40,353 nt of DNA from a virus (IMGVR_UViG_3300034358_000144:1-40353), one strand, 5' to 3'; positions 1-40,353 are shown, counted from the first letter of the stretch. Numbers and translations are program-made. Notes: a model not told the origin generated them from the sequence alone.

Positions 1-1395
1 TTAGCGCTTCGCGCGGGCCGAGGCCAGTTCGGCGACTTTGGTATCGCGCTGGTATCGCAAGTGCGCATTCGTGTGCTCGCCGACGGCTGCCCAGAAGGCC
101 TCCGTCGAGGCCATGAACTCCCTCAGATACTCGGGGCGGATGTGGGTGTAGTTGGCGCCCGTGCCGTCCTCGCTGTGGCCGGCGGCGGCGTCGATCTGCG
201 CGTCGGGGACGCCGAACGATTTGTGCCAGGTGTGGATCGAATGGCGCAGCGTGTTCGGTGTTCCGATCGGCTTGAGCTTCGGGCGCGGGTCGCTCTCGCC
301 GAGCTTCTTGCGCGGAGGCAGCCACAGCAGCTCGCCGTTGCCTGCGCGCTCGTGAAGCGCGAAGCCGAGATCGGGACGCACCTGGTGAGCGGCGAGCAGC
401 ACGCCGGTGAAGGCGTTGCCGATGTTGCTGGTCGGCCGCTCGAGGAAATCGGGGCCGCCGGCGGTGCGCGTCGCCTCTGACGTCGGCACGCGGTAGCGGA
501 TGACCTTGCCGGTGACACCGTCGAGCCAGGGCGCGAGCGTCGGGCAGATCGGAACGATCGTGCGCCGCTTGCGGGTTTGATCCTCGCCGGGGCGCAGGAA
601 GTGGATCTGTCCGCGGCGGATTTGGGTGTCGGCGTCCAGCTCGAGCGTCGCCTCGGCGCGGCCATGGGTGCTGAGCATGATCATGGCGAACAGGTGGACG
701 TGCTGGCGTTCGGGCAGCGCCCGCGCGACCTCGAGCAGCACGGCGACCTGCTCGGGGCTCCACTCGAGGTCCTTTGGTTTCTTGCGCCCCTTGACGTCCT
801 TTACCCGCGGCGCCGCGGTGAGGCGCGCGACGTCGGGCTTGAGGCCCCAATTGATCGGCCCGCGAAGCGCAGCGAGATCGCGCGAGATCGTCGGCGCCGC
901 GGCGCCCTGCGCGGTGCGCCAAGCGATGAACTGGTCGACCAGGCCGTTGCTCACCATCGAGACCGCGAACGGCTCGGGCAGGAGTTTCTGCAGCCGCAGC
1001 TCCTCCCAGAACGCCTCGAGCACCTCGACCGAATCGAGATAGCGCTCGGGCGCGTCCAGATGCGCGACGTGCTCCTCGAGCCATGCGGCTGTCAGGTCGG
1101 CGAGGAGCACCTCTCCCGGCGGGAGTGGGCCGCTGGGCGCGATCGCCTCGGCCTTCGCTTTCCACGCCGTCCAGTGGTCGATCAGGGCTTCTTTCGCCTC
1201 GTCTGGCGGATCGAAGCCGTCACCGCCAATACCCGTCGATGCGCGCCGCGTGACACGCTCGTCGAGCCAACAGATGTTCCAATCGTCGCGGTCCCGCCGA
1301 TACCACAGCCAGAAGGGGCCGAGTTCGAAGCGCTGGGCGGCGGCGCCTGCAGCGCCGGCGCGGGAGCCTCCTGATCTGCGCTTCCTTCGAGCCAT
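1..1395 (-). CDS. int: Tyrosine-recombinase phage integrase
   Basis: Site-specific recombinase of 464 residues that integrates and excises the prophage. The N-terminal part (about 20-60, with a GPFWLWYRR segment) resembles the arm-binding region of phage integrases, and the C-terminal part is the catalytic domain. Visible catalytic residues are Arg246 (THGRAEATLEL), Arg384 in NTLRH (the usual HxxR has Asn in place of His), His407 in AAGHS and the nucleophile Tyr416 in NYTHI. The ATG at 1395 has GAGG five bases upstream. It is the last gene of the leftward early operon and sits at the prophage end. Its stop codon is at positions 1-3, so attL should lie immediately outside the window. Its 3' end contains two GGTATCGC repeats that recur near attR. 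The family call is secure; the arm-site reading is inference. Confidence 0.95.
   Translation of the reverse strand: MARRKRRSGGSRAGAAGAAAQRFELGPFWLWYRRDRDDWNICWLDERVTRRASTGIGGDGFDPPDEAKEALIDHWTAWKAKAEAIAPSGPLPPGEVLLADLTAAWLEEHVAHLDAPERYLDSVEVLEAFWEELRLQKLLPEPFAVSMVSNGLVDQFIAWRTAQGAAAPTISRDLAALRGPINWGLKPDVARLTAAPRVKDVKGRKKPKDLEWSPEQVAVLLEVARALPERQHVHLFAMIMLSTHGRAEATLELDADTQIRRGQIHFLRPGEDQTRKRRTIVPICPTLAPWLDGVTGKVIRYRVPTSEATRTAGGPDFLERPTSNIGNAFTGVLLAAHQVRPDLGFALHERAGNGELLWLPPRKKLGESDPRPKLKPIGTPNTLRHSIHTWHKSFGVPDAQIDAAAGHSEDGTGANYTHIRPEYLREFMASTEAFWAAVGEHTNAHLRYQRDTKVAELASARAKR
40..58 (+). repeat. Candidate integrase arm-type sites, left end
   Basis: Two direct copies of GGTATCGC (40-47 and 51-58), start to start 11 bp, lie inside the 3' end of the integrase gene. 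The same octamer pair with the same 11-bp period occurs at 39333-39351, beside attR. Identical helically phased repeats at both prophage ends are what arm-type integrase binding sites look like. The function is inferred. Confidence 0.5.
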
Positions 1396-1553
1396 GTCGA
1401 CCTCAACTCTTCCGATTCGATTTCACACATCACCGCATATATGCGGGGTTCCAACAAGACACGGGCTAGGCCGGGCTCGAGGTGGAGCTTTTCACCCTGG
1501 CGGGCTGCGCGCCGCAGCCGCTTCAAGATCGTTGCCATCGGCTGCTCTGTCAT
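1182..1553 (-). CDS. Small coupled protein upstream of integrase, function unknown
   Basis: A 123-residue ORF whose ATG (1553) overlaps the TGA of the upstream adenine methyltransferase in an ATGA junction, so translation is probably coupled. The first 55 or so residues (MTEQPMATILKRLRRAARQG...) are helical and charged and look like a genuine protein. The last 70 residues overlap the integrase gene out of frame by 214 bp and are Pro/Ala/Ser/Thr-rich, as expected for a shadow reading. I do not recognise a family. Position just upstream of int would suit an excisionase or small regulator, but no HTH motif is clear. Confidence 0.5.
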   Translation of the reverse strand: MTEQPMATILKRLRRAARQGEKLHLEPGLARVLLEPRIYAVMCEIESEELRSTWLEGSADQEAPAPALQAPPPSASNSAPSGCGIGGTATIGTSVGSTSVSRGAHRRVLAVTASIRQTRRKKP

Positions 1554-2242
1554 GCGGCCTCCCGCTCGAGCGCGGCGACCGCGGCGCCGATGCGCGCGAT
1601 CGCCGTTTCGAAGTAGCGAGGGTCGCGCTCGATGCCGGTGAAGCGCTTACCGGCGCGAATCGCGGCGACGCCGGTCGAGCCAGTACCCATGAAGGCGTCG
1701 CACACCGCGTCGCCGGCGATGTTGCGGAGAATGCCCGTCATCAGCTCGTCGGGCTTCGTGCAGGGGTGATCGAAGCGGGCGGCGCCCCGCGGGCGGTCAA
1801 TGCGGCGCACGCGATGCTTCTCGGCCAGATCGCCCTGCGGGTGATACCCGCGGTTCCAGGCATGGACATAGAACTCGACGTCGGGGCGATAGTGCTTATT
1901 GGCGAGCGGCTGCGGGTTGACCTTCTGCCAGACGCAGAGCGCGTGCCGATCGAAGCTGCCCTTCATGAAGGTCAGTAGCTCGGCGAGCTGGTCGTTATGC
2001 GCGAACACGATCGCCGCGCCGCACAGGAGGGGATTGATGATGCGGAGATCGAAGCCCTTGTGCAGCTCCTCGTCCTCGATACGGTCCATGTTAGGGCGCT
2101 GCGACCGATATCGCCCGCCACCCTCCGCCCGAAAGAGATAGGGCGGATCAAAGCAATCGGCGTCGAAAAAGCCGAGTTGCGGGCGCAGCTCGTAGGCGTC
2201 GCCGAGATAAAGGGTGGCGGGGCCGATGATGATCGGGTTCAT
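1550..2242 (-). CDS. DNA N6-adenine methyltransferase, beta-type (N6_N4_Mtase)
   Basis: A 230-residue S-adenosylmethionine-dependent methyltransferase, probably modifying adenine in DNA. The catalytic DPPY motif is at residues 32-35 and the SAM-binding motif (DAFMGTGSTGVAAI) is at about 182-195. Catalytic motif before SAM motif is the beta-class order, as in CcrM and HinfI methylases. The ATG (2242) overlaps the TGA of the upstream cytosine methyltransferase in an ATGA junction. No restriction partner is visible, so it is most likely an orphan phage enzyme for protection from host restriction or for regulatory marking. The specificity cannot be read from the sequence; N4-cytosine methylation is the alternative. 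Confidence 0.88.
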   Translation of the reverse strand: MNPIIIGPATLYLGDAYELRPQLGFFDADCFDPPYLFRAEGGGRYRSQRPNMDRIEDEELHKGFDLRIINPLLCGAAIVFAHNDQLAELLTFMKGSFDRHALCVWQKVNPQPLANKHYRPDVEFYVHAWNRGYHPQGDLAEKHRVRRIDRPRGAARFDHPCTKPDELMTGILRNIAGDAVCDAFMGTGSTGVAAIRAGKRFTGIERDPRYFETAIARIGAAVAALEREAA

Positions 2243-3849
2243 GCCGCGACGTCGCTCGCCGAGGTTGCAAATATCACAGTCGCCAGACCATGCGCCAGCC
2301 AGCGCATATTGTTGCGCGCCTGGCTGTTCCCGAGCGCCTTATAGCGTGGACCGTCGGCGGCGGGCTTGCCTCGATAGGTGATGTTGGTGAAGCCATCCGG
2401 GACCGCCATGAGACGCTCACATTCCACGGGGGTTAGGCGGCGCACCGCCCATCCCGCCACGACAGGATGTGCAACAAGGTCGCCGCCCTGGTTTCCACTG
2501 ACGGGGCCGCGAGCCATCAATGGTTGAGCGACATCAACCTCCCGCGCCTTGTAATCCCGGCAGCTATTCTGCGGCATGATCGAGTATGCGACGGCTTGGG
2601 GGACTGCGCGCGCTTCGAGCGTGTACGCCGACCCATCCTGCTTGAAACCCGCCCCGTTGGGGCCTGCGTTCGGGTTTTCGCAGACCGCTCGCTCCTGGAT
2701 TGCGATAGCGTGGGGCTGGCCCGTCGTAAGCCCGAAGGCGGTCCCCTCGCTAATGCCGAGCCCTGCGTCGCGCAACCGCGCTTTACCGGCTGCGTCGATG
2801 GAGGGGGTCAAGGCTTCTCCGCTGCGACCGATCGCGTCAGCATGAACGCAAACTGCTTCCGGCCTAGCTCGGTCGGCGACGCCACCTTGCTCCTCCGCGG
2901 ACGCCTGGGGCGGCAGGGCATGCGCGACGCCTATGGTCCAGCCATCGGTATCGAGCGGCGGGGCGAGGTTGCCGTATTGGCAGACGTCCCTCTGCCGTGC
3001 ATCGAAAGCGTGGGCGACTAGCATGGTGGCAGCCGTCTCGGCGCTGGTGCCAGGCTGCCGGTCGCCGCCGGTCGAGTTTCCGCCGGCCGGCAGCGTCGAA
3101 GTCACCTCGGCGGCGATTAATCCTCCGTCGCAATCGAAGTCGGTGCCAAGCCCGCCACCGCCTCGAGTGCGCGCGCTAATAGTGGGGGCAATGTTTTGCC
3201 CCGCTTCGCGGCGCGGCGCAGGATTCCCGCGCAGGCTTTCGCGCTCAAATAGTACCGCTGCGGGACCGGCTGCGTCTCCAAGATGTCCGATAACGAACAG
3301 ACGGCGCCGTCGCTGGGGCACGGCCCTCTCGCTCCCGTCCACTCGGATATATTGAGCGTCCAGCACTCGGTAGGCGAACCCATACCCGAGTTCCCCCAGG
3401 AGCCGGAGGAAGGTTCCCATCGTTCGTCCGTCGTCATGCGACAGGAAGCCGGGGACATTTTCCCACGCCAACCAGGGGACGCGAAGGCGTCGAGCCAGCG
3501 CCAAGAATTCAAGGGTGAGGTTGCCGCGCGGATCGTCCAGTCCGAGTCGCTTTCCTGCGACTGAAAAGGCCTGGCACGGGGTGCCTCCGGCAAGAAGGTC
3601 AACAGGTCCGACATGATGTGCCTCGATCTTGGTGAAATCGCCGAAGAGCGGCGTGACATTGGAGTGGGGCGCGAAGCGATGATCCCATCCGACGGGAACG
3701 GCGCCGTGGCGCTGCTCGAGGATAGCGCGCGGGAAAGCCTCGATTTCGGAATAGCCAACGCAGTGGAACGGCAGGCCGTCGCTCGCGAGCGTGAAGGCGC
3801 TGTAGCCCGAGCAGACGTCGAGATAGCGAATGGGTGCGGCCGAGCTCAC
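2239..3849 (-). CDS. DNA C5-cytosine methyltransferase with long repetitive target-recognition region
   Basis: A 536-residue C5-cytosine methyltransferase. Visible motifs are I (LDVCSGYSAFTLA, from residue 10), IV with catalytic Cys92 in GGTPCQAFS, VI (ENV 130-132), VIII (QRRRRLF 179-185) and X near the C-terminus (YKALGNSQ). I chose the GTG at 3849 because it overlaps the stop of the upstream ASCH gene as GTGA and has GGAGG seven bases upstream; the frame stays open to a start at 3951. The stretch between motifs VIII and X, about 290 residues, carries recurring segments such as APTISAR, TSTLPAGG, APPLDTDG, LTPSIDAAG, YTLEAR and QPLMARG, unlike a single compact recognition domain. This suggests several recognition modules. 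It is a solitary methylase with no visible endonuclease. Confidence 0.9.
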   Translation of the reverse strand: MSSAAPIRYLDVCSGYSAFTLASDGLPFHCVGYSEIEAFPRAILEQRHGAVPVGWDHRFAPHSNVTPLFGDFTKIEAHHVGPVDLLAGGTPCQAFSVAGKRLGLDDPRGNLTLEFLALARRLRVPWLAWENVPGFLSHDDGRTMGTFLRLLGELGYGFAYRVLDAQYIRVDGSERAVPQRRRRLFVIGHLGDAAGPAAVLFERESLRGNPAPRREAGQNIAPTISARTRGGGGLGTDFDCDGGLIAAEVTSTLPAGGNSTGGDRQPGTSAETAATMLVAHAFDARQRDVCQYGNLAPPLDTDGWTIGVAHALPPQASAEEQGGVADRARPEAVCVHADAIGRSGEALTPSIDAAGKARLRDAGLGISEGTAFGLTTGQPHAIAIQERAVCENPNAGPNGAGFKQDGSAYTLEARAVPQAVAYSIMPQNSCRDYKAREVDVAQPLMARGPVSGNQGGDLVAHPVVAGWAVRRLTPVECERLMAVPDGFTNITYRGKPAADGPRYKALGNSQARNNMRWLAHGLATVIFATSASDVAA

Positions 3850-4346
3850 AGCATCGCCTCCGCCGAGGTCGGCCAGGTCCATAGGCCCTGGGCGCCACGC
3901 ATCGGGACCGGCTCGGGCCATCGGTCGATCTCGAGCATCGGCCAGCCCCAATTGGCGTGCTGATCACGGTCGCTGTCGTTCGCGCGGGGCACGCCGAACT
4001 CGACGGCGATATCGGTGCCGAGGCGCGGCTCGCCGACGATGGCTGTGCCGAGCCCTGCCGACATTGGCAGCTCGCCGAGAAGCGCCGCATTGATAACGGG
4101 TATCGCCAGCTCGGGGACGAGGCAAAGCTCTGCCGCCGCGTGGCCGATTCTGTCACAGCGTTCGCGCATGGCGAGGGCGAAGAGCATGTCCCCGACCTTT
4201 TCCGTGTCGATCTTGCGGGCGGCGGCGTGGATAACGATGCGCTGCCCGACGATCGACGCCGGCGGGCGCCACCCGCGGAACTCGTAAGGTTTGGCGCCGG
4301 CGACTACGAGCGACGCCCACGGCTGCCAAAGGGTGAGCGCCTTCAT
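3846..4346 (-). CDS. ASCH-domain protein
   Basis: A 166-residue protein with the ASCH signature at the N-terminus (MKALTLWQPWASLVVAGAKPYEFRGW), ending the first beta-alpha unit with a conserved E-x-R. ASCH domains adopt a PUA-like RNA-binding fold, and some members hydrolyse acylated cytidines. The ATG at 4346 overlaps the TGA of the DUF5131 gene (ATGA), and its own stop overlaps the GTG of the C5 methyltransferase. The repeated pairing with DUF5131 and methylase genes hints at work on modified nucleotides or RNA. The exact reaction is unknown. Confidence 0.85.
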   Translation of the reverse strand: MKALTLWQPWASLVVAGAKPYEFRGWRPPASIVGQRIVIHAAARKIDTEKVGDMLFALAMRERCDRIGHAAAELCLVPELAIPVINAALLGELPMSAGLGTAIVGEPRLGTDIAVEFGVPRANDSDRDQHANWGWPMLEIDRWPEPVPMRGAQGLWTWPTSAEAML

Positions 4347-5350
4347 GCTGCGCGCTCCTCGATCTCGCCGGGCATCGCGTCGTGAGCGCCATCATTGAGC
4401 TTGCGGCCCGAGACAGCGTTGCCGACCCGCGCCGAGAATTTGCCCGCGCCCCAATCATGCGCCGGGACGGTGCCGCGGTCGTGGAATGTCACGGAGTCCT
4501 TTGGCAGGCTCTCTCCGTCGTAGGTGCCGCCGACCCATTCGCCCCACTGCTTGAAGTGGAAAGCGACGCCCGCGGCGGCGCATTGGTCGCGGAGAGCGTG
4601 GAACCAGTCGGGATGGCTCGGCCGAGCGTTTCGGCCGCTCTCGCCGCCCGCGATGACGAGGCCGAGGGCGGGGTAGCTCATTCGGCCCATGAAGGTCTGT
4701 CCGCCACGCGAGAAGAGCGCGGCCTCGGCGACGTCGCCGGTGAGGGCGTTAAAGCGTCCCGGATGCGTTGCGGGGATACGGACCTTGGTGAGATCGACAG
4801 GGCCGAGCAGGGGCTCGTCCGATACGAAGGGCAGCCATCCGAAAGCGTCGGCCGCCGCCGCCAAGTGCGCGAGGCGCTGGTCCGCGCGCTCCTGATCCTC
4901 CGCCGTCGTGCCGATCCAGACATTGCGCGGGCCGCACCGCTGCGCGAAGCCGTCGCCGACGAGCGGGCGCCAGCGCACCGGGGCCATCTGGACGATGTTC
5001 TGGGGCCGCTTGGTGAGCAGCATCCACGTCAAGTGCGGGGTCGCCTCGATCAGGTTCCACAGATCGTCGCGCCACTCTTGCGGGGCCTGATTGTCGAACA
5101 CGTCGGCGAGGCTGGCGCAGAACACGCGCCGGGGCTGTCCCGAGGCCTTGGCCTCCTCGTTCCACTTGAGCGGCTTGCGCCAGTTCGCCGGCGACGTGCG
5201 CCTCAGCTCGCCCGCCCAGAGGTGATCGTTGCCGAAGCGGTGCGCCCGCTCGGCCGCGTAGCAATTATCGCACGCTGGGCTGATGCGGGTGCATCCCTCC
5301 CAAGGATTGAAGGTGTCGTGCGCCCAGCTAATTGCGGTGCCCTCAGCCAT
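4343..5350 (-). CDS. Phage Gp37/Gp68-family protein (DUF5131), radical-SAM-like
   Basis: A 335-residue protein that begins ISWAHDTFNPWEGCTRISPACDNCYA, the hallmark of the phage Gp37/Gp68 (DUF5131) family. Cys20, Cys27 and Cys30 form a Cx6CxxC cluster that could hold an iron-sulfur centre in the radical-SAM manner. Further family segments visible are LTKRPQN and a C-terminal HFKQWGEW. The biochemical role of the family is not established. The start ATG overlaps the preceding J-domain gene by 8 bp (ATGGCTGA). Its stop overlaps the ASCH start, so both are co-translated within the modification cassette. Confidence 0.88.
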   Translation of the reverse strand: MAEGTAISWAHDTFNPWEGCTRISPACDNCYAAERAHRFGNDHLWAGELRRTSPANWRKPLKWNEEAKASGQPRRVFCASLADVFDNQAPQEWRDDLWNLIEATPHLTWMLLTKRPQNIVQMAPVRWRPLVGDGFAQRCGPRNVWIGTTAEDQERADQRLAHLAAAADAFGWLPFVSDEPLLGPVDLTKVRIPATHPGRFNALTGDVAEAALFSRGGQTFMGRMSYPALGLVIAGGESGRNARPSHPDWFHALRDQCAAAGVAFHFKQWGEWVGGTYDGESLPKDSVTFHDRGTVPAHDWGAGKFSARVGNAVSGRKLNDGAHDAMPGEIEERAA

Positions 5351-5945
5351 TGGCCTTCTCCCCTTTGGCGGCTTCGTAGGCCGCGCTGAGGCGGTCCCAT
5401 GTGGCGCGCTCGCCGCCGGCGTCGGGGTGCGCGGTCTTAGACAGGCTGCGCCATGCGGCGTTGATGGCGTCGATCGAGGAGGTCCGGTCGACTCCCAGCA
5501 CGACCCACCAAGGATCGGGCGACGGGAGCGCGACGTGGCCAGCGAAGGCCTGGCGCAGATCTGCGACGCCCCAGCGTTCCTGTCCGAGCAAAGCTTCGAT
5601 ATGGGCGGCGATCGCCGCGATGTTGTCGGCGAGGCGGTCCCAGCGGTCGCAGGCGAGGACGTGCGGGCGCTCGCGCAGGTCGAAGTAGAGGGCGACGCCC
5701 TTGTCGGTCGGCTCGCCGCGGGAGACGTTCATGTCGCGCCGCCCGCTGATCGTCAACTTGACGTTCATCGAGAGCATGACGTTGCCGGCACCGAGCTTGT
5801 TGAGCTGGGCCTCGAGGCGATCGCGAGCGAGGTCGAACGAGACGCGCTTGCCCCCGGTGTTGCCGTCGCGGAACTTCGCGTCGGCAGGATAGCGGGTGCG
5901 CGGGCGGCCGTCGGGCCACGAGAGGGGAAAAGCCGAGGCGCTCAT
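5343..5945 (-). CDS. J-domain (DnaJ-like) phage protein
   Basis: A 200-residue protein with a C-terminal J-domain (about 145-195): PWWVVLGVDRTSSIDAINAAW, then HPD at 173-175, then LSAAYEAAK. The HPD motif is intact, so it could stimulate a host DnaK. The N-terminal 140 residues match no domain I know; they open with PLSWPDGRPRTRY and continue as an alpha/beta stretch. I place the start at the ATG at 5945, which overlaps the upstream stop as ATGA. A role recruiting host Hsp70 to the phage replication complex would parallel lambda P or J-cochaperones, but that is inference. Confidence 0.75.
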   Translation of the reverse strand: MSASAFPLSWPDGRPRTRYPADAKFRDGNTGGKRVSFDLARDRLEAQLNKLGAGNVMLSMNVKLTISGRRDMNVSRGEPTDKGVALYFDLRERPHVLACDRWDRLADNIAAIAAHIEALLGQERWGVADLRQAFAGHVALPSPDPWWVVLGVDRTSSIDAINAAWRSLSKTAHPDAGGERATWDRLSAAYEAAKGEKANG

Positions 5946-6226
5946 TGTCCACTCTCCGTCGCCGGCGAGGCGGGCTGGCGCGCGTAGGGCACGCCGCAGA
6001 ACGGGCAAAAGCTGGCGATCGCCAGCGCGGGACCGACGCGCTTCCTCGTCTCGATCTTCTCGGTCACCAGCGCAGGGGCCGTGGTCGAGGGGCCGCCGTC
6101 GCGAGGAAAGCCGAAGGTCAGCCCGAGGCGGGTATTATGCGGCGCCAGCTTGGCGTTCATTTCGTCGATACAGGTGCAAGGTGGTTTCATCGATCTAAGC
6201 TCCACAGGAGGAAGGGGGGCCGCCAT
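5942..6226 (-). CDS. Small zinc-finger-like protein
   Basis: A protein of 94 residues (or 82). The ATG at 6226 overlaps the upstream TGA (TGATG). An internal ATG at 6190 has GGAG about ten bases upstream and begins MKPPCTCIDEMN, a more usual start for small proteins of this kind. Two cysteine pairs (CTC near the N-terminus and CPFCG near the C-terminus) suggest a zinc-binding fold. The closing CPFCGVPY is a common phage rubredoxin-knuckle motif. The function is unknown. Confidence 0.65.
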   Translation of the reverse strand: MAAPLPPVELRSMKPPCTCIDEMNAKLAPHNTRLGLTFGFPRDGGPSTTAPALVTEKIETRKRVGPALAIASFCPFCGVPYARQPASPATESGQ

Positions 6227-6537
6227 CAGTCACGCTCGCCGAGGAGGCGGGCGATGCCGGCGGCAGCGCGTTCGGGGGATATGCGGGGCATCGCCGGGGC
6301 GGGCGGGCTCGCGGTCGGCACGGCGCTCGAGCGGGGGCCGAGGCTGAGATAGGACGCTGCGGCCGAGCACGCGTCGCGCCAGTCATTGCCGCGGCGCTCG
6401 TCGTGCGCGGTCATGATCGCGACCCGCAGGTATGCGGGCAGGCGGGTTTCGCACCGCACGCACAGGCGGCCATTGTGAGGGCGAGCACCGTCGCAGTGCC
6501 GCACATCGCAGAGCGGATCGAGGCGGGCATGTTTCAC
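6226..6537 (-). CDS. Small Cys/His-containing phage protein, function unknown
   Basis: A 103-residue protein starting at GTG 6537, which overlaps the stop of the small membrane peptide as GTGA; an in-frame extension further upstream is not convincing. It contains CDVRHCDGARPHNGRLCVRC near the N-terminus, a possible zinc knuckle, followed by a helical segment and a Ser/Pro-rich linker. It lies in the chain of coupled small early genes. I do not recognise a named family. Confidence 0.6.
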   Translation of the reverse strand: MKHARLDPLCDVRHCDGARPHNGRLCVRCETRLPAYLRVAIMTAHDERRGNDWRDACSAAASYLSLGPRSSAVPTASPPAPAMPRISPERAAAGIARLLGERD

Positions 6538-6662
6538 GACGCGCGCGCCTTCATGATCAGGATGACGATCAGCACCGGCGACGCGACGACGGCGAGCACG
6601 ACGATGCCGACGATCTTTGCGAAGCGCAGCCAAGGGCGGGGCGGGGGGGCGGGCGTCGTCAT
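6534..6662 (-). CDS. 42-residue single-TM membrane peptide
   Basis: A short gene with ATG 6662 overlapping the stop of the GapR-like gene (ATGA) and TGA overlapping the next GTG (GTGA). The product is MTTPAPPPRPWLRFAKIV followed by a hydrophobic run of roughly 22 residues (VGIVVLAVVASPVLIVILI) and a short basic tail (MKARAS), so one transmembrane helix is clear. The stop/start overlaps on both sides support it as a real gene. The function is unknown; it is the second 42-residue TM peptide flanking gapR. Confidence 0.6.
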   Translation of the reverse strand: MTTPAPPPRPWLRFAKIVGIVVLAVVASPVLIVILIMKARAS

Positions 6663-7033
6663 GCCAGCCCCAGCGCGGCTTTGTAGGTTTCGAGCACACC
6701 CTCGAACTCGTCGCGGTGGTGCTTCTCCATCTTGCGGAGGGTGAGGATCGCGCGGATGCCCTTGGTGTCGTAGCCGACCGCTTTGGCCTCGGAGAGGACG
6801 TCTCGCTTGTCGTCGGCGATGCCCTGCGCGTCCTCGTCGAGCCGCTCGAGGCGCTCGATGAACAGGCGCAGCTGTTCGGCCGCACCCTCGCCGTTCGTGA
6901 CGATCGGATCGGGCGGCGGGCGCTTCTTCTTGCCCTTGGGCGCGGCAGTCGCGACGACGAGCGTGGGGACGTGGCGCACGCCCCCAGCGCCGTCGGGCAC
7001 CGCCCGCATGGTAAGCGCAGGCGCGCCGCTCAC
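6659..7033 (-). CDS. GapR-like nucleoid-associated protein (DUF2312/UPF0335)
   Basis: A 124-residue protein whose C-terminal 75 residues (AEQLRLFIERLERLDEDAQ... through YDTKGIRAILTLRKM) are typical of the GapR/DUF2312 family. In alphaproteobacteria GapR binds overtwisted DNA and helps replication proceed by stimulating topoisomerases. The N-terminal 45 residues are a basic, Pro/Lys-rich linker (PKGKKKRPPPDP). The start GTG 7033 overlaps the upstream stop as GTGA. A phage copy next to the primase-helicase suggests a replication role, which is inference. Confidence 0.85.
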   Translation of the reverse strand: MSGAPALTMRAVPDGAGGVRHVPTLVVATAAPKGKKKRPPPDPIVTNGEGAAEQLRLFIERLERLDEDAQGIADDKRDVLSEAKAVGYDTKGIRAILTLRKMEKHHRDEFEGVLETYKAALGLA

Positions 7034-7158
7034 CGCACGAGCCCGTAAACGGCGGCGGCGAGCGCGATCGCCACGAGCACCCAGCTCGCGATCACCATCA
7101 AACGCGGTGTGGTCGAGACAGCGCGGATGCAGGCGTCGCATTCGCAGGGGCGAGTCAC
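7030..7158 (-). CDS. 42-residue membrane peptide with N-terminal cysteines
   Basis: Reading from GTG 7158, which overlaps the upstream TGA (GTGA), the product is VTRPCECDACIRAVSTTPRL followed by a single transmembrane segment (MVIASWVLVAIALAAAVYGLV). Its TGA overlaps the GTG of the gapR-like gene. The N-terminal CECDAC could bind metal or form disulfides. The predicted length equals that of the TM peptide on the other side of gapR, but the sequences differ. The function is unknown. Confidence 0.55.
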   Translation of the reverse strand: MTRPCECDACIRAVSTTPRLMVIASWVLVAIALAAAVYGLVR

Positions 7159-7586
7159 ATCAGGTCTCCGCCACTGCAGCGCGTGCAGAGGTCGCGAGCC
7201 GCCCACGCGCACGCGCCGAGCGCCTCGTCGCCGCAGGGATCATATTCGCTGCAGCCGCAGCCGTGGCAGATCGACGGGTGGCGATCGGCGGGCTCGGTGG
7301 CGAGCTGGAAATATACATCGGGGTCGATCGGGAGGGCGACGCGCAGCAGCTCGATCGTGTCGCGGTCGCGAGCGACGGTGCCGGGGGTCTCGAGGAGGCG
7401 CAGTAGGGCGCGGACCTCGCTCTGCTGGGTCGCCTTGCGGGCGATGCGCTCGGCGACCTGGTCGATGGTGAGATTGGCGGCCTTGCGCCGTAGCCCGACA
7501 TAGCGCGCGGGCGTGAGCGGATCGGCGGGGCAGTCAGCGGGCGGCGGCGGGAGGCGGCGGCCGACGAAGGTATGGGCGTGCAACAT
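7155..7586 (-). CDS. HTH plus Cys-rich phage protein
   Basis: A 143-residue protein. The ATG at 7586 has GAGGAG eight bases upstream. Residues about 27-85 (YVGLRRKAANLTIDQVAERIA...) look like an XRE-type helix-turn-helix. The C-terminal 40 residues carry a cysteine pattern (CHGCGCSEYDPC, then CAW and CTRC) typical of a small zinc module of phage proteins. Lying 18 bp after the primase stop with a strong ribosome site, it opens the second part of the early operon. It may regulate early genes; a named family is not recognised. Confidence 0.7.
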   Translation of the reverse strand: MLHAHTFVGRRLPPPPADCPADPLTPARYVGLRRKAANLTIDQVAERIARKATQQSEVRALLRLLETPGTVARDRDTIELLRVALPIDPDVYFQLATEPADRHPSICHGCGCSEYDPCGDEALGACAWAARDLCTRCSGGDLM

Positions 7587-7603
7587 GGGGTGTTCTCCTC
7601 GTT

Positions 7604-10327
7604 TCAACGGGCGGTGGTGGGGTGGCTGGGGTCCTGGAAAACCCAGCAGTTGACGGTCTTGCCGGCGGCGCCGGAGTTGACCGGTTTGGCGGCGACGAAC
7701 TTGCGGGCCTTCGACGTCTTGAGCAGGCGCTTGAGTTCGTTCATCGAGCAGGGGAGCTGGAGCCGATGCTCGCCGCAACGCTGCTCGAACTGGACGAGGC
7801 TGATCGCGATGACGTCGGCGGTGCGGCTGTGATTGATCGGGTTTTCGGGCGGGTGCTGCATCGCGGCCTCGCGGGCGGCGAAGAAGTCGTAGCGTTCCCA
7901 GAAGAGCACGACGTGGGGATGGTCGCTCTCGGCGAGCCGATGCCGCTCCTCGAGCATCTGCAGGATCAGCTCGTGCGCCTCGGCGACGTCGCGATCGGCG
8001 AGGTTCGTGACGACGAGCCGCATCGCGTCGAGCATCGCCGCGAGCTGTGCGTGGTTCTTGGCGAAGCGGAAATCGCCGCACTTGGGGCGCTTGAGCATTG
8101 CCGCCTCGTGGCGGGCGAAGGCCTCGTAATAGGCCTTTAGAATTGCCTCCTCGCGCCGCACGATATGGATCGGGAAGCCGGAGATATCGGCAATGTCGGC
8201 GGTCTTGAGCCGGTCGGCCGCCGCCCTGCCCGCGGTGCTGAAATAGGCCTTGTCGAAATGCAGCCCCATGAGGCGCTCGCGGAGCGCCGGTGAGCCTTCG
8301 ACGGTGTCATTCTGGGCGATTACGAGGGCGCCGCGGAACGGCGGCTCGAAGGTTTCCATGCCGCCATTGGCGATCGCGCGCGTGCGAACGGCGCGGCCAT
8401 TGTACGCGGTTTTCAACTCGTCCCATTCGAAGCGGCGAGCGTGCGGCGTATCCTGCCCCCGGTCGCCCTCGATCAGCACGACCGGCAGGTTGCCGACCTG
8501 GCCGAGCGTGCGGGCGATGCCGGCGTTGGTCGCCTTGGTCGGATCGAAGCCCTCGTAGCTGGTGCGGCCGACCAGCTTCCACAGGAACTCGAGCAGCGTG
8601 GTCTTGCCCGAGCCGGGGAGGCCGGTGACCTCGAGGAAGGCGAGGCTTTCCTGCTTTTCGCGGATCTGCTCGGCGAACAGGCTCAAGACCCAGAAGGCGA
8701 GCACGACAATCCCGCGGGCGCGGAACGTGGTGACGAGCGACGGCACCCATGAAAGGTCGAGCTTGTCGGGATCGTAGGAGATGCGCAGCAGACGATCGGC
8801 GGTGCGCAGCTTTACCGACTGCTTCCCGAGGACGAAGTAATCTTCCTCGTTGGGTTCGTGGACGCGGCCATTATGGACCGCGATCTCGCCCCATATCCAA
8901 GCGCCGTGATCCTTCGAGTAGCCGGTAAACTGGATCGCCTCGACGAGCCGAATGCTCGACCATTGTCGTTGCATCAGCTTGTCGAGCTGGGGCGTGGAGC
9001 CGGTGAATTGCGCACCAGGTGCGACGCTGGCGAGGCGCTTCTTGAACTCGGCGGCGGCGGCGCAGGCCGCGCCGGAGAAGGTCGCTTTTACGGTCGCGCG
9101 ATCCGACGGGAAGTCGACCTGAAAGAAATAGGCGCCCTCCTCGATATTGGGATCGCGCTGGAAATAGAGCGTGCGGAACGTGCAGTTGGCCAGCTCGTGA
9201 ATTTCGACGGCCTCGCGCGCGGCGCGGTGCCATTGTTGCTCGAACGGCAAGACCATGAACGCCGGATCGGCGCTCTCTAGCATCGCCTGATGCGCGCCCT
9301 GGACGCGGTCGAGCGAGAAGTTCGCCCAGAGCTGGCGCCCGCCAAAGACGATCGGGAACGATGCCTGCTTGTCGCGCTCGTAGAAGAGCAGCGCCTTTTC
9401 GGTCGCGTTGGCGGCGATGGTGACTTCGCCGTTCCAGCGATAGGTCTCGAGGTGCTCGGGCTGCAGGCGATCGCGCTGCCCGAGGTCGTTCCAGTCGAGC
9501 TTGTCGCCGTCGCCGTCGGGCCATGCCTGCGCGGCGCCGGCGATCCAGCCATCGTCGCGGGCGCGCTTCACGAACTTGCGGGTGTATTCGGTGCCGGCCT
9601 TGCCGGGATCGAAAGCGAAGATCAGCTTGGGGCATGGCACGCCGGCGTCGGCGGCGGCGCGCCGCAGCTCGGCGAGCGCGATCTCGGGATAATTGTTGCA
9701 GCTCATCAGCGAGACGGCGGCAAGGCCCGCCTTTTGCGTCAGGTCGATCGCGTCGAAGATGCCCTCGCAAAGCCACAGCTCGGGCGCTGTCGCCAACTGC
9801 TCGACGGTGAAGCCGGGATAGCGCCACCACTGGCCGCGATAGCCGCCGCTGCCGTCCGGCTTCACATAGGAGAAGCGGGCCTTTTGCTTCCCGAAGCGGC
9901 CCGGTTGGTCGATCAACCGTTCCCACCAGGCGCCGCCTGGCAGGGGGAAGCGCACGGTCGCGGAGCCGATATCCCGCTTCTCGTCGCGGTAATATTCCTG
10001 TGAATAGTTGCCGCGCAGGCCCTGCAGGTCGAAGCCGCGGGCGTGGAGCAGATAGGCGTCGGCTGCGGCGTTGGGGGCCTGCGCGGTGCGCACATAGCGC
10101 TTCGACCAATCGTCGAAGATATCGGGATAGAGCTGCTTGACGTGGGTCTCGGCGCCGCAGCGGTTGATGCGGCCGCAGCGCAACACCCATGGGGCGTCGG
10201 CGCGTGCGTAGACCTCGCGCTTGCCGCACGAGTCGCATTTGCCCTCCTGGAGCCAGACACCCTTCGTCTTGAAGCCGTAGTCGCGCTTCAATCGTTCGGT
10301 GACTTCCTTGAGCAGATCGTCGCGCAT
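7604..10327 (-). CDS. Toprim primase-helicase, putative replication initiator
   Basis: A 907-residue replication protein. An N-terminal zinc finger (Cys31, Cys34, Cys51, Cys57) is followed by a Toprim domain with CEGIFDA at about 187-193 and FAFDPGKAG downstream, and then an ATPase domain with Walker A GLPGSGKTT at about 568. This order is that of primase-helicases such as P4 alpha, which prime, unwind and sometimes bind the origin. It replaces the rolling-circle gpA of P2, which is absent from the window. The AAGAG upstream of ATG 10327 is only a weak ribosome site. The region after the ATPase (about 750-907) is unassigned and could hold an origin-binding domain. Confidence 0.88.
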   Translation of the reverse strand: MRDDLLKEVTERLKRDYGFKTKGVWLQEGKCDSCGKREVYARADAPWVLRCGRINRCGAETHVKQLYPDIFDDWSKRYVRTAQAPNAAADAYLLHARGFDLQGLRGNYSQEYYRDEKRDIGSATVRFPLPGGAWWERLIDQPGRFGKQKARFSYVKPDGSGGYRGQWWRYPGFTVEQLATAPELWLCEGIFDAIDLTQKAGLAAVSLMSCNNYPEIALAELRRAAADAGVPCPKLIFAFDPGKAGTEYTRKFVKRARDDGWIAGAAQAWPDGDGDKLDWNDLGQRDRLQPEHLETYRWNGEVTIAANATEKALLFYERDKQASFPIVFGGRQLWANFSLDRVQGAHQAMLESADPAFMVLPFEQQWHRAAREAVEIHELANCTFRTLYFQRDPNIEEGAYFFQVDFPSDRATVKATFSGAACAAAAEFKKRLASVAPGAQFTGSTPQLDKLMQRQWSSIRLVEAIQFTGYSKDHGAWIWGEIAVHNGRVHEPNEEDYFVLGKQSVKLRTADRLLRISYDPDKLDLSWVPSLVTTFRARGIVVLAFWVLSLFAEQIREKQESLAFLEVTGLPGSGKTTLLEFLWKLVGRTSYEGFDPTKATNAGIARTLGQVGNLPVVLIEGDRGQDTPHARRFEWDELKTAYNGRAVRTRAIANGGMETFEPPFRGALVIAQNDTVEGSPALRERLMGLHFDKAYFSTAGRAAADRLKTADIADISGFPIHIVRREEAILKAYYEAFARHEAAMLKRPKCGDFRFAKNHAQLAAMLDAMRLVVTNLADRDVAEAHELILQMLEERHRLAESDHPHVVLFWERYDFFAAREAAMQHPPENPINHSRTADVIAISLVQFEQRCGEHRLQLPCSMNELKRLLKTSKARKFVAAKPVNSGAAGKTVNCWVFQDPSHPTTAR

Positions 10328-10433
10328 GAACTCTTTCGGGCAAGCAGGGTCCGTCCCGGCAGCAGGGGGCTGCCGCCGGGTTGGCGGTGGTCGTGGGGTT
10401 AGGGGCGGGTCGCGCGGCCGAGGCCGCTAGGTG
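10328..10433 (-). other. Non-coding leader of the primase gene with hairpin
   Basis: This is a 106-bp gap between the Ogr-like gene and the primase-helicase gene. Positions 10355-10380 form a GC-rich hairpin: CCCGGCAGC pairs with GCTGCC-GCCGGG with a three-base bulge. There is no T-run, so it is not a classical terminator; it could attenuate or stabilise the early transcript. No convincing promoter was seen. Confidence 0.35.
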
Positions 10434-10790
10434 CTAACCGCTCATGTTGGCACCCGCGTCCCCTGGATTGGGTTCGCCGGGATCGTTGGCCGGGGCCTTG
10501 TGATCATCGTTGCCATGCTGCGGACCCACCCTGCGAAAGCCCGGCGGGCTGATCGGCAGGTGGACCGCAGCGTTCGGCATCGCGCTCGGCACCAAGGTTC
10601 GGATGATGACGAGCTGCGCGACGAAGGTATGGCCGCAAAGCTCGTTGTCGCAGCGGAAACGAAGTTCTCGCGAGAGCAGCGTCTCCGACTCGCTTCCTCG
10701 GACAATTGCCCGAGAGCTGCAGTGCGGGCACGCGATCGTCGCGCCCTTGGGGGTTTTGGCCCCCTTCATAGATGTTTCAGGCGGTATCAT
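10434..10790 (-). CDS. ogr: Ogr/Delta-like zinc-finger late-gene activator
   Basis: A 118-residue protein from ATG 10790 (the frame is open further upstream, but that part overlaps the preceding gene). Cys21-x2-Cys24-x22-Cys47-x4-Cys52 has exactly the spacing of P2 Ogr and P4 Delta, including the following HTFVAQ and a hydrophobic LVIIRTL. Ogr/Delta proteins bind inverted repeats upstream of P2-family late promoters and recruit RNA polymerase. Unlike P2, where ogr follows gene D, this copy sits early in the leftward operon between HTH regulators and the primase. Its expected targets are the three inverted repeats at 20663, 27836 and 34415. The C-terminal 50 residues are a disordered-looking extension. 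Confidence 0.85.
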   Translation of the reverse strand: MIPPETSMKGAKTPKGATIACPHCSSRAIVRGSESETLLSRELRFRCDNELCGHTFVAQLVIIRTLVPSAMPNAAVHLPISPPGFRRVGPQHGNDDHKAPANDPGEPNPGDAGANMSG

Positions 10791-11280
10791 GGGCTCCCCC
10801 ACATCTTTCCGCCGGCAGCCCCGCGCTGCCGGATCGGAAACTGGAAAGGCGCCGCACCAGGACCGCCATCGCGGTACGCGCTTCAATTGCTTGTCTGAGA
10901 GCGCGGTAAACCGCGCGTTGGCTGGCACCGGGCCGAGCGATCGCCATGCTGGTCGCGACCGCCTCACCAGCTTCGCGCGCGGCCTCGGCGATCTCGTCGG
11001 CCAGTGCGTCTCGCGAGGCCGTCAGGCGCGCGACCTCGATCTCGAGCAGCTTGGCATAGGTGTCGTGGAAAGGTGCGCCCTCGCCGCCGGCGGCGACATA
11101 GGCAGCGTCGAGCGCCACGGCCTGCAGGAGCGTCGGGCAGGCGCGTCCCTCGGGATGCGACCATTTGTAGATCAGCCGGGCGCTGCGCCGCACGACGCGC
11201 GCCATGGGCGGCACACCGAGGCGACCCGAGATAAGCGTCACGGCGTGGGGAAAGCTGAGGGGCGCGCGCTCGATCGTCAC
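10777..11280 (-). CDS. HTH-containing early regulatory protein
   Basis: A 167-residue protein from GTG 11280, overlapping the upstream stop (GTGA). Residues about 10-60 (FPHAVTLISGRLGVPPMARVVRRSARLIYKWSHPE) have the layout of a helix-turn-helix with a recognition helix around RRSARLIYKWS. The rest is a long helical region rich in Ala, Glu and Arg, consistent with oligomerisation. It lies between the Cro-like gene and ogr, the position of a CII- or Cox-like regulator. Its 3' end overlaps the ogr start by 14 bp. Confidence 0.65.
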   Translation of the reverse strand: MTIERAPLSFPHAVTLISGRLGVPPMARVVRRSARLIYKWSHPEGRACPTLLQAVALDAAYVAAGGEGAPFHDTYAKLLEIEVARLTASRDALADEIAEAAREAGEAVATSMAIARPGASQRAVYRALRQAIEARTAMAVLVRRLSSFRSGSAGLPAERCGGAHDTA

Positions 11281-11618
11281 GGCATCGCCTCGCGGTGCAA
11301 AACGGCGGGCCGATCGCACGCGACGATCGGCCCGCCGTTCCTTACGACGCTGGCGGTGGGGGCGTCAGGGGCAGCGTCGTGGGGAAAGAAGTCGGGTTGC
11401 TCTTCGAACCCGGCGGGAACACCGTTCGGGAAGATGATGTGCATCGCAGTGATCGGCAGGTGCAACCGCCGGGCAGCGATGAGAACGAGCGGCTGCTTGG
11501 TCGCCGGAATGCGTCCGTGATTCTTCCAATCCTGGACGGTCGAGGCGCGCTCGCCAAGTTCGCGGGCCATCGGGCGGATGCCGTCGAAGAGGTCGAACAA
11601 GGTGTTGTCGCTGCTCAT
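11277..11618 (-). CDS. Cro-like HTH regulator (carph-isopro type)
   Basis: A 113-residue protein, first gene of the leftward early operon, divergent from the repressor. The N-terminal domain (DLFDGIRPMARELGERASTVQDWKNHGRIPATKQPLVLIAARRL) has an HTH with recognition helix STVQDWKN and the conserved IP that follows it, as in small phage Cro/carph-isopro regulators. It probably binds the CGGATT-containing operators at 11629-11693 to switch between lysis and lysogeny. The C-terminal 45 residues look disordered. The role is inferred from position and domain. Confidence 0.75.
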   Translation of the reverse strand: MSSDNTLFDLFDGIRPMARELGERASTVQDWKNHGRIPATKQPLVLIAARRLHLPITAMHIIFPNGVPAGFEEQPDFFPHDAAPDAPTASVVRNGGPIVACDRPAVLHREAMP

Positions 11619-11704
11619 GGTTCGGGGGTGTACGGATTCTCAGTACGCAATGCAATAGCAAAATCCGTACAGACATTGTGCGGATTTTCCGCAAGGTGAA
11701 TGGG
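11619..11704. promoter_or_regulatory. Immunity operator/promoter region
   Basis: This intergenic region lies between divergent Cro-like and repressor genes. A perfect 10-bp inverted repeat, TGTACGGATT (11629-11638) and AATCCGTACA (11662-11671), and a second palindrome, TGCGGA-TTT-TCCGCA (11679-11693), share the half-site CGGATT. These are good candidates for the operators of the two regulators. Leftward and rightward promoters must lie here, but I could not assign -10/-35 boxes with confidence. Confidence 0.6.
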
Positions 11705-12229
11705 GTGCCGACGTCCACAGCCTTGAAGAAAATTCGCGAGCGTGCTGAGCCGAAATTGTCGGTGCGCGGCGTTGCCGCGGCTCTCGGTATGACACCGTCA
11801 AAATACGCGCACTATGAAGACGCGCGGAAGTTCAAGAAGCCGTTCCTCCCAATGGAACTGGTGCGATCCCTCGTACCGATCCTTACGGCACGCGGCATTC
11901 CCGAAGCCGAGGTTCTGGCGCTGGCAGGAGTCGACGCGGAGGCGGGCGAGGTGGTGCCGCTTCCTCGGCTGCCCGAGATGCAGTTCGTGACGCTGCAGGT
12001 GGCGCTCCCTAGTGAAGCCGCGCTGGCGCGGATGTTCGAAGGGCTGCTGCGACCGATCGACCGTGGAACACCGGTGGCCGAACTCGCTCAAATTCTCGCT
12101 CGGCGGCTGCCAACTGGTCTTGCGCAGCTTCGAGACCTGATGCCCGCGCACCTAGCGAGCGATCGCGGTGAAGCCGCTCGACCTCCCGCCACAGATCGTC
12201 CCGAACAGCCGCCATCACGGCGCACATGA
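11678..12229 (+). CDS. Lysogeny repressor, CI/XRE-like
   Basis: The only early-side regulator transcribed rightward, 183 residues from GTG 11678 or 174 from GTG 11705. The later start is preferred by an AAGG seven bases upstream and because the operator palindrome at 11679-11693 would otherwise be coding. The HTH spans KLSVRGVAAALGMTPSKYAHYED, near the N-terminus. A C-terminal part (QFVTLQVALPSEAALARMFEGLL) is probably for oligomerisation. There is no Ser/Lys peptidase dyad of the LexA/CI type that I can see. By position it should keep the prophage silent by binding the CGGATT operators. The far C-terminus is Pro/Arg-rich and antisense to another ORF. Confidence 0.72.
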   Translation: MRIFRKVNGVPTSTALKKIRERAEPKLSVRGVAAALGMTPSKYAHYEDARKFKKPFLPMELVRSLVPILTARGIPEAEVLALAGVDAEAGEVVPLPRLPEMQFVTLQVALPSEAALARMFEGLLRPIDRGTPVAELAQILARRLPTGLAQLRDLMPAHLASDRGEAARPPATDRPEQPPSRRT

Positions 12230-12335
12230 CATCGCATTTCGGGCAGGCCAGTTCGCACCCTGGCGTAAGTCGAAAAACGGGCTTGGACAATTCTCGCGAC
12301 TCGATTCGTGTTCCTGTTACGTTCTGATTGGCCAT
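12009..12335 (-). CDS. Possible antisense ORF with Cys motif, tail-to-tail with repressor
   Basis: A minus-strand reading frame of 108 residues from ATG 12335 contains ELACPKCDVMCAVM and then an amphipathic helix (DDLWREVERLHRDR, AAQDQLAAAEREFERV). The first 60 residues look like a real zinc-type protein and cover a stretch (12230-12335) otherwise without a gene. The remainder overlaps the repressor 3' end for 221 bp. I saw no strong ribosome site. It may be a genuine convergent overlapping gene or a chance frame. Confidence 0.3.
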   Translation of the reverse strand: MANQNVTGTRIESRELSKPVFRLTPGCELACPKCDVMCAVMAAVRDDLWREVERLHRDRSLGARASGLEAAQDQLAAAEREFERVRPPVFHGRSVAAALRTSAPARLH

Positions 12336-12374
12336 TTTGGTTCTTGTAGGAAAACGGTTTTTTTGAGGGGCTTT

Positions 12375-13178
12375 ATGGAAGAGGGCAGGAAGGCCGGCCA
12401 ATGGCGGCTGATCGGCGCGTGGACGTGGACGGTGATCGCGCTTTTCAGCGTCGTCGGTTCGCTCACCGACGGGCTAATTCTCGCCGCAGTGCTCTTGGCG
12501 GCATCGACACTGCTGACGGCCCCGTTCCTCGCCGAGCAGCGGGCGCGGTATCTGTCGCCGAAAGCATCCCTCTGGGCGGCGGTGGTGACGGGCGTAATGG
12601 GCATGGCGCTGATCGGCGCCGCGCAGCCGTCGAAGCCTACGCCCGCGCCTCCTGCGCCCCAAGGCGCGACGGCCGCCGCCGCGGCCTCGCCGACGCCGGC
12701 GCCGACGCCGGTCGCTTCCGCCACAGCGAAGGCAGAATTTCGCGCGCTCTACGATCAATTGCTGAGCATCGCCAATGGCTGCGACGACTCGAGCGCGAAG
12801 GCGACCGAGGCCGTGCAACAGGTCGCGAAGGGGAGAAGCAACCGATACCAAGCCTATGCGATCGCCACCGATGCGAAGCGGGCGTGCGCAGACGCCGGTC
12901 AAAGTCTCGGTGAGTTGACGGTGCCAGCATCACTCCCGGCGGATCAACAGGCCAAGATGCGGGAAGGGCTCGGCCAATGCCGGGAGGCCTATGGTTTCCG
13001 GGAGAGCGCGCTTTCGACGATGTTGACGGTGCTCGACGGGGACGAGCGCCCGTCGCAGGTGCAGGCATTCAAGGATCAAGCTCAAACTGCACAGCTAGGC
13101 GTGCTGCAGTGCGTGGCGGTTTTCCTCACCGTCGGGCAGACGATCGGCGTCGACCTTATGCCGAGAGAGAAAAAATAG
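12375..13178 (+). CDS. Three-TM membrane protein, candidate lysogenic-conversion gene
   Basis: A 267-residue protein from ATG 12375, with GAGGGG about five bases upstream. Three hydrophobic segments are visible (about 12-30, 33-52 and 66-83), then a Pro/Ala-rich linker (about 85-118), then a helical domain of 145 residues with four cysteines (CDDS, ACAD, QCRE, LQCV). It is expressed with or just after the repressor, outside the lytic operons. That is where P2-type phages keep cargo genes such as superinfection exclusion or anti-phage genes. No known family is recognised; the function is inferred from position only. Confidence 0.65.
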   Translation: MEEGRKAGQWRLIGAWTWTVIALFSVVGSLTDGLILAAVLLAASTLLTAPFLAEQRARYLSPKASLWAAVVTGVMGMALIGAAQPSKPTPAPPAPQGATAAAAASPTPAPTPVASATAKAEFRALYDQLLSIANGCDDSSAKATEAVQQVAKGRSNRYQAYAIATDAKRACADAGQSLGELTVPASLPADQQAKMREGLGQCREAYGFRESALSTMLTVLDGDERPSQVQAFKDQAQTAQLGVLQCVAVFLTVGQTIGVDLMPREKK

Positions 13179-13187
13179 AGCAGGTGC

Positions 13188-13382
13188 TCAATAGGCGGGC
13201 GCGTCCGACAACGGGGTGATCCAACTCCGCGTCAGCGCGTCAAATCGCTGGCTGGCCGCCGCTCGAAGCCGCTCGCAAGCCAGGCCCTCTTCGACCGTCG
13301 GGGCGGTTGAGATGCGGGCGTGCGCTAGCTCTTGAAGCTGCCACAGGCGCCTAATTCGGCCATTCGCGGCGGGGTCGCCCAT
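13188..13382 (-). CDS. Small helical protein downstream of gene D
   Basis: A 64-residue protein whose ATG (13382) has GGAGG five bases upstream, a strong ribosome site that argues for a real gene. The sequence is helical and charged (RIRRLWQLQELAHARISTA...), with no cysteines or TM segments. It is the last gene of the leftward tail operon and converges with the membrane-protein gene with only 9 bp between. It has no recognisable homologue. Confidence 0.55.
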   Translation of the reverse strand: MGDPAANGRIRRLWQLQELAHARISTAPTVEEGLACERLRAAASQRFDALTRSWITPLSDAPAY

Positions 13383-13449
13383 GATCGCCTCCGAGAAAAT
13401 GATATGGCAGCTTGTAGCACATCCGCCGCCTCGGGCCGAATCGGTGGCG

Positions 13450-14448
13450 TTAAGGCGCGCGCTCGAGCTTCACCTGCTGCGTATAGCCGCGATCGGAGAG
13501 CGTGTGCGTCACCTCGCTCACCAGCCAGGAGACGGCGTCGATCTCGGCCTTGAATCCGACCAGCTTGACCTTGCGCTCGGGCGCGATCCCTTGCTGTCCG
13601 AGGGCGAGGTTATAGTCGAAGGTGACGGGCTGGCGGGTGGCGCGTCGATGCGCAGATTTCGCGGCCGTTCGAGCGTGCCCCTCGCTGGCATAGGTGCGCG
13701 AAAGGCGGCGGGCGCCGCCCGCCTTGCCAACGGTGACGTCGTGCCGGCGCGCCTGGCGACGGTCATGATAGGACGCGGTGACGCCCTCCGACTCCTCGCG
13801 CTTGGCGATGCGATAGCTATGCTGGTCGCCATCGCGCCGGCGCAGGGTGAGCGAAGGGATCGCCTTGCCGGTCGTGGTTTGTCCGGCGCCTACGGGCGAG
13901 AAGATCAGCGCACCCCGCTTCACGGTTGCGACGGCGTCGTGCTCGCGGCCTAGGCGGCGCATGAGGGCCATGTCGCTCTCCCGGCTCTGGATAACCGACT
14001 TGAGCGCGATCGACGCCAGGGCGGGCGCCACGCGGGGCGTGAGGCCGTTCCGGCGGGCAACCTCGCTGATCACCGTGCCGAGCGTAATATCGTGCCAGCT
14101 CTTGGCTCGCCGGTTGCGTAGCTCGCTGGTGAAGTCGGCCGAGCGACCCTTGATCGAAATCTGATCGGGCGAACCCTTGTGCTCGACCTCGTCGACCTTG
14201 AACGATCCCTTGTCGACGAGCCCCGCAGTTACCTCGCTGCCCTGTAGCCACCCGATCTGGACGTGCAGGACGGCCCCCGCCTTGGGGAGCGCCATCTTAC
14301 CGTCGCTGTCGTCGATCACCAGCTCGAGCTGGTCGGCCTCGCCGCCACGCTTCTCGCTAATCGTGAGCGACATAAGCCGCGGGCGAATCTTGGAGGTGAG
14401 ATCGACGCCGTCGAGGGTAACGCGCAGATCCGGAATGTTATTAGGCAT
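13450..14448 (-). CDS. D: Tail protein D (late control protein, baseplate hub)
   Basis: A 332-residue homologue of P2 gpD, the baseplate hub protein (gp27-like) around the spike. Characteristic stretches are the N-terminal LRVTLDGVDLTSKIRPRLMSLTISEKRGGEADQ (split beta-barrel), IKGRSADFTSEL and FMALMRR-like SDMALMRRLGREH. The start ATG 14448 overlaps the gpU stop by 8 bp (ATGCCTAA). An in-frame upstream ATG exists but lies inside U. Genes T-U-D follow each other as in P2. Confidence 0.9.
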   Translation of the reverse strand: MPNNIPDLRVTLDGVDLTSKIRPRLMSLTISEKRGGEADQLELVIDDSDGKMALPKAGAVLHVQIGWLQGSEVTAGLVDKGSFKVDEVEHKGSPDQISIKGRSADFTSELRNRRAKSWHDITLGTVISEVARRNGLTPRVAPALASIALKSVIQSRESDMALMRRLGREHDAVATVKRGALIFSPVGAGQTTTGKAIPSLTLRRRDGDQHSYRIAKREESEGVTASYHDRRQARRHDVTVGKAGGARRLSRTYASEGHARTAAKSAHRRATRQPVTFDYNLALGQQGIAPERKVKLVGFKAEIDAVSWLVSEVTHTLSDRGYTQQVKLERAP

Positions 14449-14836
14449 TGGGCGGCTCGTCGGCGGCGCGCAGGAGGTCAATGCCGAAATCGATTCGGCG
14501 CGGCGTCCCGTCGGGAAGGATATGCTTGTGGCGCTCGTCGATCGCGGTGATGACGAAATTGCCGTAGATGCGGCCCGTGGCGTCGACCAGGGCGTGAGAC
14601 TCGCCGGTGCCGGCCATGTCGCGCAGCTCGTCGAGCGAGACGCGACCGTCGCACAGCTCCGCCATGGCGCTACCGTTGAGCGAAACGGTCTCCGTGCCTG
14701 GGCCGAGGAACTGCAGCGCGTCGCGCGCGCCGATGCGCGGATTGCCCGCGTGCTTCCAGTCGGAGCGCACCTGCAGCTCGTCGTGCAGGAGCTTGTCGAT
14801 CGCGAAGACGAACATGCCCAGCGATAGGAGGTTCAT
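14441..14836 (-). CDS. U: Tail protein U
   Basis: A 131-residue P2 gpU-family protein, the tail terminator in P2-like myophages. The opening MNLLSLGMFVFAID and the segment RIYGNFVITAIDERHKHILPDG, then RRIDFGIDLLRA, match the family. The ATG (14836) overlaps the stop of gene T as ATGA, giving translational coupling. Confidence 0.9.
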   Translation of the reverse strand: MNLLSLGMFVFAIDKLLHDELQVRSDWKHAGNPRIGARDALQFLGPGTETVSLNGSAMAELCDGRVSLDELRDMAGTGESHALVDATGRIYGNFVITAIDERHKHILPDGTPRRIDFGIDLLRAADEPPNA

Positions 14837-17481
14837 TCTTGCTCCTCCCAATCTGGGGTGTCGGCGAAGCTGGCATTGCGGTTGGACAGCTTGGCCCGTT
14901 CGATCGCGTCGAGCTCGCGTTTCAGGAGCGCGACGAGCTTGGCTTCGTCCATGCCAGGCGCGGCGTTAATGGTGATCTCGTAGCGATCGCCTACGGGCGG
15001 CGCGCCACGTGCCGCTGCCACCGACGAGTCAGCGTTCCGGCGAGGCCCTTTGCCGACTGTCGACGAGACCTGGTGCGATAGCGCCTGCATCCGGCCGATC
15101 GGCGCGTCGGCCGCCATGGCGGGCACCGCAGCGCCCGCGGCCATTGCTGCCGTCATCTGCGCGGTAAGCCGGGAAATGCGCCCGAGCGGCGCGCCCTTGC
15201 CGCGATCAAGGCCGAGCGCCAGGCCCTCCATCATGTATCCGCCGAGCCCCGCGAAGACGCGGCTCGGGGATTTGATGCCGAGCGTTTTTTTGAACCAGCC
15301 GATGACACTGCTGCCGACGCCCACGATCGCGTTCTTCACCCAGCCCAGCATACCGAACATGCCCTGGACGAACCCCCTGAGAGTATTAGCGCCGAACTGC
15401 GAAAACAGCCGCGGCAGCAGCAGCAAGCCGTTCCAGATCACGTTCCACATGACGGTCTTGAAGCCCGCCCAGATCGCCGGGAAGTTGGCTACGAGCCACG
15501 AAACCGCGCCCGTAACCGCGCCCCACAGGATCTGCAGCAATTGGACCTGCCATTTCCAGAGCAAGGCGAGCACGCCCCAGAGACCGCCGTCGAACGCGGT
15601 CTTGACCTGCTGCCACAGCCCCGAGAAAAAGGCGGTGATCTTGCTCCAATTATTATAGATCAGGTAGGCGGCCCCCGCGAGGAGGGCGAGGCCAGCGACG
15701 ATCGCGGCGACGGTGCCGATGATCGGTAGCAGTCCGATCGAGGCGACGCCGCCGGCGACGCCGAGCGCCACGAGCCCCGCATTGAGGATTGCGATCGGGC
15801 CGAACAGCGCGGCGACGGCGATCGCCCCGCCGCCCAGCACGACGAACAACCCCGCTAGCACCGCCGCGGTGATCGCCAGCCCTTTGGCGAGGCCGGGGTT
15901 CGCCTTCGCCCACTTCATGAATGCCCGCGCGCCCGAGTTGATCGTGCCCATGACCTTGACCGCGGTCGGCAGCAGCATCGTCCCGAGCGTGACGCTCAAC
16001 TCGGCCGCGCCGATCTTGAGTTCCTGTTGGCGCTCGGCGGCATCCTGCATTCTCTCGGCGAAGTCGCCGTCGGTGACGCCCTTGGCCCCGAGGGCCTCGG
16101 CGCGGATGCGGCGGTATTCCTCGAGGTTCTGGATCAGGGGGCGCAAGCCCGCCTGCACCTGCGCATCCTCGAAGAGGAATCCGATCTTGCCGAGGTCGCC
16201 GCCGGTTGCGCGCTTGGTGAGTTCGGCGATCGCCTCGAGCGGGGTCTTGCCCTCGGCATAGGCCTTCTTGAGCGCGGCGGGGAGATCGATGCCGAAGCGC
16301 TTGAAGGCGCGGATCGTCGCCGGCGAGCTGATCTTCTGCAGCACGTTGGCGACGTTGGTCGCCGCGACCTCGGAGCTGCCCGCACCCTTGCGGGCGATCT
16401 GCAGCGCCGCGGCGAGATCGGCAACGGCGGGTACGCCGGTCTGCCCGAGCGCCTGGCTGGCGGCCGTCAGCGTCGGGAAATACTGCGCCATGTCCTTGAT
16501 CTCGAAGGCGCCGCTCTTGCCCGCCGCGGCCATCACGTCGATCACGCGCGCCGTCTGCTGAAAGGGCACCTTGAGATTGTCGATCACGGCGAAGCCCGCC
16601 GAGGACAGATCGGCGATCTCCGCCTTGTACGCGGTCGCCGCGCGGCCGATCGGCGCCATCATCGCCACCGCCTTGCGGGGGTCCATGCCGAAGCCCGACA
16701 AGGTGTCGACGCCCGCCTGCAGAGCATCGGGGAGCTGATTCGCGGCATTGGCGGCGGCGAGGAGCTGCACCCCCATTTGACGCGCTTCCTCGCGGGTGAG
16801 GTTCGCCTTCTGCGCGATCGTCGTCATGGTCGACTCGAACGTCATCGCGGTTTCGACTGCGCCGAGCATCGGGCGGCCGAGCGCCTCGCCGGTCTGGATT
16901 GCCGAGAAGCCGCCGGCGGCGACGCCGGTGGCCATCCCCGAAACCTCGCCGAAACGCTGGCGGGCCGCGCCGAATCGACGCGATCGGTCGGCGGCGGTGC
17001 GCAGGCGCCGCTCCTGCTCGGCAAGCTCAGTGTTGGTGCGCTCGATCGCGGTGCGCAGATCCCGCTCGCCGCCGACCAGGTCGCGCGTGCTGATACCGGC
17101 GGCCGACAGCCGCGCGCGCAATTCCTGCAGCCGTGCCGATTGCTGGGTGTGCTCGCTGCTGAGGGCCGCGGCCTCGCGCTTGGCTTTGGCGAACTCCGCG
17201 GCGAGCTTCTTGGTCGGGTTGTCGGCCGCAGCCATCTGGCGAGCGAGCGCGGCGACGCGCGCCTGCGTTTCGGTCATCTGACCTTCGGTCGCGCGCAGCC
17301 CCAGCTTGAGCGAGCGGAAGCCGGCGATATCCGATTGCGCTCGCTCGAGCTGCTTCAATCGGTCGCGGGTGGCCTTAAGCGCCTGCGCCGCGCGCGACGA
17401 TCCGGCGGCGATATCGCGCAGGGGGCGAGTGACGCGATCGCCCGCCTCGAGGAGCATCCGAATGCGAAGGTTGCGGTCCAC
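14833..17481 (-). CDS. T: Tail tape measure protein T
   Basis: An 882-residue tape-measure protein that sets tail length. The N-terminal 180 residues are a long coiled coil (ALKATRDRLKQLERAQ...). The middle is a TP901-type core (MTFESTMTTIAQKANLT, PLEAIAELTKRATGGDLGKIG). A block of hydrophobic helices follows at about 525-615 (AITAAVLAGLFVVLGGGAIAV). The start GTG 17481 has AGGAG five bases upstream. It follows E/E' as in P2. The hydrophobic block would insert into the host membrane during DNA ejection. Confidence 0.92.
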   Translation of the reverse strand: MDRNLRIRMLLEAGDRVTRPLRDIAAGSSRAAQALKATRDRLKQLERAQSDIAGFRSLKLGLRATEGQMTETQARVAALARQMAAADNPTKKLAAEFAKAKREAAALSSEHTQQSARLQELRARLSAAGISTRDLVGGERDLRTAIERTNTELAEQERRLRTAADRSRRFGAARQRFGEVSGMATGVAAGGFSAIQTGEALGRPMLGAVETAMTFESTMTTIAQKANLTREEARQMGVQLLAAANAANQLPDALQAGVDTLSGFGMDPRKAVAMMAPIGRAATAYKAEIADLSSAGFAVIDNLKVPFQQTARVIDVMAAAGKSGAFEIKDMAQYFPTLTAASQALGQTGVPAVADLAAALQIARKGAGSSEVAATNVANVLQKISSPATIRAFKRFGIDLPAALKKAYAEGKTPLEAIAELTKRATGGDLGKIGFLFEDAQVQAGLRPLIQNLEEYRRIRAEALGAKGVTDGDFAERMQDAAERQQELKIGAAELSVTLGTMLLPTAVKVMGTINSGARAFMKWAKANPGLAKGLAITAAVLAGLFVVLGGGAIAVAALFGPIAILNAGLVALGVAGGVASIGLLPIIGTVAAIVAGLALLAGAAYLIYNNWSKITAFFSGLWQQVKTAFDGGLWGVLALLWKWQVQLLQILWGAVTGAVSWLVANFPAIWAGFKTVMWNVIWNGLLLLPRLFSQFGANTLRGFVQGMFGMLGWVKNAIVGVGSSVIGWFKKTLGIKSPSRVFAGLGGYMMEGLALGLDRGKGAPLGRISRLTAQMTAAMAAGAAVPAMAADAPIGRMQALSHQVSSTVGKGPRRNADSSVAAARGAPPVGDRYEITINAAPGMDEAKLVALLKRELDAIERAKLSNRNASFADTPDWEEQE

Positions 17482-17493
17482 GTCGGCTCCTGG

Positions 17494-17610
17494 TCAGCGA
17501 TCGGTGCCGGCGCGCTCGGCGGCCTTGGCGCGCCAGAGCATCAGCTCGGCTAGGCTCATTCGATCCATGACGTCTGGCGACCAGTGAAAGACGGTCGCCA
17601 GATCGGCCAT
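17494..17610 (-). CDS. GpE/E' tail protein, -1 frame extension of gene E
   Basis: A 38-residue reading frame (MADLATVFHWSPDVMDRMSLAELMLWRAKAAERAGTDR) matches the P2 GpE family, residues of the tail chaperone that bind the tape measure. It lies in the -1 frame relative to gene E, and the -1 frame stays open from the slippery site to this ORF, so it is most likely made as the E-E' fusion. It could also be initiated independently at ATG 17610; no good ribosome site is visible. Confidence 0.85.
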   Translation of the reverse strand: MADLATVFHWSPDVMDRMSLAELMLWRAKAAERAGTDR

Positions 17611-17618
17611 GGCGTCCT

Positions 17619-17924
17619 CTACGCTTCGGGGGAGGCCTCCTGCTTCGCGGCTTTCGGCAGCAAAAAATCCATGACTTCGCCGCCGAGCTGCATCAGGTCC
17701 GCGGGGTCGAGCTTCGCGACTTCATGCTTATGCAGCATCGGCATGGTGATCCTCGGCAGGAGCGTCTCGAGCGTCGAATAGTCGAGCTGGCTGAGCGCCA
17801 TCAGCGTGAGCCCCCGCAGCTCGCCGGCGCCGGGCTTGCGAATCTTGATCTCGGTTATGGTGTCCTCGCCACGCTGGAACGGGAAATCCAGCGTGACGGT
17901 GCGGAGGGCGGCAGCTTCGGCCAT
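17619..17924 (-). CDS. E: Tail assembly chaperone E with programmed -1 frameshift
   Basis: A 101-residue phage tail assembly chaperone (P2 gpE family). Residues about 40-88 (LTLMALSQLDYSTLETLLPRITMPML...) are typical. The heptamer T TTT TTG (17667-17661) sits in frame at Asp86-Phe87-Leu88. This is the P2 E+E' slippery site as known from P2 work. A -1 slip here would give 88 residues of E followed by 55 residues of the E' frame, a 143-residue fusion. Gene order FII-E-E'-T is the P2 order. Confidence 0.9.
   Translation of the reverse strand: MAEAAALRTVTLDFPFQRGEDTITEIKIRKPGAGELRGLTLMALSQLDYSTLETLLPRITMPMLHKHEVAKLDPADLMQLGGEVMDFLLPKAAKQEASPEA
17661..17667 (-). promoter_or_regulatory. Ribosomal -1 frameshift site T TTT TTG
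   Basis: The heptamer T-TTT-TTG is exactly positioned so that zero-frame codons TTT and TTG can slip back onto TTT and TTT. All downstream -1 frame codons to the GpE start are sense. Both the heptamer and its place in gene E match P2. No stimulatory structure was examined. Confidence 0.8.
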
Positions 17925-17947
17925 GGGTCTTACTCGTTCTGGAGGGG

Positions 17948-18460
17948 TTAGAAGAGGCCGAGGGCGGTGCGGCGCTCGAGAAGCCGGTCGACGCCATTGA
18001 CCTCGAACACCATGCCGAGCGGGTCGATGGTGATGACGGGCGTGCCGTTCCAGATCAGGCGGTAGTAGGCGACCGCGGTCTTGACCTTGAACTCGCCCCC
18101 CTCGCCGGGCTTGCTTTCGCCCATGTCGATCTCCTCGTGACGTCCGCGGATCACGACTTCTATCGTGTCGACGTCGCCGGTGTCGTCATTCTGGAAGTTG
18201 CCGGCGAAGCGGAGCTGGACGCCGCTCACGTTGGTGACGCCAAACTGCCCCAGCACGTCGCGCATCGGGCCGCCGCAGGTCCACTCGGCTTCGAGCGGCT
18301 CCCCGCCCATGTCGATCTTGACCGGCGTGTCCATGCCCGCGCCGCGATATTCCTCGAGCTTTCGGCCGAGTTTGGGCGTGGTGAAGGACGAGGCATCGCC
18401 GATGTAGGCGAGACCGTCGTTGAAGATCATCATGTCCTTAAGTTTGCGGGGCAGGCCCAT
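17948..18460 (-). CDS. FII: Major tail tube protein FII
   Basis: A 170-residue P2 gpFII-family tube protein. The family opening (GLPRKLKDMMIFNDGLAYIG) and later RGRHEEIDMGESKPGEGGEFK with YYRLIWNG are clear. The start ATG 18460 has GGAG seven bases upstream; an upstream in-frame Met is rejected. The protein stacks as hexameric rings inside the sheath. Confidence 0.93.
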   Translation of the reverse strand: MGLPRKLKDMMIFNDGLAYIGDASSFTTPKLGRKLEEYRGAGMDTPVKIDMGGEPLEAEWTCGGPMRDVLGQFGVTNVSGVQLRFAGNFQNDDTGDVDTIEVVIRGRHEEIDMGESKPGEGGEFKVKTAVAYYRLIWNGTPVITIDPLGMVFEVNGVDRLLERRTALGLF

Positions 18461-18488
18461 GGTCGTTCTCCGGGAGAGGGAAGGGGGA

Positions 18489-19673
18489 TCAGGCCGTCGC
18501 GCCGACGAGCTGCGCAAAGTCGCCGAGGTAGAGATCGGTGATCTCCTGGACGAACTGCAGGTTCTCGAGCGGCGGCGTCGGGGTGTAGCGGTAGCGAATC
18601 TTGAGGATGCCGCCGCGGAGCTGGTCGACGGGATTGAGGTCCGCGTCGAACCACGCCTCGGCGCCGAGGATCAGGCCCTTGCGCGTCATCGCGCGGAAGG
18701 CCTCGTTGATCTGCTCGATGATGTCGCGCGCCAGGCTGGGGATCAGCGGCTTATCGATCGCCCAGATCATGCCCTGGGCGATGGTGTCGGCGATGATCTG
18801 CGCGGTGCGCGTCGCGCTCTCGAACTGGAAATCCTTGGTGTCATCGTCTTCGGGGTCGGCGCACGTGCGGCTGCCCCAGAAGCGAAGGTCGCCATTGATG
18901 CGGACAATCGTGGTGATACCCGCCTCGTTGAGCTGGTTCGCCTCGCTGTCGCTGGACTGGAAATCGAACTGGACGTCGGACGTGGTGCCGACGACGCCCA
19001 GCACGGGCACGTTCGACAAGGTCTTGTTCCAGCCCTGCTCGGCGTCGATCCGGGCGCGCAGGCCGAGCGCGCGGGCAACGGCAAAGCTGGTCGCGGTGGC
19101 GCCGAGCACACCCTCCGGCGCAAGGAAATTGGGGGTGATCAGCATCAGCTCGCGCTGCGTGAAGTTCGCGCGGTAATCGATTCGGTTCTGGATCGTGGCG
19201 CCGATCGCCGACGCATAGGCCATGGCGCGAAGCTTCGCCGCCACGGTTGCCAGGTGCGTTGCGACGGCCTGGCGATCAAGGCCGGGGGCGCCGATGATGC
19301 GCGGCTTGACGCCGAGCTGGGTCTCTGCACCGAGAAGCAGGTCGAGACCGGCGATGACATTGGTGTCGGTCGCCTCGTCGACGGTGACGCCCTGCGACGC
19401 AACACCGGGCGCCACGCGCACGATGACGATCGTGGTGCGCACCTGGTCGGCGATCGCCTGCAGCGCGCGCTTGATCGTGCCGGTGTCGCCGGCGTCTGCG
19501 ATCGCCGAGAGGATGCCGCTCGGCGCGATCTTCACGCGGGTATTGAGCGGGAAGGTGCCGGCGTTCGCGGCGGGGCCGGTCACGACCAGGCCAATGGTCG
19601 CAGTGGCGATCGTTGCCAGCGTGCGAGCGGTTGCGGCGGTCTCGGTGACGCTGATGCCGTGCAGGTAAGTCAT
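18489..19673 (-). CDS. FI: Contractile tail sheath protein FI
   Basis: A 394-residue tail sheath subunit of the P2 gpFI family. It starts MTYLHGISVTE and contains TATIGLVVTGPA and the conserved core RFWGSRTCADPED, SLARDIIEQINEAFRAM and LIPSLARD. The start ATG 19673 has GAGAGG six bases upstream. It contracts around the tube during injection. It follows W here, whereas in P2 the J-I-H-G genes lie between W and FI. Confidence 0.95.
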   Translation of the reverse strand: MTYLHGISVTETAATARTLATIATATIGLVVTGPAANAGTFPLNTRVKIAPSGILSAIADAGDTGTIKRALQAIADQVRTTIVIVRVAPGVASQGVTVDEATDTNVIAGLDLLLGAETQLGVKPRIIGAPGLDRQAVATHLATVAAKLRAMAYASAIGATIQNRIDYRANFTQRELMLITPNFLAPEGVLGATATSFAVARALGLRARIDAEQGWNKTLSNVPVLGVVGTTSDVQFDFQSSDSEANQLNEAGITTIVRINGDLRFWGSRTCADPEDDDTKDFQFESATRTAQIIADTIAQGMIWAIDKPLIPSLARDIIEQINEAFRAMTRKGLILGAEAWFDADLNPVDQLRGGILKIRYRYTPTPPLENLQFVQEITDLYLGDFAQLVGATA

Positions 19674-19683
19674 GCTAGTCCTC

Positions 19684-20052
19684 TCAGGCGGTGAGCGCGC
19701 CAAGCGCGCGGACGGGAAGGGCGAAGTCGAACGGCAGCACGCGACCGGGGGCGTCGGTGGTCGCGCCGATGATGCGCAGCACGAAGGCGCCGGCGGTCGT
19801 GGTTGCCTCGAGCGCGACGCGCGTCAGGCGCACGCGGCGCTCCTGGCGCGCGATCGCGGTCGCGGTGGCGGCGAACACCTGCAGGCGGGTGAGCGGCGTC
19901 ATGGGGCGGTCGAGCAGCTCGGGAAGGATCGAGCCGTAGTTGCGGCGGCAGACCCGCGAGCCGAGCGGCGTGCTGAGAATGTCGCCGAGCGACTGCGCAA
20001 GGTGATCGAGTCCACTCAGGCGGGCACCGGTGCGACGGTCCATGCCGATCAT
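19684..20052 (-). CDS. W: Baseplate protein W (gp25-like)
   Basis: A 122-residue P2 gpW homologue of the gp25-like wedge family. Visible is LAQSLGDILSTPLGSRVCRRNYGS, the gp25 signature of TPxGSRxxRxxYGS, and the later VRLTRVALEATTTAGAFVLRI. The start ATG 20052 overlaps the V stop as ATGA. It connects the wedge with the sheath. Confidence 0.92.
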   Translation of the reverse strand: MIGMDRRTGARLSGLDHLAQSLGDILSTPLGSRVCRRNYGSILPELLDRPMTPLTRLQVFAATATAIARQERRVRLTRVALEATTTAGAFVLRIIGATTDAPGRVLPFDFALPVRALGALTA

Positions 20053-20618
20053 TCGGGCACTCCCGACTTGTCGGTGCCCGCCTTGACCAGGCCGTGCTTG
20101 TGATGCTGCAGGCTAATATCTCCCGCCTTCACGTCGGCGGCGACGTCGGCTTTGCCGTCGATCGTCACGTCGCCGGTTACCTGCAGATTGCCTTGGACCT
20201 TGACGTCCGCCATCAGCTCTATGCCGCCGGGGGCCGTCACCTTGGCCTTGCCGCCGCCGGGGAGGATGGCCTCGAGAAGGTGCTCCTCGGGATCGTAGGC
20301 GATGATCGCGTCGTCGCCGAAGCGGATGACGACGCGCTTCGCGTCGCCGGCGGCGGGATTGTCGTTGCTGGGGAGGCCGCGCAGCACGAGCCCGGCGAGC
20401 GTGTCGCCTTCCGGCGCGACCAGCAGCACCTGCTCGCCGATGCTTGGCGGGCACCAGATGCGCGTTTCACCCGCCGACCCGGTGAGCCAGGGCACGTCGC
20501 CGGTCTCAAGGTCCCCGATCTGCACGCGGCAAGTGCCCTCGGCGAGGTCGACCGAAGTGACCGTACCGAGCTGGAGCATGTCGCCGATCAGGCGCTGAGT
20601 GTCGCGAGGATCGCCCAT
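20049..20618 (-). CDS. V: Baseplate spike protein V
   Basis: A 189-residue membrane-piercing spike. The N-terminal OB domain (TVTSVDLAEGTCRVQIGD, WCPPSIGEQVLLVAPEGD) is followed by a beta-helix (VKVQGNLQVTGDVTIDGKADVAADVKAGDI) and an apex with HHKH, which corresponds to the iron-binding His cluster of P2 gpV. The ATG is 56 bp from the centre of the late inverted repeat. It is the first gene of the V-W-FI operon. Confidence 0.92.
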   Translation of the reverse strand: MGDPRDTQRLIGDMLQLGTVTSVDLAEGTCRVQIGDLETGDVPWLTGSAGETRIWCPPSIGEQVLLVAPEGDTLAGLVLRGLPSNDNPAAGDAKRVVIRFGDDAIIAYDPEEHLLEAILPGGGKAKVTAPGGIELMADVKVQGNLQVTGDVTIDGKADVAADVKAGDISLQHHKHGLVKAGTDKSGVPE

Positions 20619-20709
20619 GCCGCCGTTGTGGCTACCGACAAGCGAGGCTGCATCGATCCGCCCTTGTAGACGGCGGCTCTACAAGGTGGGCGGGGGGGGA
20701 CTCGAGTAT
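20619..20709 (-). other. Late-operon regulatory gap before gene V
   Basis: A short non-coding stretch between the small ORF ending at 20710 and gene V. It holds the inverted repeat at 20663-20685 and a G-run (20688-20699). No obvious ribosome site for V is visible other than GGCGGC. The late promoter for V-W-FI is expected here. Confidence 0.55.
20663..20685. promoter_or_regulatory. Late inverted repeat 1 (candidate Ogr-type activator site, V operon)
   Basis: Perfect 8-bp arms CTTGTAGA and TCTACAAG flank a 7-bp spacer; with one further pair the arms are 9 bp (20662-20686). Read toward V the spacer is GCCGCCG. It contains TGT-N13-ACA, close to the P2 late activator site TGT-N12-ACA. The same element recurs at 27836 and 34415. 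Confidence 0.7.
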
Positions 20710-20967
20710 TCAGTCGAGCGCGCCGGGCACCGGCTGGGCTGCGACGATGTGCGCGGCCACGACTTGCTCCACATCGTGCAGGTTCCCGATCATGGAGCGT
20801 TCCGCTTCGGAAAGATCGATGCCGAGGGCCTCGAAGACGGCTAGCGCCGCTTCTTCCGCGTCGATCCCATGGTCGCGCAGATAGTCGAGCGGGTGGACGA
20901 AAGTCCCCGGCGCGTACCCCATGCGCGCAATCACCGCCGCGCGAACGACTTCCGAGGTATCAGTCAC
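20710..20967 (-). CDS. Small acidic protein, possibly ACP-fold-like
   Basis: An 85-residue protein; GTG 20967 has AAGGAG eight bases upstream, which favours it over longer in-frame starts. It is acidic and helical (VRAAVIARMGYAPG, then DYLRDHGIDAEEAALAVFEALGIDLSEAE, then LHDVEQVVAAHIVA). The pattern D-x-G-x-D-x-x-x-x-x-x-x-x-x-x-LGIDL resembles acyl carrier proteins, but the phosphopantetheine Ser would be replaced (GIDAEE). The resemblance may be chance. It ends the tail-fibre operon, directly after the SGNH fibre gene. Confidence 0.55.
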   Translation of the reverse strand: MTDTSEVVRAAVIARMGYAPGTFVHPLDYLRDHGIDAEEAALAVFEALGIDLSEAERSMIGNLHDVEQVVAAHIVAAQPVPGALD

Positions 20968-20980
20968 GAACGCATCTCCT

Positions 20981-23029
20981 TCACGCGAGGATGTCCTTGG
21001 GGAGCAAGCCCGCGACGCCGACCGCGCGGCCGAAATAGGCCGTACCGGCCGCACCCGCACCCGAATGAAGTCTCAACCTGCCGGTCGTTGCGTCGTTCGG
21101 GATGGGCTTGGTAAACAAATAGTGGTCAATCCAAGCCTCGGTGACCTTGTTGTAGAGCGGGCTGTACCAGGAATTGGTGTGGTAATTGGTGCCCGTCCCG
21201 TCGTCGAGGAACTGCAGGGCGCCGGTGTAAAGGTCGCCACCGGCAACGATATTCTGCCGAACGTAGAACACGAGCGCCTGCCCGCGCAGCGCCACGACCG
21301 AGAACGCGAACTCGACATAGCCGTCGCCGGTGACCTTAAGTGAGGTGCGGTCCCCCTTGGCGGTGTCAACCCGCTCGATCGAGCGGCTCGCGGTCGCACC
21401 GGTCACCGTCGCGCCCGTGGGTATCGCGCCGGTCCAGTTGTCGAACAGGCCATTGACGATGATGTTGGTGGTGGTCTTGCGGCCTTCGATCAACGGCGGC
21501 GCGACATAGGCAGGCGGGTTCGCCATGAACGCTACAAGGTCCGGCCCGGCGACGCTGGTGACGCGGGCGGCGCCGGCGTCGGTCATGTGGACATGGTCCG
21601 GCTGAAAGTCTGCGGAGTAGGCGTTGGTCGGATTGTAGGCGACGAAAGCGGCCACGACGTTGCTTAGGAAGCTGCCGTCGCCATAGGCATTGCTCACCCA
21701 CGTCTGCGCCGCGCGAACCGCGGCCATGGTATTGTTGCCGGGGATATTGACGTCGGGCTGGAGGATCGAGAAGTGCCGCGCGTTCGGGAATGCACGCCGA
21801 ACACGGTCGCTCAGCATCATATACGGCCCGCGGCGCAGATAACCGTCGGGATCCGGCAGAGTCGACGCGACCGCCATGTTCTGCCCGTGGTTGACCGCCC
21901 AAAAGTCGAGGCGCGGAAGTGCGCCGATCGACCGATTCCACCGCTCACCAAGGAAGTAGGTCGGGTCCGAACCCCCGACACAAAAGTTGTAGACGTAGAG
22001 GCGTGCGTCCGTGCTGCCGGTCGACAGCCGCTGAAAGCCGGTGAGCTGGTCGGCCTGCCTGTCCCATTCGACGTAGATCACGGAATGGGTCGGATACGCG
22101 GCGACCAGGTTCTCGGCGGCGATCTTATAGGGCGGCTCGGCGATGACGACGGTATTGTTCTGGTTGTCGCCAGTCGAATCGGAATTCCAACCGACAATCA
22201 TGTCGGTCGGCCTCGGTACGCGAATTGGGTCGAGCGCGTTGCGGAAATAGCGCCTGCAGGCGGCGGGGTTGGCGGGTGCCGCGCCCATCTTCATCATCCC
22301 GCCAAAGAAGGTCGTAGTGGCGTCGGCGTTGAGGAAGGGAACCTTGGTGATCGAGTTTTGCCCGGCGGCGTTGAGGGCGACGGTGCAGCTTGCAACCGTG
22401 TCGCCGTTGACCCACGCCGTGGCAACATCAGTGCCGATGACGGTCTGATCTGTCTGTCGCACCGAGATCGTTCCGCCGCCGAGGAGAGCGTCGAAAGCGT
22501 CATGCACCCCCGGCGGCGCCGAGAATTGCGGAGAGACCGCCGTCACCCGCGCCCGCGTCGGTGAGACGCCGGTCGCATCGGCGGCAACGGTGGCAAGGTT
22601 GTAACCTGATATGTAGAGACAGTTGTTGTCGTTCCTGTAGATGCCCAGCATCACGCGGCCGATCGTTGCGTTCTCGATGTGCTTGAACGCCCCGCAAATG
22701 TAGGCGGGAATCGTGAGAGCCTGCACGCCGCGCGAATAGAGGCCGGTATTGATGGCGCAGTGGACGTGCGGCACACCGTCGACGATGTAGAAAGTCGGGC
22801 GGCTGCCGGCGGTAGACTGGATCAGGTCCCAGCTCGTGTCGCCGAGCGCATTTCGGATGCAGCCGACGGGCTGGCCCGACGCGGTTACGGGCGTGGTCGC
22901 GGCGGCATCCTGAAACAGGTGGCGGCGCCATAGCGACAGGTCCCAGAGCGCGCCGATCTGGCCCGCGGTGAATTCCTGCGCAGGGTGATAGTCGTAGCGC
23001 GGCGTGCTGCCGTGGCCAATCATGCTCAC
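20981..23029 (-). CDS. Tail fibre/receptor-binding protein with SGNH (GDSL) hydrolase domain
   Basis: A 682-residue protein from GTG 23029, overlapping the upstream stop as GTGA. The N-terminal 260 residues look like a beta-sandwich (VPHVHCAINTGLYSRG, concanavalin-like). Residues about 277-500 read as an SGNH hydrolase: the nucleophile is Ser285 in NSDSTGDN (block I), with Gly352 in VGGSDPT (block II), Asn384 in NHGQN (block III) and Asp478/His481 in PDHVHMTDAGA (block V). The C-terminal 170 residues are a beta-rich carbohydrate-binding-type domain. It probably removes acyl groups from cell-surface polysaccharide during adsorption. The substrate is unknown. Confidence 0.75.
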   Translation of the reverse strand: MSMIGHGSTPRYDYHPAQEFTAGQIGALWDLSLWRRHLFQDAAATTPVTASGQPVGCIRNALGDTSWDLIQSTAGSRPTFYIVDGVPHVHCAINTGLYSRGVQALTIPAYICGAFKHIENATIGRVMLGIYRNDNNCLYISGYNLATVAADATGVSPTRARVTAVSPQFSAPPGVHDAFDALLGGGTISVRQTDQTVIGTDVATAWVNGDTVASCTVALNAAGQNSITKVPFLNADATTTFFGGMMKMGAAPANPAACRRYFRNALDPIRVPRPTDMIVGWNSDSTGDNQNNTVVIAEPPYKIAAENLVAAYPTHSVIYVEWDRQADQLTGFQRLSTGSTDARLYVYNFCVGGSDPTYFLGERWNRSIGALPRLDFWAVNHGQNMAVASTLPDPDGYLRRGPYMMLSDRVRRAFPNARHFSILQPDVNIPGNNTMAAVRAAQTWVSNAYGDGSFLSNVVAAFVAYNPTNAYSADFQPDHVHMTDAGAARVTSVAGPDLVAFMANPPAYVAPPLIEGRKTTTNIIVNGLFDNWTGAIPTGATVTGATASRSIERVDTAKGDRTSLKVTGDGYVEFAFSVVALRGQALVFYVRQNIVAGGDLYTGALQFLDDGTGTNYHTNSWYSPLYNKVTEAWIDHYLFTKPIPNDATTGRLRLHSGAGAAGTAYFGRAVGVAGLLPKDILA

Positions 23030-24246
23030 AGTGGCGTTCCCATCAATTTGACCGATATCTCGGTCATCGTCGTGTTTGTGCCGGCGAGGGCGATCTCGAG
23101 GCGAGACCCCAGCGTCGCGGAGATCGACAGGCCAGTAAGGAGGGCGCCCTCCGGCGTGACATTGACCGGGCCGTAGACCGGCCTGCCGTCGACGATGATG
23201 ACCGCCGTGCAGGTCCCTCCACCCTTGACGACGCGCGCGTGGAGGCGAGTCCAGGTTAGCGCGGGGAGATCATGGCCGCCGACGTAAGTGCCCACGGCGA
23301 CGCCGGCCGAGCGTTCGCAATGGATGCCATGCTCTACGGTTTGGCCGAAGCTGAATTGGAAGACCGCGGCGCCCGCCACGTTCTTGTAGACCGACATTGA
23401 TCCGTTCTCGGGGACGAGGAAAATGTCACCGTCGACGGTGTTCGCACCGATGATTGCAGTGATCACGGCGCCAGCGATCGGCGCGGTGACCGCGGGCGCC
23501 GAGGTGTAGTTCTTGCCCTTCTGCTGCCGCGTGACCTTGGTGACGGCCCCGCCGGTGACGAGCGCGCGAGCGGTTGCGCCGGTGCCGCCGCCGCCCGTGA
23601 GGGTGAGCTGATAGACGGCGTTGGCGCCGCCCGAGCTGGGCGTGGTGATGGCGTAGTCGAGCACGCCGTTCGACAACGCGTCGGCGGTGCTCAAGTAAGT
23701 GGACAGCACCCCTTGGGCGATCAGGTTTTCCACGAACGCCCGATCACCGGCGACGGCCGTGCGATCGATACCCGTCTGGGTCCGGTCGGCCGCGGCGTTG
23801 CCGGCACTGACTGCGGCGGCCGCAGCCGACGCGAGCGCGGCCGCTGCCGAGGCGGCGGCTGCAGCCGCGGAGGCGCCAGTCGTCGCGACGATGGTCCCCG
23901 TCGCCGAGATCAGCGCGGTCTCGATCGCATGCGCCTCTGTGGTCTCGGGAGCGAGGCCGTAGATCCTGCGCAAGAAAGCGGCGAACGTCTCGATCGGGAT
24001 GCCGGCGCCCCAACCGCCAACCGCCTTCGGCCCGTAGAGCGTGACGCCGTTGATCGCGGCAACATCGAGGTAGAGCGCGCCGAGGACGCCGGCACCGGCT
24101 GCGGGCGGGCCGTTGCCCTTGAGCACCATGGCCGTGGCGACCAGTTGGGCCAGGCTGGCGCGCTTGGCGACCCCACCCTTGAGGATCGGGACCTGCTCGC
24201 TGCCGTCGGGCGATTCGACCGGATCGAGAAGAGCTATCTTCGCCAT
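23026..24246 (-). CDS. Tail fibre-like protein with collagen-like Ala-rich stretch
   Basis: A 406-residue protein, ATG 24246, with AGGA seven bases upstream. After an N-terminal module (MAKIALLDPVESPDGSEQVPILKGG) that resembles fibre attachment segments, an Ala-rich run (about 125-150) looks like a rod, followed by beta-rich distal parts (GGGGTGATARALVTGGAVTKVTRQQKGKNYTSAP, a GAxAxA repeat of phage fibres). The last 150 residues are beta-sandwich-like. It lies between a tail-fibre assembly gene and the SGNH fibre. Adhesin role by context. Confidence 0.65.
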   Translation of the reverse strand: MAKIALLDPVESPDGSEQVPILKGGVAKRASLAQLVATAMVLKGNGPPAAGAGVLGALYLDVAAINGVTLYGPKAVGGWGAGIPIETFAAFLRRIYGLAPETTEAHAIETALISATGTIVATTGASAAAAAASAAAALASAAAAAVSAGNAAADRTQTGIDRTAVAGDRAFVENLIAQGVLSTYLSTADALSNGVLDYAITTPSSGGANAVYQLTLTGGGGTGATARALVTGGAVTKVTRQQKGKNYTSAPAVTAPIAGAVITAIIGANTVDGDIFLVPENGSMSVYKNVAGAAVFQFSFGQTVEHGIHCERSAGVAVGTYVGGHDLPALTWTRLHARVVKGGGTCTAVIIVDGRPVYGPVNVTPEGALLTGLSISATLGSRLEIALAGTNTTMTEISVKLMGTPL

Positions 24247-24249
24247 CGA

Positions 24250-24753
24250 CTATTCCTGCGCTGGCCAGCGCGGGTCCGCGGCGGCATCGTAGTTGGTGAG
24301 GTTGGCGGCGGGCATCGTGGCGATCGTCGCCTCGATCGCGTTGGAGGCGGCGCGGACCGCGTCGATCGTATGGCGCCGCTCGATAGCCGCGCTGATCGCC
24401 GCAAATTGCGCAGGGCTCGGTTGTTCGTCAGCGGGCACCATGCCGCGAAGCGCGATTGCAGCATTGTCGTTGGCCTGCCGCTCGAGGCTGGCGATCCCGA
24501 GGATACGGCGGCGGGCTTCGCGCTTGACGTCCAGCACTGCCCAGCCCCGAAGCTGGTCGACCGTCGGCTTGCGCAACGGCGCCAGCTCGGGCTTGCCCTT
24601 GGCGCCGGCGCGAACCTCCCGGCCGGCGCTGCGGCCGGCGAGCAGCTCGGCATGCCGCCGGCGTGTGATCGCGACCGCGTCGGCAGGAATGCCGCCAGCG
24701 TTAATATCGCGGTGGTAAAAGCTGTCGGTCGAGGGGCTCCAAAAGAACTCCAT
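24250..24753 (-). CDS. Tail-fibre assembly chaperone-like protein
   Basis: A 167-residue protein starting two bases after the fibre stop (TGACCATGG). Its N-terminal MEFFWSPSTDSFYHRDINAGGIPADAVAITRRRHAELLAG is the pattern of phage tail-fibre assembly (Tfa) proteins, with a short YSPSTxxFY strand and the DAVxIT loop. The C-terminal part is helical and Ala/Arg-rich. It probably helps trimerise the upstream fibre. Confidence 0.7.
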   Translation of the reverse strand: MEFFWSPSTDSFYHRDINAGGIPADAVAITRRRHAELLAGRSAGREVRAGAKGKPELAPLRKPTVDQLRGWAVLDVKREARRRILGIASLERQANDNAAIALRGMVPADEQPSPAQFAAISAAIERRHTIDAVRAASNAIEATIATMPAANLTNYDAAADPRWPAQE

Positions 24754-24755
24754 GG

Positions 24756-26246
24756 TCACAATCCGATCGAAAAGATGTCGATGCCGTCGATGCGGTTGTC
24801 GGCGCTGTCGTCGTGCTGGACCTGCACGTAGGCGCCGTATTGCGTCGGCTCGCCGCAGAGCTGGACCCACTGATCCCGGTGCGTGTTCGCGCTGGACAGG
24901 AACGCCGTCGGGAACGCCCGCAGCGCCGCCAGCGGATAGACGATCGGCCAGCCAAGATACTGCACCGACTCGTCGTTGAGCACGGCGCGCATGCCCGCCC
25001 ATTGCAGGATCAGCCCGCCGGGAAAGCAGTAATAGCCGTTCGAGGTGAGGCTCTTCGCCAAACCGGCGAGGCCGAGCGGCGTGACCGCCTTGCCGTTTTC
25101 GGTGCCGGTGAGGATTTCCGCCGCGCTGGCGATCGCCACGTCGATCGCGCGATCGGCGCTCAGGTCCCCGCCGCCGGTTGCAAGGCCGGTGCCGGAGATC
25201 AGGCGCGCCGTCTGCACGCGGCCGAGGAGGGCGGCGAGGATGCCGGCAAGCGCGAACGGCGTCACCGCCTTGGTGTCGATGAGGCCCGCTTCCGCTTCGG
25301 CCTGGCTGGCCTTGAGAACGGTGATGACGCGATCGGCGGCGAGGCTGCCCCCGCCTGTGGCAAGGCCGCCGCCCGTGATCGCGCGCGCGACGGGCGGCGC
25401 CCCTACATCGGCGGCGGTAAGCACCACAGCGCCAACCTTGCCGTTGACGGAGGTGACCGGCGCGGGGGTGGCGAGCTGAATCCAGTTGCCGAGCGTCGCC
25501 GCCGGCGTGGCCTGCAAGATGAAGACGAAACCGGTATCGACACGAACGGCGAAGTCGCCGGCAGTGGCGGCGGCGAGCGCAAGCATCGCTGCCTCGGTAG
25601 CGACCGGGTAGACGTCGATCGCGTCGATGATCGGACGCTGCCCGCCCGAGAGCTTGCCCGCCCCGTCGAGCGTCGCAACGCCGCCGGGCTGGCCGAGCAG
25701 GGCCGAGCGGACGTAATTCGCAAGCGCGCCCTTGAGCGTCGCCGGCGTGACGATCTTGTCGTCGATATCGCCGGCGAGCACCTCGGCGAGCAAAGCGAGG
25801 TAGGCGACCCCCTTGGTGACTTCGGTCGCCGGGGGGTTGAGGAAGTTCGTATTGCCGAGCGCTACCAGGTCGGCTTCGCCGGGGAGGAACTTGATGTCCA
25901 CGGCGAGGTGAAAGGTCGAAACCGCGGCCTTGCCAAGGATCGCCGCGGGCTGGCTGTAGACCGCAAACAGCGTGCCGTCGGCGAGATAGAGGCCGATCCC
26001 GCGTACCGAATAGGCATCGTCGCTCGAGTCGCGGATGACGAGATGCACGGTGACGTCATCGACCGCCTGCCCCGCCACGGTATCGACCGTCTTGAACTGC
26101 CCGGGCAGGGCGGTGAGCGTCGGCGCCGCGACGAAGGTGGCGTCGGTAAACCCGGCCTGCGCGATCACTACCGCCGTCGTGCCCTCGGCGGCCACTAGCG
26201 CGGCGCGGCCGGCATCGGTGATCACCATGGTAAGTGCAGCGCTCAT
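24756..26246 (-). CDS. H: Tail fibre protein H with gp53-like C-terminal domain
   Basis: A 496-residue P2 gpH-type fibre. The N-terminal 150 residues (LTMVITDAGRAALVAAEGT, ALPGQFKTVDTVAGQAVDDVTVHLVIRDSSDDAY, LGIGLY-like segments) attach to the baseplate. A repeat-rich shaft (ITGGGLATGGGSLAADRVI, ISGTGLATGGGDLSADRAI) follows, and then a distal gp53-like tip (SNGYYCFPGGLILQW). The ATG 26246 overlaps the stop of gene I as ATGA. It determines receptor binding. Confidence 0.88.
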   Translation of the reverse strand: MSAALTMVITDAGRAALVAAEGTTAVVIAQAGFTDATFVAAPTLTALPGQFKTVDTVAGQAVDDVTVHLVIRDSSDDAYSVRGIGLYLADGTLFAVYSQPAAILGKAAVSTFHLAVDIKFLPGEADLVALGNTNFLNPPATEVTKGVAYLALLAEVLAGDIDDKIVTPATLKGALANYVRSALLGQPGGVATLDGAGKLSGGQRPIIDAIDVYPVATEAAMLALAAATAGDFAVRVDTGFVFILQATPAATLGNWIQLATPAPVTSVNGKVGAVVLTAADVGAPPVARAITGGGLATGGGSLAADRVITVLKASQAEAEAGLIDTKAVTPFALAGILAALLGRVQTARLISGTGLATGGGDLSADRAIDVAIASAAEILTGTENGKAVTPLGLAGLAKSLTSNGYYCFPGGLILQWAGMRAVLNDESVQYLGWPIVYPLAALRAFPTAFLSSANTHRDQWVQLCGEPTQYGAYVQVQHDDSADNRIDGIDIFSIGL

Positions 26247-26896
26247 ACGGGGCTCCCGTCGATGAAATTGCCTGCATCGTCCTCGAGGGGCTCGCCGTTC
26301 TGATCCTGCAGAAGATCGGTCCACGGCGTGCCGGCCGCGTCGCTGGCCGCGAAGTCGAGACGCCGGTAGCCGGTGGCCTGCGCCGCAGCGAACGGGAGGA
26401 CCGTGCCGGAAAGCGTGAGTTGCTGGACGAGGGTGAAGTGCGCGCGGATCGGCTTGACCCGGCTCACCTCCTCGACGATCGCACGCGCGAAATCGGCGGT
26501 GCTGGACGCGCCGCCTGCAACGCCATCATCCTCGACGAGGGCGAGGCGCACTTCGAAGGTGTACGGCTCGAGCTGGGGCGTAGCCTCGAACCATTCGACC
26601 AGCTCGAGCAACGCGTCGAACGATGCGAGCACCTCCTCAACCGAGCGGCGGGTGCCCTTCCGCCGCTGCACCGCGATCGCGGACCCGACGGCAGCACGCT
26701 TTTCGGCGTCGCTCCAGCTCGGGTCCCAGCGGTCGATCGACAGTGCCCACGCCAGCCAGGGCAGCAGCTCGATCGCGCAGGTTGCCGGGTTCCACAGCCG
26801 CTCGAAATCGACAGGGACGGCGTCGATCGACGGCACGATCGCGCCGACAAGGGCGCGCTCGAGCGGCGTGCTCGCGGGGGGCAGCAGGTTATTCAC
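26243..26896 (-). CDS. I: Baseplate protein I
   Basis: A 217-residue P2 gpI-family protein, start ATG 26896 inside the last codons of J. The signature LLPPASTPLERALVGA, LWNPATCAIELLPWLAWALSIDRWDPSWSDAEKRAA and RKGTRRSVEEVL is clear. It connects the tail fibre to the baseplate. Confidence 0.95.
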   Translation of the reverse strand: MNNLLPPASTPLERALVGAIVPSIDAVPVDFERLWNPATCAIELLPWLAWALSIDRWDPSWSDAEKRAAVGSAIAVQRRKGTRRSVEEVLASFDALLELVEWFEATPQLEPYTFEVRLALVEDDGVAGGASSTADFARAIVEEVSRVKPIRAHFTLVQQLTLSGTVLPFAAAQATGYRRLDFAASDAAGTPWTDLLQDQNGEPLEDDAGNFIDGSPV

Positions 26897-27791
26897 CGCG
26901 GCCCGCCACAGTCACGACAGAGCCGACGCAATTGCTGCATTGGGTGTCGCTGATAGGCACGTCGGCAGCCGGCTTGACGAGATTGATGTTCGAAACGCCC
27001 TCGACGCCGAGCGCTGCGAGAATGCCGAAACGCGTCACATCGCGGCCGATCCGTCGCGAACGTGCCTGATAGGCGGCAAGCCGGGCTTGCGCCTGAGAGA
27101 GCACGAGGCTCTCGTCGGGACCGTCGAAGAGCGTCAGGGCCGCTTCGATCTCGAACGGAACGATCTCGGCCGACTGCACGAGCACGTTGTCGGTCAAGGG
27201 GCGCAAGGCGCCGGCGTCGTTGCCGAGCAGTTCCTCGACCTCCGCAATCTGCTCGGCGTCCGCTGCCCCGTTGCCATCGCGCGACAGCAGGCAGATCAGG
27301 ACCACGCCGGGCGCGGGGCTGCTTGCCCGCGCATCGACGATCGACGCATCCACGGAGCGGGCGTGAAATTCGTAGGCGGTGCCGGGGCCAGCGACCGAGA
27401 AGCTTTCCGGGGAGAGCTGGATGCGCTCGCGGAAGGCAGCGTTGCTCTCATAGGTGGGATCGACGCCGCTTTCGGGGTCGCCGGGATCGACGATCAGGCG
27501 CTCGACATTGAAGTTCGCGCCTAGCTGGTCGAGGTCCGCATCCTCGGAATAGGCCAGCATTACCTTGAGGGCATTGTCGTTCGCGCGCTGGCGCTCGAGC
27601 ATCACGCACCACGCCGCGACCTGCAGCACCTTCACAGCCGGGTCGGAATCGACGGTCGCGTCGAACTCGGGCATCAGCGCGACCATGCGCGCGACCATTT
27701 CGGCAAGGATGGTCTCGTAGGTTTGCGGCGCGGCAAAGCTCGGCGCGGGCAGGCGCGACAGATCAATGGCTGTGGAGCTTGGCGCGGACAC
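26889..27791 (-). CDS. J: Baseplate protein J
   Basis: A 300-residue P2 gpJ baseplate wedge protein. The family opening AIDLSRLPAPSF and the segments ETILAEMVARMVALMPEFDA, QRANDNALKVMLAYSEDADLDQLGA and AAFRERIQLSPESFSVAGPGTAYEFHA are present. I take GTG 27791 as start because it aligns with the P2 start; an in-frame TTG at 27818 is possible. The GTG is 56 bp from the centre of late repeat 2, the same distance as V from repeat 1. Confidence 0.9.
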   Translation of the reverse strand: MSAPSSTAIDLSRLPAPSFAAPQTYETILAEMVARMVALMPEFDATVDSDPAVKVLQVAAWCVMLERQRANDNALKVMLAYSEDADLDQLGANFNVERLIVDPGDPESGVDPTYESNAAFRERIQLSPESFSVAGPGTAYEFHARSVDASIVDARASSPAPGVVLICLLSRDGNGAADAEQIAEVEELLGNDAGALRPLTDNVLVQSAEIVPFEIEAALTLFDGPDESLVLSQAQARLAAYQARSRRIGRDVTRFGILAALGVEGVSNINLVKPAADVPISDTQCSNCVGSVVTVAGRGE

Positions 27792-27835
27792 GCCGGCATG
27801 TCGCCGCCGGTCCGCCAAGTTGGCTATCGCGCGCG

Positions 27836-27858
27836 CTTGTAGAACGCGGCTCTACAAG
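27836..27858. promoter_or_regulatory. Late inverted repeat 2 (candidate Ogr-type activator site, J operon)
   Basis: CTTGTAGA and TCTACAAG flank a 7-bp spacer that reads GCCGCGT toward gene J, identical to repeat 3 read toward P. It lies in the short gap between the S stop (27869) and the J start, so it should drive J-I-H and the fibre genes. Confidence 0.7.
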
Positions 27859-27868
27859 GAAGCGGCAG

Positions 27869-28528
27869 TCATTCGCCGGCGACGTGAGCGAGCAGCGTGT
27901 CGACCATGGTAGATCGCTCCGCCTCGGTTAGACCGAGCAGCGTGCGGCGGGCGTAGGCGACGGGCCGCGCCTTCTTGGACGGGCGATCGCGCAGGCCCTC
28001 CTGATGGACGCGCGCGATCTCGGACGCGCGCCCGCTGAAACCTATCCATGCCTCATTTTCGGTCGCGTCGCTGCGCAGGTTGCGCCCGCTTCGAAGCTTG
28101 CGGAACATCGCCTTTTGCCGGATCGAGCCGCGGCGGCGGAACTTGCCCTTGCCGCCGCCGAGGTCGCTGGTCGGCAGCCACTTCGCCACCTTGTCCCAGA
28201 AGAAGCTGCGGATGCCGCCGGCCTCGGTGTCATAGCCGGTGATCAGCGGGCCTTGGCGGACCCAGCTCGTCATCGTCACGCGGCGCGGCTCGGTCGCGCC
28301 CTTGGGGTAGAGGAAGCGCAGGGGATAGGCTCCCGCTGCCGGCGCCTCCTTTGGCTTGCGCGGCGGGAAGGGCGATCCGTCGGGGGCGAGCTGGCGCCCG
28401 ATGCGCTCGCGCTGCGTGGCGGCGATGCCGCGCGCGACCTTGCGAAGTAGCTGGCGCCGCTCGGACGCGCCGAGGCTTCGGAGGATGGCGCCCGCCAGTT
28501 CCTCGATCCGCTCGAGGCCGTCGCTCAC
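27869..28528 (-). CDS. S: Tail completion protein S
   Basis: A 219-residue P2 gpS-type tail completion protein (virus morphogenesis family). Residues about 20-75 (LAGAILRSLGASERRQLLRKVARGIAATQRERIGRQLAPDGSPFPPRK) are characteristic, and VHQEGLRDRPS near the C-terminus is the conserved H-QEG-R motif. GTG 28528 overlaps the R stop as GTGA. Arg- and Ala-rich, consistent with this high-GC genome. Confidence 0.88.
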   Translation of the reverse strand: MSDGLERIEELAGAILRSLGASERRQLLRKVARGIAATQRERIGRQLAPDGSPFPPRKPKEAPAAGAYPLRFLYPKGATEPRRVTMTSWVRQGPLITGYDTEAGGIRSFFWDKVAKWLPTSDLGGGKGKFRRRGSIRQKAMFRKLRSGRNLRSDATENEAWIGFSGRASEIARVHQEGLRDRPSKKARPVAYARRTLLGLTEAERSTMVDTLLAHVAGE

Positions 28529-29019
28529 GGTGGGGGCATGTTCGGGCTCTCGAACAATACGTCGTCGCCGAGTTCGAGCTGCCATAGCGTCGCGCCGCAG
28601 ACGCCGGCGAAGGCATCGGGCGCGCGGCCATCCTCAAGATGGCGAACGTTGTAGCCGGTGCCGTCCTGCTTGCGTTCGACCAGCACCCGTTCGGAGAGCT
28701 GCAGGTCGAGCGATACGTCGGAGGCATCGCTGTCGAGGAGTTCGGACTCGAACGTCAGCGGCTCGTTGGGCGCGCGCTCGAGGAGATCAGGCTGCGCCTC
28801 GGCGATCCAAACGAGGATCGGCAGCATCAGCGCGTCGTGCGATCCGGCATAATCCTGGATCACGACGTTGAGGGTGTAGTGATATTCGAACGACAGAGTC
28901 GTCGTTGCCCGCGCTACCAGCTTTCCCTTGTCGACGAAGATCGACAGCCGCTCGGGGTTATCCTTGAGCGTGGGGACGCGCTCGAGGAGCACGCGCTTGA
29001 GGGCTTCGGGCTTGTGCAT
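28525..29019 (-). CDS. R: Tail completion protein R
   Basis: A 164-residue P2 gpR-family protein. MHKPEALKRVLLERVPTLKDNPERLSIFVDKGKL, the following FEYHYTLNVVIQDYAG and ILVWIAEAQPDLL are typical. ATG 29019 starts six bases after the Rz1 stop. It completes the tail before head joining. Confidence 0.9.
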   Translation of the reverse strand: MHKPEALKRVLLERVPTLKDNPERLSIFVDKGKLVARATTTLSFEYHYTLNVVIQDYAGSHDALMLPILVWIAEAQPDLLERAPNEPLTFESELLDSDASDVSLDLQLSERVLVERKQDGTGYNVRHLEDGRAPDAFAGVCGATLWQLELGDDVLFESPNMPPP

Positions 29020-29024
29020 CGCGG

Positions 29025-29369
29025 CTAGTCGCCTGCGCGCGGCGCGGCGGTGCAATCGTCGCGGATCGGCATTCCCTGCGCGGCGAGCACGGCGCACTGC
29101 AGCCGCACGAGCTGGCCGCGCAGGCTCCCGATCACGTCGTACAGGTCGAGCTGGGTCGCGTGCGCCTGCTCACCGGTCTGGTTGCCATCAGCGTTGCGGC
29201 GTGGGAGCGGGGCCTTCTCGGGCCGCTGCAGGTACGCGCTCGGGATCGCCGCCATTGGCGACGGCGGCTGCTTGATCGAGGAGGCGCACGCCGTCAGCAT
29301 CAACGCAGACATTGCGATAAACAGGGCGCTCGGTGATCGTGTTGGTTTCACGGTAGATTTCCCTAACAT
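29025..29369 (-). CDS. Outer-membrane spanin Rz1-like lipoprotein, overlapping Rz
   Basis: A 114-residue protein, out of frame inside and beyond the Rz gene (182 bp overlap). The lipobox is LTAC in LFIAMSALMLTACASS, so signal peptidase II would cleave before Cys32 or so. A Pro-rich region follows (QPPSPMAAIPSAYLQRPEKAPLPRR), typical of Rz1. The ATG at 29369 or an internal GTG/ATG could be the start. It forms the outer-membrane part of the spanin complex. Confidence 0.8.
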   Translation of the reverse strand: MLGKSTVKPTRSPSALFIAMSALMLTACASSIKQPPSPMAAIPSAYLQRPEKAPLPRRNADGNQTGEQAHATQLDLYDVIGSLRGQLVRLQCAVLAAQGMPIRDDCTAAPRAGD

Positions 29370-29580
29370 TGGCGGTGCGTTCGGTTTCCCGGCGTTCGGC
29401 GGCGGCGCCGGCCTGGTCGACGATGACGGCGCGTTTTGCCTGCTCTTTCCGCACGGCAGCATCGACCGCCGCCTGCTTGGCGACCTCGATCGCGCGACCA
29501 TCGCTGCGCCCAGAACCGTAGGCCCCGAGCAACATGCCGAGCAGCGCGAGCGCACCGGCGAGCCAGACCCAAGGCTTCAC
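29188..29580 (-). CDS. Inner-membrane spanin Rz-like protein
   Basis: A 130-residue protein starting at GTG 29580, overlapping the lysozyme stop as GTGA. A single N-terminal TM helix (VWLAGALALLGMLLGAY) is followed by an extended coiled coil (IEVAKQAAVDAAVRKEQAKRAVIVDQAGAAAERRETE), the Rz architecture. Together with the nested Rz1 it would fuse inner and outer membranes at the end of lysis. Confidence 0.82.
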   Translation of the reverse strand: MKPWVWLAGALALLGMLLGAYGSGRSDGRAIEVAKQAAVDAAVRKEQAKRAVIVDQAGAAAERRETERTANVREIYRETNTITERPVYRNVCVDADGVRLLDQAAAVANGGDPERVPAAAREGPAPTPQR

Positions 29581-30062
29581 GCCGCCGCTCCTGTCCGCAT
29601 CATCGCCTCGAGGCGGATCGCACGCGTGCCGACCTGGCGGTGCCAGAGCGACGCCGCCATGCCGCGGGCTGCATCCTCGAAGCGCCCGCCCTGAATCATG
29701 GCCAGCGTGTTGCGGAAACCGAGCAGGCCGTTGATGCCGAGGTTGAAACACATGTTGAGCAGCACGCGCTGGCGAGCATCGGCGAGCTGGCGCCACCACG
29801 GCAGCTTCGCGTCGAGATCACGCTCGACACGAGCGATATCGTTGGCGAACAGCGCGCGAGACTGGTCGCGAGTGATGCCCTTGGCGATTGCGCTTGCCTT
29901 CGTGATGCCGAGGGTCGCCGTCTCCGAGGCGGAGATGCCGACGCCGTCAAGATTGCGGCCGATGCCGATCGTCTGCTTGCCTGCGGTGCAGCGATAGACT
30001 TGCAGCCGTTCGCCTTCATCACGCACCAACTCCTCCTCAAGGGCCCTGCGATCGTAAGTCAT
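29577..30062 (-). CDS. Endolysin, GH24 lysozyme with Glu-Cys-Thr triad
   Basis: A 161-residue T4-type lysozyme that cleaves peptidoglycan. ATG 30062 has GAGGAGG six bases upstream. The catalytic region LVRDEGERLQVYRCTAGKQTIGIG aligns with T4 lysozyme: Glu16, Cys25 and Thr31 take the places of Glu11, Asp20 and Thr26, with identical 9 and 6 spacings. The Asp is replaced by Cys; T4 lysozyme with that change is known to keep activity. The C-terminus has NMCFNLGINGLLGFRNTLAMI and an Arg-rich tail. No signal sequence is visible, so export should rely on the holin. Confidence 0.92.
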   Translation of the reverse strand: MTYDRRALEEELVRDEGERLQVYRCTAGKQTIGIGRNLDGVGISASETATLGITKASAIAKGITRDQSRALFANDIARVERDLDAKLPWWRQLADARQRVLLNMCFNLGINGLLGFRNTLAMIQGGRFEDAARGMAASLWHRQVGTRAIRLEAMMRTGAAA

Positions 30063-30073
30063 CAATTGCCTCC

Positions 30074-30229
30074 TCAGTGGCGCTTCGCGGGCCGACCGCG
30101 TCGGGCGGGCGGGCGAGGGTCGGGTTCGTGGAACAGGATGGGGCGCGCGCCCGAGCACGCCTCGAGCAAGGCGTCGGCGGCGGTGCGCACCGAATGACCG
30201 GTGCTGGCGAGGGACGGCTTAGTTGCCAT
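30074..30229 (-). CDS. 51-residue basic protein in the lysis cluster
   Basis: The frame from ATG 30229 overlaps the holin-candidate stop (ATGGCAACTAA) and ends just before the lysozyme ribosome site. The product is MATKPSLASTGHSVRTAADA..., ending PPARRGRPAKRH. The GRP and basic tail resemble an AT-hook. The packed stop/start arrangement supports a gene. The function is unknown. Confidence 0.45.
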   Translation of the reverse strand: MATKPSLASTGHSVRTAADALLEACSGARPILFHEPDPRPPARRGRPAKRH

Positions 30230-30440
30230 CGGGCGGCCTCCCGGTGATCTTCATCACCAGCGCTGTCAGGGCCGCGGTCAGCTTCTTGTCTGTCTCGAGC
30301 CGATCCTTGTCGTATTGCAGGCGCTCCGCGCGATCGGCGCGGGTTGCGTCGCGATCGGCCTTCATCTGGAAATAGAAGAAGAGCGCGACGATGCCGGCGG
30401 GGCCGCTGCCGATCAGCGCATTGACGAGGGGAGCCTCCAT
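30219..30440 (-). CDS. Small membrane protein at the holin (Y) position
   Basis: A 73-residue protein from ATG 30440. One hydrophobic segment (VNALIGSGPAGIVALFFYFQM, about 6-26) is followed by a charged helix (KADRDATRADRAERLQYDKDRLETDKKL). It sits between X and the lysozyme, the place of P2 holin Y. With one visible TM it is unlike the three-TM P2 holin, so holin is a positional guess. An upstream TTG start in frame is less likely. Confidence 0.55.
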   Translation of the reverse strand: MEAPLVNALIGSGPAGIVALFFYFQMKADRDATRADRAERLQYDKDRLETDKKLTAALTALVMKITGRPPDGN

Positions 30441-30445
30441 TGAAC

Positions 30446-30661
30446 TCAATCCCAAAGCTGCACGAGGGGGACGGTGCGCGGAGCAACGAGCGCCTCGTCG
30501 GGTACGGTGACAGGGGTGCCGACGGGCAGGGTCGCGCCCAGCTCGGCGAGTCCGCGATTCGCGCGCAGGACGATGCCGACCGCGGCCGAGCCGAGGCTGC
30601 GCTCTCGGTGCAGCAGCGCGTCGAGGGTATCGCCCTGGCGGGCGCGCAGCACCGCGGGCAT
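30446..30661 (-). CDS. X: Tail protein X (LysM-type)
   Basis: A 71-residue P2 gpX homologue. The sequence RQGDTLDALLHRERSLG, then VLRANRGLAELGATLPVGTPVTVPD, is a LysM-type fold that ends with the conserved IxLPxLTPxV pattern. ATG 30661 overlaps the L stop (TGATG). It is part of the tail baseplate in P2-like phages. Confidence 0.9.
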   Translation of the reverse strand: MPAVLRARQGDTLDALLHRERSLGSAAVGIVLRANRGLAELGATLPVGTPVTVPDEALVAPRTVPLVQLWD

Positions 30662-31149
30662 CAGATCAGCTCCACATTGGTGCGCGTCACGCCGAGCAGA
30701 TCGCGCACGGCGTGGATCGCGTCGCGGCGAAGCTCGCCGATCGACGCGTCGAGTTCGTCGACCTGACGCTGCCCGGCGCCGGTGAGATCGGTGTCGCGAT
30801 AGCGCTCGACCAGCTCGACCTTGACCGCGGCCCCGATGGCGCGACCATAGAGCTGGATAAGGCGGCTCTTGCCGTCGATCTGCGGCGACGGGACCGCGCC
30901 CAGGTTCGCGTGCCCCGCGGCAACGTGCCCCGCTTTGAACGCGACGAGCTGGTTGCCGACGGTGATGATGGCGCCGACGATCGCCGCGCGCAGGCGGGGA
31001 GGCGTCACCGAATCGCGGATGCGGAACTCCTCCCGAAGGCTCGCCGGATCGATACCTGGAAACCAGCCGTCGTTGGTGACAACGGCCTCGGGGGTGTCAT
31101 CGGCCTCGGGCACGATCGAAGGCGTGCAGTCGGTGACGAAGCCCGTCAT
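30661..31149 (-). CDS. L: Head completion/stabilisation protein L
   Basis: A 162-residue P2 gpL homologue. It contains NDGWFPGIDPASLREEFRIRDSVTPPRLRAAIVGAI and ELVERYRDTDLTGAGQRQVDELDASI, matching family blocks. ATG 31149 overlaps the preceding membrane-protein stop as ATGA. It seals the head after packaging. Confidence 0.93.
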   Translation of the reverse strand: MTGFVTDCTPSIVPEADDTPEAVVTNDGWFPGIDPASLREEFRIRDSVTPPRLRAAIVGAIITVGNQLVAFKAGHVAAGHANLGAVPSPQIDGKSRLIQLYGRAIGAAVKVELVERYRDTDLTGAGQRQVDELDASIGELRRDAIHAVRDLLGVTRTNVELI

Positions 31150-31361
31150 GCGACCATCCCCGCCGCGAGGAAGCAGGCGCCGAGGAAGTAGACGGCGAAG
31201 CCGCCGAGGATCAGGAGGATGCCGATGACGAGGTTGCGCAGGCCGACGCGCTGGGTCGGCGGGTCGCCGATCGTCGGGAAGGCGATCATCGACACGATGA
31301 TGCCGGCGGCGATCGCCACCACTCCGACAATCAACATCAGGGCGCCGAGAAGCGCGAGCAC
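31146..31361 (-). CDS. Small two-TM membrane protein, holin candidate
   Basis: A 71-residue protein from GTG 31361, which has AAGGA six bases upstream. Two hydrophobic segments (LALLGALMLIVGVVAIAAGIIVSMIAF and LVIGILLILGGFAVYFLGACFLAAGMV) are separated by a short polar loop (PTIGDPPTQRVG). It is inserted between M and L, an unusual place. Its size and two-helix topology fit a class II-type holin or antiholin; function not established. Confidence 0.6.
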   Translation of the reverse strand: MLALLGALMLIVGVVAIAAGIIVSMIAFPTIGDPPTQRVGLRNLVIGILLILGGFAVYFLGACFLAAGMVA

Positions 31362-31367
31362 GGGCAA

Positions 31368-31478
31368 TCCTTCATCGAAGCCGGTTGCCGGGGGTGGGGA
31401 TCGGACTGCCGACGGCCCTCAGCCCGAAGGCCCTCCCGTCGCGTGCGATCCGCCCCCGGTCGCCGGGGGGCGAGCTTG
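31368..31478 (-). other. Non-coding gap with hairpin between M and membrane protein
   Basis: A 111-bp gap without a gene. Positions 31451-31472 form a strong hairpin, CGCCCCCGG with CCGGGGGGCG, just past the M stop. No T-run follows, so it may limit but not stop late transcription. Confidence 0.35.
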
Positions 31479-32348
31479 TCAGGCCTGCAGAGCAGGCGCG
31501 GCCTCGAGGAGCTTCTCGAGCCGCTTGATCTTTTCCTTGGCGCCGACGCGCGCGTTGAGCTGCACGGCGCGGCGAAGCGGCACGAGCGCCGCTTCGCACC
31601 CCGTGCGCAGATCCGGCGACGCCGGGTCGAGCCCCTCGGCGACGCGCGCCAGCTCGAACCCGATCGCCTTGAGCAGCTTGGCGCGGATTTGATCGTGCAT
31701 GTCGGCTTCGGCCGTCATTGTCTCGACGCGGCGGAGCACCTCGAGGTCGAACGTCTCGCCGGCGAGCTGCGCGGCGAGCGCGGCGGTGGCGATCTCCTCG
31801 GTGATCAGCGACGCGGCGTCGCGCTCGTAGCGGCCCGGCATCGGGATGCCGAAGCGCAGGACGTGCGCGGCGAGCTGCAGCGCATCGTCGAACATGCCGA
31901 CGTCGATCAGCCACACCATGATCGTGGGGGTGACCTCTTCGGGCACTGCCGCGCCGCGCTCGGCGGCGCCGGTGAGCACGCCGATCACCCAATCGCGATA
32001 CGCCGGGAGCATCTCGCGCTTCGCGGCGACCTTCGCGTCGATCGACTTGATTTCCTTGAGGCGGCGCAGATCGTGGATCAGGCGGAGCATGATCTGCTGC
32101 GCGGCCTGATCTTCCGGCGAACCGGTGTTGGTCTCGACGGCAACCGTCGCGGCGGCCACGGCGGCGGCATCGAAGCCGAGGCCGAGCACTCGGGCCTTGT
32201 GCGCCCGCGCCAGACTGTAGCCGGGCTCGCCGGGCGCGGGAACGCGCCGCTCCGCTACGGGCTCGATGGTGAGCCCGCCCTCCGATGCAGCGCTATCCGC
32301 CGATTGTGCGGCCAGGGTTCGTTCCCGGTGCTGGCGAGCGAGGCTCAT
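31479..32348 (-). CDS. M: Terminase small subunit M
   Basis: A 289-residue P2 gpM homologue, which with gpP cuts DNA at cos. It begins MSLARQHRERTLAAQ. Residues about 75-130 (AQQIMLRLIHDLRRLKEIKSIDAKVAAKREMLPAYRDWVIGVL) and MVWLIDVGMFDDALQLAAHVLRFGIPMP are family hallmarks. The start ATG 32348 has AGGA seven bases upstream. Confidence 0.93.
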   Translation of the reverse strand: MSLARQHRERTLAAQSADSAASEGGLTIEPVAERRVPAPGEPGYSLARAHKARVLGLGFDAAAVAAATVAVETNTGSPEDQAAQQIMLRLIHDLRRLKEIKSIDAKVAAKREMLPAYRDWVIGVLTGAAERGAAVPEEVTPTIMVWLIDVGMFDDALQLAAHVLRFGIPMPGRYERDAASLITEEIATAALAAQLAGETFDLEVLRRVETMTAEADMHDQIRAKLLKAIGFELARVAEGLDPASPDLRTGCEAALVPLRRAVQLNARVGAKEKIKRLEKLLEAAPALQA

Positions 32349-32400
32349 TGCGGTGTCCTGTTTCGGAGGGGGGCTACGGGTGGCAGGCGTGAGCCGGCGA

Positions 32401-33450
32401 TCAGGCCGGCTTCTTGCCCATGACGATGTTCTCGACGAGCGCGCACAGGCCGTAATCCTCGACGACATAGGCCTCGTTGACGCTCTCGTAATTCTCGACC
32501 TGGTCGAGCGCGGGCTCGTCCTTGAGCAGGCGGCGGCGGGTGCCCTCCTGCTCATAGATCGACAGGTTATCGAGGCGGGTGATCAGCAGCTTGCCGGCGG
32601 GGAAGCCGGGGACGCGAACCGCCTGCAGGCCGCCGACCTTCTTGGTCGAGAGCAGCACGTCGCGCGCGAGCATTTCGGTCGCCTTGTCGCCGGCGGCGTT
32701 GACGATGTTGAAATACTTGTCGTGGACCAGGTCGCGCCCGCAGATCACGACCAGCTCGGTATCGTCGCGGTTCCACTCGTCGAGCAGCTCGACCGCGTCG
32801 AACACGACCGCGTCGAGATTGACATAGTCGACCTCGGTGCCGACCTCGCCCTCGGCGACATAGACGGCCTTGGTCGGATCGACGGTGAGGCCGCCGTCGG
32901 AGAGAACGCGTGCGGCGGCGAAGGTCCGGATTTTGTAGAGCCAGCCCTTGTTGACATCCTGCAGCAGCGGGTTGGCGGCGCGATCGGTGGCGGCGGCGAC
33001 CGAGGTGCCGTTCCAGCCGATCAGGATGCGATCGAGCCCCTGGCGCTTGGTGATCGCGTTGCGCACCATCTGCTGAAACTCGGGCTTGTGCGCCCAGGCA
33101 TCGAGCGTCGCGTACTTGATCGCGCTGTCGAAATTGGTCTGCTCGCAGCGGTAGCGACCGCCGTCCGACGTATCGTGCGCCGCCGTCGGGGTGCGGCGGT
33201 TGCCCGCGGCGGTGTTCGTGCGGCCCGCGATCGTGCGGGTGACGCCGACGCCGACCTTGTCGCCTTCCTGCGCGATCACGCTGATCACGTTGATGCGCGA
33301 GAGGAAATCGCTCTGCGCCTGCTGCACCTCGATCAGCTTCTGCTGGACGGAGGGCGCGACGGTGAACTGCTCGTTCGCCGATGCGACGGCGCTCAGTAGG
33401 GCGATCTGCGAGCAGTAGGAGTGATAGAGGGCGCGGGTGGCATTACGCAT
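32401..33450 (-). CDS. N: Major capsid protein N
   Basis: A 349-residue P2 gpN-family capsid protein. It contains NINVISVIAQEGDKVGVGVTRTIAGRTNT-type segments, KGWLYKIR and GRDLVHDKYFNIVN, LDNLSIYEQEGTRRR and ENYESVNEAYVVEDYGL. The start ATG 33450 has AGGAG seven bases upstream. In P2 the N-terminus is removed by the gpO protease; the same is expected here. Confidence 0.95.
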   Translation of the reverse strand: MRNATRALYHSYCSQIALLSAVASANEQFTVAPSVQQKLIEVQQAQSDFLSRINVISVIAQEGDKVGVGVTRTIAGRTNTAAGNRRTPTAAHDTSDGGRYRCEQTNFDSAIKYATLDAWAHKPEFQQMVRNAITKRQGLDRILIGWNGTSVAAATDRAANPLLQDVNKGWLYKIRTFAAARVLSDGGLTVDPTKAVYVAEGEVGTEVDYVNLDAVVFDAVELLDEWNRDDTELVVICGRDLVHDKYFNIVNAAGDKATEMLARDVLLSTKKVGGLQAVRVPGFPAGKLLITRLDNLSIYEQEGTRRRLLKDEPALDQVENYESVNEAYVVEDYGLCALVENIVMGKKPA

Positions 33451-33493
33451 CGGGGGGCTCCTGGCGGAAAAGGCTTGGGGGCTCGGGTGTCGA

Positions 33494-34318
33494 TCAGCAG
33501 TCGGTGAGGACGGCGGCGGTGCCGCCGGTGGCCGGCTGCCGGTTGAAGCCGGGCTGCTCGGTCTTTTCGAGCTGGCCCTTGAGGGTCGCGAAGTCCGACT
33601 GCAGTGTTGCCTGCGCGTCGGTGACGGGCTTGAGCGCCGCGACGATCGAGGCGGAGACGGTCTTGCCCATCTCGGTAGCGAAGGCCGCGAGGTTGTCGTT
33701 CGCCGGCGTCTCGCGCTTCGGCTCTTCCTTCGGCTTCTCCGGCTCCTCGCCCTTGAACTTGGCAGTGAGCGCGGCGAAGAAGCCGGCGATCGCGCCTTCG
33801 ACCTTGGTCGGGTCCGCCGGGGCTGCATCGAACTCGAGCGCGATACCCTCGTTGCCCGAGGAGAAGACGGTTCCGGGGGCAGCTCGCGAGAAGTTGAGCT
33901 TCTGGGTGGCGATGCTGGCAGGGTTGTCGGTGAAGGCGATGTTGACGATGCCGACTTGCTGGGCGCCCGCGTAATCGGGGGTCAACTCGACCGAAGGGAA
34001 GGGCTTCTGCCCCTTGCTGGCCAGCTCGACGAGCGGGTTGAGGGCATCGACCTGCGCGTACAGCGCGCGGCGCTTCTCGGTCTTGCCGGCGATGACGATA
34101 TCGTCGGTCTGCGCCCGAACCGCGATGACGTCGCCATAGCGGTTGAACGGCGGCTCGGGGCTGAAACCGCTGATGTGCTCGATGTTGATGCCGGGCGTGT
34201 ACGTCTCGATGTTGAAGGTCGCGACGATCTGATCGACCATCTCCGCGGTGACGACGCGCCCGTCGCTGATGGTCTGGCCTTCGACGAAGGCGCGGAAGAA
34301 CTTGCTCTTGGTGCCCAT
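33494..34318 (-). CDS. O: Capsid scaffolding protein and serine protease O
   Basis: A 274-residue P2 gpO homologue with an N-terminal protease and C-terminal scaffold. The triad is Asp19, His48 (INIEHISG) and Ser109 (FPSVELTPDY), equivalent to P2 Asp19, His48 and Ser107. The C-terminal half is Lys/Glu-rich (EEPEKPKEEPKRE) and helical. The start ATG 34318 is 98 bp from the near end of repeat 3. It processes itself and the capsid. Confidence 0.94.
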   Translation of the reverse strand: MGTKSKFFRAFVEGQTISDGRVVTAEMVDQIVATFNIETYTPGINIEHISGFSPEPPFNRYGDVIAVRAQTDDIVIAGKTEKRRALYAQVDALNPLVELASKGQKPFPSVELTPDYAGAQQVGIVNIAFTDNPASIATQKLNFSRAAPGTVFSSGNEGIALEFDAAPADPTKVEGAIAGFFAALTAKFKGEEPEKPKEEPKRETPANDNLAAFATEMGKTVSASIVAALKPVTDAQATLQSDFATLKGQLEKTEQPGFNRQPATGGTAAVLTDC

Positions 34319-34405
34319 GGCGGTGCGGTCCCTCGGATCGTTCGATGCTGGCGGCCAAGCCGCGCTGACCGGGCGAACAGGGACCGAAGGGGCCGTTATT
34401 CTCAA

Positions 34406-34446
34406 GCGAGCGCCCTTGTAGAGCCGCGTTCTACAAGGGCGCTCGC
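34406..34446. promoter_or_regulatory. Late inverted repeat 3, extended (candidate Ogr-type activator site between O and P)
   Basis: The core CTTGTAGA-N7-TCTACAAG (34415-34437) is extended to perfect 17-bp arms (34406-34422 and 34430-34446). It lies in the divergent O/P region, as the P2 late promoters do, and probably serves both directions. Read toward P the spacer is GCCGCGT, the same as repeat 2 toward J. It could also form a strong RNA hairpin. Confidence 0.72.
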
Positions 34447-34485
34447 TCCGATGCCGATCGCCGGCGTGGCTAGGTTCGCCGCGCA

Positions 34486-36612
34486 ATGGCCAAGCTACCG
34501 CCCGATCATGAGATGCCGCTTCCGCCGGCGACGATGCCGATCCCGGTCGACGCGCGTCGGCAGGCGCGCAGCCTCTATTGGCGGGGCTGGGGCGTCACCC
34601 AGATCGCCGACGAACTGAGCCTCAAGCGATCGACGGTCGAGGCGTGGAAGCAGCGCGACGGGTGGGACAAGGCGCCTTCGCTCACCAAGGTCGAGGATGC
34701 GCTCGAGTGCCGCATCAACACCCTGATCGCCAAGGAAAACAAGACCGGGACCGATTTCAAGGAAATCGACCTGCTGATGCGCCAGGTGACCGCCGCCGCG
34801 CGCATCCGGCGCTTCGAGGCACCCGGCGGGCACGAGGGCGACCTCAACGACAAGGTCGCCAACCGCAACCCCGCCGACCGCAAGAAGCCGGCGAAGAATC
34901 ACTTCACCGAGGAGCAGGTCGAGCAACTCCAAGAAATCTTCGAAGACGAGTTGTTCGGCTATCAGGAGGATTGGTGGGCGGCGAAGGATCAGCGCACCCG
35001 CATGATCCTCAAATCGCGTCAGATCGGCGCGACCTGGTATTTCGCGCGCGAGGCGCTGCTGGACGCGCTACGCGGCGGCGGCAATCAGATTTTCCTGTCG
35101 GCCTCGAAGTCGCAGGCGCACATATTCCGCAACTACATCGTCCAATTCGCCGCGCGCGTCGGGGTGAAGCTGCAGGGCGACCCGATCGTGCTCACCTCCG
35201 ATCTGATCCCCGAGGGCGAGCCGGCGGCCGAGCTGATCTTCCTCGGCACCAATGCCCGCACGGCGCAGGGCTATCACGGCAATTTCTACTTCGACGAGTT
35301 CTTCTGGACCTATGGCTTCGAGGAGCTGAACAAGGTCGCCAGCGGAATGGCGATGCACAAGCGCTGGCGCCGCACCTATATCTCGACGCCGTCGAGCATC
35401 GCGCATCAGGCGCACCCCTATTGGACCGGCGAGCGGCGCAACCGGCGCGTCAAGAAGGCCGACCGGATCGAGATCGACGTCAGCCACGCCACGCTTAAGG
35501 GCGGGCACCTCTGCTCGGACAATATCTGGCGCCAGATCGTGACGATCGAGGATGCCGCCGAGCGCGGCTGCGATCTGTTCGATATCGACGAGCTGCGCAT
35601 CGAGTACGCCCCCGACGAATTCGCCAACCTGCTGATGTGCCAGTTCGTCGACGACACGCTCTCGGCTTTCAAGTTCAACGAGCTGCAGCGCTGCTCGGTC
35701 GATGCGCTGGTCGAATGGATCGACGTCAATCCGATCGGCAAGGCGCCGGTCGGCCGCCGCGAGGTGTGGGCGGGCTATGATCCGCAAGAGAGCGAGGACG
35801 GCGACAACGCGGCGCTGGTGATCGCGCTGCCGCCGACGGGGCCGCAGGGCAAGTTCCGGCTGCTCGAGCGTCATCAGTTCCGCGGGCTCGACTTCGAAGC
35901 GCAGGCGGACGCGATCAAGGGACTGCTCGCCCGCTACAACTGCACCTATCTGGGGATCGACGCCAACGGCGTCGGCGCCGGCGTCTATCAAATCCTCGCC
36001 AAGCCGAGCAGCGGCATCCGCGGCCTCGTGAAGATCGAATATTCGGTCGAGGCCAAGGCGGCGATGGTGATGAAGGCGCAGCACACCTTCTCGCGCCAGC
36101 GCGTCGAGTTCCCCGCCGAATGGATCGACCTGCAGTCGTCGTTCCTGTCGATCAAGAAGGCGCTCACCGCGAGCGGGCGGGCGATCACCTTCAAGGCGAG
36201 CCGCACCGAGGCCGTCGGCCATGCCGACCTCGCTTGGGCGGCGATGCACATTTTCATCAACGAACCCCTGGACGGCAAGGCGCGGCCGAAGACGCGCATG
36301 GAGATTATCGATGGCGAAGCGGAGCAAGCAGCGGGATCGGGCATCGACTCCGGCGGCGGGTGGGGAGCTGGCCGCTATGTCGACGTCCTCGGCGGCGATC
36401 GGGGCTTTCAGCTTCGGCGACCCCGAGCCCGTGCTCAACCGGCGCGAGATCATGGATTTGCTCGAGTGCCAAATCGCCGGGCGCTGGTACGAGCCGCCGA
36501 TCCCACTCGACGGGCTCGCGCGCGCCTATCGCGTTTCGCCGCACCACAGCTCGGCAATCCAGCTCAAGCGCAACCTGCTCGTCGCGTCGTTCGAGCCGTC
36601 GCCGCAGCTTAG
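34486..36612 (+). CDS. P: Terminase large subunit P (ATPase and nuclease), runs into Q
   Basis: A 708-residue reading frame, of which about 610 residues match P2 gpP. An N-terminal HTH (SLYWRGWGVTQIADELSLKRSTVEAW), the Walker A-like LKSRQIGAT at about 175-182 and Walker B FYFDEFFW at about 268 make up the ATPase. The nuclease domain holds GYDPQESEDGDNAALV at about 430 and LGIDANGVGAGVYQIL. The conserved part ends at about RPKTRMEIIDGEAEQ. The last 100 residues overlap portal gene Q out of frame and are Arg/Ala-rich, so the natural stop seems lost or displaced. The ATG is 60 bp from the centre of repeat 3. Confidence 0.92.
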   Translation: MAKLPPDHEMPLPPATMPIPVDARRQARSLYWRGWGVTQIADELSLKRSTVEAWKQRDGWDKAPSLTKVEDALECRINTLIAKENKTGTDFKEIDLLMRQVTAAARIRRFEAPGGHEGDLNDKVANRNPADRKKPAKNHFTEEQVEQLQEIFEDELFGYQEDWWAAKDQRTRMILKSRQIGATWYFAREALLDALRGGGNQIFLSASKSQAHIFRNYIVQFAARVGVKLQGDPIVLTSDLIPEGEPAAELIFLGTNARTAQGYHGNFYFDEFFWTYGFEELNKVASGMAMHKRWRRTYISTPSSIAHQAHPYWTGERRNRRVKKADRIEIDVSHATLKGGHLCSDNIWRQIVTIEDAAERGCDLFDIDELRIEYAPDEFANLLMCQFVDDTLSAFKFNELQRCSVDALVEWIDVNPIGKAPVGRREVWAGYDPQESEDGDNAALVIALPPTGPQGKFRLLERHQFRGLDFEAQADAIKGLLARYNCTYLGIDANGVGAGVYQILAKPSSGIRGLVKIEYSVEAKAAMVMKAQHTFSRQRVEFPAEWIDLQSSFLSIKKALTASGRAITFKASRTEAVGHADLAWAAMHIFINEPLDGKARPKTRMEIIDGEAEQAAGSGIDSGGGWGAGRYVDVLGGDRGFQLRRPRARAQPARDHGFARVPNRRALVRAADPTRRARARLSRFAAPQLGNPAQAQPARRVVRAVAAA

Positions 36613-37363
36613 CCGCGAGGCGTTCGGCGCCGCGGTGCAGGATGACCTGGTGTTCGGCAACGCCTATCTCGAGGATCGGCGCAACTTGCTGGGCGGGACG
36701 CTCCGCTACGTCCATGCGCTCGCCAAATATGTGCGGCGTGGCGTCGAGGCGGGGCAATATTTCTTCGTGCCTAGCTTCCGGCAGGAGTCCGAATTTCGGC
36801 CCGGCAGCGTGTTCCAGCTCCGCCAAGCCGATATCAATCAGGAAATATACGGCGTGCCGGAATATCTGAGCGCGCTGCAGTCGGCCTTGCTCAACGAGGC
36901 GGCGACGCTTTTCCGCCGGCGCTATTACCTCAACGGCAGCCACGCGGGCTATATCCTCTACGCCACCGGCGAGATCGATGAGGCCGACACGACCGCGCTC
37001 AAGGAAGCGCTCAAGAAGTCGCGGGGGCCGGGCAATTTCCGCAACCTGTTCGTCCATGCGCCGAACGGGAAGGAAGGCAGCCTCAAAATCCTGCCGATCG
37101 CCGAGGTGGGCGCCAAGGACGAGTTTCTCGGGATCAAGAATGCGACCCGCGACGACGTGCTCGCCGCGCACCGCGTGCCGCCGGCGCTGCTCGGGATCGT
37201 GCCGGCGCAGGGCACGACGCCGGGCAATCCGCTTCAATCGGTCGATATGTTCTTCGAGCTGGAAATACTGCCGCTGCAGACCCGCTGGCTGCAGTTCAAC
37301 GAGTGGGCGGGGCGCGAGGTGATCCGCTTTCGCGAAAGGAAACCCGCCGCCGCGGCGGCATGA
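36311..37363 (+). CDS. Q: Portal protein Q
   Basis: A 350-residue P2 gpQ-family portal vertex protein. It starts MAKRSKQRDRAST at ATG 36311 with GGAG seven bases upstream. Conserved segments are FSFGDPEPVLNRREIMDLLEC, HHSSAIQLKRNLL, DDLVFGNAYLE and NLFVHAPNGKEGSLKI, then HRVPPALLGIVP. It overlaps the open frame of P by 302 bp. Longer in-frame starts from 36221 are rejected. Confidence 0.94.
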   Translation: MAKRSKQRDRASTPAAGGELAAMSTSSAAIGAFSFGDPEPVLNRREIMDLLECQIAGRWYEPPIPLDGLARAYRVSPHHSSAIQLKRNLLVASFEPSPQLSREAFGAAVQDDLVFGNAYLEDRRNLLGGTLRYVHALAKYVRRGVEAGQYFFVPSFRQESEFRPGSVFQLRQADINQEIYGVPEYLSALQSALLNEAATLFRRRYYLNGSHAGYILYATGEIDEADTTALKEALKKSRGPGNFRNLFVHAPNGKEGSLKILPIAEVGAKDEFLGIKNATRDDVLAAHRVPPALLGIVPAQGTTPGNPLQSVDMFFELEILPLQTRWLQFNEWAGREVIRFRERKPAAAAA

Positions 37364-37367
37364 GACT

Positions 37368-37396
37368 CCCCGCTCGGCCAGGTCGGCCGAGCGGGG
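37368..37396 (+). terminator. Hairpin after Q, possible terminator
   Basis: Perfect 12-bp arms CCCCGCTCGGCC and GGCCGAGCGGGG enclose a 5-bp loop, immediately after the Q stop. There is no T-run, so a factor-independent terminator is not certain. A second weaker hairpin (CCCGG-TTTTCG-CCGGG) lies at about 37470-37490. Confidence 0.45.
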
Positions 37397-37517
37397 GCAA
37401 GTCGGGTGGCGGCCCGGCTCACCGACGAGAATAGCCTCGCCACGACTGATCGGCCAGTCGGCCGTCCCGCACCCGGTTTTCGCCGGGCGGGCAATCCAAG
37501 AAGGCGAGAAATCCAAC

Positions 37518-38315
37518 ATGTCTAGTACCAGCGTTCGGCCTGTCGCACCCGCGGCGGGCTATATCGGCGGCAAGCGCAATCTGGCGGGCCGCCTCGTGCG
37601 TATCATCGACCAACTCGAGCACGACCTCTATGCCGAGCCTTTCGTCGGCATGGGCGGCGTTTTCCTGCGCCGGCGGCGTCGCCCGCGGGCCGAGGCGATC
37701 AACGACGTCTCGGGCGACGTGGCGACCTTCTTCCGCGTGCTGCAGGAGCACTACCCCTATTTCATCGATATGCTGCGCTTTCGGGTGGCGAGCCGGGCCG
37801 AGTTCGAACGGCTGCGCGCCTTGCCACCCGAGCGGCTCACGGATCTGCAGCGAGCGGCGCGCTTCCTCTATCTGCAGCGGCTTTCGTTCGGCGGGCGGGT
37901 GCAGGGGCGCGTGTTCGGCGTCGATTCCTCGCAGGGCGCGCGGTTCAACATCACCAAGATAGAGCCGATGCTCGCCGACATTCACGAGCGGCTTGCCGGC
38001 GTCGTGATCGAGCAGCTCGGCTATGGTGACTTCATCCGGCGCTATGATCGCCCTGGCGCGCTGTTCTACCTCGACCCGCCCTATTGGGGGAACGAGCGCG
38101 ACTATGGCGCCGACGCGTTTGGGCGTGCCGACTTCGAGACGCTGGCCGCCCAGCTCGCGGGGATCAAGGGGCGCTTCCTGCTGTCGATCAACGACACGCC
38201 GGGAGTGCGCGAGACCTTCGCGGCGTTCCAGCTCGAGGAGATCGAGACGACGTACACCGTCGCGCGCGGCGCGGCGAGCAAGGCGGCCGAGCTGATCATC
38301 AGCAACCGCGGCTGA
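37518..38315 (+). CDS. DNA adenine methylase, D12 class (Dam-like)
   Basis: A 265-residue D12-class N6-adenine methyltransferase. The SAM-binding GYIGGKRNLA is at about 14-23, EPFVGMGGVF at about 40-49 and the catalytic DPPYWGNE at about 185-192. This alpha-class motif order distinguishes it from the beta-class enzyme at 1550-2242. It is separated from Q by 154 bp and belongs to the rightward late side. It may protect packaged DNA from restriction. ATG 37518 has GCGAG nine bases upstream. Confidence 0.9.
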   Translation: MSSTSVRPVAPAAGYIGGKRNLAGRLVRIIDQLEHDLYAEPFVGMGGVFLRRRRRPRAEAINDVSGDVATFFRVLQEHYPYFIDMLRFRVASRAEFERLRALPPERLTDLQRAARFLYLQRLSFGGRVQGRVFGVDSSQGARFNITKIEPMLADIHERLAGVVIEQLGYGDFIRRYDRPGALFYLDPPYWGNERDYGADAFGRADFETLAAQLAGIKGRFLLSINDTPGVRETFAAFQLEEIETTYTVARGAASKAAELIISNRG

Positions 38316-38351
38316 TCGGCGGCGCTTGCCGGGGGGCGAGCATTGACCAGG

Positions 38352-38675
38352 TCAACCGCGCAGCGATCGCTTGAGGCGCTCGAACGCTTCCTTGGTCGCC
38401 GGGCCTATGGGTGCGCCGGCGTCGGGCGGCATGTGCGACGCGCCGATCGTCATCACCTTCGATCTGCAGCGCGAGCAGCGCAGGTGACGCTCGAGGGCGA
38501 TGAAGCCGGTGCGCCACAGCTTGAGCCTCGCCAAGCGGAGCATCGGCGCGGGCTCGACCAAGCGGGTATGGCCGCAGCTCTTGCAGCGGATCGACACGGT
38601 GAGCCCCTCGCGCACCACGTCCTCTAGCCCGTCGCAGCTCACGCGGCGCCGGCGATCCTCCTGCGACTCGCCCAT
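38352..38675 (-). CDS. Zinc-ribbon protein, function unknown
   Basis: A 107-residue protein from ATG 38675; a GTG further in (near VSCDGLEDVV) could be the real start, since GGAGG lies upstream of it. Two CxxC pairs (IRCKSCGHTR and LRCSRCRSK), about 35 residues apart, make a zinc ribbon. The rest is basic and helical. It lies between the D12 methylase and the cos-like region on the opposite strand to both P/Q and the methylase. Confidence 0.6.
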   Translation of the reverse strand: MGESQEDRRRRVSCDGLEDVVREGLTVSIRCKSCGHTRLVEPAPMLRLARLKLWRTGFIALERHLRCSRCRSKVMTIGASHMPPDAGAPIGPATKEAFERLKRSLRG

Positions 38676-38758
38676 GCGCTTAGGATAACGAGAACATCAT
38701 GAGAACGAAACGGCGCGGGGATGCTCGAAGCCGCCCCGATCAGCCGCCCCGGCGCTGC

Positions 38759-39225
38759 TACCCCAAAGCGAGCGCTTTTCCCCCCGCCGCGCCCGCCCAC
38801 TTTTCGTGTCTCTTTTGACGCATCGAACCGCCCCCTTGCCCCAGAGGGCGCCGCCACCGGGCAAAGCGTCCGATCGAGGTGATGCGGATCGATGCAGCTA
38901 GACGCGCTTCTCGCTGTCCACATGCCTCTCCCCAGACAGCGGGAATTCGCCCCAGCGGACTACCGGCATGACGGGAATACCCCAATATTGGCGATGCCGC
39001 CGACGAGTGCGGAACAAGTCAATGATTTTGCTAGGATTTCAGGTTGGAGTTCTACCCCAATATTTTACAATATCGTCGGAGACGAACCCCAATGTCTTTG
39101 AAATACAAAGATAAATTTACGGGGTCACGTCGGCTTTAGATACCCCAATCTGATTATAGTAATATTAGCCTATATGTTGGGGTTCAAAGCCGCAGAAATC
39201 CGCCATTGTTGGGGATGTTGGGGTT
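38759..39225. repeat. (A/T)ACCCCAA repeat cluster, iteron-like
   Basis: Five copies read forward (TACCCCAAAGC at 38759, TACCCCAATAT at 38978 and 39053, AACCCCAATGT at 39085, TACCCCAATCT at 39141). Three read in reverse (ATGTTGGGGTT at 39174 and 39215, ATTGTTGGGGA at 39205). Consensus (A/T)ACCCCAA(T/C)(A/G)T. The tract is AT-rich compared with the surrounding genome. It could be an origin bound by the primase-helicase, or terminase-binding sites, because the first copy lies beside the cos-like sequence. Confidence 0.6.
38772..38793 (-). other. Candidate cos (cohesive-end) site
   Basis: Read on the minus strand, GGCGCGGCGGGG followed by GGAAAAGCGC resembles the P2 cohesive end GGCGAGGCGGGGAAAGCAC (from memory of the P2 genome end), differing by two extra G, one extra A and few substitutions. 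Its orientation relative to Q (reading from cos into the antisense of the Q 3' end) is the same as in P2. The exact nick points are unknown. Confidence 0.5.
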
Positions 39226-39332
39226 TCCCCGAGCGCGCTATTAGCTAAGGGCTGGGGCGCGCTTTCCACACGCCGTCACGATGCTGCCGATCTCGTCTGC
39301 GATCGCCACGCCGGCAAAGCGCGCATCGCGCT

Positions 39333-39351
39333 GGTATCGCACTGGTATCGC
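39333..39351 (+). repeat. Candidate integrase arm-type sites, right end
   Basis: Two direct GGTATCGC copies (39333-39340, 39344-39351) 11 bp apart, 80 bp from the tRNA remnant. A related GCATCGC precedes them. The same pair lies at 40-58 in the integrase end. Confidence 0.5.
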
Positions 39352-39430
39352 AGATAGCTGGTGTTCCGCCCGCGTTCCTGTGATTTGCTGAGGGCAAATG
39401 GCGGAAAACGGCGCTTCCACGGATCTAGCG

Positions 39431-39480
39431 CTGCAATCGCACTGCAGAGGTCAGCGGTTCGATCCCGCTCAGCTCCACCA
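39431..39480 (+). other. attR: 3' remnant of tRNA-Ala(CGC)
   Basis: Fifty bases match the 3' part of a tRNA: anticodon stem CTGCA/TGCAG around the loop ATCGCAC (anticodon CGC), variable AGGTC, T-arm AGCGG-TTCGATC-CCGCT, and acceptor end CAGCTCC-A-CCA. Position 70 would be U, allowing the G3:U70 identity pair of tRNA-Ala. The D-arm and 5' acceptor strand are missing, so this is a duplicated attachment-site half, not a working gene. The intact tRNA gene should lie just left of the integrase, outside the window. Confidence 0.75.
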
Positions 39481-39510
39481 GCCGCCTAGCCTGAAATCGC
39501 CGCGAGGGGA

Positions 39511-40353
39511 TTAATCCCAGGTCGCCACTGGCGGCAGGCTCATCAGGATCGCGTCGATATTGCCGCCGGTCTTGAGCCCGAACAAAGTACCGCGGTCGTA
39601 GACCAGGTTGAACTCGGCATAGCGCCCGCGCCAGGCGAGCATCTGCGCCGTGTCGGCATCGGTGAACGGCGTCGCCATCCGCCGCCGGACGATGCGCGGA
39701 TAGCTGTCCAGGAACGCGCGGCCGATATCCTGGATGAAGGCCAGATTGGCGGCGAAATCGCCTTCGAGGTGATCGCAGAAGATGCCGCCGACGCCGCGAT
39801 GGACCTTGCGGTGGGGCAAATAGAAATATTCCTCCGCCCATTTGCTGTAGCGGTCGTAATAATCGGCGCCGTGCGCGTCGCATGCGGTCTTCAGCGTGGC
39901 GTGGAAGTCGGCGGTGTCGTCGGCATAGGGCAGGGGCGGATTGAGATCGGCGCCGCCGCCGAACCAGCGCTTGGTGGTGGCCAGGAAGCGGCAGTTCATG
40001 TGCACCGCCGGCACGTGCGGATTGGCCATGTGCGCGACCAGGCTGATGCCGGTGGCGAAGAATTGCGGGTCTTCGGCGGCGCCATGGATCGATTTGGCGA
40101 ACTCGCCCTCGAAGGTGCCGCCGACGGTCGAGACATTGACCCCGACTTTCTCGAACACCCGGCCCTTCATGACCCCGCGCACGCCGCCGCCGCCATGCTC
40201 GCCCGAAGGGTCGCTGCGGTCCCACGTCACATATTCGAAATCCGAGTCCGAACCCGCCTCGCGCTCGATCGCGACGAACTCGGCGCAGATCTGGTCGCGC
40301 AAATCCTCGAACCAGGTTCGGGCGGCGGCTTGTTCGGCGTCGAGCGGTTGCAT
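39511..40353 (-). CDS. hemF: Coproporphyrinogen III oxidase, aerobic (HemF)
   Basis: A 280-residue host enzyme that oxidatively decarboxylates coproporphyrinogen III to protoporphyrinogen IX in haem synthesis. Motifs GGGVRGVMKGRVFEKVGVNVS, HMNCRFLATTKRWFGGGADLNPP, KVHRGVGGIFCDHL and EFNLVYDRGTLFGLKTGGN are diagnostic. The ATG is at the right edge of the window (40353). The length matches the family, so it appears complete. It is the first gene outside the prophage, convergent with the tRNA remnant. Confidence 0.97.
   Translation of the reverse strand: MQPLDAEQAAARTWFEDLRDQICAEFVAIEREAGSDSDFEYVTWDRSDPSGEHGGGGVRGVMKGRVFEKVGVNVSTVGGTFEGEFAKSIHGAAEDPQFFATGISLVAHMANPHVPAVHMNCRFLATTKRWFGGGADLNPPLPYADDTADFHATLKTACDAHGADYYDRYSKWAEEYFYLPHRKVHRGVGGIFCDHLEGDFAANLAFIQDIGRAFLDSYPRIVRRRMATPFTDADTAQMLAWRGRYAEFNLVYDRGTLFGLKTGGNIDAILMSLPPVATWD

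Follow-up and report, generated by a model that had tools for sequence, protein, structure and literature searches.

Predicted Ogr sites in the late promoters of Sphingomonas P2-like prophages differ in sequence between prophages

Introduction

What reads the identical inverted repeats that stand before the late operons of a P2-like prophage, and does the site stay the same from one such prophage to the next? We addressed these questions in the window, that is, the whole stretch of 40,353 bases that was analyzed, an IMG/VR virus record that holds a P2-like prophage of the Sphingomonas type. It contains an integrase at 1-1395 and terminase, capsid, tail and baseplate genes of the P2 type, and its right end carries what we take by eye from the translation to be HemF of the host. 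Its P2-type capsid and terminase, the order of the tail genes and the divergent orientation of O and P are those of a Peduoviridae-like phage.

Ogr/Delta activators are textbook examples both for late control in phages and for helper hijacking by P4, and we found no DNA-recognition code for them. The late promoters of P2 have the consensus TGT-N12-ACA and their activator has the cysteine pattern CX2CX22CX4C; in P2-like phages, promoters with this layout are known to be activated by Ogr (PMC3931495). An earlier note on this DNA had proposed that three copies of one inverted repeat mark its late operons and are bound by an Ogr-like protein.

Results

Three identical dyads precede the late operons of the window

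The whole window contains three exact matches to CTTGTAGA-N7-TCTACAAG, each in the gap before a late unit as the earlier note had described, while shuffled sequence gives an expectation of 0.02. No further copy with up to three mismatches is present in the window, and an Rfam search returned no match. The dyads and the genes behind them are as follows.

20663-20685, minus strand: dyad CTTGTAGAGCCGCCGTCTACAAG, before V-W-FI-FII-E-T-D, with its centre 56 bp from the V start codon
27836-27858, minus strand: dyad CTTGTAGAGCCGCGTTCTACAAG, in the S/J gap before J-I-H
34415-34437, unstranded: dyad CTTGTAGAGCCGCGTTCTACAAG (read toward P), common to the divergent O and P operons
20049-20618, minus strand: V, baseplate spike, first gene of the V operon (Pfam Phage_base_V)
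26889-27818, minus strand: J, baseplate J-like protein, first gene of the J operon (Pfam Baseplate_J)
33494-34318, minus strand (start 34318): O, scaffold/protease homologue, first gene of the O operon (assigned by gene order and homologues in relatives)
34486-36612, plus strand (start 34486): P, terminase ATPase (Pfam Terminase_6N and Terminase_5)

The homology of P spans its first 600 residues, and its tail is overlapped by Q (36311-37363). All late structural units of the window are covered by a dyad; V and W belong to the FI operon here, so three sites suffice, unlike in P2. The core spacing of the window dyads is TGT-N13-ACA. The spacers toward V, J and P read GCCGCCG, GCCGCGT and GCCGCGT, so GCCGC followed by two variable bases, which the earlier note had pointed out, holds for all three copies. 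It is particular to the window phage; relatives carry other, often palindromic spacers, and we dropped GCCGC as a directional signal because it is not conserved in them.

The window encodes an Ogr-type zinc-ribbon protein

A candidate activator lies next to the primase gene.

10434-10790, minus strand (start 10790 or 10769): Ogr/Delta-type zinc-ribbon activator, adjoining primase (CX2CX22CX4C; Pfam PF04606; PHROG 603)

The minus frame 10434-10967 contains C-X2-C-X22-C-X4-C in the form CPHC-X22-CDNELC, the exact Ogr cysteine spacing that had been recognized earlier. It matches Pfam Ogr_Delta with E=8e-13 (48.5 bits against a curated cut-off of 26.3) and PHROG 603 with E=5e-22, and the four cysteines are invariant across 32 relatives. 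The predicted structure is a three-strand zinc ribbon with a core pLDDT above 90; we found no solved structure related to it by sequence, and a fold search with the model gave no PDB match at E below 0.001. A neighboring primase is also found at the ogr gene of Burkholderia phage FLC5, whereas ogr of P2 follows D. Another zinc-finger ORF (38352-38675) was ruled out as an Ogr candidate by its CX2C-X30-CX2C pattern and its lack of a profile match.

The dyad recurs upstream of late genes in related viruses

Scanning viral contigs yielded at least 118 stretches with the dyad. In the 42 viral records searched whole, 31 contain two to four copies (at most one mismatch) and 24 encode Ogr_Delta, and those without Ogr_Delta are mostly short or single-copy. 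We mapped homologous genes around the matches listed and found that 133 of 144 distinct copies lie directly upstream of V, J, P or O, the placement that the earlier note had expected in related alphaproteobacterial P2-like phages; three more are near P2 genes, not directly upstream, and eight are in loci with no P2 gene. Chance occurrence inside genes would have spoken against the proposal; among the matches listed, none of the 144 distinct copies falls inside an aligned P2-like gene. The median distances of the copies to the V, J, P and O starts are 57, 51, 74 and 109 bp. Where a cargo insertion separates O and P, two copies are present, one before each gene (loci L019, L021, L023, L061, L097, L114, L177 and L207), a natural experiment in favor of one site for every operon start.

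Most copies in Sphingomonas genomes belong to P2-like prophages

A genome scan identified Sphingomonas as the main host genus of the dyad. The 295 Sphingomonas genomes contain 58 exact copies, distributed over 24 genomes, where random sequence of 66% GC and about 1.15 Gb would give 0.03 and where a reversed control pattern has no match. Ogr_Delta is encoded by 54 of the 295 genomes, with a bias toward those that have the dyad (15/24, vs 39/271 without it; Fisher p=5e-7), and it is present in all 11 genomes with at least three copies. One Sphingomonas lysogen with three sites is S. pseudosanguinis DSM 19512 (loci L155, L189 and L200). Two prophage remnants, G056 and G059, have sites and no detected Ogr. 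Among 348 genomes sampled across the family, three contain the dyad, in each case in a P2-like late leader.

Gene-by-gene checks, which cover most of them, and clustering place 47 of the 58 Sphingomonas copies in or with P2-like prophages. The other 11 have no P2-like gene within the DNA fetched; they lie between host genes, next to an orphan integrase or within a serine-recombinase element, and three of them share one orthologous place before a pyridoxamine-phosphate-oxidase-like gene. We considered P4-like satellites as a source of these isolated copies and recognized none around them, and the 11 copies are mostly without explanation. The absence from host genomes that the earlier note had called for is therefore nearly clean, with the reversed control at zero, and is broken by 11 of 58 copies in the 295 genomes.

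The same scan also returned many dyad matches in unrelated AT-rich genomes that resemble terminators.

Conserved blocks lie at a fixed distance from the dyad

Nonredundant canonical leaders, aligned on the dyad centre, have two conserved blocks below the dyad (about +21 and +44 from the centre) with a more variable stretch between them. In the window, the corresponding putative core promoters are located as follows.

34370-34405, minus strand: O core promoter, TTGAG at +21 to +25 and TTCGGTCCCTGTTCG from +38 (24 nonredundant relatives)
27795-27830, minus strand: J core promoter, TAGCC at +21 and CGACATG near +43/+44 (38 nonredundant relatives)
34448-34475, plus strand: P core promoter, GGCTAGGTT block at about +42 to +50 (27 nonredundant relatives)

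Across O leaders, both T and both G of TTGAG occur in 24/24 and the A in 96%, and a GTCCCTGTT-like block follows at about +42 to +50. P leaders have GGCTAGG near +42 and no clear upstream block, and V leaders have CTCGC at +20 (G at +23 in 41/41) and CATGGTC near +43. The J, P and O leaders of the window fit this layout; in its V leader the core blocks are absent at the usual offset. Since conservation is inflated by kinship of the leaders, the argument rests on the contrast between the blocks and the stretch that separates them, and on the reappearance of the blocks, at a roughly unchanged distance, in most of the prophages whose arms differ (see below). The core elements fit a promoter of the sigma-70 type whose start would be near +55; the P2 record likewise has annotated transcript starts 55-57 bp from the site centres and a single site for both O and P.

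Half-sites differ from prophage to prophage

The DNA beside Ogr was fetched for about 30 Ogr-bearing prophages that have no exact dyad, in which gene order is largely that of the dyad-bearing ones, and the V, J, P and O leaders of each prophage were searched de novo for a dyad. Most of these prophages have one dyad common to their own leaders and different between prophages, as in the following cases.

G087 and G181: ATCGTAGA
G144: ATGGTAGA
G165: TGTGTAGA
G223: TTTGTAGA
G071: CGTGTAGA or CATGTAGA
G311: CCGGTAGA
G251: GTTGTAGG
G060: GGTGTGGC with GTAGTGGC
G066: GGTGTGGG

Arms are mixed in G316, with ATGGTAGA at V and ATCGTAGA at O/P. Several prophages have N14 spacing, for example CTTGTGAAA-N6-TTTCACAAG in G153, and G268 mixes N13 and N14. 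The de novo search gave no clear dyad in the G118 leaders and a weak one, with a core unlike the others, in G138, and G820, from a wider Alphaproteobacteria sample, has GTTGTTAGC palindromes with N11 by TTGT/ACAA count. Wherever a dyad was found, its arm positions 4-5 hold GT...AC almost without exception.

The search favors leaders that agree with one another, and we therefore used leaders mixed between prophages and shuffled leaders as controls. For dyads common to V, J and P leaders, 10 of 19 prophages score above the 99th percentile (14.33) of mixed-leader sets, which include prophages that happen to share arms, and 13 of 19 surpass the shuffled-leader maximum of 12.08. A raw permutation of within-prophage against between-prophage arms is biased by how the dyads were chosen and was not relied on.

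Ogr and its predicted site tend to change together

In a comparison of 27 prophages, distances between arms rise with distances between Ogr proteins (Mantel r=0.40, p=0.0005), and the correlation is kept after control for V, T, D or FI singly (partial r 0.19-0.35). FI distance follows the arms with r=0.44, of which r=0.26 is left after Ogr control; FI tracks the arms as well as Ogr does, indicating that shared ancestry contributes. Several Ogr columns have large permutation z-scores for arm letters, with relatedness not controlled, and the column search established no single specificity residue. The ninth residue after the first Cys, where Ala goes with A at arm position 9, was a weak candidate (p=0.047 among many columns) and was set aside. 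From these sequence comparisons, Ogr and its site appear to diversify as a unit.

Discussion

A predicted Ogr regulon and its alternatives

We interpret the dyads as predicted Ogr sites of late promoters whose sequence has diversified between prophages, a reading to which we assign a probability of about 0.9 from the sequence comparisons above. Binding by Ogr, its dimeric state, its contact with polymerase, late timing and the transcript starts are what we infer on top of these comparisons. Ogr would bind both half-sites of each dyad, probably as a dimer, and the transcript would start some 55 bp downstream of the dyad centre. From the dyad, Ogr may bring the sigma-70 RNA polymerase of the host to weak core promoters composed of the +21 and +44 elements, so that four late operons would be switched on from three sites, O and P sharing one. 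In Sphingomonas prophages the half-site varies from phage to phage and is mostly common to the late operons within a phage, whereas the core promoter is kept.

It is improbable, in our judgment, that another phage-encoded regulator reads the late-promoter dyads, for example the HTH protein at 11678-12229. Other regulators are co-inherited with the prophage, so co-occurrence alone cannot separate them from Ogr, and the FI distance follows the arms as well as the Ogr distance does. However, Ogr is the activator established for this layout (PMC3931495), published Ogr-site motifs share the TGT...ACA core, and the HTH gene, divergent from the early genes and matching Pfam HTH_31, is probably repressor-like. 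A role as operators of a host regulator that phages have borrowed would account for the 11 exact copies outside P2-like prophages, where about 0.03 are expected, and for the three at one orthologous place. Against it, the exact copy is absent from 271/295 genomes of the genus and 345/348 of the family, and a host factor common to these prophages would leave unexplained why their arms vary within one host genus; we regard this role as very unlikely.

Perfect inverted repeats in intergenic gaps also call to mind transcription terminators or attenuator hairpins between operons, and the matches in AT-rich genomes do resemble terminators, with T runs. The prophage copies have no following T run, though; the O/P copy is flanked by two divergent genes, which need no terminator between them, core elements follow downstream at a fixed distance, and each 5' end has its own copy when cargo splits O from P. 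Terminators or attenuators are accordingly a highly improbable explanation. Identical palindromes at several scattered places in one phage are a usual mark of partition, packaging or replication sites as well, and such palindromes are what we observe. The set distances of the copies from the V, J, P and O starts and the fixed spacing of the core elements argue for promoter elements instead, leaving such sites with hardly any probability.

Relation to known late promoters

Read as Ogr sites, the window dyads follow the P2-type late promoter in that a TGT...ACA dyad lies before each late operon. They resemble PP/PO, PV and PF of P2 in the single site common to divergent O and P, in the CX2CX22CX4C activator and in a V start that would lie at or near the transcript start. 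P2 dyads, in contrast, are imperfect with TGT-N12-ACA, whereas those of the window have perfect 8-bp arms and N13, and relatives have N13 or N14. The earlier note had set N13 apart from the N12 of P2; the spacing is as described, but its implied novelty is not, because phiRSA1/phiRSY1 have TGTTGT-N13-ACAACA before four late genes and an Ogr homologue (PMC5694545), and N13 is also found in KS5 and Dobby. N12 therefore defines P2 rather than the family.

The Ralstonia phages phiRSA1/phiRSY1 share the N13 spacing, the Ogr homologue and the TGT/ACA core with the window, and differ in the arms outside this core and in their betaproteobacterial host. Stenotrophomonas phage Smp131 has the same split into J-I-H and V-W-FI operons and proposed Ogr sites at O/P, J and V; its reported sites, by contrast, are TGT-N12-ACA, and we found no TTGT-N(7-15)-ACAA dyad in it. 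Pseudomonas phage Dobby (Citexvirus) has N13 dyads at O/P and FI, with TTGTAG-N9-CTACAA at O/P, and Burkholderia KS5 has TTGT-N13-ACAA dyads at O/P, V and FI; the arms of both are shorter or imperfect, and their hosts are gamma- and betaproteobacterial, respectively. The kind of system is known, and its N13 spacing is not new. The novelty appears to lie in the alphaproteobacterial regulon, in the way its core promoters are laid out and in a dyad that has diversified among prophages from a single host genus. The suggestion that a diverged alphaproteobacterial Ogr regulon would be new in detail survives for the regulon and fails for the spacing; searches of an open-access subset of the literature brought up no description of Ogr-type late promoters from Sphingomonas phages.

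Implications

There is, in our estimate, an even chance that Ogr and the dyads of Sphingomonas P2-like prophages form a rapidly diversifying, mutually insulated pair, in which each lineage has its own half-site, common to its late operons, on a near-constant core promoter. If so, late operons would not be readily activated by a co-resident prophage or satellite, and the prophages would form a naturally occurring series from which to read the DNA code of the Ogr zinc ribbon. In one host genus, Ogr is naturally paired with a predicted site in more than 20 cases, on a core promoter that hardly varies. These pairings open the recognition code, the role of N13 versus N14 and the insulation of co-resident prophages to direct tests, and they are candidate orthogonal activator-promoter pairs for alphaproteobacteria.

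Leader of V and variation in the Ogr-like activator

In the window, 56 bp separate the start codon of V (20049-20618) from the centre of the dyad, and in the P2 record (L125) the start codon of V coincides with the V transcript start at position 10308. The mRNA of V may thus have no leader, or only a very short one. The V site of P2 itself (L125, position 10242) reads TTGT-N11-ACAA, whereas a spacing of N12 is quoted for the P2 consensus. Ogr relatives in two of the searched records (L379 and L381, from G027 and G034) have their last two cysteines closer together (CDGC or CEQC, with CX2C replacing CX4C), yet occur together with canonical CTTGTAGA sites.

Two further features were recorded in the window:
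6659-7141, match to the GapR nucleoid-associated protein family in its C-terminal part, scoring under the curated cut-off
39440-39482, candidate tRNA gene segment (3' part, GGTTCGATCCCGCTCAGCTCCACCA) adjoining HemF, recognized by eye

The tRNA-like segment beside HemF is a probable attachment site; ARAGORN found no complete tRNA in the window.

Dyad copies outside P2-like prophages

In three Sphingomonas genomes (L279, L284 and L286), a pyridoxamine-phosphate-oxidase-like gene follows the exact dyad by 69-82 bp, at one orthologous place. A fourth stretch, L283, shares the dyad and 163 nt on its 3' side with L279 (73% identity), despite which its neighbouring genes are unlike those of L279. Inspection of the neighbouring genes revealed no P2 gene near the dyad in any of these four stretches. 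Other copies, with the spacer AAGGCTT, lie about 400 bp upstream of a serine recombinase that is part of an element resembling a transposon (L282, L288, L289 and L290); they show no relation to P2 genes. At L281 (position 8899), the dyad forms the middle of a perfect palindrome with 23 more paired bases per arm, near an orphan tyrosine integrase. At L280 (position 7194), an exact copy lies directly 3' of uvrB and shortly upstream of a gene pair that, by eye, reads like the toxin-antitoxin system HigB/HigA.

Distribution of Ogr_Delta proteins

Ogr_Delta matches were obtained in 54 of the 295 Sphingomonas genomes surveyed (52 above cut-off), whereas only three of 385 sampled Alphaproteobacteria, one being the Sphingomonas centre genome, had a match above cut-off. 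By this comparison, the genus Sphingomonas is a hot spot for Ogr-bearing P2-like prophages.
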